This document shows, piece after piece, positions 1-58,472 of a DNA stretch of 58,472 nt. Positions within the stretch are counted from its first letter, which is position 1. Each line of letters opens with the position of its first letter. The DNA is from Acidobacteriota bacterium. GTDB lineage: Bacteria > Acidobacteriota > Vicinamibacteria > Vicinamibacterales > JAFNAJ01. The position numbers were made by a program, and so were the translations under genes. Under the pieces are notes generated by a model. The model was not told the origin of the DNA. It made no database searches and saw only the letters and a program-made list of their open reading frames with translations. The stretch covers positions 78,379 through 136,850 of the forward strand of contig JAHDVP010000009.1 in NCBI GenBank assembly GCA_023384575.1. The letters are read 5' to 3'.

Positions 1-447
1 GACGGTGGAGTTCAGCGGGGCGGAGTCGACGGACCCGGATGGCGACGCGCTGACGCATGCGTGGACGTTCTCGGACGGGCCGACGGCGAGCGGGGTGACG
101 ACGGCGCGGACGTTCGCGGCAGCGGGCAGCGTGACGGTGACGCTGACGGTGGACGACGGACGCGGCGGGACGGCGACGGCCAGCGTGGTGGTGACGGTGA
201 CGGCGCCGACGAACCAGGCGCCGACGGCGGTGATTGCAGCGTCGGCGACGACGGTGTCGGCGGGGTCGACGGTGGAGTTCAGCGGGGCGGAGTCGACGGA
301 CCCGGATGGCGACGCGCTGACGTATGCGTGGACGTTCTCGGACGGGCCGACGGCGAGCGGGGTGACGACGGCGCGGACGTTCGCGGCAGCGGGCAGCGTG
401 ACGGTGACGCTGACGGTCGATGACGGGCGCGGCGGGACGGCGACCGA
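1..447 (+). repeat. Tandem near-identical PKD-encoding repeat, period 267 bp
   Basis: Bases 1-150 and 268-417 are identical except for one C/T difference at base 56. The unit is 89 codons. The array probably continues upstream of the window. The neighbouring third PKD domain has diverged, so the first two are recently duplicated or homogenised by gene conversion. Confidence 0.9.
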
Positions 448-3400
448 CAGCGTGGTGCTGACGATCACCCCGCGTCCCACGGTCAATCGCCCGCCGACGG
501 CGATCATCACGGGGCCGCTGGCAGGCATCGCCGGCGCAGAACTCGTGTTCGATGGTCGCGGGTCGGTCGATCCCGATGACGACTCGCTGGCGTTCTCCTG
601 GACACTTGGCGGCGACGGCCTGACGGCGACCACGCCGACGGCCTCGGCGACGTTCGCCGCCGCGGGCACCTACACGATCTCGCTGATCGTGACCGATACG
701 GGCGGTCTCTCGGCTTCGACGTCGCAGCAGGTCGAGATCTCCGACCCCACCGACGTCGCGCCGCCCGTCGTCTCGCTCGACGGTCCGACCAGGGCCCTGC
801 CCGGCGCCGACGTGACTTTCGTCGCGCTCGTCTCCGACAACGTCGGCGTCGAGCGTGTGAGGTTTCTCGTCGATGGAACGAACGAGTCGGTCGCGGCCAT
901 CGCCCCCTACGCGCGGACGTTCGCGCTTCCTGCGGTCGCGGCCCTCAATCAGCAGGTCGTCGTCTCGGCGATCGCAGAGGACGCCGCAGGCAACACGGCG
1001 AGCGCGACGGCCACGCTCGTCATCTCGACCGTCGCCGACACCGAGCCGCCGGTCGTCTCGCTGCGGCTACCCGAGACGACCGCGCCGGGCGCGACGCTGC
1101 GTCTCGTGGCGCAGGCCACCGACGACAGCGGCGTCGCTCAGGTCGAGTTCGCGGTCGACGCGGTCGTCGTCGGCCAGGTGACGACGCGACCTTATGAAGT
1201 GGTCTGGGCGGTGCCGGCCGACGCGGTTCCCGGGTCGACGCTCGCGGTCGTCGCGCGTGCTCGCGACGCCGCGGGCAACGAGGGCGCCGGCAGCGGGGCG
1301 GTCGTCGTGGCCGCCGACACCGACACGACGCCGCCGGAGGTCGAGCTCTCGGCGCCCGAGACCGTGCTGGCAGGCCAGCGCCTCGACCTCTCGGCCGTCG
1401 TGACCGACGCCGGTGGCGTCGCGCGTGTCGTCTTCGACGTCGACGGTGCCGATCTGCCGGCCCTCGTCGCTCCTCCGTTCACCGCATCGACCACGGCGGC
1501 GCCCGGCGCGGTGCCTGGCTCGGCGCTTGCGGTGCGGGCGACGGCGACCGACTTCGCGGGCAACACCGGCCAGGCGTCGCGGCTCGTGCGCGTGGTCGAC
1601 GTCGCGACGACGGCGCGTGGCGCGGTCGCGGGCGAGGTCTACGACGACACCACCGGTCTTCCACTCGCCGGCGCGACGGTCGTGCTGGCAGGGACCGACT
1701 CGCTCGGGCGTCCGTACGACGCGAGTTCGGTCACCGATGTGCGTGGCCGGTACGTGTTGCGGGCCCCGACGGGCGACGGGGTGGTGAGAATCACGCTCGC
1801 CGGCTGGACGCGCGTCGACCGCCCCGTGAGCGTTCGCGGGGCGTCCGCGTTCGAGCCGCTCGATGCGCGGCTGACGCCGACTGCGGCGATGCCGGCGATG
1901 GTGTCGCCGGTGCTGGGCGGCACTGTGTCGGCCGCCGGCGGCGCCCTGGTGGTGCCGGCGGGGACCCTCACGGAAGCCGCCGCGCTGTCACTCGTCGCGC
2001 TCGGGCCGCAGGGGCTTCAGGGGCGACTCCCGTACGGCTGGTCGCCGGCGGCCGCCGTCGACGTGTCGCCGCACGGGGTGACCTTTGCCGGCGCCGCGTT
2101 GTTGCGTGCCTCGAACGTCTTCGGGCTGCCCGCCGGCACCCCGCTGGTCGTGGCGCGCTTCGACGAAGCGCTCGGCGGCTGGCGAACGGTGGGCACGACG
2201 AGCGTCGATTCGTCCGGCAACGCCATCGAGGTGGCCATTACCGCGTCGGGCCAGTTCGCGTTCCTGCTCGCCGACGAGCTGCCCGTGGCCCCGCCGCCGC
2301 CGGTGGCCGGGCTTCCGCTCGAAGGGGTGGCCGTGCCGGTGCTGCCCGACAGCGCGGCGGCCGAGGTCGTCGCCGATCCCCGGGTGGTCTTCTACCGCCC
2401 TGGCGTGCAGTCGAACGTCGTCGTGGGCATCGGGTACTCCACCGCGTTGACGAGCGGGGCCGCGGTCGTCGCTCGCGTGTCGGAACGCTATCGCTTCCAG
2501 TCGGGGGCGGTGCTCACCGGCCAGCCGTTCGTGCAGGACCTGGTGCTCTTCCAAATCGGCAACGGCGCAACGCCTGCCCGCCGGGGCTACGGGCAGATGC
2601 TCGTGCAGCTCGGCACGGGCCAGGTTCGACTCGCCACGCGGACGGTGGTCACGCCATCCAGGGTCTTCGAGCCGGTGACCCTGCGCGAGGGCCTGATCAC
2701 GGTCGAGATGTTCGCGCCCGCCGCCGCGGCGACTGGTCCGGCGCTCGTGGCTCCCGAGGGTGCTCAGGTTGATGGTCCGGATGGCACGGCGCTGCTCGTG
2801 CCGTTTGGTGCCGTCACGGAGCCGACACCGATCGCGCTGCGCGGCGTCGTGCCGGCGGCGCTCGGCGTCGACCTTCCGCCCGATGTCGAGGTTCTTGCTG
2901 GCGTCGACATCGACTTCACCGGCACCCTCGCCCGGGCCGCGCGGATCTCGATGCCGACATCGCTCGCCGACGGCCGCGGCACGCTGCTGGTTCAGGTCAT
3001 CGACGTGGCCGGCCGGACTCATCTGGTGATGCGCGGGCTCGGCGTCGTCGCGGGCGGCCGACTCGTCTCCACGCTGGAGCTCGACGGCCTTCCGCTCCCG
3101 CTCGACGGCGTCACGACCGGGGGGCGGTACCTGTTCGTCAGGGTGTCGGCGCCGATTGGTTTCGTCGGCGGCATCGTGCGCGATCCGGTCGGCGCGCTGC
3201 TTTCCGCGGCCGTGGTCTCGACGCCGAACATGCCGATCGTCGGCCTGAGCAGGATCGACGGCGCCTACGCCGCGCCGGCGCGCACCGGCGCGCAGCCGGT
3301 GACGGCGACCAACGTGGCCACGGGCGACGTCGGCGTTGCGACGGCCGACATCGTTGCGGACGCGCTCGTGCCGCTCGATCTCGCGGTGACGCTCCAGCCC

Positions 3401-6400
3401 CCGCGTGTGACGTCGATCTCGCCAGCCGACGGCGCGGCGAACGTGGCGCTCTCGGCACCCGTCGTGGTCGCCTTCTCGAAGCCGATCCGGCCTGACACCC
3501 TGACGGGGGCGGTCGAGAGGCTCGTCGTCGCTGCCGAGAGCGGCATGACCGTGGCGGGCACGCTCGCGCTGTCGCACGGCGACACGGTGGCGACCTTCCG
3601 CGCGAGCGAGCCGCTCGTGCCGAACACGCGGTACGTCGTGAGTGTGGCCGCCGGCATCGCCGACCTGTCGGGCACGCCGCTCCAGGCCGCGGTGACGTCG
3701 TCGTTCGAGAGTCTCGACACCGAGCCGCCACCGACGCCGCCGGCGGGCAGCGTGGCGGCGAGCGTGCCGGTCAATGGGCAGACGACGGTGACGGCGACGC
3801 AGGGGACCGCGACGCCTCGCGACACGGTCTCCGTCCTGAACCTGCGCACCGGCGCGTACACCCCCGTGCTCGTCGACCCGAACGGGGGTTTCTCGGTCGT
3901 CGTCGCGGCCGGGCCGGCCGACGCGCTGCGGTTGCGCATCCTCGACCAGGCGGGCAACGAGACGTTGGTCGACCTTCCCGGGTTCAGGCAGGTCAATGCC
4001 GACGGCAGCGTCTCGGCGGCGGTAGGCCCGGACGGCGGGCTCGTCGAGGGACCAGAGGGCACGGCCGCCGAAATCAGACCCGGCACGTTCCCGGACGGCG
4101 CGGTGGTGACGCTGAAGCGCCTGACGGCGCAGGCGTTTCCCGTGCAGCTCCCGGCCGAGGCCGCGCCCTACTTCCGGCTCGACGGCGGCCTCGAGATCGA
4201 CTTCGGTGGCGCGGTGCCCACGCAGTACGTGAACGTGATGATTCCGCCCGTTGGTGGGGAGACGGCCGACGATCGCTGGGTGGTGGTGGCGGTCGCAAGC
4301 GACGAGGGGGTACCCATCCTCACGCCCGTCGACACCGGGCGACTCCGCGGCGATCGCATCGCCACTTCGTCGCCGCCATGTCCCGGCGTCACGGCGCGGG
4401 GTGTCTACGGCTTCCTTCGCGCGCAGCAGCCCGTCGGCGTGAACTACGGGCAGACCTACGCGCAAGGCTACGGCGGTCTGAAGGTCCAAGCCGGATTCCT
4501 CCTCGTCTCCGGGTCGATGCCGTTTCCGATGCCGTACTCGGTGATCGTCGCCGAGTCGCCGCAGCCGGTGTGCTATCCGACGCTCACCGGGCGCGTCACC
4601 GTCACGCCCAACCAGCTCCGCGTGACGATCGCGGCGAGCGAGCTGGCCCCGGCCGATCGCGAGATCACGGTGCGCAATCTGACGAACGGGCGCGAGAGCC
4701 GCCTCGGTCGAACGGTCGTCGGCGAGTACTCGGCGGTGCTGCCGGGCACGGTGCGCGACACGCTGCAGGCGATGGCAGTGCAGACGGGTGGCGGCGAGCT
4801 GTTCGTGCCCGTCGCGGTCAGGGCCGGCGATGCGCCGGGCACCGTGGTCGTGCGGGCCGACATCTCGACGATCCGCGTGCCCGTGGCCTCGGTCCGTTTC
4901 CGCAACGCCTCGCTGCGCCCGGCCGCCGAGCTGGTCGTCGCCGCCGACCGGACGCCGTTCGCGGCGAGCGTGGCAGGCGTGCTCGGCGACAACGTCGAGG
5001 TCGTCACGGCTGGCGACTCGGGGCATCGACGCGTGATCACCAACGTCGTCCTGGGCCAGACGGCCACCGTGGGAACGGGGCCGCTCGTGCTGCGGGTCGA
5101 GCGCGGCACCATCGATCCGAACCGCGCCGAGCTCGATGACGCCGGGGTGCCCGGCGTCGCGCGAACCGAGGTCCGCCTGACGAGCCTGACCGGGCTCGAC
5201 CTCGTCGTGCCCGACGCCGCCATCGTCGAGGGCGGCACGTCGTGGGCGTTCGACGGGGCGCTCGACGACACCTACCGGCTCGTCGTGCACTACGAGAACG
5301 GGACCATCGCCGAGACGATCGTGCCGAGACTGCAACTCGTCGTGGCGAACCCGAAGACGGGGCGTGTCCTCCGAACGATCACGGTACAGGCACCCCCGCG
5401 CGACGAGCCGGTCAGCTTCGGCACGATCACCGACGACGTGGAGCCGCCACGCGTGATCTCGACGCCGTCGTTCCTGGCGAACTTCGACCCGAGCGGCACG
5501 ATCACCTTCACCTTCAGCGAGCCGATGGACGCGCGGAGCCTGAAGGAGGGGCTGAAGGTCCGCGACAGCCAGGGCCGGATCGTGCAGGGCGAGGTGCGGG
5601 TGCACGACGGCAACCGGCGCGCCACGTTCGTGCCGCGGTCGGCGCTGCGCGTGGCCGAGCGATACTCCGTCACGCTGGTTGGCGACGACGAGGTGGGCCG
5701 TCGTCTCGAGCCAGGTCAGACGTCGTACGTGACCGATCGCGGCGGCAACTCCATCAGGACGCTGAGCCTCCGCTTATCGACCTATCGCCCGCGCGTGGTC
5801 GGCCGGACCGACGAGGCGGTGTTCCGGGATGCCGCGGCGGTGCAGCCCTACGCCTTCCGCGACAGCCGCGTCGTGCAGCACCAGGTGGGCGACACGCTGA
5901 AGACGCTGGTGCTCGGGGCGACCGGCAGTCGGGTCTTCGACAAGGTCGTGGCGGTCGACGCGACGGACGCGGCCGCGCCGACGAAGGCCGGCAACGCCCT
6001 GAACGAAGAGGCGGCGGCGACGCGCCAGCGCATGATCGTGCTCGACGACACGCGTTTTCGCCTCAAGACCGGAGAGTTCGCGACGGGCCGACTGCTCGTC
6101 ACGACGACGTACAACTCCTCCTATTCGTTCGTCACCTTCTACGACGCGCGCGATCCGCTCCATCCCGAGTGGCTCGCCAACAAGGTGCTGACGGCGAACC
6201 CGGCGAGCGTGACGCCGTTCCTGCGGCGGGGGGCCGTGGCCGCCATCGGCTACGCGCGCGGGCTCACCGCGCTCGACACGTCCGATGGGCCCGTGGTGTA
6301 CAGCGCGGTCGAAGGCGTCGGGCTCATGATGACGACGGTCAACGCGAACGTCCCCGAGGTGAACGCGGACCAGCGGGTGCTCGAGCCCTACTATCCCGGC

Positions 6401-9400
6401 GACTTCACGGACGTCGGCGCGCTCGGCGGTCGGCTCGTGGCCATCGATCGCAGCGACCGGCGGCTCGATGTGCTCACACCCAACTTCGGCCCGGTGTCGA
6501 GCGTGACGCTGCCCGAGGTGCCGAGGCGGCTGCTGGTCGTCGAAGGGCTCGCCATCGATGTCGACCGGGACGGCGAGATCCGTCCCGGCGAGCAGTTCGA
6601 CCTCGCCGTCGTCGGCACCAACAGCAGCGTGATCTTCGTCGACCTGCGCGACCCGTCGAATCCGCAGCTGCTCGGTCGCGTCCCGATGCCCGGCATCGTG
6701 CGCGACCTCGACATCGACGTCGAGCGCCTGCGGCTCTTCGTGTCGGGCGATTCGTCGGAGAACACCGCAGCGCCGCGGTCGATCTACATGGTCGACCTGA
6801 GCGATCCCAGCCAGGTGGCGCTCGTCGACCGCGACGACGACGGACGGGACGACCGCATCGTGTGGTCGGCGCAGTCGGAGGCCAACGGCGTCCGCTTCGA
6901 CGCCAATCGCGGCCTGCTCTACGCCTCCACCGACACCAGCCTCGACATCTGGGCCGTCTACGACGCCTGTTGCGACCTCGGCGTCGAGACGACGGCGCGG
7001 CGCGCCGATCGCCCGCGCGGCGACCGCGATGCGTTGCTGCGCAAGGAGAAGGACGCCCTGGCGCTTGGCATCGCCGCCGGCCTCCAGCGCGCCGAAACGG
7101 AGTGTGGCGTGGCGACCGCCGCGCTCGCCCTCATCGAACAGGGGAGCGGCGCCTGCGTGTGGAAGCCCGATCCCGCGGCGTCGTGCTCGCAGAACTACCA
7201 GCCCGGCTTGAGCGACCACGACTTCGAGGTCTTCTTCCCTCAGGGAACGCCGGCCGCCGCGCAGGCCTGTACCATTCAGGCGCTGACGGCCGAGTTCATC
7301 GACGCCGAGACCGAGGAGGGGCGGCCCATCCGTCTCCCGAACGGCGGGTCGATGGCGTTCGACGACATCTCGTTCTTCCCGGTCGCCCGTGAGGAGTTCG
7401 ATCAGGCCCTGCTCAACATCGACCCGCCGAGCGGAGCCGGCGGTTCCGACACGGTGGGCGACATGGGCCTCGGCCGCCAGCAGTTGCTGCTCAAGTGGCT
7501 GCTCGAGGGCGAACGGGTCGAGATTCCCAACGTTCCCCTCGCCCCGATCGACCTCGGCACCGTGCTCGAGCGCCTGAAGTCGACGACAGGCATTCCGGCC
7601 CTCGAGGGGTACGAGTGGGCCCGGCTCCAGGCGTACGCGATGGCCAAGGGCGGGAGCTTCCTCCGGGTGAAGGGGGCGTCCGACCCGCAGTCGTCGTTCT
7701 ATCGGCGCCACATCAAGCAACTCCACGACGTCGGCAAGGCCGGCATCAGGGCGACGCTCGCGCGGATGGTGGCCGACGAGTCGGCGCGCGCCCTCGTGCT
7801 CGACGTCACGCGCGAGCGCTACGCGACCAACGCGTGCCTCGCGATTTCGCCGGCCGTGCGCGTGCCGGCGCGCTGGACCGAGAAGCCGTGCACCTCGTTC
7901 GAGGAGTACGTGGCGTCGGCCGCGGCCAAGACGCTGCGGGGCCCGACGCCGCTCGGGCTCTTCACCGTGAGCGACATCGTCGATCGCGTGCATCGCTTCT
8001 ACCGCGTCAAATCGGATCTCGAGACGATTTCCACCGAGGAGCTCGCCGACGGCTTCGTCGCCTCGACGGCGCGGTTCATCGCCGATGTCGCCGCCGTCAC
8101 CGAGCCGGTATGGACCGTCGAGGTCGTCACCGATCCGCGGCGAGCCACCCGCGAGAGCAACATCCAACAGGCCGCCACCCGCATTGCCGGGGCCCTCGCC
8201 GGCGCGAAGCTGCACCCGGTGCCCGAGATCTTCAATCGCGGGTTCCAGCGTGGAGAGGACCTGCGAGTCGCGATGTACCACCGGACGCCTGGCAGCGGCA
8301 GCGCCGGGCTGGCGCGGGAGCACCGCTTCGTCCTCGACGGCGGAGAGCGGCGGTCGCTCGATTACCTCCGCACGCCCGACGGCGAAGAACAGACCGACCC
8401 TCAGGGCAACGCGCTCAAGTACTTCGAGATTGGTCCCGTTCGGCAGGATCAGCCGACGACGACGGCGGGCGAGGTCGCCTTCGTCATCGACCTGCCCGAC
8501 CGCCGCATGAAGGAGGCCATTCGCGAGAACAACGTCGGCGGCTTCTTCTACTACGTGCTCGACCCGCAGACCGGGGTGGCGCCGCCCGTGGCAGGTCTTG
8601 TGCCGTCGCTGCCCTCCGCCGTTGGCAATCCGGACGACCTGCTTCGTCCTGACGAACAGTGCTACCTGGCGCCCGCGCTCCGCGTGACGCAGGTCATCGT
8701 GGTCGACGGCCAGGAGTACACGGGGGATCTCTCGGCCGGGTTCGGCGAGGTCCTCACCGTCCGGTTGAAGGTGGAGAACCTGTCAGGTGAGGTTGCTCGG
8801 AGTGTCTGGGCGTGTTCGTCGCTCAACGGCCAGTGCTACGAGGCGGGCGACATCGGTCCGGGCCAGGTGTGGCGCTACGAATACCAGTACACGGTGCCGT
8901 CGACCGGCGTCGTGCTGGATCTCGAGGCCGATGCGTACTCGGAGGAGCTCGGCCTGTTCAGCGCGGCCGCGGGCCGCTTCACCGCGGCGTGCGAGGCCTA
9001 CCAGGTCATCGAGCTCGATCCCAACCCCAATCCAGCTCCCGAGGCGTCGACCATCGGGTGGGGTGGGCACGCCGTGCGCTACTTCCGCGTCGTGTCGCGC
9101 CGCACCGGCCAGCCCGTGCCGAACGTGGACGTGGTCGTGCAGGTGACCGACGACATCATCAACCGCCACTTCCATTTCACCACCAACGCGCAGGGCATCG
9201 CCGTGTCGCCGGGCTTCGAAGGCCTCGCCATCCGCTTCGACGAACCCGGGATGATCACGGGGCGCACGTACCGGCTCAGGGTCGTCGAGGTCAACGGCGT
9301 GGCGGCGACCTGCGCGCCCACGCAGCCGCAGACGACCGTGACGCTCGTCGAGCGACAGCAGACGCGATCGCTCGCGCGCGGGGCCGCGATCGAAGGCTCG

Positions 9401-11629
9401 CTCGGCGCCATCATCTCGGTGGGGGCGGGCGCGGAAACGGGCCTCGAGATCGAGTACGCCGAGAAGGTCGGCTCGGCAGGCGTGCCGACGACCACGGCGA
9501 TCTCCATCAGCCCGAGCGTGCAGGTCGCCGGCAAGCTGGGCGTCGAGTTCAGCCTCTTCGAGGCCAAGGTCGGCGGCGAGATCTATTCGTCGGGCAGCTC
9601 GCTCTTCGGCATCAAGTCGGGTGTCGGCGCCTCGCTCGCCGTGTCGGCGAGCCGCGGACTGAAGTGGACGATTCCCACGCCGCTCGACCCCGAGCGCAAG
9701 TGCGTGCTCGCGAAGCTCACCCTGTGGAGCCAGGGGCCGGCCAACCCGCTCTTCACGCACCTGCTCGACAAGCTCCGTTCGCAGACCTGCGACACGCGGC
9801 GCTACTTCGCGGGCGACTCCTTCGAGACCGCCGCCGAGTCGTCGGGCGAGGCCAGCCTGGGGCTGAGCGTCGGCAAGCTCTTCTCCTCCGGCCACGACCG
9901 CCAGCAGAAGAGCGTCACCTTCGGCTTCGGGGCGACTGTCGGGACCGGTGCCAAGGTGTCGACGTCGTCGGAGACCTCGTACGCCTGGAACGCCGCCGGA
10001 ACGGGCCTCCGGCAGTCGGGCACGTCCGAGGCGTACTCGCTCAGCCAGTCGATCGACTGGAAGGTCGGCGTCGACACGGCAATCGACGACCTCAAGAGCG
10101 AGGGGCGAGACGACGATGCGGACGCGACGAAGGTGGAGTTCGAGAAGTGGAAGCAAGCGCTCAAGCTCGGCACGGGTGGGTCGCGTGCCGAGACGTACAG
10201 TCTCGAGTTCGGCTATGAGTTCTCCGAGACCGAACCCGGCCCGGCGGCGACGACGGTGAAGGTGACCTACGCCGGGCCGAAGCGCTCGGGGTGGAAGGCC
10301 ACCTTCGGCGGGCCCGCGGCCTCACTCGCTGGCCCCGCGACCGGCAAGCGCAGCTACACGTTCAGCGACGTGCAGGACGTGATGCGGCTCGCCGACACGC
10401 TCACGAACGTCGGTGAGATCCGGCTGGCCGAGGCTGCGCTGAACCCGCTGCAGCGCATCACGTTCGAGCCGACGCTGCTCCAGGAAGAGCACCGCAGGTT
10501 CACGAAGCTGCTCTTCCAGACGTCGCCGACCTTCAGCGACGGCGAGTCGCTCTCGTCGGGCCTCGCGGTGCCGCTCGCGATTGGCGGCAAGCTCTTCGGC
10601 CTGAAGCTCGGGGGCGGCGTGACGCTGAAGGCCGACGTGAAGCTCGGCTACACCCGGCGCAAGGGCCGCGTCCTCAGCGGCCGCACGTGGGTGCTCGAGG
10701 ACTACGACCCGTCGCTCTTCACGCCGTCGACGATCGAGCTCGTGTCGCAGGCCGTGGTCGACGCGTGGGACGCGGTGCTCAGCTACTACGCCGACACCTT
10801 CTCGGACGTCGTACGCACCGTGGCGACGAGCGGGACGACCGAGGTGCGGTCGAACTTCACCGCGACGATGGTCATCGACGGCCGTCTCGAGCCCGAGGCG
10901 TTCGAGGTGAACCTCTTCTCGTACCGCTACGACCTCGGCGCCGCCGATCCGGCGAGCGACTTCCGCCGCCTGCCGGGCGACACGTTCGGCCCGGCCGGCG
11001 AGCCGCACTACGGCATCGGCGGGTTCCACCACTTCGGGCCGGAAGACTACACGCTGGCGGTGTCGACCCCGCTCGTCATCGACTACCGCGACGAGGAGAT
11101 CGCGCACGTGCCCGGTCTGGTCGAGGGCCAGCTCGCGATTTACCGCTGGGATGCCGAGCGCGCCGACTGGGATCACGTCGGCGGTGTCGTCGACGTGGCC
11201 GCGAACACCGTCACGACGCCGGTACAGCGGTTCGGGCTCTACACCGTGGGCATGCCGATGCCCGCGGGTGAGGTGACGTTCACCGTCCAGGACGACGGCC
11301 TGAGCGGGCCGTCCGACGAGCGGCGGCAGCGCTACACCCTGACGAGCAGCGTGATCCGCACGAACACGGGCGCCGTCGTGCCCGACGGCACGCGGTTCAC
11401 CGTGCGCGCCGTGACGCCACCCGGTGCGCTCGCACAGCCGTTCGGCACCGTGGTGACGCTCGACGTCGATCCGGTCCGGGAGAACGTCCAGGTGACGTCG
11501 ACGGGCGGTGTCATCACCTTCACGGTCGAGTACAGCGCGCCAGACGACGTGCACCCGCCAGGACGAGCCGTGGTGTACGCAGCGCCGGGGACGGCCTTCG
11601 GCGAAGTCATCCTGGTGAAGGGCCAGTAG
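2..11629 (+). CDS. Giant modular secreted protein with PKD, Ig-like and Big_5-like domains (5' partial)
   Basis: The frame is open from base 2 and enters mid-domain, so the true start lies upstream; the first in-frame GTG at base 5 is a Val inside a PKD repeat. At least 3,875 residues are present. Visible modules in order: three PKD repeats (bases 2-750, the first two nearly identical), three Ig-like repeats of the PPxVxL...AxDxxGVAxVxF type (about 760-1610), a carboxypeptidase-regulatory-like fold (about 1620-1850), ZU5-like stretches, two Big_5-like domains (about 3400-3720 and 5450-5760), a propeller-like region with LVIVD-type repeats (about 5870-6960), then a Cys-containing region of about 1,500 residues I do not recognise. 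Such assemblies are typical of extracellular adhesion or scaffold proteins, but no catalytic motif or surface anchor is visible. The stop lies 2 bases before the next giant gene, so the two are probably co-transcribed. Function unknown. Confidence 0.85.
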   Translation, partial: TVEFSGAESTDPDGDALTHAWTFSDGPTASGVTTARTFAAAGSVTVTLTVDDGRGGTATASVVVTVTAPTNQAPTAVIAASATTVSAGSTVEFSGAESTDPDGDALTYAWTFSDGPTASGVTTARTFAAAGSVTVTLTVDDGRGGTATDSVVLTITPRPTVNRPPTAIITGPLAGIAGAELVFDGRGSVDPDDDSLAFSWTLGGDGLTATTPTASATFAAAGTYTISLIVTDTGGLSASTSQQVEISDPTDVAPPVVSLDGPTRALPGADVTFVALVSDNVGVERVRFLVDGTNESVAAIAPYARTFALPAVAALNQQVVVSAIAEDAAGNTASATATLVISTVADTEPPVVSLRLPETTAPGATLRLVAQATDDSGVAQVEFAVDAVVVGQVTTRPYEVVWAVPADAVPGSTLAVVARARDAAGNEGAGSGAVVVAADTDTTPPEVELSAPETVLAGQRLDLSAVVTDAGGVARVVFDVDGADLPALVAPPFTASTTAAPGAVPGSALAVRATATDFAGNTGQASRLVRVVDVATTARGAVAGEVYDDTTGLPLAGATVVLAGTDSLGRPYDASSVTDVRGRYVLRAPTGDGVVRITLAGWTRVDRPVSVRGASAFEPLDARLTPTAAMPAMVSPVLGGTVSAAGGALVVPAGTLTEAAALSLVALGPQGLQGRLPYGWSPAAAVDVSPHGVTFAGAALLRASNVFGLPAGTPLVVARFDEALGGWRTVGTTSVDSSGNAIEVAITASGQFAFLLADELPVAPPPPVAGLPLEGVAVPVLPDSAAAEVVADPRVVFYRPGVQSNVVVGIGYSTALTSGAAVVARVSERYRFQSGAVLTGQPFVQDLVLFQIGNGATPARRGYGQMLVQLGTGQVRLATRTVVTPSRVFEPVTLREGLITVEMFAPAAAATGPALVAPEGAQVDGPDGTALLVPFGAVTEPTPIALRGVVPAALGVDLPPDVEVLAGVDIDFTGTLARAARISMPTSLADGRGTLLVQVIDVAGRTHLVMRGLGVVAGGRLVSTLELDGLPLPLDGVTTGGRYLFVRVSAPIGFVGGIVRDPVGALLSAAVVSTPNMPIVGLSRIDGAYAAPARTGAQPVTATNVATGDVGVATADIVADALVPLDLAVTLQPPRVTSISPADGAANVALSAPVVVAFSKPIRPDTLTGAVERLVVAAESGMTVAGTLALSHGDTVATFRASEPLVPNTRYVVSVAAGIADLSGTPLQAAVTSSFESLDTEPPPTPPAGSVAASVPVNGQTTVTATQGTATPRDTVSVLNLRTGAYTPVLVDPNGGFSVVVAAGPADALRLRILDQAGNETLVDLPGFRQVNADGSVSAAVGPDGGLVEGPEGTAAEIRPGTFPDGAVVTLKRLTAQAFPVQLPAEAAPYFRLDGGLEIDFGGAVPTQYVNVMIPPVGGETADDRWVVVAVASDEGVPILTPVDTGRLRGDRIATSSPPCPGVTARGVYGFLRAQQPVGVNYGQTYAQGYGGLKVQAGFLLVSGSMPFPMPYSVIVAESPQPVCYPTLTGRVTVTPNQLRVTIAASELAPADREITVRNLTNGRESRLGRTVVGEYSAVLPGTVRDTLQAMAVQTGGGELFVPVAVRAGDAPGTVVVRADISTIRVPVASVRFRNASLRPAAELVVAADRTPFAASVAGVLGDNVEVVTAGDSGHRRVITNVVLGQTATVGTGPLVLRVERGTIDPNRAELDDAGVPGVARTEVRLTSLTGLDLVVPDAAIVEGGTSWAFDGALDDTYRLVVHYENGTIAETIVPRLQLVVANPKTGRVLRTITVQAPPRDEPVSFGTITDDVEPPRVISTPSFLANFDPSGTITFTFSEPMDARSLKEGLKVRDSQGRIVQGEVRVHDGNRRATFVPRSALRVAERYSVTLVGDDEVGRRLEPGQTSYVTDRGGNSIRTLSLRLSTYRPRVVGRTDEAVFRDAAAVQPYAFRDSRVVQHQVGDTLKTLVLGATGSRVFDKVVAVDATDAAAPTKAGNALNEEAAATRQRMIVLDDTRFRLKTGEFATGRLLVTTTYNSSYSFVTFYDARDPLHPEWLANKVLTANPASVTPFLRRGAVAAIGYARGLTALDTSDGPVVYSAVEGVGLMMTTVNANVPEVNADQRVLEPYYPGDFTDVGALGGRLVAIDRSDRRLDVLTPNFGPVSSVTLPEVPRRLLVVEGLAIDVDRDGEIRPGEQFDLAVVGTNSSVIFVDLRDPSNPQLLGRVPMPGIVRDLDIDVERLRLFVSGDSSENTAAPRSIYMVDLSDPSQVALVDRDDDGRDDRIVWSAQSEANGVRFDANRGLLYASTDTSLDIWAVYDACCDLGVETTARRADRPRGDRDALLRKEKDALALGIAAGLQRAETECGVATAALALIEQGSGACVWKPDPAASCSQNYQPGLSDHDFEVFFPQGTPAAAQACTIQALTAEFIDAETEEGRPIRLPNGGSMAFDDISFFPVAREEFDQALLNIDPPSGAGGSDTVGDMGLGRQQLLLKWLLEGERVEIPNVPLAPIDLGTVLERLKSTTGIPALEGYEWARLQAYAMAKGGSFLRVKGASDPQSSFYRRHIKQLHDVGKAGIRATLARMVADESARALVLDVTRERYATNACLAISPAVRVPARWTEKPCTSFEEYVASAAAKTLRGPTPLGLFTVSDIVDRVHRFYRVKSDLETISTEELADGFVASTARFIADVAAVTEPVWTVEVVTDPRRATRESNIQQAATRIAGALAGAKLHPVPEIFNRGFQRGEDLRVAMYHRTPGSGSAGLAREHRFVLDGGERRSLDYLRTPDGEEQTDPQGNALKYFEIGPVRQDQPTTTAGEVAFVIDLPDRRMKEAIRENNVGGFFYYVLDPQTGVAPPVAGLVPSLPSAVGNPDDLLRPDEQCYLAPALRVTQVIVVDGQEYTGDLSAGFGEVLTVRLKVENLSGEVARSVWACSSLNGQCYEAGDIGPGQVWRYEYQYTVPSTGVVLDLEADAYSEELGLFSAAAGRFTAACEAYQVIELDPNPNPAPEASTIGWGGHAVRYFRVVSRRTGQPVPNVDVVVQVTDDIINRHFHFTTNAQGIAVSPGFEGLAIRFDEPGMITGRTYRLRVVEVNGVAATCAPTQPQTTVTLVERQQTRSLARGAAIEGSLGAIISVGAGAETGLEIEYAEKVGSAGVPTTTAISISPSVQVAGKLGVEFSLFEAKVGGEIYSSGSSLFGIKSGVGASLAVSASRGLKWTIPTPLDPERKCVLAKLTLWSQGPANPLFTHLLDKLRSQTCDTRRYFAGDSFETAAESSGEASLGLSVGKLFSSGHDRQQKSVTFGFGATVGTGAKVSTSSETSYAWNAAGTGLRQSGTSEAYSLSQSIDWKVGVDTAIDDLKSEGRDDDADATKVEFEKWKQALKLGTGGSRAETYSLEFGYEFSETEPGPAATTVKVTYAGPKRSGWKATFGGPAASLAGPATGKRSYTFSDVQDVMRLADTLTNVGEIRLAEAALNPLQRITFEPTLLQEEHRRFTKLLFQTSPTFSDGESLSSGLAVPLAIGGKLFGLKLGGGVTLKADVKLGYTRRKGRVLSGRTWVLEDYDPSLFTPSTIELVSQAVVDAWDAVLSYYADTFSDVVRTVATSGTTEVRSNFTATMVIDGRLEPEAFEVNLFSYRYDLGAADPASDFRRLPGDTFGPAGEPHYGIGGFHHFGPEDYTLAVSTPLVIDYRDEEIAHVPGLVEGQLAIYRWDAERADWDHVGGVVDVAANTVTTPVQRFGLYTVGMPMPAGEVTFTVQDDGLSGPSDERRQRYTLTSSVIRTNTGAVVPDGTRFTVRAVTPPGALAQPFGTVVTLDVDPVRENVQVTSTGGVITFTVEYSAPDDVHPPGRAVVYAAPGTAFGEVILVKGQ

Positions 11630-11631
11630 CC

Positions 11632-14600
11632 ATGCGCGCGATCACGATGCACTCGAAGACGACGACGATCGGCCCGATCGTCCAGCGCTCCTGGCTCGCC
11701 CGGGCCCTCGCGGCCGCCGCCGTCGTCATGACCTTCCTCGTCGCGCCGGCCTGGTCGTCGGCCCAGGTCACGGCCGGCGCCCCGGGGCGCTTCCTGGATC
11801 GCGAGGACATCCGGCTCTACGGGCTCGGCCTCGTGGTCGAGCCGGCGCGGCAGACTGTGCCGCGCGACATCGCGACGATCGTCCAGACGTACCTCGCCGC
11901 GCCGGGCACGCCCACGGATCTGCCGCCGTTTGCCGCCGACGCCGAGGTCCGCGCGACGCTGCGCGGGCCGAGCTTCGCGCGGCCGGTGGAGCTGCGCGTC
12001 CGGCCCAACGCGCCCTTCGACATCCCGGCGATGACGGTGGCCGGCCTGCACAGCCTCGACAACATCCGCCTCGTGTCGGGAGGTGAGGTGCTGCTCTACG
12101 GCGCGCCGGAGAGCGTCGAGATCGAGGTGATCGACCGCCTGCTCGTCACCGAGGTGCGGGCCCGTCCGCTCACGGCCGACGAGATCCGCGAGCGCGGCAT
12201 CGTCTTCGACCGGTCGAACTTCCAGGCCTACAATTTCACGGCGGCCTTCGCGCTGGCCGACGGCGCGCAGATCAATCTCAACTTCCCCGTCCTGCTGCCG
12301 GCGCTGGCCGGTGCGTCGGACGTGACGGCGCCGACGAGCGGGCTCGATCAGCTCCAGGCGACACCGCAGCTGCCGAGCCTCGCCACGATCATTCCCGACA
12401 CGCTGCGCATCCAGACGCAGGTGCCGAACCTCAGCGTCGTCGGCTTCACGCTGCGTGTGCCTCAGCTCCAGGGCCAGAACCTGGCGGTCCCGCCCATTCC
12501 CGGCGTCATCGTCATTCCGGGCGACATCGGGTTCCTGAACCAGTACTTCAGCGTGCTGCTGCTCGTGTCGAACGTCGCGCCCGACGGGTCGAACCTCGTC
12601 GTGAGCGACCTCACCGCGACGATCGTCCTGCCGACCGGCGACGACTCGGTGGTGGGCTCGCCCGACGATCCGCTGCGCATGGCGCAGACCGCGACGGGCG
12701 AGTCGCCGCGCGTGCAGCTCGTCGCGCGGCCCGGCCCCGACGGCCGGCTCGGCACGAGCGACGACATCCTCACCCTCGGCCCGGGCGAGACCAACAGCGC
12801 CGAGTTCCTCGTCGAGGGCCGCCGCGAGGGCAGCCACGTCGTCGAGATGGAGCTCGCCGGCACGCTCAACGGCCTGCCGGTCGGGCCCGTGCCGATTCGC
12901 GGGCGCGCGGCGGGAGCGGTGCTCGTCAGGAACCCCACGTTCACGCTCACCTTCACGCATCCCGACGTCGTGAACGCCGGCGAGCCGTACACGCTCGACG
13001 TGACCGTCACCAACACGTCGGCGTCACCGGCCAACTTCGTCAGCCTCAACCTGTATCCGCGCAACATTCTCGGCGCGACGCTCGCGGGCGAGCCCACGCA
13101 GGCCATCGACCAGATCCCGCCCGGCGATTCCGCCACCGTGTCGTTCGAGCTCGTGTCGATGCTGACCGGCAAGGTGACGGCCGGCACGCTGGCGGGCGAC
13201 GAGAACGTGAGCGGCCGGTTCCAGTTGAAGGCCGGCGTCGGCGAACTGGGCATCCCGCTCTCGCCCGACTCGCTCGTGCTACCCAAAGAGGCTGGCTCGC
13301 TGCCGAAGCCGTTGCGTGACGCCGCGCTCGGCCTGCTCGGGCGGGCCTACGCCGTGGCGACGGCACCGCCCGCGGCGCTCCCGGCGGGGGTCACCCGCTT
13401 CACGCGGAAGGTGGTCTACGACCGGGCCATCGAGGTGGCCGAGGCGGGCTTCCGCCACTTCCTCGGTGAGTCGCTGCCCGCGAGCGCCGCGCACCTGCTC
13501 TTCGAGTTCGCCGGCGGCAACTACCCGCGCCTCGGCGAACGCAGCCGCGATGCGGGCGAGCGCGAGTTCAACGAGCGCGACTACCGCGGCTTCGACGAGC
13601 TTCGCCGGCGTTCGTTCCGGGGCGATGTCTTCGCCTCGGCTGTCGGCGCGCTCCTCAGCCCGGAATGGCGCGACCTCGGGCCGGTCAACTTCCACCAGGC
13701 GCTGGCCGAGCGGGTGAGCTTCCGGCCGGGCCACGTGTCGGTGCTCGTGTCGGGGGCCGGGCCCCTGCCCTTCGAAATGGTGCTGCGCGATGCCGCGGGC
13801 CGGCGGCTCGGGGCATCGGGTGCCGACGGACGCCGCGTCAAGGACATTCCGTTCGCCGATCTCGTGCCCCTCGTCGACGAGAGCGGCGAGGCCACGGCGT
13901 ATCTGGCGCTCGTGACCGTGCCCGAGGGCGACTACGTGGTCGAGCTCCGTCGCCAGTCTGGCGCCGCCGACACCCCGTTCGGCGTGAGCGTCGTGCTGCC
14001 GCGCACCGACGGCACGCTGCGCCAGGTGGCGTTCGACGGTCTGACGGCCGACCGTCGTCCCGTGATCGCGCGGGAACCAGACGATGTCATTGGCGTGTCG
14101 TTCGAGGTGCTGAACGACGACGGGCCGGTCACGACGGCGCCAGCCGACCCGACCGTCGTGCGCGCCATCGTCGACCCCGCGCCGTCGGTTCTTGCCGCCG
14201 TGCAGATGCGCGATGCCGACGTCGTGGGCTGCGAGGACGCCGGCGGGGTCAGGCCCGGTCGCGTGATCGCGGTGCTCTTCAGCGAGGAGATCGATCCGAC
14301 CGAGGCCGAGGACAGGAAGACGCGGGGGCAGATCGCGAAGTACGCCGTCGAAGACAACGAGGTCGTCGGCGTGGCCCTGCAACCGGGCCGCCGCATCGCC
14401 TTCATCGGCGTGCGCGAGGGCATCGGCCCGTACGTCCCGCAGGCGCTCACCGTCAGCGACATCGGCGACCGCCGCGGGCAGCGGCTCTCGGCCCAGACGA
14501 TCGACGTCGACGTGCGGGTCGACGGCGCCGGCGGCGTCGTGAACGGCCGCGTGGTCGACGCCGAGGGCCGGCCCATCCCGTACGCCACGCTGCGCCTGCT

Positions 14601-17600
14601 CTACGAGTTCTCCTGCGGGCAGGAGACGGTCGTCGTCGGCATTGCCGAGAAGAGCGCGGACGCCGACGGACGGTACGCCTTCAACTACGTCAACGTCGGG
14701 CCGACGGCGAAGATCGTCGCCATCGACCCCGAGACCGGCGAGTTCCGCGCCGTGCGCTTCGGCGTGCAGCGCTCAGGGCAACGGCTCACGGTCGACGTCG
14801 TCATGATCGGCCGTGGCACGTTCGAGGGGCGGACGCTCTCGGAAGACGGTTTGCCGCTCGCGCGCACCAGCGTGCGCATCACGAGCCTGACCGACCAGAG
14901 CCAGTACGGCGCCACGACCGATGCCGACGGGCGGTTCAGGGTCGTTCGCATTCCGGTCGGCCCCGTCCTCGTCGAGGCGGTGAACACGACGCGCAACGCG
15001 CAGACGTTCGTCAACGAAGCCATCCCGACGGCCGGCGCCGTCATTCAGCGGGACCTCGTGCTGCTCGACGTCGCGCGGCCCGGGGCGATCACGATTCGGT
15101 ACGGCACGCTGCGGGGTACCGTCCTGCGCGCCGACGGCGTGACGCCGGTTGGCAACGTGCCCGTGTTCGCCTACTACCAGCACCTCAGCCAGCCTGGCGT
15201 CCGGTGCCCGGGTGCGTCGCCGCCGCCCGAATGTGCGGTGGCCGCCGCGCGGACCGACGGGGCTGGCTCGTACGTGTTTGACCGCGTTGTCGCGGGAGAC
15301 CTTCGCGTCGTGGTGTTCGACGAGGCCACGCTCCAACAGGGCACCGCGTCGACCGTGCTCGCGCCCGAGGCGACCGTCGACGTCAACGTGCTGCTCGCGG
15401 GCGGGCTCGGCACCGTGACGGGCGTGGTGCTCGACCCGGCTGGCGACCCGGTGCCCGGCGCGCGCATTGGCGGGGGCCTCGCCATCGTCGTGTCGGACGA
15501 GCTCGGCCGCTTCACGCTGCCCGACGTTCCGCTCGGCACACGGCAGATCGTCGCCGTGAGCGACGTGCTGCAGTCGCGCGGCTCGACCACCGTGTCGCTG
15601 GTGCGCGCCGGCGACACCGTCAACGCCACGATCGTCCTCGACTCGCTCGGCGCCATCGCTGGCCGGGTCTTCGGCACCGACGGCACGACGCCGCAGCCCG
15701 GCATCGTCGTCTACGCGCTCGCCCGCTGCGAGGGCTCGATCTGCGTCTACGGCCAGGCGACGACGAACGAGACCGGTGGGTACCGCATCGACGGGCTGCC
15801 GATGGGCGCCTACACCATTTCGGCCTTCAGGCGCGACTTCAGCGAGGGCAACTTCGCGCCGGTCACGCTGAGCTTCTTCCGCCAGGTGGCGCAGGGCCAT
15901 GTCGTGTTCCGCGGGCAGGGACGCGTGACCGGCCGCGTCGTCGACAGCAACGGCACGACCCCGCTCAAGGCGCTCGTCGGAGTGAGCGGCGATCAGCTCG
16001 CCATTGCCGGCGGCCGGATCGCCGTGAACTTCCAGCGGGTCGACAACTACCGCATCGTGGAGACCGACCTCGCCAACGGGCAGTTCGCGTTCAACGGCGT
16101 GTGGCAGGGAGCGTTCACGCTGCGGGCCGCCGGACAGTTCAGCCCCGATCCGATTGCCTTCGAGGGAACGATTCCATCGGCCGGCGCGACGACCGACGTC
16201 ACGCTGCGCCTGCAGGCGACGAGCGTCATCACCGGCACGGTGCTCACGCCAGCGGGGCTCGAGCCGGTGGGACCCGGCGTGTCGGTCCGGTACCGCTCGG
16301 CGGCGTTCAAGCTGGTCTGCTCGGAGACGTCCTCCGGCGAGTCGCAGTGCCAGGCCATCCCGCAGGGGATCCAGGACGCAGCCACCGTGACCGACGAGCG
16401 CGGCCAGTTCCTGTTTCCGCTCGTCAATGCCGGACCGTTTGTCCTCACCATCGACGACGGACAGGGGCGTGTCGCTGAGGTGCGTGGCTCGGTCGCGCCT
16501 GGCGAGACCGCCGCGGTCGAGGCGCGACTCGTGGGGCTCGGCGGCGCCGTCATCCGGGTGTTCGAGGCCAATCGTGCGCCAGACGGCAGCCCGATTCCGG
16601 TGCCCGGCGCGCGGGTGACGCTGCGCCAGATCGACGGCGCACGCCGCGCGTTCGAGAACCTCATCGCGCCGTCCTCGGGACCCGACACGGGCGTGATCCG
16701 CCTCCCGGCCGTGCTCGCGGAAGGGCAGTTCGTCGTGACGGCGACCGACCAGCGGAACGGCTTCGTGGGCCGCGCCGACGGCCGCGTCGCCGCCGAGGGC
16801 GACGAGCCCGTGGTCGACGTGTTCATCGCCAACGCCACCGGCACCGTCGAAGGTCGCGTGCTTCGGGCCGACGGCCTCACGCCGGTCGCCAACGCCGAGG
16901 TCGTCATCGGTCTCGGGCGGCCCGTGGCGTTCCTCCTGACCAACGCCGACGGCGAGTTCAGCGAGCCGGGCATACCGCTCGGCAGCTACACGATCGACGT
17001 CTTCGACGCGGCGACGGCCTCGCGAGGGTCGGCTGGTGGCCGACTCGACTTGAACGGCCAGGTGAGCTCGTCCGACATCACGCTCTCGGCACTCGCCGTC
17101 GTGCGCGGACGCGTGCTCGAGGCCGGCAGCGGCCTGCCGCTGCGCGGCTGGACCGTGCACCTCTCGCAGACGCTCCCATCGGGGCGAAGCGCGCCGTCGC
17201 TGATGACGATGAGCGGCCTCGATGGCAGCTTCTCGTTCCCCGGCGCGACGCTCGGCGCATTCACCGTGCGCGCCACCCGCGCCGGCGTCGTCGGCAGCGG
17301 CCAGGGGACCGGCCTCATCCAGCGCCCCGGCCAGGTCGTCGACGTACCGGTCGTCGTGGCCATCGACCGGCCGGCCACGGCCACGCTGGCCGGCGTGGTC
17401 CGGCAGGCGAACGGCGCCCCCGCGGCGAGTGCGGCGCTCGTGATCGACGGGCCGTCGGGACGCCGCGAGTTGACGGCAGGCGACGACGGGACGTTCCTGC
17501 TGCCCGACCTGCGCCTCGGCCGCTACACCGTCGTGGCCACGGCGCAGGCCAGCGCCGACACCGGTGCGACGTTCGCCGACCTGACGTTCAACGGTCAGGC

Positions 17601-20600
17601 GACCGGCGTCGTCGTCGTGCTCGGTGGGCTCGGGCGCGTGTTCGGTCAGGTGGTCGACACCGCCGGCGCCCCGGTGCCGTTTGCGCGCGTCGAGCTCGTC
17701 GGTCAGCCCGCGTCGGGCTGCGGGCCGTCGTGTCTCGGCGCCGCGGATGCCCAGGGGCTCTTCGAGTTCAACGCGGTGGCGGCGAAGACGTTCACCGTGA
17801 CGGCCTCGGCGCCCGACGGCCTCGTGCGCGGCGCCGTCGGCGACGTCCTCACGGCCGGCGGTCAGCGGCAGGTCGCGATCGTGCTCGAGCCATCGGCATC
17901 GGTGACGGGCACCGTCCACTTCGCCAACGGCGAGCCCGCACCGAACATCACCGCGGAGCTCGCGGGCAACGGCCGCCGGCTGTTCGTCGCCACCGGCGAC
18001 GACGGCCGCTTCGTCTTCCCCGTGGTGTCGCTGGTTGGCAGCCGCAACTACGCGCTTGAGCTGACCGACCCGATCGGTCCGGGCCTCGCCCGCCGGAACT
18101 TCACGGTCAACGCATCGCTCGATCTCGGCGTTGTCGTGCTCGACGAGGCCGACCCGGCAGTCGTCTCGACGACGCCGACCAACGGGGCGACCGGCGTGGC
18201 GCGAGACGCGCTGGTGCGCATCGAGTTCTCCGAGCCCATCGACCTCACGACCGCGACGACGACCAACGTCCGTCTGTTCAACGAGACCACTGAGGTCGCC
18301 GGAATCCTCACGCCGAGCGACGGGAATCGTGTGCTGACCTTCCGGCCGCTCGACGAGCTCGCCGACCAGACGCGGTACGGTCTCGAGGTGTCGGGCGTGC
18401 GCGACCTGCTCGGCAAGTCGATGCGCGCGGCCTTCACGGCGACCTTCACGACGGTCGACGTCACTCCGCCGTCGAAGCTCGAAATCACGCCTCCGCCGGG
18501 GTCGACGGGCGTGACCGTCTACACGCCGGTGCGCGTCAAGTACTCCGAGCCGATCGATCCCGAGCGGTTCGTCGACGCACCCATCGTCGTCACGACCGGG
18601 GGCCAGCCGGTGGAGGGGCGTACGGACTACCTCTTCGGCAACACCGTGGTCGTCTTCTCTCCGAGCCGTCCGCTTGCCGAGAACGCCGTCTACCAGGTGA
18701 GCGTGCTGCCGGCGACCGACTTCGCCGGCCAGGCCGAGAGCGCGCCGCTCGCGTTCGCCTTTTCGACGACCGACCGGACGCCCCCCGCGGTTGCTGCGCT
18801 TCGCTCGCTCGACGGCGAAACGGTCATCGAGAACACCGTGGCGCGTGTCGTCGCCGACGTGGCCGACGCCGACGTCGCGTTCGTGGACTTTTTCGTGAAC
18901 GGCCAGCTCGTGGGCGTGTCGCGGAGCCTGCCCTTCACGCTCAACTTCCAGGCTTCCTCGCAGTTCGGGCGTCCCGGCGACGTGCTGCAGGTCACGGGCG
19001 TCGCCACCGACACGTCGGGCAACCGCGGGCCGGCGAGCGCCGCCCTGCAGTTCGGCATCGTCGCCGACGAACCGCCGGCCGTGGCCACGACTGCTCCCGC
19101 AGCGGGTTCGAGCTTCCTGAACGGGGCCCGGGTGAACGTCGCGGTGCAGGCCACCGACGACGTCGGCGTAGCCGAGATCGCCTATCGAGTCCGGACCGGG
19201 CAGACGACGATCGCGCTCGGGACGCGGCCGCTGGCGAACCCTGCGGCGGCAGCGACCGAGACGTTCGGCTTCGACATGCCGACGGGGCTCGCGCCGGGGA
19301 CGCTGCTCTCGATCGAATCGTCGGCCCGCGACACGGCCGGCCGCGTCGTCGAGGCGACGCCCGTCGCCATCACCGTGCAGGACGGGGTGCCGCCGACCGT
19401 GGAGATCGCCAACCCAGCGTCGGGACAGATCGTGCAGCCAGGCCAGGACGTGAACGTCGTCGTGAGCGCGGCAGATGCCGGCGGCATCGCCGAGATCGGC
19501 TTTGCGTCCACCGGGATCGTGGTGGCCAGCGACGTGCGGACCATTGCGCCGGCGCAGCCGGCGGTGGCGACGTCCTTCAGCATCCGCATCCCGCCGGGCG
19601 CGCTGCCGAACGAGCGGGCGACGCTGACGGCGTACGCCGTCGACGCAGCCGGCAACCGGCGCGACGCCGGGGCCATCACGCTGGTCGTGGCCGACAACGC
19701 CGCGCCCGTCGTGACGCTCACGCCCGAGAGCGGCAGGCTCGAGATGACGCCGGGACGTCCGGTGCGGGTCGTGGCGTCGGCGACCGACGAGAGCGGCATC
19801 ACCCGGATCACGCTCACCGGCACCGGCGCCTTCGCCGTCAGCCGGACGGCGTCGATCGAGCCGCCGCTCGCGACCGCGACCACCACGTTCGAGATCGCGG
19901 TGCCAGACACGGTCGTCGACGGCCAGACGCTCCGGCTCGAGGCGCGCGCGACCGACCTGGCCAGCAACACGAGCGTTCCCGCCGTCGTGACGCTCACCGC
20001 GGTGCGGCTCGCCGACGTGACGCTGCCGCCGTCGGCCATCGTCGACGCGGGGCGCAGCCTCGCTGTCGAGCTCACCCTGGCGACCCCCGCTCCCGCGGGC
20101 GGTCTCCGGGTGACGCTCGGCATGGCGAACGCCACCGTGGCGAGCGTCGTGCCCTTCGTCGATTTCGCCGAGGGCGAGGTGGTGACGACGTTCGCCGTCA
20201 CGGGGGTGTCGAGCGGGACGACCGCGCTCTCCGCCTCCATCAGCGGCATCGAGAGAGCCTCGATGACCGTGACCGTCGACGGAGGCATCGTGCGTGGCCG
20301 CGTGGTCGACGACACGTTCGTGCCGGTTGCCGGTGTCGAGGTGACAGTGACATCGGTCGGCCAGGCGCAAACGACCACGACCGACGGCGACGGCGAGTAC
20401 GAAGCGCGAGGATTGCCCGGACCCGGCGTGGTCGTTCGAGCGCTCGACGTCGAGTCGGGCCGGCTCGGTTATGCGACCGGCACGATGAACCGCGCCAACG
20501 GGTTCGTCGACCTGCCGGACGTGATCCTCATCGAGGCCGGCAGCTTCGTCGGCACCGTCGTCGCCGCCGACGGCACGACCCCGGCGGGGCCGGGCGTGCA

Positions 20601-23600
20601 GGTGGACCTGTACCGCAGCCTGAACGGCAACCGCGGCGACTTCGTCGCGACGACCTTCACCGAGGCCGACTCGTCGTTCGCCTTCCGGCTGATCTCCGTC
20701 GGCGAGTACCAGATCGAGGCTCGCGACAACACGACGGGCGAGCGCGGGCGTATCACGGCCACCATCGTGCAGACGGGGGCCGAGGTGCAGGTCGCCGTGC
20801 CGTACCTCGGGCGGGGCACGGTCAGGGTGACCGTTCGCAACGCCGACGGCACGGCGATCGTCCAGAACGCCACCGTCACGCTCGCGAGCTCGAGCATCTT
20901 CGGCAGCGCTCCGGCGCGGACGGCCAGCAGTGGCCAGAGCGGGGTCGTCTCGTTCGACAACGTGCACGTGGGCACGTTCAGCGCGAGCGCCACCGATCCC
21001 GTCTCGCAGACGTCGGGTATCGCCTCGGGGGTGGTGACCGCGCACGGCGAGACCGTGGACGTCGAGGTGCGCCTCGCGGCCGTCGGCACGATCGCGGGGG
21101 TCGTGCTCCGGGCCGATGGAAGCCGGGTCGGACCGAACGTGCCGGTGAGCCTGCAGTTCACGTCGCGGTCGACGTTCACCGACGCCAACGGCGAGTTCCT
21201 GTTCGAGTACGTGCCGCTTGGCACCTACACGGTCCGTTCGAGCGAGGCCGCCACGCGCGGCCAGGGCAGCGCGACGGCCACGCTGACGACCTCCGTGCGT
21301 CTCGCCAGCGTGACCGTGCAGTTCCTCCCGCAGGGCGTGCTGCGGGTGACGGTCGTCGATGCCAATGGGCTGGCGGTCGAAGTGGCCGCGGTCAGTGCGT
21401 CGGTCTCGACGGCCAGCGGGGCGAGCGACCAGTTGTCGGGCACGACGGGCACCGGCGGCCTCGTCGTGCTCTCGAACCTGCTCTCGGGCACCGTCAACGT
21501 GACCGCGGCGCGCAGCGGCCTCACCGGCACGGCGAGCACGACGCTGCCGGCAGGCGGCGACGTCGCCGTCACTGTGCAGCTGCAGCCGGTCGCTGCCGTC
21601 GCGGGACAGGTGTTCCTGCCAAACGGCGAGAGCCCGGCGACCTCGGGGACGGTGCACGTGCGCTATCGCTTCAGCAGCGGCGTTCTGCGGACCCTCACGC
21701 TCAGCGAGGAGAACGGCGGCACGTTCCTCGCCGAGGGTCTGCCGCTCGCGGCGTACGACCTGTTCGCCTACGACGCGCAGGGGCGCCTGCGGGCGGTTCT
21801 GCGCAACGTGCAGCTCACCGAGAACGGGCAGGTGGCCGGCGTGTCGATGACCTTCGTCGGTCTCGGCACGGTGTCGGGTCTCGTGACGAATCCGAACGGG
21901 TCGAGCGCGTCCGGTCTCACGGTGACCGTCCAGGCCCTCGCTCCGGAGGTGGGGCGCAGCTTCTCGGCCGTGACGAACGCAGGCGGCATCTACACGGTCT
22001 CCGGCGTGCCGGTGGGGAGCGTGCTGGCAACGACCGGGAATCCGTCCCTGGAACTGCTGGGCGAAGCGACCGCGGTACTGGCCGGCGACGGCCAGACGCT
22101 CACGCTCAACATCGCGCTCCAGTCGAGCGCGGTGGCCCTGCCGCTCAGCCAGCCGCTGCGCGACGCCTACGCGCAGGACTTCTGGCTGCGGCGTGACGGA
22201 TCGCTCCTCGGCGGCGGCTACTACGGCGTCTTCAGTGACGGCGCGATGCTGCTCGACATCGTGCGTGATGGCGCGACGGAGCGCTTCGCCGGCGCCGCCA
22301 TCGGCCAGTACGAGGACGGCCGGCGCGAGGTGAGCGTGCGCCAGGACAACGTGCGCGGGCTTAACGTGACGCGCAAGCTGTTCGTCCCATCCACCGGCTA
22401 CTTCGGCCGCTACCTCGAGATCCTCTCGAACCCGGGGGCAGACCCGGTGACCGTCGACGTGCGCGTCACGGCCAACGTGCGCGCCGCGTGGCCGACGTCG
22501 GTCGCCGTGCAGGGGACGTCGAGCGGAGATGCCATCTTCGCGGCCGGCGACCGCTGGGTGGTCGTCGACGACGGCGTCGATGCCGACCCGTATTACCAGT
22601 CGACCCAGCCGCCCGTCGCCTTCGTCGTCGATGGCGACGGAGCGGGCGTTGCGGTGGGTCAGGCCGGGATCGCTGCCGGAGCGTCGGGCACCGGCATCGT
22701 GACCTACGAGTGGCGTCAGGTCGCCGTTCCGGCGTTCGGCCGCGTGGCCCTCATGCACTTCGTGTCGATGCAGACGAGCCGCGCGGCCGCCATTGCGACC
22801 GGCGAGCGGCTGGCGCAGCTGCCGCCTGAGGCGATGGTCGGGCTGAGCCCGGTCGAGGTGCAGGAGATCGCCAACTTCGTCGTCCCGCCGGATCTTCTGG
22901 GCGCTGTGGAGCCGCTCCCACCGCTCGACGGTCGCGTCACGGTGTCGGTCGTCGAGGGCGACGGCACGACGCCGGTTCCCGGCAGCACCTCGCTGCGGTT
23001 CCGCAGCTCCGTGCCGGTCTTCTCCCGCGAGTTCTCGACATCGGCCGGCAACGGCACCGGAACGGTGCAGCCGGGTACAGGGATCCCGGTTCCCCTCGCG
23101 CCGCTCGCCGTCACGGCGACGCACCCCCAGAGCGGCGTCGTTGCCGGACCGGTGACGGTCGCCCTGTCGACGACCACGCCTGTGGCCAGCACGACCATGG
23201 CGTTTACGGGAACAGCGATGGTCGAGGTGCGACTGCGGCGTCTCGACGGCTCGATCGTGCCAGGCGGCCAGTTGACGTCCGCCTTCGCGACCCTCGAGAA
23301 GGACGGCTACTCGCGCGGCAGCAACGCCGACAGCCTGGGCGTGGCCCGCTTCTTCGGCGTGCCCGTCGGCGACGGTGTCGTCGCGATGAGGGCGACCGCC
23401 AACCACGTCCAGGGCACCGCGATCCAGATGATGGGTCTGACGGCCACCTTCGTGGCCGGCCAACTGAACTCGACCGAGATCACCTTCACCGGGGGCACCG
23501 TCACCGGGCGCGTGCTGCTCTCGAGCGGCGAGCCCGCTGCGGGTCGCGCTCTCCGCATCGCCGACAGCACGTCGAGCTTCCCATTGTTCCAGCGCAACAC

Positions 23601-26600
23601 GACGACCGATGCCAACGGGGTCTTCCTCACGACCGACGTGCCTGCCGGCACCTACTATCTCCGGATCACGCACCCGAGCGGCGCGCAGTACCACGTCCCG
23701 CAGGCGATCTCGGTGAGCGCGGGGCAGACCGTCGTGGCCGACCAGGTGCTGCCCGCTTACGGGTCGATTCGCGTCACCGTCCGTCGGACCAACGGCGAGC
23801 TGGTGTCGGGCACCGCCTACCTGCGAAACGCGGCCGGCACTCAGTTGGCCAGCTTCTCCATTCCGACGACGGGAACGACGGCGGGTCAGGTGACGTTCAC
23901 GCAGGTCGTGAGCGGCAACTACTCGATCGAGGTCCGGCCTCTCAACCAGGTGACGTTGAGCGTCACCTACGGGGCCACCGTGTCGATCGACGGACAGGTC
24001 GTCGATGTGGCGGCGACGGCGCCGCCGTTTGGCAGCGTCACGGGCACCATTCGGACGCCAGGCGGCCAGCTGATGACGAACTGGTGCGGAGCACAACTCC
24101 TGCGGGACGGGATCCTCTTCGCCACTGCGTGCACCGACAGCCAGGGTCGCTACACCATCAACGGCCTGCCGTCCGGCGCGCCGCTCCGGCTGAATGTCGG
24201 CTACTACTACTATTACGACTCGAGGGTCATCCGATCGTTCGACGCGGGGCCCATTGCCGCGGACGGCGAGACGGTCACGCTCGACGGCATCCGTCCCGCC
24301 GCGGCGACGGTCCGCGTCACGGCGCAGGACCAGGCCGGCGTGCCCGTCAGAGTTCGTATCGAGGTCACCGACCTCTGGCGCAACTGGACCTACATCGGCG
24401 AGACCAGCGCCACGACCGGCCAACTCGACATCACCAACGTGCCGGAAGGGCCCTACTCGCTGCGCGCGAGGGACGCCAGCACGTTCGCTGAGCTCACCAC
24501 CGTCACGGGCACCATCGTGAGCGAGAACGACAACGCGGTGGTGTCGCAGACGGTCGTCATCCTCGGCCGTCTCACGGGGACCGTGACCGGGCGCGTGCTC
24601 GACGTCCGCGGCACCGGCGTGCCTGCGTCGGAGGCGCTCGTTCGCATCCTGACGCCGGAGGGCGTCGTCCTCATCAGCAACGTGACGGTCGGCAGCGACG
24701 GCAGCTACTCGGCGCCCGGCATCTCGGTGGTCGGCGGCGCATTCAAGGTCGAGGCGCGATGGCGGCGCGACGAGACGCGTCTCGTCGAGGCCGCGGGCAC
24801 GTTCACCGCGAGCGGCCAGACCGTCGACCTGCCGATCGTGCTGCCGATCGTGTACGGCAGGCTCGAGGGATTCGTCAGGTTCAGCGACGGAGAGCCGCTG
24901 CAGTCGTACATCGAGGTCTATGGCGGGCCGCCGTCCTATCCCTCCCTGGCGTGGGGGCAGACCGAGGTCGACGGCAGCTTCTCGTTCACGCCACGCTGGC
25001 TGCCGTATCCCTCGGTGGAGGTGACGGCGTGGAACTGGGAAACGGAATGGGCGGACACCCGCGAGGCCACGTTCGTGGACGACGTCGCGCGTGTGGAGTT
25101 CATCGTCGAGGGGCGGCTCGTGTCGGTTTCGGGCCGCGTCGTGGCCGCTGACGGGACCACACCCGTGGGGTCGGCCGATGTCGAGCTCACCGACGACGCC
25201 TCTGGCACCACGAGATGGGGCGGGAGCCAATGGAACGATGGCACGTTCGACTTCGGGCCCACGCTGGTCACCGGCGACAGCATCACCCTTCGGGCGACGT
25301 CGTGGCGGCTGGATTACATCGAAGCGATCGAGCTGGTGACGCTCGCGCCGGACGAGACCTCGCGGTACGTCGAGATCCGGCTACCCGTCTCGGTTCTCAA
25401 GGGCGCCGTCTACCTGGACGACACGAGGACGACACGAGCGAACGACGGCGTGAGCGTGTTTGCCACGCATTCCAGCGAGGGCTGGACGCAGTCGGGCGAG
25501 TTCCTCGCGGAGAGCGGCGAGTACTTCTTCCTCGGCCTGCCGCCGGCGACCTACAGCATCGTCGTGCAGACCAACAGCGGGCTGACGGCGACCGCGCACG
25601 AAGTGCTGATTGAAGCCGACCAGTTGGTCGTGGAGGAAGACATCGTGCTGCCGCCGTCGAACGACCTCCTCCTCACGGTGACCGCCGGTGGTGTGCCCGT
25701 GGCGGATGCCCGGGTGCTCGTGGCGGTGTCGAACGCCGAGGGCGCCAGCGTCGAGTTCTGGGAATTCGCCAACGAAAACGGCCAGTTCCTGTTCCCGCTG
25801 TTGCCGCTTGGCCCGGTCTTCGTGCAGGCCGCCGACTACGGCCAGGGGCGTTACGCGTCGGCCTGGGTCAACTTGCCGACGCGCGACGAGGCCTCGCCGC
25901 TCTCAGTCACGCTCGACTTCCAGGCCGACCTCGGAACGGTGACCGGCCGCGTCTACGACGTCGCGGGCAACCCGGCGAGCGCGTCGGTCACCGTGCAGGC
26001 GTCAAACGGACACGGCCCGCTCGGTGGGTTCTACACCACGGTGTCGACGACGAGCGTCGGCGGGGTGCCCGGCTACTTCACCGTCACGAACGTGCCGGCT
26101 GGTGGGGTGGCTGTGACCGCGACGAACAACTCGCTCGTCCAGACCGGCAGCACGTTTACCACGGTGACGGCGTCGACGACGAGCAGCGTCGAGGTTCGAA
26201 TGCAGACGGGACGGTGGCTCTCGACCGACCTCGAGGTGGGCGACGGCTTCTACTACGGTGTTGGCTCCACCTATGCCGAGGTGAGGAGCAGTGCCTACTA
26301 CGACGACCAGGTCAGCCTGCGGTCGCCCGTCAGCACTGCACTCCGCCTTCGCGTCGACGACGACGTGCCGTGCTGCACATCCATCATGGCGCACGACCCG
26401 CTCGTGGAGACCGGACGCGGGTTCGTGGTCGGGCCCATGCGGACGGGGCGCGGCCTCTTCATGACCCGGAAGATCTTCGTCGCGGGCGGTACCGACGCGC
26501 CTGGCCAGCGGTTCCTCCGCTACCTCGACCTCGTCAGCAATCCGTTCGAGACCGACGTCGAGGTGACGGTCACACTGGCGAGCTATCCGTCGGTGTTCTC

Positions 26601-26928
26601 GTGGTCTACGCTCTACGAGGCCCCCGACTTCCAGTGGCTCGCCGGGATCCCGACCAACACGTTGACGGTGGGTCTCGGCATCGTCAATTTCAATGGGTCG
26701 GGGCTGCTGCCGTTCCAGGCCACCTTCTACGAGCAGCGCTTCCGGGTGGTCATCCCGGCCGGCGGATCGGTCGGGTTCCTCCGGTTCCTCGAGCTCGGAC
26801 CTCGCGTCGCGGGCGCGGCAGACGTGCTCAGGGACAGGATTCTCGACCTTCGAGACTTGAACTACGACGCACTGGCCGGCTTCAGCGAGGCCGAAAGGCG
26901 TTCGATCGTGAACTTCCGGGTGCCGTAG
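11632..26928 (+). CDS. Giant secreted protein of carboxypeptidase-regulatory-like repeats
   Basis: This encodes 5,098 residues. The N-terminus (basic start, hydrophobic ALAAAAVVMTFLVAP, then WSSAQV) is a Sec signal peptide cleaved near residue 45, which supports the ATG; a GAAGGG-like ribosome site lies just before the upstream stop. Order: an N-terminal region of about 600 residues including a DUF11-like stretch; a long run of CarboxypepD_reg-like repeats with the GxVxGxVxDxxGxPVxGAxV...DxxGxFxxxxVPxG pattern (about 14.5-18.1 kb); two Big_5-like domains (18.16-18.77 kb); several Ig-like repeats (to 20.0 kb); more carboxypeptidase-regulatory repeats; a distinct module at 22.14-22.89 kb; further repeats; and a second divergent copy of that module at the C-terminus (26.21-26.92 kb). 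No protease, glycosidase or anchor motif was seen. It is likely an extracellular structural or binding protein; its role is not known. Confidence 0.88.
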   Translation: MRAITMHSKTTTIGPIVQRSWLARALAAAAVVMTFLVAPAWSSAQVTAGAPGRFLDREDIRLYGLGLVVEPARQTVPRDIATIVQTYLAAPGTPTDLPPFAADAEVRATLRGPSFARPVELRVRPNAPFDIPAMTVAGLHSLDNIRLVSGGEVLLYGAPESVEIEVIDRLLVTEVRARPLTADEIRERGIVFDRSNFQAYNFTAAFALADGAQINLNFPVLLPALAGASDVTAPTSGLDQLQATPQLPSLATIIPDTLRIQTQVPNLSVVGFTLRVPQLQGQNLAVPPIPGVIVIPGDIGFLNQYFSVLLLVSNVAPDGSNLVVSDLTATIVLPTGDDSVVGSPDDPLRMAQTATGESPRVQLVARPGPDGRLGTSDDILTLGPGETNSAEFLVEGRREGSHVVEMELAGTLNGLPVGPVPIRGRAAGAVLVRNPTFTLTFTHPDVVNAGEPYTLDVTVTNTSASPANFVSLNLYPRNILGATLAGEPTQAIDQIPPGDSATVSFELVSMLTGKVTAGTLAGDENVSGRFQLKAGVGELGIPLSPDSLVLPKEAGSLPKPLRDAALGLLGRAYAVATAPPAALPAGVTRFTRKVVYDRAIEVAEAGFRHFLGESLPASAAHLLFEFAGGNYPRLGERSRDAGEREFNERDYRGFDELRRRSFRGDVFASAVGALLSPEWRDLGPVNFHQALAERVSFRPGHVSVLVSGAGPLPFEMVLRDAAGRRLGASGADGRRVKDIPFADLVPLVDESGEATAYLALVTVPEGDYVVELRRQSGAADTPFGVSVVLPRTDGTLRQVAFDGLTADRRPVIAREPDDVIGVSFEVLNDDGPVTTAPADPTVVRAIVDPAPSVLAAVQMRDADVVGCEDAGGVRPGRVIAVLFSEEIDPTEAEDRKTRGQIAKYAVEDNEVVGVALQPGRRIAFIGVREGIGPYVPQALTVSDIGDRRGQRLSAQTIDVDVRVDGAGGVVNGRVVDAEGRPIPYATLRLLYEFSCGQETVVVGIAEKSADADGRYAFNYVNVGPTAKIVAIDPETGEFRAVRFGVQRSGQRLTVDVVMIGRGTFEGRTLSEDGLPLARTSVRITSLTDQSQYGATTDADGRFRVVRIPVGPVLVEAVNTTRNAQTFVNEAIPTAGAVIQRDLVLLDVARPGAITIRYGTLRGTVLRADGVTPVGNVPVFAYYQHLSQPGVRCPGASPPPECAVAAARTDGAGSYVFDRVVAGDLRVVVFDEATLQQGTASTVLAPEATVDVNVLLAGGLGTVTGVVLDPAGDPVPGARIGGGLAIVVSDELGRFTLPDVPLGTRQIVAVSDVLQSRGSTTVSLVRAGDTVNATIVLDSLGAIAGRVFGTDGTTPQPGIVVYALARCEGSICVYGQATTNETGGYRIDGLPMGAYTISAFRRDFSEGNFAPVTLSFFRQVAQGHVVFRGQGRVTGRVVDSNGTTPLKALVGVSGDQLAIAGGRIAVNFQRVDNYRIVETDLANGQFAFNGVWQGAFTLRAAGQFSPDPIAFEGTIPSAGATTDVTLRLQATSVITGTVLTPAGLEPVGPGVSVRYRSAAFKLVCSETSSGESQCQAIPQGIQDAATVTDERGQFLFPLVNAGPFVLTIDDGQGRVAEVRGSVAPGETAAVEARLVGLGGAVIRVFEANRAPDGSPIPVPGARVTLRQIDGARRAFENLIAPSSGPDTGVIRLPAVLAEGQFVVTATDQRNGFVGRADGRVAAEGDEPVVDVFIANATGTVEGRVLRADGLTPVANAEVVIGLGRPVAFLLTNADGEFSEPGIPLGSYTIDVFDAATASRGSAGGRLDLNGQVSSSDITLSALAVVRGRVLEAGSGLPLRGWTVHLSQTLPSGRSAPSLMTMSGLDGSFSFPGATLGAFTVRATRAGVVGSGQGTGLIQRPGQVVDVPVVVAIDRPATATLAGVVRQANGAPAASAALVIDGPSGRRELTAGDDGTFLLPDLRLGRYTVVATAQASADTGATFADLTFNGQATGVVVVLGGLGRVFGQVVDTAGAPVPFARVELVGQPASGCGPSCLGAADAQGLFEFNAVAAKTFTVTASAPDGLVRGAVGDVLTAGGQRQVAIVLEPSASVTGTVHFANGEPAPNITAELAGNGRRLFVATGDDGRFVFPVVSLVGSRNYALELTDPIGPGLARRNFTVNASLDLGVVVLDEADPAVVSTTPTNGATGVARDALVRIEFSEPIDLTTATTTNVRLFNETTEVAGILTPSDGNRVLTFRPLDELADQTRYGLEVSGVRDLLGKSMRAAFTATFTTVDVTPPSKLEITPPPGSTGVTVYTPVRVKYSEPIDPERFVDAPIVVTTGGQPVEGRTDYLFGNTVVVFSPSRPLAENAVYQVSVLPATDFAGQAESAPLAFAFSTTDRTPPAVAALRSLDGETVIENTVARVVADVADADVAFVDFFVNGQLVGVSRSLPFTLNFQASSQFGRPGDVLQVTGVATDTSGNRGPASAALQFGIVADEPPAVATTAPAAGSSFLNGARVNVAVQATDDVGVAEIAYRVRTGQTTIALGTRPLANPAAAATETFGFDMPTGLAPGTLLSIESSARDTAGRVVEATPVAITVQDGVPPTVEIANPASGQIVQPGQDVNVVVSAADAGGIAEIGFASTGIVVASDVRTIAPAQPAVATSFSIRIPPGALPNERATLTAYAVDAAGNRRDAGAITLVVADNAAPVVTLTPESGRLEMTPGRPVRVVASATDESGITRITLTGTGAFAVSRTASIEPPLATATTTFEIAVPDTVVDGQTLRLEARATDLASNTSVPAVVTLTAVRLADVTLPPSAIVDAGRSLAVELTLATPAPAGGLRVTLGMANATVASVVPFVDFAEGEVVTTFAVTGVSSGTTALSASISGIERASMTVTVDGGIVRGRVVDDTFVPVAGVEVTVTSVGQAQTTTTDGDGEYEARGLPGPGVVVRALDVESGRLGYATGTMNRANGFVDLPDVILIEAGSFVGTVVAADGTTPAGPGVQVDLYRSLNGNRGDFVATTFTEADSSFAFRLISVGEYQIEARDNTTGERGRITATIVQTGAEVQVAVPYLGRGTVRVTVRNADGTAIVQNATVTLASSSIFGSAPARTASSGQSGVVSFDNVHVGTFSASATDPVSQTSGIASGVVTAHGETVDVEVRLAAVGTIAGVVLRADGSRVGPNVPVSLQFTSRSTFTDANGEFLFEYVPLGTYTVRSSEAATRGQGSATATLTTSVRLASVTVQFLPQGVLRVTVVDANGLAVEVAAVSASVSTASGASDQLSGTTGTGGLVVLSNLLSGTVNVTAARSGLTGTASTTLPAGGDVAVTVQLQPVAAVAGQVFLPNGESPATSGTVHVRYRFSSGVLRTLTLSEENGGTFLAEGLPLAAYDLFAYDAQGRLRAVLRNVQLTENGQVAGVSMTFVGLGTVSGLVTNPNGSSASGLTVTVQALAPEVGRSFSAVTNAGGIYTVSGVPVGSVLATTGNPSLELLGEATAVLAGDGQTLTLNIALQSSAVALPLSQPLRDAYAQDFWLRRDGSLLGGGYYGVFSDGAMLLDIVRDGATERFAGAAIGQYEDGRREVSVRQDNVRGLNVTRKLFVPSTGYFGRYLEILSNPGADPVTVDVRVTANVRAAWPTSVAVQGTSSGDAIFAAGDRWVVVDDGVDADPYYQSTQPPVAFVVDGDGAGVAVGQAGIAAGASGTGIVTYEWRQVAVPAFGRVALMHFVSMQTSRAAAIATGERLAQLPPEAMVGLSPVEVQEIANFVVPPDLLGAVEPLPPLDGRVTVSVVEGDGTTPVPGSTSLRFRSSVPVFSREFSTSAGNGTGTVQPGTGIPVPLAPLAVTATHPQSGVVAGPVTVALSTTTPVASTTMAFTGTAMVEVRLRRLDGSIVPGGQLTSAFATLEKDGYSRGSNADSLGVARFFGVPVGDGVVAMRATANHVQGTAIQMMGLTATFVAGQLNSTEITFTGGTVTGRVLLSSGEPAAGRALRIADSTSSFPLFQRNTTTDANGVFLTTDVPAGTYYLRITHPSGAQYHVPQAISVSAGQTVVADQVLPAYGSIRVTVRRTNGELVSGTAYLRNAAGTQLASFSIPTTGTTAGQVTFTQVVSGNYSIEVRPLNQVTLSVTYGATVSIDGQVVDVAATAPPFGSVTGTIRTPGGQLMTNWCGAQLLRDGILFATACTDSQGRYTINGLPSGAPLRLNVGYYYYYDSRVIRSFDAGPIAADGETVTLDGIRPAAATVRVTAQDQAGVPVRVRIEVTDLWRNWTYIGETSATTGQLDITNVPEGPYSLRARDASTFAELTTVTGTIVSENDNAVVSQTVVILGRLTGTVTGRVLDVRGTGVPASEALVRILTPEGVVLISNVTVGSDGSYSAPGISVVGGAFKVEARWRRDETRLVEAAGTFTASGQTVDLPIVLPIVYGRLEGFVRFSDGEPLQSYIEVYGGPPSYPSLAWGQTEVDGSFSFTPRWLPYPSVEVTAWNWETEWADTREATFVDDVARVEFIVEGRLVSVSGRVVAADGTTPVGSADVELTDDASGTTRWGGSQWNDGTFDFGPTLVTGDSITLRATSWRLDYIEAIELVTLAPDETSRYVEIRLPVSVLKGAVYLDDTRTTRANDGVSVFATHSSEGWTQSGEFLAESGEYFFLGLPPATYSIVVQTNSGLTATAHEVLIEADQLVVEEDIVLPPSNDLLLTVTAGGVPVADARVLVAVSNAEGASVEFWEFANENGQFLFPLLPLGPVFVQAADYGQGRYASAWVNLPTRDEASPLSVTLDFQADLGTVTGRVYDVAGNPASASVTVQASNGHGPLGGFYTTVSTTSVGGVPGYFTVTNVPAGGVAVTATNNSLVQTGSTFTTVTASTTSSVEVRMQTGRWLSTDLEVGDGFYYGVGSTYAEVRSSAYYDDQVSLRSPVSTALRLRVDDDVPCCTSIMAHDPLVETGRGFVVGPMRTGRGLFMTRKIFVAGGTDAPGQRFLRYLDLVSNPFETDVEVTVTLASYPSVFSWSTLYEAPDFQWLAGIPTNTLTVGLGIVNFNGSGLLPFQATFYEQRFRVVIPAGGSVGFLRFLELGPRVAGAADVLRDRILDLRDLNYDALAGFSEAERRSIVNFRVP

Positions 26929-26990
26929 CGGGCCATGTGTCCGACGAGAGACGTGTCGCAATGGCGACGTGCCTGGAATCAAGTGGGTGG

Positions 26991-27509
26991 ATGACGATGA
27001 ACTACGCGTGGAAGACTTCGCTGCCGATCCTGATGACGCTGACGGTTCTCTTCGGCGTCGTCGTGCCCGAGGCCAGGGCCCAGCAACGCCTCCTGCCAGA
27101 CTTCGAGGTCGTCGCGCTCGACGGCACGACCATCTCGAGCGCCGAGCTCGCCCCCGTCGGCCCGTGGTTCGTCATCTACGTGATCCCGGGGTGTCGGACA
27201 TGCGAGACGCTGCTCGACGCGGTGGCGCGATGGAACGACCCGGGTGTGGTCGCCGCCACCCTCGTCATCGCCGGCGACGCGCGTGAGGTGGTCGAGGCCT
27301 GGGTGAACGAGCGATCGATGGTCGGCCTCGAGGGCCTGCGCGTCGTGGCCGACCCCGGGGGATCGGCGCGTCGTGCCCTGCAGGTGAACGGCCTGCCCAC
27401 CGTCGTCGGCATCGACCGGGGTACCGTGCGCTGGGCGCTTGCGGGCGTGCTCGACGACCCGAAGATGGTCGAGAACGTCATGAGGCAATGGGTGATGCCT
27501 CGGCCCTGA
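26991..27509 (+). CDS. Exported thioredoxin-fold protein with CRTC motif
   Basis: About 172 residues. Starting at 26991 gives a clean signal peptide (Lys, then LPILMTLTVLFGVVVPEARA); in-frame ATGs at 26961 and 26997 are alternatives. The mature part begins LLPDFEVVALDG, as in TlpA/redoxin-like proteins, then has the redox motif PGCRTCETLL and a cis-Pro loop GLPTVVGID. These are hallmarks of a periplasmic thiol-disulfide oxidoreductase. It starts 62 bases after the second giant protein and may be co-transcribed with it. Both giants contain cysteines, so a role in their oxidative folding is possible, but that is only inference from position. The region overlaps the end of a spurious long frame beginning inside the giant gene. 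Confidence 0.82.
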   Translation: MTMNYAWKTSLPILMTLTVLFGVVVPEARAQQRLLPDFEVVALDGTTISSAELAPVGPWFVIYVIPGCRTCETLLDAVARWNDPGVVAATLVIAGDAREVVEAWVNERSMVGLEGLRVVADPGGSARRALQVNGLPTVVGIDRGTVRWALAGVLDDPKMVENVMRQWVMPRP

Positions 27510-27529
27510 CGGTCGCGCTCTCGCCGCTC

Positions 27530-27690
27530 GGCCGCGCTCGCCACCGTCGGCGACGACGGGCCGTCGGCGTCGATGGTCGCGTACGCCATCGAAACGGCAA
27601 CCCCACCCTCTTGATGCATCCGAGTGGCCTGTCAGCGCGCACGCGGCCACTGCTGTCCCCCGGAACGCGGTCCCCCTCCTGACCGCCTCT
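27530..27690 (+). pseudogene. Decayed partial copy of the HugZ-like FMN-binding gene
   Basis: Bases 27530-27580 are identical over 51 bases to 29991-30041 inside the intact HugZ-like gene, and degraded similarity continues for roughly another 100 bases. The translated core (ATVGDDGPSASMVAYAIE) is preserved, then the frame is lost and a stop follows. It lacks the first 17 or so codons and the C-terminal two thirds. This is a non-functional fragment left by duplication or recombination. Confidence 0.82.
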
Positions 27691-27844
27691 CCGTCGCCGG
27701 GCGCCACGCCCTCCGGACGGCCCGACCTGAAGGCCGTTGAACATCGAAAGCGTGTCGGCCTTCGCCCTCTATGACAGCGGGCGGAGGGCGTGCTGTCCCC
27801 GAATCGCTCCGCCTTCCGTTAAAGGTGAAGGAGAGGGCAGATTC

Positions 27845-29623
27845 ATGTCACATCACCGAACGCTCACTGGTTGTCTCTCCACGGCCGCGCTCGTGGTGTG
27901 CCTCGCGCAGGCGCCGGCTGCGGGCTCCCTTCACCGGGCGTCGAAGTCCACGTCGGCGTTCGACCAACAGCGTCACTGGGACCGCGCCCTCGTCTCGTCG
28001 GTCAACGTGGTCCTGCTCAAGTACGCGCGTCTCTCCGCCTGGCAGCAGAAGTGGCTCGAGCCGGCTGCCATGTCCGCCGCGAGGCAGCGGCGCACGTCGA
28101 TGAAACGCCTGATCGTCGGTGACCCTCGGCTGGCACTCGCCCTGTCGCTGTCGCCGGCACAGCGCGTCGGACTGCCACCGACTGTCCTGAACCTGCTGGA
28201 GACGCGTTGGCATGGGCGGGGCGATCTGGTCCTGACGTTGACCGAGGAGGCCGAAGTGGACATCGGCCAGGACCACAATCGGCCCGCGGTTTCACCGAGG
28301 CTGACCTGGTTCGTGCGGCTTGGCCAGGCGACATGGCGGGCGTTCCCGTACGGCCTTCGACTCGGCCACCAGACCAAGTACGACACCCCGCTCCACGGCA
28401 TCGCCCTGGACGACGTGATGGCCGTCGACGAGAGCCCGGTCTACCGATACGACCCCCTGGAGACCGTCCGGCTCGGATTCCAGCCCGGGCAGATCGTCGC
28501 GACGGCCGGAGGCCTGCCGATCCCGCTCAACGATCTCGACGCGCTGGCGGACCTCAGGCGCGACCTGCTCGAGCAGGTCCTGCGGTTCGGTCCCATCCCG
28601 ACCCCTGAGCCAGACACCTGGACGACGGGTCTCAAGCGCCTGCTCGTCATCATGGCCCGGGCCCGACTCGATGACGAGGACACGCCCTTGACCACGGCCG
28701 AGATCACCATCGCGGTGTCGGGAGCCAATACCTTCTTTCAGGAGAACTCCCAACACCGCGTCGCGTTCGACGTGACCATCCACGAGGCACCGGTGACGAC
28801 GCGGGCGTACACACTCGATGACTACCGTGCCATGTCGGGCCCGAACGTCGCACACGAGATCCTCGGCGAACAGGCGATTGGTGCCGCTCGCGCGGCTGGC
28901 TACGAGCCGGACACCTACGACCGGGTGATCGTGCTCGCGCGCCAGATATTCCGGTCGCCCATGGCCACGGCGCGCATCGGCGGGCGCGTGGTCGTGGTCA
29001 CCGGACGCACTTTGCGGCCATGGGAGACCCTCGCCCACGAGTTGGGGCACACGTTCGGGTTCCCGCACTCGGATTTCTGGCGTGTCCCCCCAGGGGCCAG
29101 CCCCATCAGTCCGGATGGCGAGCCGCGCGGGCAGGGCGATTACTGGGACATCATGGGCATGCCGCACGCCGATACCGGCGACGACTGGCGCCGGAGGCAT
29201 TTCAATGGCTACTTCAAGGCGCTCGCCGGCTGGCTCCCGTCGGGGAGCGTGATGGACGCCACGGAGGGCGGCAGCTTCCGGCTGCGACCGCACGATACCG
29301 CCGGGGCAGTCGGCGTCCGTGCGATTTCGATCGACGCCCCTGACGGGACGACGTACTGGCTGGACATGCGCAGGCAGTTCCCGTGGAACGTGTCGATGGT
29401 CAACGGCATCGAGGTGCGGCGCGTCGTCCGCTCAACCCCTTCGGCTGTCGGTCCCGTCGTGTTGCTCGACATGGACAACCGGACGCCCGGAGACATCCAG
29501 ATCCATCACTCGCTGTTGCGAGCAGGGACCTTCGTGGATCCGGGGAATGGGATACGCATAAGCGTCGGCAACGTTGGGGAGGACGCCGCGGGCCCGTACG
29601 CCGACGTCGGCGTTGTCCGCTGA
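27845..29623 (+). CDS. Exported metzincin-type zinc metalloprotease
   Basis: 592 residues. The ATG at 27845 follows an AAGGAGAGG ribosome site by about 10 bases and opens a signal peptide (basic start, CLSTAALVVCLAQAPAAG). The catalytic region reads LAHELGHTFGFPH, the HExxHxxGxxH zinc site of metzincins, followed by YWDIMG, a probable Met-turn. Downstream HFNGYFKALAGWL resembles the segment following the Met-turn in M6/M11-like secreted peptidases. Residues before about 280 are an unrecognised prodomain-like region, and a beta-rich tail follows the catalytic domain. The upstream frame is open further, but without a ribosome site or similarity. The nearby giant secreted proteins could be substrates; that is speculation. 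Confidence 0.85.
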   Translation: MSHHRTLTGCLSTAALVVCLAQAPAAGSLHRASKSTSAFDQQRHWDRALVSSVNVVLLKYARLSAWQQKWLEPAAMSAARQRRTSMKRLIVGDPRLALALSLSPAQRVGLPPTVLNLLETRWHGRGDLVLTLTEEAEVDIGQDHNRPAVSPRLTWFVRLGQATWRAFPYGLRLGHQTKYDTPLHGIALDDVMAVDESPVYRYDPLETVRLGFQPGQIVATAGGLPIPLNDLDALADLRRDLLEQVLRFGPIPTPEPDTWTTGLKRLLVIMARARLDDEDTPLTTAEITIAVSGANTFFQENSQHRVAFDVTIHEAPVTTRAYTLDDYRAMSGPNVAHEILGEQAIGAARAAGYEPDTYDRVIVLARQIFRSPMATARIGGRVVVVTGRTLRPWETLAHELGHTFGFPHSDFWRVPPGASPISPDGEPRGQGDYWDIMGMPHADTGDDWRRRHFNGYFKALAGWLPSGSVMDATEGGSFRLRPHDTAGAVGVRAISIDAPDGTTYWLDMRRQFPWNVSMVNGIEVRRVVRSTPSAVGPVVLLDMDNRTPGDIQIHHSLLRAGTFVDPGNGIRISVGNVGEDAAGPYADVGVVR

Positions 29624-29664
29624 GCGGCGCCATCGGGGTTGGGACTGATTTCGGGCCTCTGCAA

Positions 29665-29835
29665 TCATCTGCGCGGCCGACCCGGTCGGCGCAGACCCGT
29701 CGTCCATCGGATGGCCCCGGCCGTGTCGAGCACCCAGCTCTCCGCGCCAACGGGACGGCTTCGTCGGATCGCGCGGCGCAGCGCGATCAGTTCCTCGGGC
29801 GGCTGTTCGCATTCGCAGCCTCGCACGTGCCATCC
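29665..29835 (-). pseudogene. C-terminal remnant of a REP-associated (Y1/RAYT) transposase
   Basis: On the minus strand about 56 codons before a stop read EELIALRRAIRRSRPVGAES, then W, and end in LRRPGRPRR. Known REP-associated tyrosine transposases end in a very similar way (ELxALRRSVxRGxPFGxxxW...TLRPRGRPRK). The catalytic HUH and Tyr region is absent; upstream the frame has no recognisable similarity. It occupies most of the 314-base gap between the protease and the HugZ-like gene. This is recognition by eye and needs an alignment. Confidence 0.6.
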
Positions 29836-29937
29836 CGACCCCGTTATCCCCCGTTGTCCCCGCAGCGGCGCGGGTCGAGCGCGATCGGCTACGATCGATG
29901 GGCCCCGGTTGCGGGTGCCAGCGCCGTGGAGGCCGCC

Positions 29938-30426
29938 ATGCCCAGTGCCGTGCAGCTCGAAGCCGCCCGTCTCGTCGTCGAGGAGCGCTGGGCCGCGCTC
30001 GCCACCGTCGGCGACGACGGGCCGTCGGCGTCGATGGTCGCCTACGCCATCGAGCCGGCGGCCCTCGCCCTCATCATGCACTTGAGCGGCCTCGCGGCGC
30101 ACACCCGAGAGCTGCTGTCCGCTCCCCGGGCCTCGCTGGCGATCTCGCGGCCAGACTCCGGGCAGGGCGACCCTCAGCGGCTGCCGCGGGTCAGCCTTGC
30201 CCTCACGGCCCAATCGATCGAGCCGGGCTCTCCCGAGCACGCCGCGGCGAGCGCTGCGTATCTGGCCCGTTTTCCCGACGCCGCGATGCGCTTCGCGCTC
30301 GCTGACTTCGTCCTGTTCGCGTGCGCCATCGAGAGCGTGCGCTACGTCGGGGGCTTCGCCCGCGCCGCTTCGTTCGACGCGCCGACGTTTCGCGAGGCTC
30401 TCGCCACCAGCGTGACTCGCGCCTGA
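29938..30426 (+). CDS. HugZ/HutZ-like FMN-binding split-barrel protein
   Basis: 162 residues. The ATG is preceded by GTGGAGG at suitable distance. The N-terminal RWAALATVGDDGPSASMVAYAIE is the pyridoxamine 5'-phosphate oxidase-like split barrel that binds a flavin or heme. The C-terminus DFVLFACAIESVRYVGGFAR matches the conserved end (VRYVGGFGRA) of the HugZ/HutZ group. It lacks the longer C-terminal DUF2470 extension of some members. Family members either degrade heme or are flavin oxidoreductases; which applies here cannot be told. A broken copy of its 5' part lies 2.4 kb upstream. Confidence 0.8.
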   Translation: MPSAVQLEAARLVVEERWAALATVGDDGPSASMVAYAIEPAALALIMHLSGLAAHTRELLSAPRASLAISRPDSGQGDPQRLPRVSLALTAQSIEPGSPEHAAASAAYLARFPDAAMRFALADFVLFACAIESVRYVGGFARAASFDAPTFREALATSVTRA

Positions 30427-30730
30427 GGCCGTCGTGCTTGAGGTCGACGACCCGGAGCGGGCCGCGGCCGGCAGCCGGACGAGCCCGCCGCGTGGGGGAG
30501 GAGGGAGGATGCCACGCCACGAGCCGTCCGACCGCCAGCCCCAGCTACGACCCGGCCGCTCCCGCCCCGGCGCGGGTCGGCCCGCCTGACGGCGGCCTGC
30601 AATGAGGCTAGCTGCCCCGGCCGCGCCACTCGGTAACGACCCGATGACGGGCGCGTAAATTCTCGGGTGTCGGACGACAACGCACGACACGACGCGACCA
30701 ACAGGGCCCATCGTCTGCCAGAATGCCGGC
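30427..30730. other. Intergenic region without recognised feature
   Basis: This 304-base gap lies between the HugZ-like gene and the phytase. Frames through it give only low-complexity Arg/Pro-rich translations. No tRNA, no clear terminator with a T-tract and no repeat family member was seen. Confidence 0.5.
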
Positions 30731-31861
30731 ATGCGTTCGCGTTGGCGGCCGACCCCTTTCTGTCTCGTCGTTGCCCTGTTGTGCCTGGCCGCGGCTTGCA
30801 CCCGCCCCGCAGTCGACGAGAGCGGGCCGCCTCAGGTGCCCACGCCGAACGTGGCGACGCCAGTAGTCGAGACCGCGCCCGTCTCCGCGGACGCCGACGA
30901 CCCGGCGGTGTGGACTCACCCGTCCGATCCAGCCCAGAGTTTGATTGTCGGCACCGACAAGGTGGCCGGTTCGGGCGGGCTCTATGTCTTCGACCTCAAC
31001 GGCCGGGTTCGTCAGGTGGTTGGCCCGCTCGATCGGCCGAACAACGTCGACATCGAGTACGGATTCGCGCTCGGAGGGGCTTCTGCCGACATCGTGGTCA
31101 CGACCGAGCGCAAGCAGCACCGGCTGAGGGTCTATCGCATCGGCGCGGGCGATACGCCACTCGAGGAGGTATCGGTGCCAGGAGGCCTTCGCGTTCTCGA
31201 GGGCGCCGAAGGCGAAGCGTCCGAGCCGATGGGCATCGCGCTCTACAGGCGGCCCGGCGACGGCGCGGTCTTCGCCATCGTCTCGCCCAAGACCGGAGAG
31301 ACCACCAACTACCTCTGGCAGTACCGCCTCGACGACGACGGGCAGGGGCGGGTCGCTGCGCGGTTCGTCCGCCGGTTCGGCGCCTTCAGCCGCGTCGGCG
31401 CCGAGCCCGGCGAGGTCGGCGAGATCGAAGCCATCGTCGTGGACGACGCGCTCGGCTCTGTGTACTACGCCGACGAGCGGTTCGGCATCCGGAAGTACCA
31501 CGCGGATCCCGACCATCCCGACGCGGCGCGCGAACTCGCGATCTTCGGCCGCCACGGCTACCAGGGCGACCGCGAGGGCCTGGCGGTGTACGCCCAGGCG
31601 GACGGCACTGGCTTCATCGTGTCGGTCGATCAGGTTCCGGGAAGCTCGCGGCTGCGCTTCTACCGGCGCGAAGGGACCGACGGCGATCCACACGATCACC
31701 GTGAGATCGTGCACGAGGTCGTGACCGCGTCCGACAGTACCGACGGGCTCGAGGTCGTCTCGTCGCCGCTGCCCGGGTTCCCCCTCGGCCTCGCGGTGCT
31801 GATGCACAGCGCTGGCCGGAACTTCCACGTTTACCGATGGGAGGATCTCGCGCCACGCTGA
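30731..31861 (+). CDS. Beta-propeller phytase (3-phytase), lipoprotein
   Basis: 376 residues. The start ATG opens a lipoprotein signal: RSRWRP, a hydrophobic run LVVALLCL, and the lipobox LAAAC with Cys at about residue 23. The mature protein has DDPAVWTHPSDPAQSLIVGTDK, the hallmark first blade of beta-propeller phytases (DDPAIWxxxxxPxxSxIIGTDK), then YVFDLNG, RPNNVDIEYGF, the activation loop (GEVGEIEAIVVDD) and a final blade GLEVVSSPLPGFPLGLAVLM. These enzymes are calcium dependent and remove phosphate from phytate. Length agrees with the family. It is expected to be anchored in the outer membrane or periplasm and to serve phosphate scavenging. It is a single-gene unit with no phosphate regulator visible nearby. 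Confidence 0.92.
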   Translation: MRSRWRPTPFCLVVALLCLAAACTRPAVDESGPPQVPTPNVATPVVETAPVSADADDPAVWTHPSDPAQSLIVGTDKVAGSGGLYVFDLNGRVRQVVGPLDRPNNVDIEYGFALGGASADIVVTTERKQHRLRVYRIGAGDTPLEEVSVPGGLRVLEGAEGEASEPMGIALYRRPGDGAVFAIVSPKTGETTNYLWQYRLDDDGQGRVAARFVRRFGAFSRVGAEPGEVGEIEAIVVDDALGSVYYADERFGIRKYHADPDHPDAARELAIFGRHGYQGDREGLAVYAQADGTGFIVSVDQVPGSSRLRFYRREGTDGDPHDHREIVHEVVTASDSTDGLEVVSSPLPGFPLGLAVLMHSAGRNFHVYRWEDLAPR

Positions 31862-32022
31862 GCGCCCCAGGTTGCGTGCCCCAGATCGCCGCCAGATCGC
31901 CCGTCGCCTCCGCCAGCATTCCGCAGTAGAATCCGTCGGGTTGCGGTGCGTGGCCGCTACACGTGAAAAGGGGGCGGGTCGCTGTTCGCCCCCGGGAACC
32001 CCTGAGGAGAGGCACGGTGGGG

Positions 32023-32097
32023 ATGGCTGGCGGCCTTCTGGTGGTGGTCGTACGGCTCACCTGCGTCGGCCGCGCGCGGGCCGCGCGGGGGTGTTGA
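32023..32097 (+). CDS. Candidate 24-residue upstream ORF overlapping the glycosyltransferase start
   Basis: ATG at 32023 follows GAGGAGAGG (32004-32012) at a suitable distance and runs 24 codons to a TGA that overlaps the next ATG as TGATG. The peptide starts MAGGLLVVVVRL, hydrophobic, then becomes Arg-rich. A hairpin (GGGGCG...CGCCCC, about 31969-31992) lies just upstream. It could be a leader peptide that couples translation to the glycosyltransferase, or chance. No similarity recognised. Confidence 0.4.
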   Translation: MAGGLLVVVVRLTCVGRARAARGC

Positions 32098-32804
32098 TGC
32101 CCTACGGCCTCGTGTCGTGCATCGTACCGGTCTGCAATGGCGGCGAGTACGTCGCCGCCGCGCTTCGCAGCATCGTCAACCAGACCTACCGCTCGATCGA
32201 GATCCTCGTCGTCGACGATGGGTCCGACGACGGATCGGCTGACATCGCGCTCCGCGCATGCCCGCGAGCCACGATCGTGCGGCAGGTCCACGCCGGGCCG
32301 GGCGCGGCCCGCAACCGTGGCGTCGCCCTTGGTCGCGGCCGCTGGCTCGCGTTTCTCGACGCGGAGGATCTCTGGCATCGCGAGAAGCTCGCCAAGCAGC
32401 TCGCGGCGCTCGAGCAGTTGCCGCATCACGGTCTGACGCTCGCGCACATGCGCAACTTCTGGAGCCCCGAGCTGCCCGAGTCGGTGCGCCGGCGCCACGC
32501 AGACCTGGTGTGCCAGGCCTGGCCGGGCGTGACGTGCAGCACGCTCGTGGTCCGGCGGAAGGTCTTCGACCAGATCGGACCGTTCTCCGAGACGCTGCCC
32601 ACGGGCGAGGATCGCGACTGGTTCACGCGCGCCGACCGGCTGGGCGTTCGCTACCTCGTGTTGCCGGACGTGCTGGCGCTTCACCGGATTCACCGCGCCA
32701 ACCTGAACCGGCGGCTGCACGAGGCGGGCCGGACGGCTGTCGTCGAACGAGCCAGACGCCTCGTCGACGCCCGGCGTGGAGCCGGGCGCCGACGGGAGCC
32801 GTGA
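32097..32804 (+). CDS. Family 2 glycosyltransferase
   Basis: 235 residues from the ATG at 32097; GTG 32091 is an alternative, and the longer open frame upstream has no similarity. VSCIVPVCNGGEYVAAALRS opens a GT-A fold, followed by the nucleotide-binding ILVVDDGSDDGSAD and the metal-binding region WLAFLDAEDLWHREKL (DxD-type, here DAED). GEDRDWFTRA is the usual acceptor-side/catalytic ED motif. It is short for a GT2 but has all core motifs and no membrane segment. The acceptor is unknown; there is no polysaccharide cluster around it. It ends 12 bases from the convergent M16 peptidase gene. Confidence 0.85.
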   Translation: MPYGLVSCIVPVCNGGEYVAAALRSIVNQTYRSIEILVVDDGSDDGSADIALRACPRATIVRQVHAGPGAARNRGVALGRGRWLAFLDAEDLWHREKLAKQLAALEQLPHHGLTLAHMRNFWSPELPESVRRRHADLVCQAWPGVTCSTLVVRRKVFDQIGPFSETLPTGEDRDWFTRADRLGVRYLVLPDVLALHRIHRANLNRRLHEAGRTAVVERARRLVDARRGAGRRREP

Positions 32805-32816
32805 CGAGCGGCTGCC

Positions 32817-35657
<2,841 letters not shown>

Positions 35658-35683
35658 CGAAGCCCCCCAAAGGCAGCAAAGCT

Positions 35684-35703
35684 CCAGTGTAGCCCACGGC
35701 CGG
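35684..35703 (-). promoter_or_regulatory. Probable -10 region of the M16 peptidase gene
   Basis: On the minus strand TACACT (35686-35691) sits 28 bases before the ATG. The surrounding 20 bases match 18 of 20 with the -10 region of the nucleotidyltransferase gene at 36705-36724. No convincing -35 box. Confidence 0.45.
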
Positions 35704-35738
35704 TTGGGTCGTTCCTGCAAGGAGGGGCTGGCTGGCTG

Positions 35739-36023
35739 TCACGCGATGCCGGGGTCGTCCGGTCGCGGGACCGTCCAGTCTACCGGCTCACCCAGACTCG
35801 CGAGCGCTGCGAGCCAGAACGACGGGTAGGGCAGCGGCACTCGCCGGACCACGTCGAGGATGCGCTGCCGCAGCGCCGGGTCTTCCGCCGCCAGAACGAA
35901 CAGCTGACGCCAGGCGGGGAGGTCTCCACGGTCGAGGACCTGCGCGAGGACCTCGTGGCTCGCGAGGTCGAGGCGGCTGCGGTTCCACCCGACGACCACC
36001 CGTTCGATGGCGCCTGTCTTCAT
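35739..36023 (-). CDS. Small protein paired with the nucleotidyltransferase (putative antitoxin or partner)
   Basis: 94 residues, no signal peptide or membrane segment and no obvious helix-turn-helix. It starts within the last codons of the nucleotidyltransferase (ATGA overlap at 36020-36023), so the two are translationally coupled. Residues such as LDLASHEVLAQVLDRGDLPAW and PLPYPSFWLAALASLGE give a mainly helical protein. The arrangement suggests a toxin-antitoxin or other two-component unit, but the partner is smaller than AbiEi antitoxins and is placed second rather than first. Function not established. Confidence 0.7.
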   Translation of the reverse strand: MKTGAIERVVVGWNRSRLDLASHEVLAQVLDRGDLPAWRQLFVLAAEDPALRQRILDVVRRVPLPYPSFWLAALASLGEPVDWTVPRPDDPGIA

Positions 36024-36700
36024 TCGGTCCCCCCATCGAGCACCTGCTTAGCCAGGATCTGAGCCCAGTGGCGGCCGCGGGCCGAGAGGTGAGTCCAGTC
36101 GTTCCACGGCGGGGTCAGCTGCTTGTACGTGGCCAGGTCGACCTCTGGCGCATCAGATGGCGAGGCCGCGGCCAGCCGTTCGACGACTTCGACGAGAGGC
36201 GAGGCGCCGGTTGTCTGGCCGTACAGCTCGTCGAACGAAGCGAATGCCGTTGCGGCGGCCTCGTCGCCGAGTCGCTCCAGCAGGACAACGGTGTCGAGGT
36301 AGTCGCGGACCGTATGGCGGGTGGCGAGCAGCCACGCCTTGATGCGCGCCATCTCGGCCAGCGTGGGCACCGTCAGCCCGGCAACGACCTCGGTGTCGAG
36401 CGGTCGGGTTCGACGCAGCTGTCGGATGCCGGTCATCATCCCGTCCAGGCGCCCAAGGATCACGACCGGCCTTCGCACGCGAGCCGTCTCCCAGCCGGCT
36501 ACGGCTTCGAGCGTGGCCAGGACCGCGTCGAATCGAGGCCGCAGATCCTCGAGCACGTGATCGCCGTCGAGACTAGTACGGTGCCCGGCGTGCAGGGCAG
36601 CAGCGGTGCCCCCTACCAGTACGGTACCGGGCACCAGGGCCTGCAGATGTCGTTCTGCAGCCAGCAGGCGTTCCCAGTCCGGCAGGTCTTCGGGCCCCAC
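36020..36700 (-). CDS. AbiEii-type nucleotidyltransferase
   Basis: 226 residues from the GTG at 36700. The core VLVGGTAAALHAGHRTSLDGDHVLEDL has the GG motif and the SxDxD metal-binding pair of DNA polymerase beta-like nucleotidyltransferases of the AbiEii/AbiGii group. TVPTLAEMARIKAWLLATR followed by RDYLDTVVLL is the conserved helical part of that group. A TACAAT box ends 6 bases before the GTG, which argues for a leaderless transcript and against the longer frame starting at 36766. It overlaps the next gene by 4 bases. AbiEii proteins act as toxins that transfer nucleotides; whether this one does is inference. Confidence 0.8.
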   Translation of the reverse strand: MGPEDLPDWERLLAAERHLQALVPGTVLVGGTAAALHAGHRTSLDGDHVLEDLRPRFDAVLATLEAVAGWETARVRRPVVILGRLDGMMTGIRQLRRTRPLDTEVVAGLTVPTLAEMARIKAWLLATRHTVRDYLDTVVLLERLGDEAAATAFASFDELYGQTTGASPLVEVVERLAAASPSDAPEVDLATYKQLTPPWNDWTHLSARGRHWAQILAKQVLDGGTE

Positions 36701-36706
36701 CCCGCC

Positions 36707-36712
36707 ATTGTA
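36707..36712 (-). promoter_or_regulatory. -10 box TACAAT, leaderless nucleotidyltransferase transcript
   Basis: TACAAT on the minus strand ends 6 bases before the GTG start. A transcription start 6-8 bases downstream would fall on the start codon itself. Confidence 0.55.
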
Positions 36713-36833
36713 GCCAACGGCCGGTCGATTCCCGCGTGGACCTGGGCGGCGCGGTTGCCGGGACACGTGCGTAGGGGCCAGTCCTGGTTCTCAGAGCCGC
36801 GCACGGGTTGGTCGGCCCTCGACCCGCACCCGC

Positions 36834-37793
36834 TCACCTTCGCCTGAGGCGCCCTCGCGTGGCGGTATCGGCGAGCACGGCGCCGATGATCACCGCGCCA
36901 ATCACGATCTGCTGGACGAACGACGACACGCCGAGCAGGTTCAGCCCGTTGCGCAGCACACCCATGATCAGCGCGCCGACGAGCGTTCCGCCGAGCGAGC
37001 CCTCGCCGCCCATCAGGCTCGTGCCGCCGATGACGGTGGCGGCGATGGCGTCGAGCTCGTACATGAGGCCCGCAATCGGCTGCGCAGAGTTGAGTCGGGC
37101 CGTGAGAACCGCCGCCGCGAGGCCGCTCGCCGCACCGGAAACGACGTAGACGAGGCTCTTGTGAAACCCGACCGACACGCCCGAGAGCCGCGTCGCTTCC
37201 TCGTTGCCGCCGATGGCGAACACGTATCGCCCGAAACGCGTCCGCGTGAGGACGACGTGTCCGACGATGAAGGCGATGATCATCACGACGGCCGGCATCG
37301 GCAGGCCGGCCACCGAGCCCGTGGCGAGCGCGCGGAACCCGCCGTCGAACCCGGAGATCGGCCGGCCCTCGGCCAGCACGAGCGCGAGACCGCGCGCGAC
37401 GCTCATCATGCCGAGCGTCGCGATGAACGGCGGCAGGCGGCCGAGCGTGATGAGCGTGCCGTTGACGAGCCCGCACGCGGCGCCGGTGGCGATGCCGGCC
37501 GCCACCGCGACCGGCGCCGGCCAGCCCGCCTGCAGCGCGAGCGCGAGGACGATGCCAGACAGCGCCACCAGTGAGCCCACCGACAGATCAATGCCCCCGG
37601 AGACGATGACGAACGTCATGCCGACGGCGATGATGGCGTTGATGGCCGTCTGCTCGAAGACGTTCAGCAGGTTCGAGGTCGTCAGGAAGTGTGGCGAGAG
37701 CAGGCTGAGGGTGAGGCCCAGGGCGATCAGCCCGGCGAGCGTGCCGAACCGGCGGTCGGTGAGCCGCGCGAGCGCACCGGTCACGCGACCCAT
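36834..37793 (-). CDS. Sugar ABC transporter permease (RbsC-like)
   Basis: 319 residues from ATG 37793, which overlaps the 3' end of the ATPase gene by 13 bases. Eight to ten hydrophobic segments are visible. Conserved BPD_transp_2 motifs include AVGMTFVIVSGGIDLSVGS, FIATLGMMSVARGLA, RYVFAIGGNEEATRLSGV and ATVIGGTSLMGGEGSLGGT. These mark permeases of the ribose/xylose/autoinducer-2 type, which form the inner-membrane channel. Its partner is the upstream ATPase; the periplasmic binding protein is not in this window. The substrate cannot be read from sequence. Confidence 0.92.
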   Translation of the reverse strand: MGRVTGALARLTDRRFGTLAGLIALGLTLSLLSPHFLTTSNLLNVFEQTAINAIIAVGMTFVIVSGGIDLSVGSLVALSGIVLALALQAGWPAPVAVAAGIATGAACGLVNGTLITLGRLPPFIATLGMMSVARGLALVLAEGRPISGFDGGFRALATGSVAGLPMPAVVMIIAFIVGHVVLTRTRFGRYVFAIGGNEEATRLSGVSVGFHKSLVYVVSGAASGLAAAVLTARLNSAQPIAGLMYELDAIAATVIGGTSLMGGEGSLGGTLVGALIMGVLRNGLNLLGVSSFVQQIVIGAVIIGAVLADTATRGRLRRR

Positions 37794-39277
37794 CCGAGCG
37801 CGCTGCGCAGCACGCGATCCGGCGTCGCCTCGTCTCGCGAGTACTCGGCGGCGACCCGCCCCCGTGCCATCACGACGATGCGGTCGCTCAACCCGAGCAC
37901 TTCGGGCAGTTCGGACGACACCACGAGGATGCCGAGGCCCTCCTCGGCGAGGCCCGCGAGGAGCGTGTAGATTTCGAAGCGGGCGTGCACGTCGATGCCG
38001 CGCGTGGGTTCGTCGACGATGAGCACGCGCGCGCCGTGCGCGAGCCACTTCCCGAGCACGACCTTCTGCTGGTTGCCTCCGCTCAGCTCGCGTGCGAGCT
38101 GCGACGGTCCGGTGGTCTTCACGCGGAGGGTGTCGATCCAGCGGGTTGCGAGGGCCCGCTCGGCAGCGGCGTGCACGAACCCGCCGCGCCCGAGGCGCCG
38201 GAGGTTGGGCAGGGCCAGGTTGGCCGCCACGGTCTGGCGCAGCACGAGGCCGTGGCGCTTGCGATCTTCGGGCAACAGCACGATGCCGTGACGGATGGCA
38301 TCGGATGGGGAGCGGAAGCGCACCGGGCGGCCCGCGACGAGGAGACGGCCGGAGTCGATGGGCTCGACGCCCGCCAGCGAGCGCGCGAGCCGGCTGCGGC
38401 CCGCGCCGAGCAGGCCCGCGACGCCGACGATCTCGCCGGTGCGTACGCGCAGGTCGACCGCGTGGAGTCGGCCGCGCTGGCCGAGGGCCTCGGCGCGCAG
38501 CAGCTCGGCGCCCGGGGTCGACCGTCGCGTGGGGAAGAGGCCGCCGACGTCGCGATCGGCCATCAGCCGCACGAGTTCGGTCGTGCCGACCTCCGAGACC
38601 CCGAGCGTCGCGACTCGTCGTCCGTCGCGCAGCACCGTGACGCGATCGCCGATCGCCGCGATCTCCTCGAGGCGGTGCGAGATGTACATGACGCCCACGC
38701 CCTGCGCCGTGAGGCGCCGTACCACGCGAAAGAGCTCCTGCGTCTCGCGGTCGGTGAGCGCCGACGTCGGTTCGTCCATGATGAGGACGCGCACCTCGCC
38801 CGCGAGCGCCTTCGCGATCTCGACGAGCTGCTGCTCCGCGACGCCGAGCGCGGCGACGCGCGCGCCGGGAGCGACTCGCGCCCCGATCCGTTCCAGGGCC
38901 ATCTCGGTGATTCGCAGGGCCCGGCGCCGATCGACGAGACCGAACCGGTGGGGCTCGTGGCCGAGGGTGACGTTCTCGGCGACCCTCAGGTGCGGGACGA
39001 GCGAGAACTCCTGGTGGATCGTCGCGATACCGAGGTCCTGCGCCTCGCGGGGTGACCGCGGTGAGACCGGGCGGCCCTCGAACCGGATCTCGCCTTCGTC
39101 GGCTGGTTCGATGCCCGACAGCAACCTGACCAGCGTCGACTTGCCGGCGCCGTTCTCGCCGAGCAGCACGTGGACCTCACCGGCGCGCACGTCGAGGTCG
39201 ACCGCGTCGAGCGCGGTGACACCGGGGTAGCGTCGAGTCAATCCCCGGCCCTCGACGAGCGGCGGCTTCTCCGTCAT
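37781..39277 (-). CDS. Sugar ABC transporter ATPase with two ABC domains (RbsA-like)
   Basis: 498 residues. The first ABC domain has Walker A GENGAGKST and Walker B LIMDEPTSAL; its signature region (VAEQQLVEIAKAL) lacks the LSGG found in domain two. The second has a degenerate Walker A (GLLGAGRS), an intact signature ELSGGNQQKVVLGKWL and Walker B LIVDEPTRGIDV. This asymmetry is normal for the RbsA/XylG/MglA family. It energises uptake through the permease encoded directly downstream. It is the first gene of a two-gene unit; the usual binding-protein gene (RbsB type) is not adjacent. The start ATG is followed by TEKPPLVEGRGLTRRYPGV, the expected N-terminus. Confidence 0.93.
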   Translation of the reverse strand: MTEKPPLVEGRGLTRRYPGVTALDAVDLDVRAGEVHVLLGENGAGKSTLVRLLSGIEPADEGEIRFEGRPVSPRSPREAQDLGIATIHQEFSLVPHLRVAENVTLGHEPHRFGLVDRRRALRITEMALERIGARVAPGARVAALGVAEQQLVEIAKALAGEVRVLIMDEPTSALTDRETQELFRVVRRLTAQGVGVMYISHRLEEIAAIGDRVTVLRDGRRVATLGVSEVGTTELVRLMADRDVGGLFPTRRSTPGAELLRAEALGQRGRLHAVDLRVRTGEIVGVAGLLGAGRSRLARSLAGVEPIDSGRLLVAGRPVRFRSPSDAIRHGIVLLPEDRKRHGLVLRQTVAANLALPNLRRLGRGGFVHAAAERALATRWIDTLRVKTTGPSQLARELSGGNQQKVVLGKWLAHGARVLIVDEPTRGIDVHARFEIYTLLAGLAEEGLGILVVSSELPEVLGLSDRIVVMARGRVAAEYSRDEATPDRVLRSALGWVA

Positions 39278-39399
39278 TCTGTCGTCGTGCTGCCTTCACC
39301 GCCGGTCCGGCCGGCAGGGGCTGCCAGGTGCCGGGGTACGCGGCGGTGTGCGGTAGCATACCCTGCGACCCCTTTCCGATCGACGGAGATGATCGTCCC

Positions 39400-39876
39400 G
39401 TGACGACCCTGCTGCTCCTCGCTGGCGTGCTGCTCGTCGGAGCCGGCGTCGTCGGCCTTGTGCTGCCCGCCGTGCCCGGCATCGCGCTGGTGTTCCTCGG
39501 CGCCGTGGCCATTGCCGCAGCCGACGAATTCACGCGGGTGGGGCCGTGGACGCTGGCGCTCCTTGCGCTGCTGGCCGTGGCCGCTTCGGTGCTCGACTAC
39601 CTCGCGGGCGTGCTCGGAGCGAAGAAGTTCGGCGCGTCACGGTGGGGAGTCGCGGGCGCCATGCTCGGGCTGGTGCTGGGCCTGCCGCTTGGCCTGCCAG
39701 GGCTCGTGTTCGGTCCGGCGGTCGGGGCCGTGGCGCTGGAGCTGCTGCGCGATCCCGACGCAAGGCGGGCGGGCAGGGCGGGGTTCGGGACCCTCGTCGG
39801 GCTGCTCGTCGGCACCGCCATCAAGTACGCCTTCGCCGGGGTCATCATCGGCATCCTGATCGTGAGCTACTTCTGA
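39400..39876 (+). CDS. DUF456-type small membrane protein
   Basis: 158 residues from the GTG at 39400, preceded by CGGAGA; the longer frame from 39328 would place non-hydrophobic, GC-biased residues before the first membrane segment. The protein is nearly all hydrophobic with about four to five membrane segments and the glycine-rich pattern of the DUF456 family (GVVGLVLPAVPGIALVFLGA near the start, LDYLAGVLGAKKFGASRWGV in the middle, GLPGLVFGPAVGAVALE). No biochemical role is known for the family. It is divergent from the ABC transporter operon. Confidence 0.85.
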   Translation: MTTLLLLAGVLLVGAGVVGLVLPAVPGIALVFLGAVAIAAADEFTRVGPWTLALLALLAVAASVLDYLAGVLGAKKFGASRWGVAGAMLGLVLGLPLGLPGLVFGPAVGAVALELLRDPDARRAGRAGFGTLVGLLVGTAIKYAFAGVIIGILIVSYF

Positions 39877-39892
39877 CTCAGGTCCGGCTGCC

Positions 39893-39919
39893 GACCGCCG
39901 GCTGCCGACTGCCGGCCTG
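39893..39919. repeat. Short GGCTGCCGAC direct repeat after the DUF456-type gene
   Basis: CGGCTGCCGAC occurs twice (from 39893 and from 39908) followed by TGCCGGC, giving overlapping short inverted repeats. It could act as a weak terminator; there is no T-tract. Confidence 0.35.
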
Positions 39920-40043
39920 CAAGACCCAACCACCCCGAATCCATGGCTGACTCCCATCCGACATTCGGCTCGAGGCGCGGGGCTGGAGGCCCGTAGCCGC
40001 CAGCCAGAGTGTCGCAGACGCCGAGGGGGCGGAAGGCGGGCAC

Positions 40044-40049
40044 TATAAT
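40044..40049 (+). promoter_or_regulatory. -10 box TATAAT of glnS, probably leaderless
   Basis: A perfect TATAAT ends 6 bases before the glnS ATG, in an otherwise very GC-rich region. Transcription would start at or next to the A of ATG. There is no Shine-Dalgarno sequence between the two. Confidence 0.65.
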
Positions 40050-40055
40050 CGCGGG

Positions 40056-41776
<1,721 letters not shown>

Positions 41777-41786
<10 letters not shown>

Positions 41787-41836
41787 CGGCCGAGATTCGA
41801 TGCGATTGAGCAAGTGTGCCCACCCGTCAAGACGTC
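41777..41836. repeat. Perfect 13-bp inverted repeat spanning the glnS stop codon
   Basis: GACGTCTTGACGG at 41777-41789 contains the glnS TGA, and its exact reverse complement is at 41824-41836, with a 34-base spacer. It could fold as a 3' hairpin or mark the edge of the neighbouring palindromic element. Confidence 0.6.
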
Positions 41837-41900
41837 CGTCCCCCCGCTCCACGTTCTCGACGGTCTCAGGCAGAGCCTCGCTAGATCAGCGCTGGAAACG

Positions 41901-42106
41901 GCTCTCCCGTGTGTTGATGCGGCCCATCCCGGTTCCGACGACCGGACCGCCTGCGAGGGCGCCGTCGGCCGCTGGCCGCGCGGGTCGCGCCCGGAGGCGC
42001 CGGTTCGCGGCGCTCAACCGCGCTGGTCCCCTGCGCCTTCTCGGGCGGTCAGGCGTGTCGTGTCGGTCGTCTCCACAGGGCTGGGCCTCCTCAACACACC
42101 TGAGGT
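41901..42106. repeat. MITE-like palindromic element, family B, long copy
   Basis: The terminal arms (about 41901-41929 and 42081-42106) are imperfect inverted repeats that share the core GTGTTGA. The left arm, the following TCCCGGTTCCGACGACCGGA and CCGCC, and the right part (GGCGGTCAGG, GTGTCGGTCGTCTC, CCTCCTCAACAC) recur at 55534-55671. This copy has roughly 70 extra bases in the middle. No coding capacity. Confidence 0.75.
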
Positions 42107-42154
42107 CCGCGTCTAGACAGACCAGGAACTGCGTGGGGGCAGCGGTCGGGCCGA

Positions 42155-43192
42155 TCACCCGAGGAACACGCCGCGCGGCAGCGTGTCGGCCGGATCGACC
42201 ACGAAGCGATGCACGCCCGTGATAGAGGCCGAGCCCCGCACCTCGGGCACCACGGCCTCGTGCGGGCCCACCCGCGTCCGCTCGACGATGCGCACCTCGA
42301 AGCGCGATCCGACCAGGCTCTCGATGACGAGGGGTACCCCGGGGGACAGCTCGCCGCGCGCGTGGTGGATGGCCGCCCGGCCGCTCACGCCCGTCCCGGT
42401 CGGCGACCGATCCACCTGCCCGTTGGCGAAGACGCAGACATTGCGGCTGTGCGCAGCGGGGGTGAGCGCACGGCCGACGAAGATCGTGCCGTAGACGAAG
42501 CCCAGATCGTCGGTGTCGGGGTGACGCGGTGGCGTTGCCGTTGCGACGGCTCGTTTGATGGCCATTCCGAGGTCGATGATCCGCTGGTGCTCCTCGGGAA
42601 CCAGTTGCAGCCCCAGCGCCGCAGCCTCGACATAGGCGTAGAAGGCGCCGCCAAAGGCCAGGTCGTAGCGCACGCCTCCGACGCCGGCGACGTCGACCGT
42701 CGCGTCGCGAACCGCGACGAAGGACGGGACGTTGACGAACGCCACCGACGCCGGCTCGCCCGGAGGCCGCAGGACGCGGGCCCGCACGAGGCCGGCCGGT
42801 GTGTCGATGGCCAGAGCCGTTTCGCCACCGGTTGCCGCCACGAAGCCGGTTTCGACGGCAACGGTCGCCACGGCGATGATGCCGTGGCCGCACATCGTGC
42901 TGTAGCCCTCGTTGTGGAGGAAGAGGACACCGAAATCCGCGCCGGGTGTCACAGGCGGCGTGACCACGCAGCCGTACATCTCCCGGTGGCCGCGTGGCTC
43001 GTTGATCAGCACCTGCCTCACGTGATCGAGGTGAGTCCGGAAGTACCGGCGGCGCTCGATCATGGTGGATCCAGGAATCTCGGGCAGACCACCGGTGACG
43101 ATGCGGAGCGGCTCGCCGCCGGTGTGCGCGTCGATGGTGGTGAGGGCCGGCCAGTCGGCCGGCGGCTGCCAGTCGCGGAGAGCCTCGAGCAT
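42155..43192 (-). CDS. trans-3-hydroxy-L-proline dehydratase (proline racemase family)
   Basis: 345 residues from ATG 43192; the frame extends upstream into low-complexity Arg-rich sequence, so this start fits the family N-terminus (TTIDAHTGGEPLRIVTGG). The first catalytic motif is STMCGHGIIAV, with Cys at residue 101. At the position of the second catalytic Cys of proline racemases the sequence is DRSPTGTGVSGRAA, with Thr at residue 265. A Cys/Thr pair is the known signature of trans-3-hydroxyproline dehydratase, which yields pyrroline-2-carboxylate; racemases and 4-hydroxyproline epimerases have Cys/Cys. A proline-catabolism enzyme (1-pyrroline-5-carboxylate dehydrogenase) lies 11 kb away. 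Confidence 0.87.
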   Translation of the reverse strand: MLEALRDWQPPADWPALTTIDAHTGGEPLRIVTGGLPEIPGSTMIERRRYFRTHLDHVRQVLINEPRGHREMYGCVVTPPVTPGADFGVLFLHNEGYSTMCGHGIIAVATVAVETGFVAATGGETALAIDTPAGLVRARVLRPPGEPASVAFVNVPSFVAVRDATVDVAGVGGVRYDLAFGGAFYAYVEAAALGLQLVPEEHQRIIDLGMAIKRAVATATPPRHPDTDDLGFVYGTIFVGRALTPAAHSRNVCVFANGQVDRSPTGTGVSGRAAIHHARGELSPGVPLVIESLVGSRFEVRIVERTRVGPHEAVVPEVRGSASITGVHRFVVDPADTLPRGVFLG

Positions 43193-43221
43193 GAGGCAGT
43201 GTAGATCGGCAGCGTCCTGCG

Positions 43222-43359
43222 CTACGCCTTCGCCGGCACACTCGCCGTGGCGGGCCGCCGCCGGGTCGGCCAGGGCTTCGGGGCGAGCGGCAGCGTGACG
43301 ACGACCGTCGTGCCTCGGCCGACCTCGCTCACGACGTCGATGGTCCCGCCGTGGCGATC
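43222..43359 (-). pseudogene. C-terminal fragment of a sensor histidine kinase
   Basis: The minus strand reads VDRHGGTIDVVSEVGRGTTV followed by VVTLPL and a stop, the end of a GHKL ATPase domain (HGGxIxVxSxxGxGTxFxxxLP). No N, G1 or dimerisation parts are present. It meets the GspE/PilB fragment near 43360, so the rest was deleted. Confidence 0.7.
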
Positions 43360-43755
43360 GACGTCGTGGCGGCGTCGGTGCTGGCCGTGCAGGCACAACG
43401 CCTGGTACGTCGGCTCTGCGCCTGTGCCGCGCAGCGACCCGACGGGCCGAAGCGGCCGGTCGGGTGCGAGGCCTGCGGCTTCACCGGCTACCGAGGGCGG
43501 ATCGCGGTGCACGAGCTGATGCGGCTGACGCCGCGTGTCCGGGCGATGGTGCTCGACATCCGGGCGGCCGATGCCTTGCGTGAAGCCGCACGCCTGTCCG
43601 GCATGCGCACGATGTTCGAGGACGGTGAGCGCAAGGTGGCGGCTGGGCTGACGACCATCGAGGAGGTGGCGCGCGTGGTTCCGCCGCCAGAGGTGGACGA
43701 CTGGCCAGTCGCCGCTGCCAGCGCCCCGCGAGTCCTGCCCTTCGGGGCGGGCTGA
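43351..43755 (+). pseudogene. C-terminal fragment of a GspE/PilB-type secretion ATPase
   Basis: About 125 codons match the extreme C-terminus of type II secretion/type IV pilus assembly ATPases: AQRLVRRLC, the CEACGFTGYRGRIAVHELM zinc-ribbon remnant (the first Cys pair appears as CAC), then GMRTMFEDGERKVAAGLTTI and EEV. Walker A and B are missing, and no pilus or secretion gene is adjacent. The ATG at 43351 lies at the junction with the histidine kinase fragment, in sequence belonging to that fragment, and has no ribosome site. It is most likely a non-functional remnant. Confidence 0.75.
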
Positions 43756-43935
43756 GCGCGCGGCGCGAGCGAACCGGGCAGCCTGGCCCGGCCGTCACAG
43801 GATCAGCAGCGCAGATTCCGCGAGAGACCGTGAGATCCGGTCCTCCGTGTCGATCGGCAACCGTCCGTGTTGAACGCCGCGCGACGGAGGGGTGGCGTGA
43901 CCGGGCGCGTCGCGACGTCGGCGCCGCCGAGAACG

Positions 43936-44682
43936 CTACCGAAATTCGGCGACGACTGGCGCGTGGTCGCTGCGCCCGACGGCCGGCTGTACGACGCACG
44001 CAGCGGCCCGTGCGGCCATCGGTGCGCTCGCGAGGACGTAGTCGATGCGCCAGCCGATATTGCGCTGCCGGAGATTGCGCCACGGGGCCCACCAGGTGAA
44101 GAGGCCCTGGTTGTCGGGATCGAGGGTGCGGCCGACGTCCACGAGCCCCGCGTCGAGCAGGCGGGCGAACGCCGCGCGCTCGTCGGGACGCTGACCGATG
44201 CCGTGTGGCTTGCGCTCCTTCGGATGAACGTCGATCTCCGCGCGCGCGACGTTGAGGTCGCCGCAGATCACGACCCGGCCGCCGCCGGCCGCCGTCGCGG
44301 CGGCCCAGACACGCAGTGCCTCGAGGAAGCGCATCTTCGCCTCGAAGTCCTTGCCGCCGTTTGGCACGTACACCGACGCCAGCGTCACGCCCGTCACGAT
44401 GGTCACCGACACCCGCGTCTCGATGTCGAAGTCCGGGTGCCACACGTCGGGGCGCACGGGGCTCAGCGTCTTGCGGACGAGCAGCGCGACCCCCGAGTAG
44501 CCGCCGGCGCCGTGCCAATGGCACCAGTAGTCGTCGAGGCCGAGCAGCAACACGGGCACCTGCTCCGGGCTCGCCTTGATCTCCTGGAGGCAGACGACGT
44601 CTGGCTGGTCGGTGGCGAGCCAGTCGCAGAGCTCCTCGGCGCGTGCCCGAATGCCGTTGACGTTCCAGGTCGCGATACGCAT
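43936..44682 (-). CDS. xth: Exodeoxyribonuclease III
   Basis: 248 residues. MRIATWNVNGIRAR, LQEIKASPEQVP (catalytic Glu), YVPNGG, VICGDLNVARAEIDVHP (catalytic Asp-x-Asn), WRIDYVLAS and RSDHAPVVAEF (catalytic Asp-His) are all present in order, so the enzyme should be active. It acts as a class II AP endonuclease and 3'-5' exonuclease in base excision repair. Length is normal. The 287 bases upstream are filled by a palindromic repeat element, so its promoter must lie in or beside that element. Confidence 0.95.
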   Translation of the reverse strand: MRIATWNVNGIRARAEELCDWLATDQPDVVCLQEIKASPEQVPVLLLGLDDYWCHWHGAGGYSGVALLVRKTLSPVRPDVWHPDFDIETRVSVTIVTGVTLASVYVPNGGKDFEAKMRFLEALRVWAAATAAGGGRVVICGDLNVARAEIDVHPKERKPHGIGQRPDERAAFARLLDAGLVDVGRTLDPDNQGLFTWWAPWRNLRQRNIGWRIDYVLASAPMAARAAACVVQPAVGRSDHAPVVAEFR

Positions 44683-44690
44683 GAGAGGCT

Positions 44691-44952
44691 CAGAGGAAGC
44701 AGAGGCGCAGAGGAGAAACTACCGCAAAGACGCAAAGGCGCAGAGACACGCTGAGACGGAGCCCGGTGGGCGCGGCGCAGCCGCGCTCCGAGGGGTGCGG
44801 ATGGCCCAGCGAGCGAGCCGGCCGGAGATCGGTTCAGGCTCGTTCGCAGGGCCGTTCGCACCCCTCGTGGCCGGCCGCTTCGCGGCCGGCCACCGGGCGA
44901 TGTCCGGCGTGAGGGCCTCTGCGGGCTCCGCGACCTCCGCTGTCTCTGCGGT
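44691..44952. repeat. Cloverleaf-like dispersed element, family A, copy 1
   Basis: It fills the gap between xth and grpE. The left end is A/G-rich (ACCGCAAAGACGCAAAGGCG from 44721), and the right end (TCTCTGCGGT to 44952) is its imperfect inverse. Inside, GCCCGGTG (44761) pairs with CACCGGGC (ending 44898). Between them are a hairpin GCGCGGC-GCA-GCCGCGC, a long stem whose outer 11 bp are 44789-44799 and 44857-44867 and which extends imperfectly to about 31 bp, and a third hairpin GGCCGGCCG-CTTCG-CGGCCGGCC. The same layout occurs at 57564-57816. Confidence 0.75.
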
Positions 44953-44969
44953 GCTCGGCGCGGTCGCGC

Positions 44970-45598
44970 TCACTCGACACGCGCGACCGCCACCATCGCC
45001 GGCCGCAGCACCTCGTCGCCAATCAGGTAGCCAGGCGTCATGACGCCGCACACCCGGCCATCGCGCGATGGGTCGTCGGCCGGGACAATCGTCACGGCCT
45101 CGTGGCGGGTCGGATCGAACGGGGTGTCGAGCGCCTCGATTCGCGTCACGCCGAAGCCTTCGAGCTTCGCGAGGAACTGCCGCCGCACGATCTCGACGCC
45201 CTGGACGAGCGCATCGACGCTCGTCTGGTCGCGGGCCGCTTCGAGCGCACGATCGAGGTTGTCGACCACCTCGAGCAGCTCCACGAGCATCGTCCGGCGC
45301 CCGCGCTCGATCTCGCGGGCGATGTCCTTGCGCAGCCGCACGCGCGATTCCTCGAACTCCCGTGACGCCTCGCGGTACTTCGAGAGGTACTCCTGGACGA
45401 GCCGGTCCTTCTCGGCCAGCTGTCGCTCGAGGTCCTCCACGTAGGTCGGCTTACCTGGCTGCCAGTCGGCCGAGGTCTCGGGGGAAGCCGCCGGCTCGCC
45501 GGCCTGCTGGCGGGCCCACCAGCGGCGGTCCACGACCTTGAGCGGCGGCTCGTCGTGCACCTGTGGGCCTCGTTGGGACGCGTCGTTGTTCGTGTCGG

Positions 45599-45602
<4 letters not shown>
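44970..45602 (-). CDS. grpE: GrpE nucleotide exchange factor
   Basis: 210 residues. The N-terminal region is charged and disordered, then a long coiled coil (VEDLERQLAEKDRLVQEYLS onward), the RKDIAREIERGRR segment and ELLEVVDNLDRAL, the family signature in the four-helix part. The C-terminal beta domain follows (FGVTRIEALDTPFDPTRHEA, VMTPGYLIGDEVLRPAMVAV). GrpE releases ADP from DnaK. Its ATG overlaps the clpA stop (ATGA at 45599-45602), so it is translated together with clpA. Placement with clpS-clpA and not beside dnaK-dnaJ or hrcA is unusual. Confidence 0.93.
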
Positions 45603-48031
<2,429 letters not shown>

Positions 48032-48040
48032 CGGGACGTC

Positions 48041-48352
48041 CTACTCCTCTTCCATGCTGGCCTTGAGGGGAAACCCCTCGCGGCGCGCCCACCCGTGCAC
48101 GGTGTCGACCTTGGTCTCGGCGATGTCGAACGGGTAGAGCCCGCAGAGGCCCTGACCCGTCGTGTGGACCAGCATCATGATCCGGTACGACTCGGCGGGC
48201 GACTTGTTGAACACCGTCTCGAGCACCTCGACGACGAACTGCATCGTCGTGTAGTCGTCGTTGTGCAGGATGACCTTGTAGAGCTTCGGCTCCCGCGTAT
48301 CGACGCGCGTCTGCTCGAGGACGCCGGTCTCCGTCCGCCGCTGTTCGCCCAT
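48041..48352 (-). CDS. clpS: ClpS adaptor protein
   Basis: 103 residues from ATG 48352. LYKVILHNDDYTTMQFVVEVL is the ClpS core that binds N-terminal destabilising residues, followed by MMLVHTTGQGLCGLYPFDIAETKV, with the conserved HxxG. ClpS passes substrates to ClpA, whose gene begins 9 bases downstream. A further ATG at 48367 is in frame, but a TATCAT box (48366-48371) overlaps it, which favours 48352 with a very short leader. Confidence 0.92.
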   Translation of the reverse strand: MGEQRRTETGVLEQTRVDTREPKLYKVILHNDDYTTMQFVVEVLETVFNKSPAESYRIMMLVHTTGQGLCGLYPFDIAETKVDTVHGWARREGFPLKASMEEE

Positions 48353-48365
48353 GACCGTACATCCC

Positions 48366-48371
48366 ATGATA
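48366..48371 (-). promoter_or_regulatory. Probable -10 box of clpS-clpA-grpE
   Basis: TATCAT on the minus strand ends 13 bases before the clpS ATG, which gives a leader of about 7 bases. No clear -35 box. Confidence 0.45.
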
Positions 48372-48497
48372 CGCCGGGGCGTTGACAGGGGAGGTCCCGG
48401 GCCCGGACAATCCGAGGTCGGCCACCAGCCGGCGCTAGGCCCGGTCATGCCGACCGCGGGCTCAGGGCCGGCGCGAAGCCTGCCCGGACGACACGAC

Positions 48498-49418
48498 ATG
48501 AACCAACTCGCTCCCGGTCTACGCTACGTCGACCTCGAGTACCTCGGGGTGCCCCAGGTCATCGCCACGGCCGTGCTCGGCGGCAGGGGGAACGTCGCGC
48601 TCGTGGACCCCGGACCGGCGGTCGCCCTGCCGATGCTCGAAAAGCAGCTCGCCGCCCTCGGGCTCGGCCTCGACGACGTGACCGCTCTCGTGCTGACGCA
48701 CATCCACCTCGACCACGCCGGCGCGACCGGGACCATCGTGGCGCGGCGTCCCGACACGACCGTCTTCGTCCACGAGCGCGGGGCCCGGCACATGATCGAC
48801 CCCACGAAGCTGCTCGACAGCGCCACGCGGCTCTATGGCAACGACATGGACCGGCTCTGGGGGGAGTTTCTCGCGGTGCCGGCGGCCAACGTCCGAGCCC
48901 TCGCGGGCGGCGAGTCGATCGAGGTCGGTGGGCGAGAGCTGGCCGTGGCGTACACGCCCGGGCACGCGTCGCATCACGTCAGCTACTTCGACGCGAAGAG
49001 CCGTATCGCCTTCTGCGGCGACACGGCGGGCGGCCGCATCGGCTCGGCCCGGTACGTGATGCCACCGACGCCGCCGCCCGACATCGACCTCGACCTGTGG
49101 AAGGCCAGTCTGGCCGCCATCCGATCGTGGCAGCCCGAGCGGCTGTTCCTCACGCATTTCGGTCCGAGCGACCATCCGGAGGCGCACCTCGACGAGCTGG
49201 CGACCCGCCTGGATCGCGTGGCCGGAATCGCTCGCGCGGCCCTTGAAGAGGGGCGCGACGACGAGGCGCAGGCCGACGCGTTCAGGCGCGACATGCGGGC
49301 GGAGCTCGGCCGGCACATGGCCGAGGCCGACGCGCAGCGCTACGAGCTCGCTATCCCGTTCGACCACTGCTTCTACGGGCTGGCGCGCTACTGGCGGAAG
49401 CGCGACGCCCTGTCGTAG
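48498..49418 (+). CDS. MBL-fold metal-dependent hydrolase
   Basis: 306 residues from ATG 48498. LVDPGP, then the metal-binding THIHLDHAGATG (H68, H70, D72, H73), YTPGHASHHVSYF (third His), FCGDTAG (bridging Asp) and FLTHFGPSDHPE (last His) complete a dinuclear metallo-beta-lactamase fold. The C-terminal 80 residues are helical and may form a lid, as in glyoxalase II-like and lactonase-like members. Substrate unknown. The TAG stop is part of an intergenic repeat (CGTAGCGC). It diverges from the clpS operon. Confidence 0.88.
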   Translation: MNQLAPGLRYVDLEYLGVPQVIATAVLGGRGNVALVDPGPAVALPMLEKQLAALGLGLDDVTALVLTHIHLDHAGATGTIVARRPDTTVFVHERGARHMIDPTKLLDSATRLYGNDMDRLWGEFLAVPAANVRALAGGESIEVGGRELAVAYTPGHASHHVSYFDAKSRIAFCGDTAGGRIGSARYVMPPTPPPDIDLDLWKASLAAIRSWQPERLFLTHFGPSDHPEAHLDELATRLDRVAGIARAALEEGRDDEAQADAFRRDMRAELGRHMAEADAQRYELAIPFDHCFYGLARYWRKRDALS

Positions 49419-49590
49419 CGCCGGGACGACCCGCGTCCGGAGCGCCGGGGCTTCAGATCCTATTGGGGGTCCAGGGGGCGACCTGCGGTACGTTGAGTTC
49501 CCGGCGGGAGATCCGGCCCGTCTGTCGTAGCGCGAGGGGCTTCAGCCCCTCGCGACCTCCGCCGGGGCCAAAGCCCCGGCGCTACGGAAG
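49410..49590. repeat. Palindromic CGTAGCGC element, family C, between convergent genes
   Basis: A 61-base unit at 49526-49586 is bounded by CGTAGCGC and GCGCTACG and holds two hairpins: CGCGAGGGGC-TTCA-GCCCCTCGCG and GCCGGGGC-CAAA-GCCCCGGC. A degenerate copy starts at 49410 with TGTCGTAGCGCCGGG. The ends supply the TAG stop of both flanking genes. Also GCGACCTGCGGyAC occurs at 49478 and again at 49588. It may terminate transcription from both sides. Confidence 0.75.
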
Positions 49591-50904
49591 CCCCGGCGCG
49601 ACCTGCGGCACCTCCGGCGTGACGAACGTGAGCCGCGCGACGCGCACCCGGCGCTCGGGGCTCGTCTCGGTCCACGCGGCGAGGATCCGGTCCCCCGACC
49701 GTGCAAGGCGAGGGTAGCCGCTCGCGCGGTCGGAGCTGATCGGCGTCACGACGGTCTCGTCGCCCAGGCGGCCGTCCGGCCACACGCGGCGGACGCGAAA
49801 TTCCGACGTCCCGTCGTTGAACTCGATCCAGCCCACGAGCGCGGAGCCATCCGCCAGCAGCACGTTCGAGAGACGACCGAGCGGCACCCCGCCATCGACG
49901 CGCGTCGGCGCGGTCCACGCCCGCCCGGCGTCCTGCGAAAAGGCTATTCTCACCTCGGGGTCGGTGCCGACGGCCGTGAACCAGGCGAGGGCGACGACGT
50001 CGTCGCGGGCCGCGAGCGCCGGCCCGTTCACCGGGCAGGCTGGCATCTCCCAGTTGTCCTCGTGGACGGCGACCCCCTTCGTCCAGGCGCCGTGCTCGAA
50101 ACGCGAGACGAAGATGTCGCGAATCTCGGTCTCTCCCCGGTCACGATAGGCGACGACAACGCCCCGGGGGGTGCGGACGGCGCTCGTCGGGCAGCACTCG
50201 CAGACCCGGTCGTCGAGCACCCAGTCGGGACCGGGGTTCCCGTCCCGGTCGAGGACGGTGGCCCGGAGGGTCATCGCCCCGGCCCCGTGGCCATGGCCAC
50301 CATGCCCACCCGCCGTCATGTGGCGTCCGTCGAGCCAGGCCAGCCCCAAGGCACCGTCCGGCGTCTCGAAGAACGACGCGAAGCCGTGCTCGGTCTGGGT
50401 GCCGTCGCGATGCGGTGTGATCGGAGGCGACCAGGTGGCTCCTTCGTCTGCCGACGTGCGCAGGCGGACGTCGTAGGCGAACGTGCCCTCGCCGTTCTTC
50501 GCGAGCCAGTGCGCCGCGAGTCGGCCATCCGAGAGGGCGAAGATCGAGGGCACGTCGGCCCAGTTGACGAAGAAGTCGTCGCCCTCGGCGATCGTCCGTG
50601 CCGGCGACCACCCGGCGGTGTCGAGACGAGCCAGCCTGAAGCGGCTGGCAGGCCCATCTCCGCGCTCGACCCAACTGAGGAGGAAGCGGCCGCGTGGATC
50701 GACGGCGAGCTGGGGCTGACCGCTGCCCGGCGGCGCCGGGCTGTCGACTGGCTCGACCGTGAGACGGGCGTCGGGCGCCGGGTCGGCCCCATCCGGTCCG
50801 CTCGGTGCCGCGCCGCCGAGGAGCAGGCCGCCCGTCAGGGCGAGCGTCGCGCCGAGCGACCCCATGACAAGCGCAGACGAACGTTGACGCGCGATCACAG
50901 ACAT
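49582..50904 (-). CDS. Exported BNR/Asp-box repeat protein (sialidase-like propeller)
   Basis: 440 residues. A basic start followed by SALVMGSLGATLALTGGLLL gives a signal peptide or membrane anchor. Asp-box motifs appear as TSADEGATWSPP and SQDAGRAWTAP, so the fold is a sialidase-type beta-propeller. Other conserved-looking parts are DDRVCECCPTSAV and a His/Gly-rich loop GGHGGHGHGAG that could bind metal. The typical sialidase arginine triad could not be identified, so enzymatic activity is uncertain; many proteins with this fold bind rather than cleave glycans. Its last residues PGLP-stop come from the family C repeat. Confidence 0.78.
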   Translation of the reverse strand: MSVIARQRSSALVMGSLGATLALTGGLLLGGAAPSGPDGADPAPDARLTVEPVDSPAPPGSGQPQLAVDPRGRFLLSWVERGDGPASRFRLARLDTAGWSPARTIAEGDDFFVNWADVPSIFALSDGRLAAHWLAKNGEGTFAYDVRLRTSADEGATWSPPITPHRDGTQTEHGFASFFETPDGALGLAWLDGRHMTAGGHGGHGHGAGAMTLRATVLDRDGNPGPDWVLDDRVCECCPTSAVRTPRGVVVAYRDRGETEIRDIFVSRFEHGAWTKGVAVHEDNWEMPACPVNGPALAARDDVVALAWFTAVGTDPEVRIAFSQDAGRAWTAPTRVDGGVPLGRLSNVLLADGSALVGWIEFNDGTSEFRVRRVWPDGRLGDETVVTPISSDRASGYPRLARSGDRILAAWTETSPERRVRVARLTFVTPEVPQVAPGLP

Positions 50905-50948
50905 ACGGCGCCTCGCTGAGGAGTTGAAGGGGAGTGCCCTGCGTGTGG

Positions 50949-50954
50949 GACAAT
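50949..50954 (+). promoter_or_regulatory. Candidate -10 box of the HerA-like ATPase gene
   Basis: GACAAT in a GC-rich surrounding lies about 90 bases before the chosen GTG. It would lie inside the coding region if the gene began at GTG 50934, which is why the later start was preferred. Confidence 0.35.
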
Positions 50955-51044
50955 AGCGCCCGTTCGCGCCGGTGGCAAGCCTGGAGGGGCGGATCCGGCT
51001 TCGGTCGGAGGGGCGGCGGCGCGGACACAGCGAGGGGCGCGATC

Positions 51045-53459
51045 GTGCACGATTTCGAGAAGCTCGGCGAGTTCTACCTGGGGCGGCGGTACGACCTCGA
51101 CGCGCGTGCGCGCGGCGAGGCGCCAGTGCTGTACGACTCGCGCGACCTCGTGACCCACGGCATGATCATCGGGATGACGGGGAGCGGGAAGACCGGCCTC
51201 GGCATCGGGCTGCTCGAGGAGGCAGCCATCGACGGCGTGCCCGCGATTGCGATCGACCCCAAGGGCGACCTCGGCAATCTCCTCCTCACGTTCCCCTCGC
51301 TCGCGCCAGACGACTTCCGGCCCTGGATCAACGAGGACGAGGCCAGGCGAAGGGGCCTCGAGCCCGACGCTTACGCGGCCGACCAGGCCACGCTCTGGCA
51401 GAGGGGCCTCGCGGAGTGGGGCCAGGACGCGTCGCGGATCGCGAAGCTGCGCGACACGGCCGACCTCGTGGTTTACACGCCTGGCAGCAGCTCGGGCCGC
51501 TCGATTTCCATCCTGCGTTCGTTCGACGCGCCGCCGCCGGAGATCGTCGACGATTCGGAGCTCTTCGCCGAGCGTGTCAGCACTTCGGCCAGCGGCTTGC
51601 TCTCGCTCGCCGGCGTCGTGGCCGATCCAGTACGCAGCCGCGAGCACGTGCTGCTCTCGACGATCGTTGGTGAGGCGTGGCGGGCAGGCGAGTCACTCGA
51701 TCTCGGGGCGCTCATCGCGCGCGTCATCACGCCGCCAATGGCGCGCGTCGGGGTGCTCGACATGGAGTCGTTCTACCCTTCGGCCCAGCGCTTCGATCTG
51801 GCGACGCGCCTGAACGGCCTGCTCGCTGCGCCCGCCTTTGCGTCGTGGCTCGAAGGCGAGCCGCTCGACGTCGGGCGCCTCCTGTACGCCCCGTCTGGCA
51901 AGCCGCGGATCGCCGTCGTGTCCATCGCGCACCTGGCGGACGCGGAACGCATGTTCTTCGTGTCGCTGCTGTTCAACCAGGTGCTCGGCTGGATGCGGCG
52001 TCAGCCCGGCACGACGAGCCTGCGCGCGCTGCTCTACATGGACGAAGTCGCGGGCTACATGCCTCCAGTCGCCAACCCGCCGTCGAAGCCGCCGCTGCTG
52101 ACGCTGCTGAAACAGGCGCGCGCGTTTGGCCTCGGCGTCGTGCTCGCCACGCAGAATCCCGGCGATCTCGACTACAAGGGGCTGTCGAACCTCGGCACGT
52201 GGTGGATCGGACGGCTGCAGACCGACCGCGACAAGTCGAAGGTGCTTCAAGGGCTCGAAGGCGCGGCAGCGAGCGCGGCTGGCGGGTTCGACCGCACGGC
52301 GATGGACCGCATCCTCTCCGGGCTCGGCAAGCGGGTCTTCCTCCAGCACAACGTCCACGACGTGGCGCCGACCGTGTTCGAAACGCGCTGGTGCCTGTCG
52401 TACCTGCGCGGCCCGCTGACGCGCGATCAGATCCGGCAGTTGACACCGCGAGATGAGCCGCAGGCACCGGCCGAGCCCGTGCCCGCGGGCTCCGCCGCGA
52501 CAACGACGAGCGCCGCGTTGCCGCCGCCGCCTCCAGCGGTGCCCGCCTCCGCACGGCCCGTGCTGCCGCCGGCGATCGCGCAGCTCTTCGTGTCGTCGCG
52601 GGGCCGCGCCGTCGTGCACTACGAGCCACGCCTGCTCGTGGCCGGCCAGATCGGGTTCTCGGACGCACGCCACGACGTGCGCGAGGTGCGCGATCTCGTG
52701 GTCTCGGTGCCGATCGCGGACGGCCCGCTGCCGATCGACTGGACCCGGGCCTCGACGCTCGACGTCTCGCTCGCCGATCTCGACACCGAGCCGATGCCCG
52801 CTGCGACGTTTGCCGCGCCGGCCTCGCCGGCCATGCAGCCGAAGAACTACGCCGCCTGGGAGAAGGAGTTCGTGCGCTGGGCCGCCGACACCCAGGTGGT
52901 CGAGCTCTTCCGCCACCCCGGGCTGAAGCTCGTCTCGCGGCCTGGGGAAGACGAGCGCGAGTTCCGCATTCGGTTGCAGCTCGCGGGTCACGAGAAGCGC
53001 GATGCCGACAAGGCGCGCATCGAGCAGAAGTATCAGCCACGCTTTCGCCAGCTCCAGCAGCGGCTGGCCACGGCCGAGACCCGGCACGCCCGCGAGGCGC
53101 AGCAGGCCCAGCAGCAGAAGCTGCAGACCGCGCTCAGCTTCGGCGCGACGATCGCCGGCGCGCTGTTCGGCAACCGCCGGGCGACCGTCGGCACCATCGG
53201 GCGCGCGACGACGGCCGCACGGGGCGTCGGCCGCAGCATGAAGGAGGCCCAGGACGTCAAGCGCGCCGAGGAGTCGGTCGAGGCCGTGCGAGCGGCGATC
53301 GCCTCGGCCGAGGCCGAGCTCGCCGCGGAGCTCGAGGCCATCGAGGCGGCCGCCGACTACGCGCGGGCGCCGCTCGAAACGGTGGTGGTCCGCCCGAAGC
53401 GCACACAGATCGTGGTCAGGAAGACGGCGCTCGCCTGGGTGCCGTCGGACGTCGCGTGA
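51045..53459 (+). CDS. HerA/FtsK-like ATPase of unknown function
   Basis: 804 residues from GTG 51045, preceded by GAGGGGCG; a longer start at 50934 is possible. Walker A is GMTGSGKT (residues 43-50) after a short beta region, and ALLYMDEVAGYMPP (D333, E334) is Walker B; LATQNPGDLDYK with NLGTWWIGRL gives sensor-like elements. This is the HerA-like P-loop group that pumps or remodels nucleic acid or protein polymers. After about residue 490 an Ala/Pro linker, a beta domain, and a C-terminal coiled coil (KYQPRFRQLQQRLATAETRH) follow, with a short glycine-rich hydrophobic patch. No NurA nuclease partner or defence gene is adjacent. It ends 26 bases before the next gene, so they may be co-transcribed. 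Confidence 0.85.
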   Translation: MHDFEKLGEFYLGRRYDLDARARGEAPVLYDSRDLVTHGMIIGMTGSGKTGLGIGLLEEAAIDGVPAIAIDPKGDLGNLLLTFPSLAPDDFRPWINEDEARRRGLEPDAYAADQATLWQRGLAEWGQDASRIAKLRDTADLVVYTPGSSSGRSISILRSFDAPPPEIVDDSELFAERVSTSASGLLSLAGVVADPVRSREHVLLSTIVGEAWRAGESLDLGALIARVITPPMARVGVLDMESFYPSAQRFDLATRLNGLLAAPAFASWLEGEPLDVGRLLYAPSGKPRIAVVSIAHLADAERMFFVSLLFNQVLGWMRRQPGTTSLRALLYMDEVAGYMPPVANPPSKPPLLTLLKQARAFGLGVVLATQNPGDLDYKGLSNLGTWWIGRLQTDRDKSKVLQGLEGAAASAAGGFDRTAMDRILSGLGKRVFLQHNVHDVAPTVFETRWCLSYLRGPLTRDQIRQLTPRDEPQAPAEPVPAGSAATTTSAALPPPPPAVPASARPVLPPAIAQLFVSSRGRAVVHYEPRLLVAGQIGFSDARHDVREVRDLVVSVPIADGPLPIDWTRASTLDVSLADLDTEPMPAATFAAPASPAMQPKNYAAWEKEFVRWAADTQVVELFRHPGLKLVSRPGEDEREFRIRLQLAGHEKRDADKARIEQKYQPRFRQLQQRLATAETRHAREAQQAQQQKLQTALSFGATIAGALFGNRRATVGTIGRATTAARGVGRSMKEAQDVKRAEESVEAVRAAIASAEAELAAELEAIEAAADYARAPLETVVVRPKRTQIVVRKTALAWVPSDVA

Positions 53460-53485
53460 ACGCGACCTATTCGGAAGGGGAAATC

Positions 53486-55132
53486 ATGTCCGCATTGCCA
53501 CTCTCCGGCTTCAACGGCCGACGCCGCGTCCCGCCCCCCGTCAACGAGCCCGTTCGGAGTTATGCCCCCGGCTCGCCCGAGAAGGCCGAGCTGAAGGCCC
53601 GCCTCGGCTCGATGGCGCAGGAGCGCATCGAGATCCCGCTCATGATCGGCGGGCAGGAGTACCGGACCGACCAGACGGCCCACTCGGTCATGCCGCACGA
53701 CCACGGGCACGTCCTGGCCGACTACCACAAGGCCACGCCGGAGCTCGTGCAGAAGGCCATCGACTCGGCGCTCGAGGCCCAGCGCGAGTGGGCGAGCTGG
53801 CCGTGGGAGGATCGGATCGCGATCTTCCTCAAGGCAGCCGAGCTGCTCACCACGCGCTGGCGGGCCACGCTCAACGCCGCGACCATGCTCGGCCAGTCGA
53901 AGACCGTGTACCAGGCCGAGATCGACTCCGCCTGCGAGATCATCGACTTCTGGCGCTACAACTGCCACTTCGCGCAGGAGCTGTACGACGAGCAGCCGGT
54001 GAGCGACCACACGGCGTGGAACCAGCTCGATTACCGCGGCCTCGAGGGGTTCGTCTACGCCATCACGCCGTTCAACTTCACGGCCATCGGCGCCAACCTG
54101 CCGACCTCGCCCGCGATGATGGGCAACACCGTGGTGTGGAAGCCCGCGTCGAGCGCGATGTTGAGCGCCTACTACATCTACAAGCTGCTCGAAGAGGCGG
54201 GCCTCCCGCCGGGCGTCATCAACTTCGTCGCGGGCGACTCGAGCATGATCTCGAACGTCCTGCTCTCGAGCCGTGACCTCGCCGGCGTCCACTTCACCGG
54301 GAGCACGGGCGTCTTCAACTCGATGTGGAAGACCATCGGCAGCTCGATGTCGACCTACCGGGCCTACCCGCGCATCGTCGGCGAGACGGGCGGCAAGGAC
54401 TTCATCGTCGCGCACCCCACGGCCGACCCGCAGGCGCTGGCAGTGGCGATGGTCCGCGGCGCGTTCGAGTACCAGGGCCAGAAGTGCTCGGCTGCGAGCC
54501 GGGCCTACATCCCGCAGTCGCTCTGGCCGACGGTGCGCGACGCCGCCGTCGGGATGATCGAGGACATCAAGATGGGCGATGTCCGCGACTTCCGCAACTT
54601 CATGGGCGCGGTCATCGACAAGAAGGCGTTCCAGAGCATCAGCGGCTACGTCGAGGAGGCCAGGAAGTCGGCCAAGATCGTCGCGGGTGGTGGCACGGAC
54701 GACTCGAAGGGGTACTTCATCCAGCCGACGCTGGTGCTGGCCGAAGACCCGGGGCATCGCCTGCTGTGCGAGGAGATCTTCGGGCCGGTGCTCACCGTGC
54801 ACGTCTACGACGATGCGAAGTGGGTCGAGACGCTGAAGCTGGTCGACGGCACCTCGCCGTACGCGTTGACGGGCGCGGTGTTCGCCAACGATCGGCGGGC
54901 CGTGCGCGAGGCGCTCTCCGGCCTGCGCAACGCGGCGGGGAACTTCTACATCAACGACAAGCCGACCGGCGCGGTGGTTGGCCAGCAGCCCTTCGGCGGG
55001 GCGCGCGGGTCGGGCACGAACGACAAGGCCGGTTCCAAGCTGAACCTCGTGCGGTGGGTCAACGCGCGGACCGTCAAGGAGACGTTCAACTCTCCGCGCG
55101 ACTACCGCTATCCGTTCATGGCCGAGGAGTAA
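53486..55132 (+). CDS. pruA: L-glutamate gamma-semialdehyde (1-pyrroline-5-carboxylate) dehydrogenase
   Basis: 548 residues from ATG 53486, with GGAAGGGGA five bases upstream. It oxidises glutamate semialdehyde to glutamate with NAD, the second step of proline breakdown. The ALDH motifs are present: AITPFNFTAIGANL (cofactor site), FTGSTGVF, GETGGKD with the general-base Glu near residue 300, and YQGQKCSAASRAYIP with the catalytic Cys at 334. The length and the long N-terminal part (GGQEYRTDQT) fit the stand-alone P5CDH type, similar to animal ALDH4A1. Proline dehydrogenase is not in the window. Confidence 0.94.
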   Translation: MSALPLSGFNGRRRVPPPVNEPVRSYAPGSPEKAELKARLGSMAQERIEIPLMIGGQEYRTDQTAHSVMPHDHGHVLADYHKATPELVQKAIDSALEAQREWASWPWEDRIAIFLKAAELLTTRWRATLNAATMLGQSKTVYQAEIDSACEIIDFWRYNCHFAQELYDEQPVSDHTAWNQLDYRGLEGFVYAITPFNFTAIGANLPTSPAMMGNTVVWKPASSAMLSAYYIYKLLEEAGLPPGVINFVAGDSSMISNVLLSSRDLAGVHFTGSTGVFNSMWKTIGSSMSTYRAYPRIVGETGGKDFIVAHPTADPQALAVAMVRGAFEYQGQKCSAASRAYIPQSLWPTVRDAAVGMIEDIKMGDVRDFRNFMGAVIDKKAFQSISGYVEEARKSAKIVAGGGTDDSKGYFIQPTLVLAEDPGHRLLCEEIFGPVLTVHVYDDAKWVETLKLVDGTSPYALTGAVFANDRRAVREALSGLRNAAGNFYINDKPTGAVVGQQPFGGARGSGTNDKAGSKLNLVRWVNARTVKETFNSPRDYRYPFMAEE

Positions 55133-55143
55133 CCGCCACGGCG

Positions 55144-55178
55144 CCGGCACGGACGACGACGGACGTCGCCCGTGCCGG
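55144..55178. terminator. Candidate hairpin terminator between pruA and fmdB-like gene
   Basis: CCGGCACGG (55144-55152) pairs with CCGTGCCGG (55170-55178), 9 bp, just after the pruA stop. The opposing gene also ends here, so it could serve both. No T-tract is present on either side. Confidence 0.45.
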
Positions 55179-55253
55179 GTCGCCCCCAGCCGGACGTCCC
55201 CGAGCGTTCCACGGGACAGCGACTCAGCAGGCACCCGGCCCGCGACCGATCCC

Positions 55254-55442
55254 TCAACCGACGGCGCGCGGGAGGGCACCCGCTCCGGGGCCCGATCCCG
55301 ACCCGACGCCGAAGACCGACGGCTGTTTTTCGACGTCCGCCGCGCCGCAGGCCGGGCAGGCGGGAGCGTGTTGAGTGCGAGAGAGCAGCAGGGCCTCGAA
55401 GCGGTGGCCGCACGAAGGGCAGCGGTAATCGAAAATCGGCAT
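55254..55442 (-). CDS. FmdB-type zinc ribbon protein
   Basis: 62 residues. MPIFDYRCPSCGHRFEALL and CPACGAADVEKQPSVFGVG form the two CxxC knuckles of the FmdB/zf-ribbon family, described as putative regulatory proteins. The C-terminus is Gly/Ala rich. It stands alone, convergent with pruA. Confidence 0.88.
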   Translation of the reverse strand: MPIFDYRCPSCGHRFEALLLSRTQHAPACPACGAADVEKQPSVFGVGSGSGPGAGALPRAVG

Positions 55443-55533
55443 GAGCGTTCTGTCGTCGTGGTCGTGATGGCCGCCTCCGTTGACGGCCTGCGTTCAGAGA
55501 TGCCGGGACCGGCCGGATGGTGACACCCAGACC

Positions 55534-55671
55534 GGTTCTCACGTGTGTCGATGCTGCCAATCCCGGTTCCGACGACCGGACCGCCCTTGGTCTCCTGAGC
55601 CTTCTCTGGCGGTCAGGTGTTTGGTGTCGGTCGTCTCGGACAGATTGGCCTCCTCAACACGCGTGAGAAGC
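55534..55671. repeat. MITE-like palindromic element, family B, short copy
   Basis: Terminal arms at 55535-55562 and 55643-55670 are 28-base imperfect inverted repeats (22 of 28 pair). Inside are GACGACCGGACCGCC and GGCGGTCAGG...GTCGGTCGTC, which can pair in part. The unit is shared with 41901-42106. It ends about 17 bases before a TACAAT promoter box. The remaining bases 55443-55533 show no feature. Confidence 0.78.
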
Positions 55672-55687
55672 CCTCGGGACCCGCTGT

Positions 55688-55693
55688 TACAAT
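55688..55693 (+). promoter_or_regulatory. -10 box TACAAT upstream of the GNAT/nitrilase gene
   Basis: TACAAT in TGTTACAATCGGG lies about 107 bases upstream of the GTG. The -35 position falls on the end of the family B repeat, which may contribute to the promoter. Confidence 0.45.
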
Positions 55694-55799
55694 CGGGGCA
55701 CTGCCCGCGCCGGCCGGCGCGCCGCCGCGTGGGCCGCCGGGCTCCCGCCGATTCCGGGCTGCCCTGGCCGCCGCGCGTCTGGCACCCCAGGAGGATAGT

Positions 55800-57335
55800 G
55801 TGTCCGATCTCTCCGATCTCGAGAAGGAACTCGTCATCCGACCGCTCCGCATGGAGGACTACGACCAGCTCGTCGACATGCAGCACCGCTGCTTCCCGAC
55901 CATGCGGCCGTGGAGCCGCGAGCAGGTGGCCAGCCAGCTCCGGGTCTTTCCCGAAGGGCAGCTGTGCGTCGAGTATGGCGGCAAGGTGGTGGCCTCGTCG
56001 AGCAGCCTCATTCTCGACTTCGGCATGTACGACGGCCACCACACGTGGGCGGAGGTGACCGACTCGGGCATGATCAGGAACCACAATCCCGAGGGCAACA
56101 CGCTGTACGGGATCGAGGTGATGGTCGACCCCGACTACCGCGGCATGAAGCTCGCGCGGCGGCTCTACGACGCGCGCAAGGACCTGGTCCGTCAGCGGAA
56201 CCTGATGGCCATCGTCGTCGGCGGGCGCATCCCGGGGTACCACGCGCATGCGGCGAGCATGTCGGCGCGCGAATACGTCGAGAAGGTGCAGAACAAGACG
56301 CTCGTCGATCCCGTGCTGACGACGCAGATCGCCAACGGGTTCGTGCTGAAGCGATTGATCCAGAGCTACCTGCCGACCGACGAGGAGTCGCAGGGCTGGG
56401 CGACGTTTCTCGAGTGGAGCAACCTCGACTACCAGCCCGACCCGAACCGGCGGCTCGTCGCCTCGCGCCGGGTGCGCATCTGCGCGGTGCAGTACCAGAT
56501 GCGCCGGGTGAGCAGCTTCGACGAGTTCGCGCGGCAGAGCGAGTACTTCGTCGACGTGGCGTCCGACTACAAGGCCGACTTCATCCTGTTTCCGGAACTT
56601 TTCACCACGCAGCTGCTCTCGTTTCTGAAGGCTGAACGGCCGGGGCTGGCCGTGCGCCGGCTGGCCGAGTTCACGCCGCAGTACCTCGAGCTCTTCTCGA
56701 AGCTCGCCCTGAAGCACGACATCAACATCGTCGGCGGGTCGCACTTCGCGGTGGAGGACGAGCGCCTCTACAACATCTCGTACCTGTTCCACCGCAACGG
56801 GGGCATCGACAAGCAGTACAAGCTGCACATCACCCCGAACGAGCGACGGTGGTGGGGCGTCGAGCCCGGCAACAAGCTCGAGGTGTTCGAGACCGACAAG
56901 GGCAAGGTGTCGATCCAGATCTGCTACGACATCGAGTTCCCGGAGCTGGGACGGCTGGCGGCCGAGCAGGGGGCGGAGATCTTCTTCGTGCCTTTCTGCA
57001 CGGACGAGCGGTACGGGTACCTGCGCGTGCGGTACTGCGCGCAGGCGCGCTGCATCGAGAACCACGTGTTCGTGGCGCTCGCGGGCAACGTGGGCAACCT
57101 GCCCGACGTCGACAACATGGACGTGCAGTACGCGCAGTCGGGCATCTTCACGCCGTCGGACATTCCGTTCAGCCGCGACGCGGTGGCGGCCGAGTGCACG
57201 CCGAACATCGAGACGGTCATCGTGGAGGACGTCGACCTCGAGCTGCTGAGGCGCCATCGGCAGACGGGCAACGTCCTGAACTGGAAGGACCGGCGGACGG
57301 ACCTGTACGAAGTGCGTCTGCGCGCGTCCGAGTAG
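55800..57335 (+). CDS. Bifunctional GNAT acetyltransferase / carbon-nitrogen hydrolase
   Basis: 511 residues from GTG 55800, with CCAGGAGGA five bases upstream; no closer in-frame ATG precedes the GNAT domain. Residues 10-210 are a GNAT fold ([17 protein letters not shown], then [20 protein letters not shown], the acetyl-CoA loop). Residues 225-500 are a nitrilase-superfamily amidase: [11 protein letters not shown], catalytic Glu266 in FPELF, Lys341 in YKLHITPNE, Cys375 in [10 protein letters not shown]. Both catalytic cores look intact. The fusion is seen in other bacteria; an amide cleaved by one domain and an amine acetylated by the other is plausible, but the substrate is unknown. It is expected to be cytoplasmic. 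Confidence 0.92.
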
Positions 57336-57344
57336 CCCCCTCTA

Positions 57345-57563
57345 CGCCTCGGCGTCTTTGCGGTAGCCCTCCTTCGCGTCTCTGCCTCCTCCGCGCCGGT
57401 GTTTCGCACCCCGACTCGAACTCGGACTTGACCGCTCGGATCGGGTCTACATCGCCTCGCGCGCGCCCGAGGGCATCCAGCCCGGGCCGGACCGGAGGGT
57501 GGTGGCGGGTGTCCGCACCGTCTTCTGAGAACGCGGAGGACGCGGAGGGCGCGGGGCACGGCT
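57345..57563. other. Repeat-like and remnant sequence upstream of family A copy 2
   Basis: Bases 57345-57400 look like an inverted, degenerate family A end (CGTCTTTGCGGT, CGCGTCTCTGCC). Bases 57421-57528 on the plus strand read as SDRVYIASRAPEGIQPGPDR and on to a TGA, which looks like the tail of a lost coding gene that I cannot identify. Bases 57529-57560 carry ACGCGGAGGACGCGGAGG. Confidence 0.4.
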
Positions 57564-57816
57564 ACCGCAGAGACGCAGAGACGCAGAGAGGCGCACGTAG
57601 CCAGGGGCCCGGTGGGCGCGACGAAGTCGCGCCGCGGGAGACGCGAGCCGTGGGCGCATGAACCGGCCCTCAGTGTGCCTCGGCCCCGGCGTCGGCTCAT
57701 GCGCCCACGGCTCGCGTCTCCCGCGCCTCGGCCGCTTCGCAGCCGATCACCGGGCCCTTCTCGGCTGACGCGAGAATCCCTCTCCCCGCTTCTTTGCGCC
57801 TTGGCGCCTCTGCGGT
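57564..57816. repeat. Cloverleaf-like dispersed element, family A, copy 2
   Basis: The left end (ACCGCAGAGACGCAGAGACG from 57564) and the right end (to GCCTCTGCGGT at 57816) are imperfect inverted repeats. GGGCCCGGTG (57605-57614) pairs with CACCGGGCCC (57748-57757). Between these are the hairpin GCGCGAC-GAA-GTCGCGC, a perfect 29-bp inverted repeat (57633-57661 and 57697-57725, 35-base loop), and TCGGC-CGCTTCGC-AGCCGA. Layout equals copy 1, but the central stem is unrelated. Confidence 0.8.
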
Positions 57817-57821
57817 GTCTC

Positions 57822-58472
57822 CTACCGCAGTGGCGCGGCCAGGGCCTGGCTGATGAAGTCGGCCTCTGGAAGCCCGCCGAGGATCTCGATGCCGTTGTCG
57901 CCCACGGTCTTCGGGACGCCGTTCACGCGATAGGCCCGAATCAGGTCGGGGTAGGTCGAGACCTCGACGGCGCTCGCCCGGATGAGCGGCTGTTCGATGG
58001 CCATGCGGTGTGCCAGGCTGACCGCCCGGGGGCAGTGCGGTCAGGTCGGGGTCGTGAAGACCTGCAGATGCAGCGGGCTCTCGACCGCGGCGAGCGCCTC
58101 GCGGCTCTCGGCCGACAGGCCGGAGTCGCCGTTCGAGACGAGCACGATCGAATCGAGCAGCGACGTGAACTCGTAGCCCACGGGCGCGCCGTAGAAGCGC
58201 ACCCCGAAATCGGTCAGCCCCCCATCGGTTTCGACGCGCAGGAGCGCGAGCCCGGGCGCTCGCTCGATGCCGAGGCCGGCGGCCTCCTCCCTGTCGAGCA
58301 CGAGGTTGTGCACGACGAGCGAGAGCCGCTCGTCGAGCGGGACCAGCTCGTCGAGCACGCGCTTGGCATCGTCACATGTCTCGCAGTCGAACGACTGGGT
58401 GAAGAACGCGATGCGGACGGGAGCGGTCATGCCGGCGAGGAACTCCCGGACCCGCGCGCGGTCGGTGTCGGA
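57822..58472 (-). CDS. Two-domain glutaredoxin-like protein disulfide oxidoreductase, probable selenoprotein (5' partial)
   Basis: The frame is open from the window's right edge (SDTDRARVREFLAGMTAPVR), so the start lies outside. The first thioredoxin fold has FTQSFDCETCDDAKRVLDEL (CETC at 58374-58385). The second reads LQVFTTPT-TGA-PHCPRAVSLAHRM and continues in the same frame to NGVPKTVGDNG and a normal stop. Relatives (archaeal PDO, AhpF N-terminal domain) have TPTCPxCP there, so the TGA at 58041-58043 replaces the first active-site Cys and is best read as selenocysteine (UPHC). A SECIS-like hairpin follows. The product would be a thiol-disulfide reductase with 216 or more residues. Alternatives are a Cys-to-stop mutation or a sequencing error. 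Standard gene calling would report two short genes. Confidence 0.82.
58013..58029 (-). promoter_or_regulatory. Candidate bacterial SECIS element
   Basis: Downstream of the UGA the mRNA can form CCGGGC-GGUCA-GCCUGG: six pairs (one G-U) closing a 5-base loop that begins GG. The loop starts 17 bases after the UGA. Bacterial SECIS elements need an upper stem of at least 4 pairs, a short loop with G in the first two positions and a UGA-loop distance of roughly 16-37 bases; E. coli fdhF has GGUC in the loop at nearly the same distance. Confidence 0.7.

What the first reader, a model, noticed from the sequence alone, without database searches (positions are those of the whole stretch)
57822..58472. 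In-frame TGA at the active-site Cys of a protein disulfide oxidoreductase: probable selenoprotein
Two apparent short minus-strand frames (58041-58430 and 57822-58004) are in the same frame with only sense codons between them. The TGA sits exactly where the family has the first Cys of the C-terminal CxxC, giving TPT-U-PHCP. Similarity continues on both sides to the expected C-terminus. The N-terminal CETC keeps ordinary cysteines, so only the catalytic C-terminal centre would be selenium based. Family alignment position is established knowledge; Sec insertion is inference.
Basis: partly seen in the sequence, partly recalled or inferred. Interest (0 to 1): 0.92.

Follow-up and report, generated by a model that had tools for sequence, protein, structure and literature searches.

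The report
Selenocysteine-containing protein disulfide oxidoreductase gene
A gene that looks broken by a stop codon in fact very probably encodes a two-domain redox protein with selenium at its main active site; the protein type was already listed as a selenoprotein, but here it proves to be the usual form across a whole class of bacteria.

Summary
On the minus strand one reading frame runs from the contig end (58472) to a TAG at 57822-57824, interrupted only by TGA at 58041-58043. That TGA sits exactly at the first Cys of the C-terminal CxxC of a protein disulfide oxidoreductase (TIGR02187, 228 bits, cut-off 185). It is not a pseudogene or read error: 99 of 112 genomes of the class that have the gene carry one TGA in it, and all 75 TGA genes read codon by codon have it at this codon. 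The genome has selA, selB, selD (itself with an in-frame TGA) and tRNA-Sec. 98 of 99 TGA genomes have selA or selB; 9 of 13 Cys-only genomes have neither. A hairpin 17 nt after the TGA fits the bacterial SECIS model; 64 of 75 Sec genes pass it against 16 expected after synonymous recoding, while Cys genes do not exceed chance. Sec insertion is very strongly supported, though not shown by protein data. The kind is known: reviews list TIGR02187 (UxxC) as a predicted selenoprotein, first reported in 2006. New here: class-wide prevalence, repeated Sec/Cys switching, coupled synonymous changes in the SECIS loop, and loss of the N-terminal CxxC in a third of Sec forms.

The parts
57822..58472 (-). 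Coding frame of a Sec-containing protein disulfide oxidoreductase (TIGR02187), 5' end cut by the contig end (about 4 codons missing), stop TAG at 57822-57824
58041..58043 (-). In-frame TGA read as selenocysteine, first position of the C-terminal UxxC (U-P-H-C)
58032..58043 (-). C-terminal redox centre UPHC (Sec plus resolving Cys)
   Evidence: alignment with CPYC of 1a8l and 1j08
58374..58385 (-). N-terminal redox centre CETC, ordinary cysteines
   Evidence: lost in 24 of 75 sampled Sec relatives
58013..58029 (-). SECIS-like hairpin CCGGGC-GGUCA-GCCUGG, apical loop starting 17 nt after the TGA
   Evidence: class-wide tests

Best explanation
The gene encodes a roughly 220-residue protein disulfide oxidoreductase of two thioredoxin folds. 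Its UGA at 58041-58043 is decoded as selenocysteine by SelB and tRNA-Sec, directed by the hairpin immediately downstream. Shown: the frame, the family, the exact position of the TGA, the machinery in the same genome, conservation of both TGA and downstream frame across the class, and RNA-level conservation of the hairpin. Inferred: the Sec selenolate is the attacking residue of the C-terminal centre, forms a selenenylsulfide with the Cys three residues on, and is re-reduced by NADPH-thioredoxin reductase (one clear TrxR gene is in the genome), passing electrons to peroxiredoxins or other disulfide substrates as archaeal PDOs do. The N-terminal CETC plays an accessory part (isomerase-type activity), which fits its repeated loss in relatives.
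For: TIGR02187 PDO_seleno_TRX 228.4 bits against cut-off 185, over 2-208 of 209 positions. PDB PDOs 1a8l and 1j08 at E about 1e-34, TGA opposite the first Cys of CPYC. selA 435 bits, tRNA-Sec 61.8 bits over a gathering score of 47 with the UCA anticodon in the alignment, selB over cut-off, selD 342 bits with its own TGA in the GAG-U-AGK motif. Class survey: 112 of 193 genomes have the gene, 99 with one TGA. Sec machinery: 98 of 99 TGA genomes have selA or selB, while 9 of 13 Cys-only genomes have neither. SECIS model of PMC13188914 (loop 3-9 nt, stem at least 4 bp, G in the first two loop positions, spacing 16-37 nt, energy at most -7.5) is met by the window (loop GGUCA, 6 bp, 17 nt, -10.1) and by 64 of 75 Sec genes against 16 expected under synonymous recoding; Cys genes 3 of 15 against 3.6 expected. 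Two synonymous wobble sites in the loop are coupled in Sec genes (GCG-GTC 60, GCC-GTG 12, mixed 1), with about 8 changes each on the tree going together in 5 of 5 independent pairs in which both differ; no such coupling in Cys genes. TrxR present. In S. solfataricus PDO the C-terminal site is the essential one for thiol-transferase activity (PMC7465337), and PDO relays NADPH/TrxR electrons to peroxiredoxin (PMC7278568).
Against: No protein or expression data. In the window gene alone the hairpin is not exceptional (z -0.66 against dinucleotide shuffles; 20% of synonymous recodings also pass); the RNA case rests on the class. The independent-pairs test for loop coupling has p 0.0625 because few pairs are informative. 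selB in this genome is split over contig ends. The 5' end of the gene is not on the contig. The partner proteins are not shown: neighbouring genes in relatives differ from genome to genome.
Confidence: 0.96

Rival explanations
1. Pseudogene or assembly/sequencing error: a real TGC or TGT codon was misread or recently mutated to TGA.
For: Gene lies at a contig end and a single substitution turns TGC or TGT into TGA.
Against: 99 genomes of the class carry one TGA in the gene, always at this codon in the 75 checked; the frame downstream is conserved with third-position differences in excess; hairpin conservation.
Confidence: 0.01
2. The TGA is a true stop: the gene makes a one-domain N-terminal protein, with the downstream part translated separately or as a read-through minority.
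For: TGA is an ordinary stop for other genes (many relatives of this very gene end in TGA); no proteomic data.
Against: A third of the TGA genes have lost the N-terminal CxxC, so a truncated product would have no redox centre; Cys homologues keep one uninterrupted frame; Sec machinery tracks TGA.
Confidence: 0.02
3. TGA is decoded as another amino acid (Trp or Cys) by suppression, not as Sec.
For: Frame openness alone does not tell which residue is inserted.
Against: Position is the catalytic Cys in all homologues; selA, selB, selD and tRNA-Sec are present; the SECIS-like hairpin is kept only in TGA genes; genes elsewhere in the class end in TGA normally.
Confidence: 0.01

Closest known systems
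Homolog of AhpF N-terminal domain / Grx-like domain protein, TIGR02187, UxxC selenoprotein (ABB15282.1; Carboxydothermus hydrogenoformans and Symbiobacterium thermophilum in PMC1794560; also PMC9312934 and PMC13188914)
   Same: Same family model, same UxxC motif, predicted by the same Cys/Sec logic.
   Different: Here in a different lineage (probably Acidobacteriota), widespread over a class instead of two genomes, with class-wide SECIS evidence and loss of the N-terminal CxxC in many relatives. I did not have the 2006 sequences to compare directly.
Archaeal protein disulfide oxidoreductase (P. furiosus 1a8l, P. horikoshii 1j08, S. solfataricus PDO)
   Same: Two thioredoxin folds, full-length alignment, CxxC in each fold, C-terminal centre aligned with the TGA.
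   Different: These have Cys at the position; described in a review as exclusive to thermophiles (PMC7465337).
AhpF N-terminal domain and AhpF-like fusions (TIGR03140, TIGR03143)
   Same: Related tandem thioredoxin folds.
   Different: Scores far below cut-off (57 against 503; 73 against 688); no flavin reductase part here.

Membership tests
TIGR02187 protein disulfide oxidoreductase (PDO) | Full-length match above curated cut-off | tested here: met
   228.4 bits against 185, positions 2-208 of 209
TIGR02187 protein disulfide oxidoreductase (PDO) | Two thioredoxin-type units with CxxC (or UxxC) in each | tested here: met
   CETC and UPHC in register with CQYC and CPYC of 1a8l; structure not predicted here
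TIGR02187 protein disulfide oxidoreductase (PDO) | Disulfide reductase/isomerase activity | not testable with these tools
   needs enzyme assay
Bacterial selenoprotein | In-frame TGA aligned with a conserved Cys, with Cys homologues | tested here: met
Bacterial selenoprotein | selA, selB, selC, selD in the genome | tested here: met
   selB split over contig ends
Bacterial selenoprotein | bSECIS hairpin after the UGA | tested here: met
   strong only as a class-wide signal
Bacterial selenoprotein | Sec detected in the protein | not testable with these tools
   needs mass spectrometry or 75Se labelling
AhpF | Match above the AhpF cut-off, flavin reductase domain | tested here: not met
   56.9 bits against 502.9

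The most novel reading that the evidence does not exclude
In this bacterial class, PDO has become a mainly selenium-based enzyme in which only the C-terminal Sec centre is essential: the N-terminal CxxC has been lost several times while Sec was kept, turning a two-centre PDO into a one-centre seleno-thioredoxin of mostly non-thermophilic bacteria, and Sec is swapped for Cys mainly when the Sec machinery is lost.
Probability: 0.55. Interest if true: 0.5.

Novelty: new member of a known kind. Interest (0 to 1): 0.42.

Why it matters
Standard gene callers cut this protein at the TGA and lose its main active site, so a redox enzyme found in most genomes of a large bacterial class is likely to be misannotated. 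The class offers about ten natural Sec/Cys changes in one enzyme, with and without the Sec machinery, which makes the question of why selenium is kept at a given redox centre directly testable. It also places PDOs, described in one review as exclusive to thermophiles (PMC7465337), widely in a class that probably consists mostly of mesophilic soil bacteria (the last point is inference).

Tried and rejected
Looking for an overlapping contig to recover the start codon found none. A gene-neighbour clue to the redox partner gave nothing: neighbours in relatives are an ABC exporter, an M61 peptidase or a GMP-synthase C-terminal-like gene, not conserved. My first SECIS scan broke ties wrongly and reported opened inner pairs as loops; it was replaced, and only its codon counts are used. 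A first motif search for the relatives missed most of them and was replaced by tblastn. Folding the whole 45 nt after the TGA gave varied minimum-energy folds, so the test was made on the model-defined hairpin. A mir-877 Rfam hit downstream is below gathering score and reflects a palindrome. The 7,480,314-base single-contig relative G186 matches my memory of Luteitalea pratensis, which the papers read did not confirm, so the class Vicinamibacteria is only a guess.

Full report
Observation. The minus strand of 57822-58472 is a single frame of 216 residues with one TGA at 58041-58043 and a TAG at its end. No other contig holds the same end.

Family. The joined protein matches TIGR02187 (PDO_seleno_TRX) at 228.4 bits, above the cut-off of 185, over nearly the full model, and AhpF models far below their cut-offs. 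It aligns end to end with the solved PDOs of Pyrococcus (1j08, 1a8l; E about 1e-34), with CETC opposite the N-terminal CQYC and the TGA opposite the first Cys of the C-terminal CPYC.

Sec machinery. The same genome holds selA, selB, split by contig ends, selD with an in-frame TGA in its GAG-U-AGK motif and tRNA-Sec at 61.8 bits. It also has a clear thioredoxin reductase.

Relatives. In 193 genomes of the class, 112 have the gene at E 1e-20 or better; 99 carry a copy with one TGA and none carries TAA or TAG in it. Reading the codon in 100 loci gave 75 TGA, 13 TGC and 12 TGT, always at the same position (ten of these loci, all Cys, are from the more distant genomes). Of the 99 TGA genomes 87 have selB by a strict search, and 11 of the other 12 have selA; the remaining one is 74% complete. 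Of 13 Cys-only genomes, 9 have neither. The tree needs about ten Sec/Cys changes, at least nine forced by well-supported branches; most in-class Cys genes sit inside Sec groups, which suggests loss of Sec, though the tree is not rooted with confidence.

RNA signal. Seventeen nucleotides after the TGA begins the loop of a hairpin CCGGGC-GGUCA-GCCUGG (58013-58029) that meets the published bSECIS constraints (PMC13188914). Taken alone it is unremarkable for such GC-rich sequence. Across the class it is not: 64 of 75 Sec genes pass the model against 16 expected when the same residues are recoded with the class's codon usage, while Cys genes pass 3 of 15 against 3.6 expected. Two synonymous wobble positions, the third bases of the Ala and Val codons that fall in the loop, are coupled in Sec genes as G with C (60) or C with G (12), with one exception, and uncoupled in Cys genes. 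Each site changed about eight times on the tree; of six independent pairs on well-supported branches, the two sites went together in five and the second did not differ in one (sign test p 0.0625, limited by the number of pairs). Protein constraint cannot cause this, since both changes are silent.

Mechanism. In S. solfataricus PDO the C-terminal centre carries thiol-transferase activity and both centres are needed for isomerase activity (PMC7465337); PDO takes electrons from NADPH-TrxR to peroxiredoxin (PMC7278568). I infer the same path here with a Sec selenolate as attacking group. In line with this, 24 of 75 sampled Sec genes have lost the N-terminal CxxC (for example SESG, DPES) but kept UxxC, with about seven changes of the N-terminal motif over the whole tree.

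Known or new. TIGR02187 with UxxC has been listed as a predicted selenoprotein family since 2006 (PMC1794560, two genomes; PMC9312934; PMC13188914). The window gene is a new member of that kind. What I did not find in the papers searched is its predominance in this class, the loop coupling, or the N-centre loss; that search covers open-licence papers only.

Noticed in passing
57618-57740: Long imperfect palindrome (48-nt arms, 85% complementary, 27-nt spacer) just downstream of the gene, within an intergenic stretch with further inverted repeats (57340-57378 with 57550-57588, 57564-57593 with 57787-57816). The palindrome occurs once in the genome.
   Followed up: partly
L020 (G000:C14:89153-90079): selD of this genome is itself a selenoprotein gene, with TGA in the GAG-U-AGK motif; a second selD-like gene without TGA lies on contig C50.
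   Followed up: partly
L031, L032: PDO homologues of two other Acidobacteriota have Cys in the C-terminal centre but no cysteines in the N-terminal one (LGYG, LEYG).
   Followed up: no
2-11629 and 11632-26928, + strand: Two very large adjacent frames (3875 and 5098 aa) with PKD, Ig-like and carboxypeptidase-regulatory domains in the parts scanned, probably giant surface or secreted proteins.
   Followed up: no
L079 and L085 (G085); L046 and L081 (G059); L121 and L122 (G144): Some relatives carry two PDO genes; in G085 and G059 one copy has TGA and the other Cys.
   Followed up: partly
55617-57335, + strand: Convergent neighbour: GNAT acetyltransferase fused to a carbon-nitrogen hydrolase.
   Followed up: no
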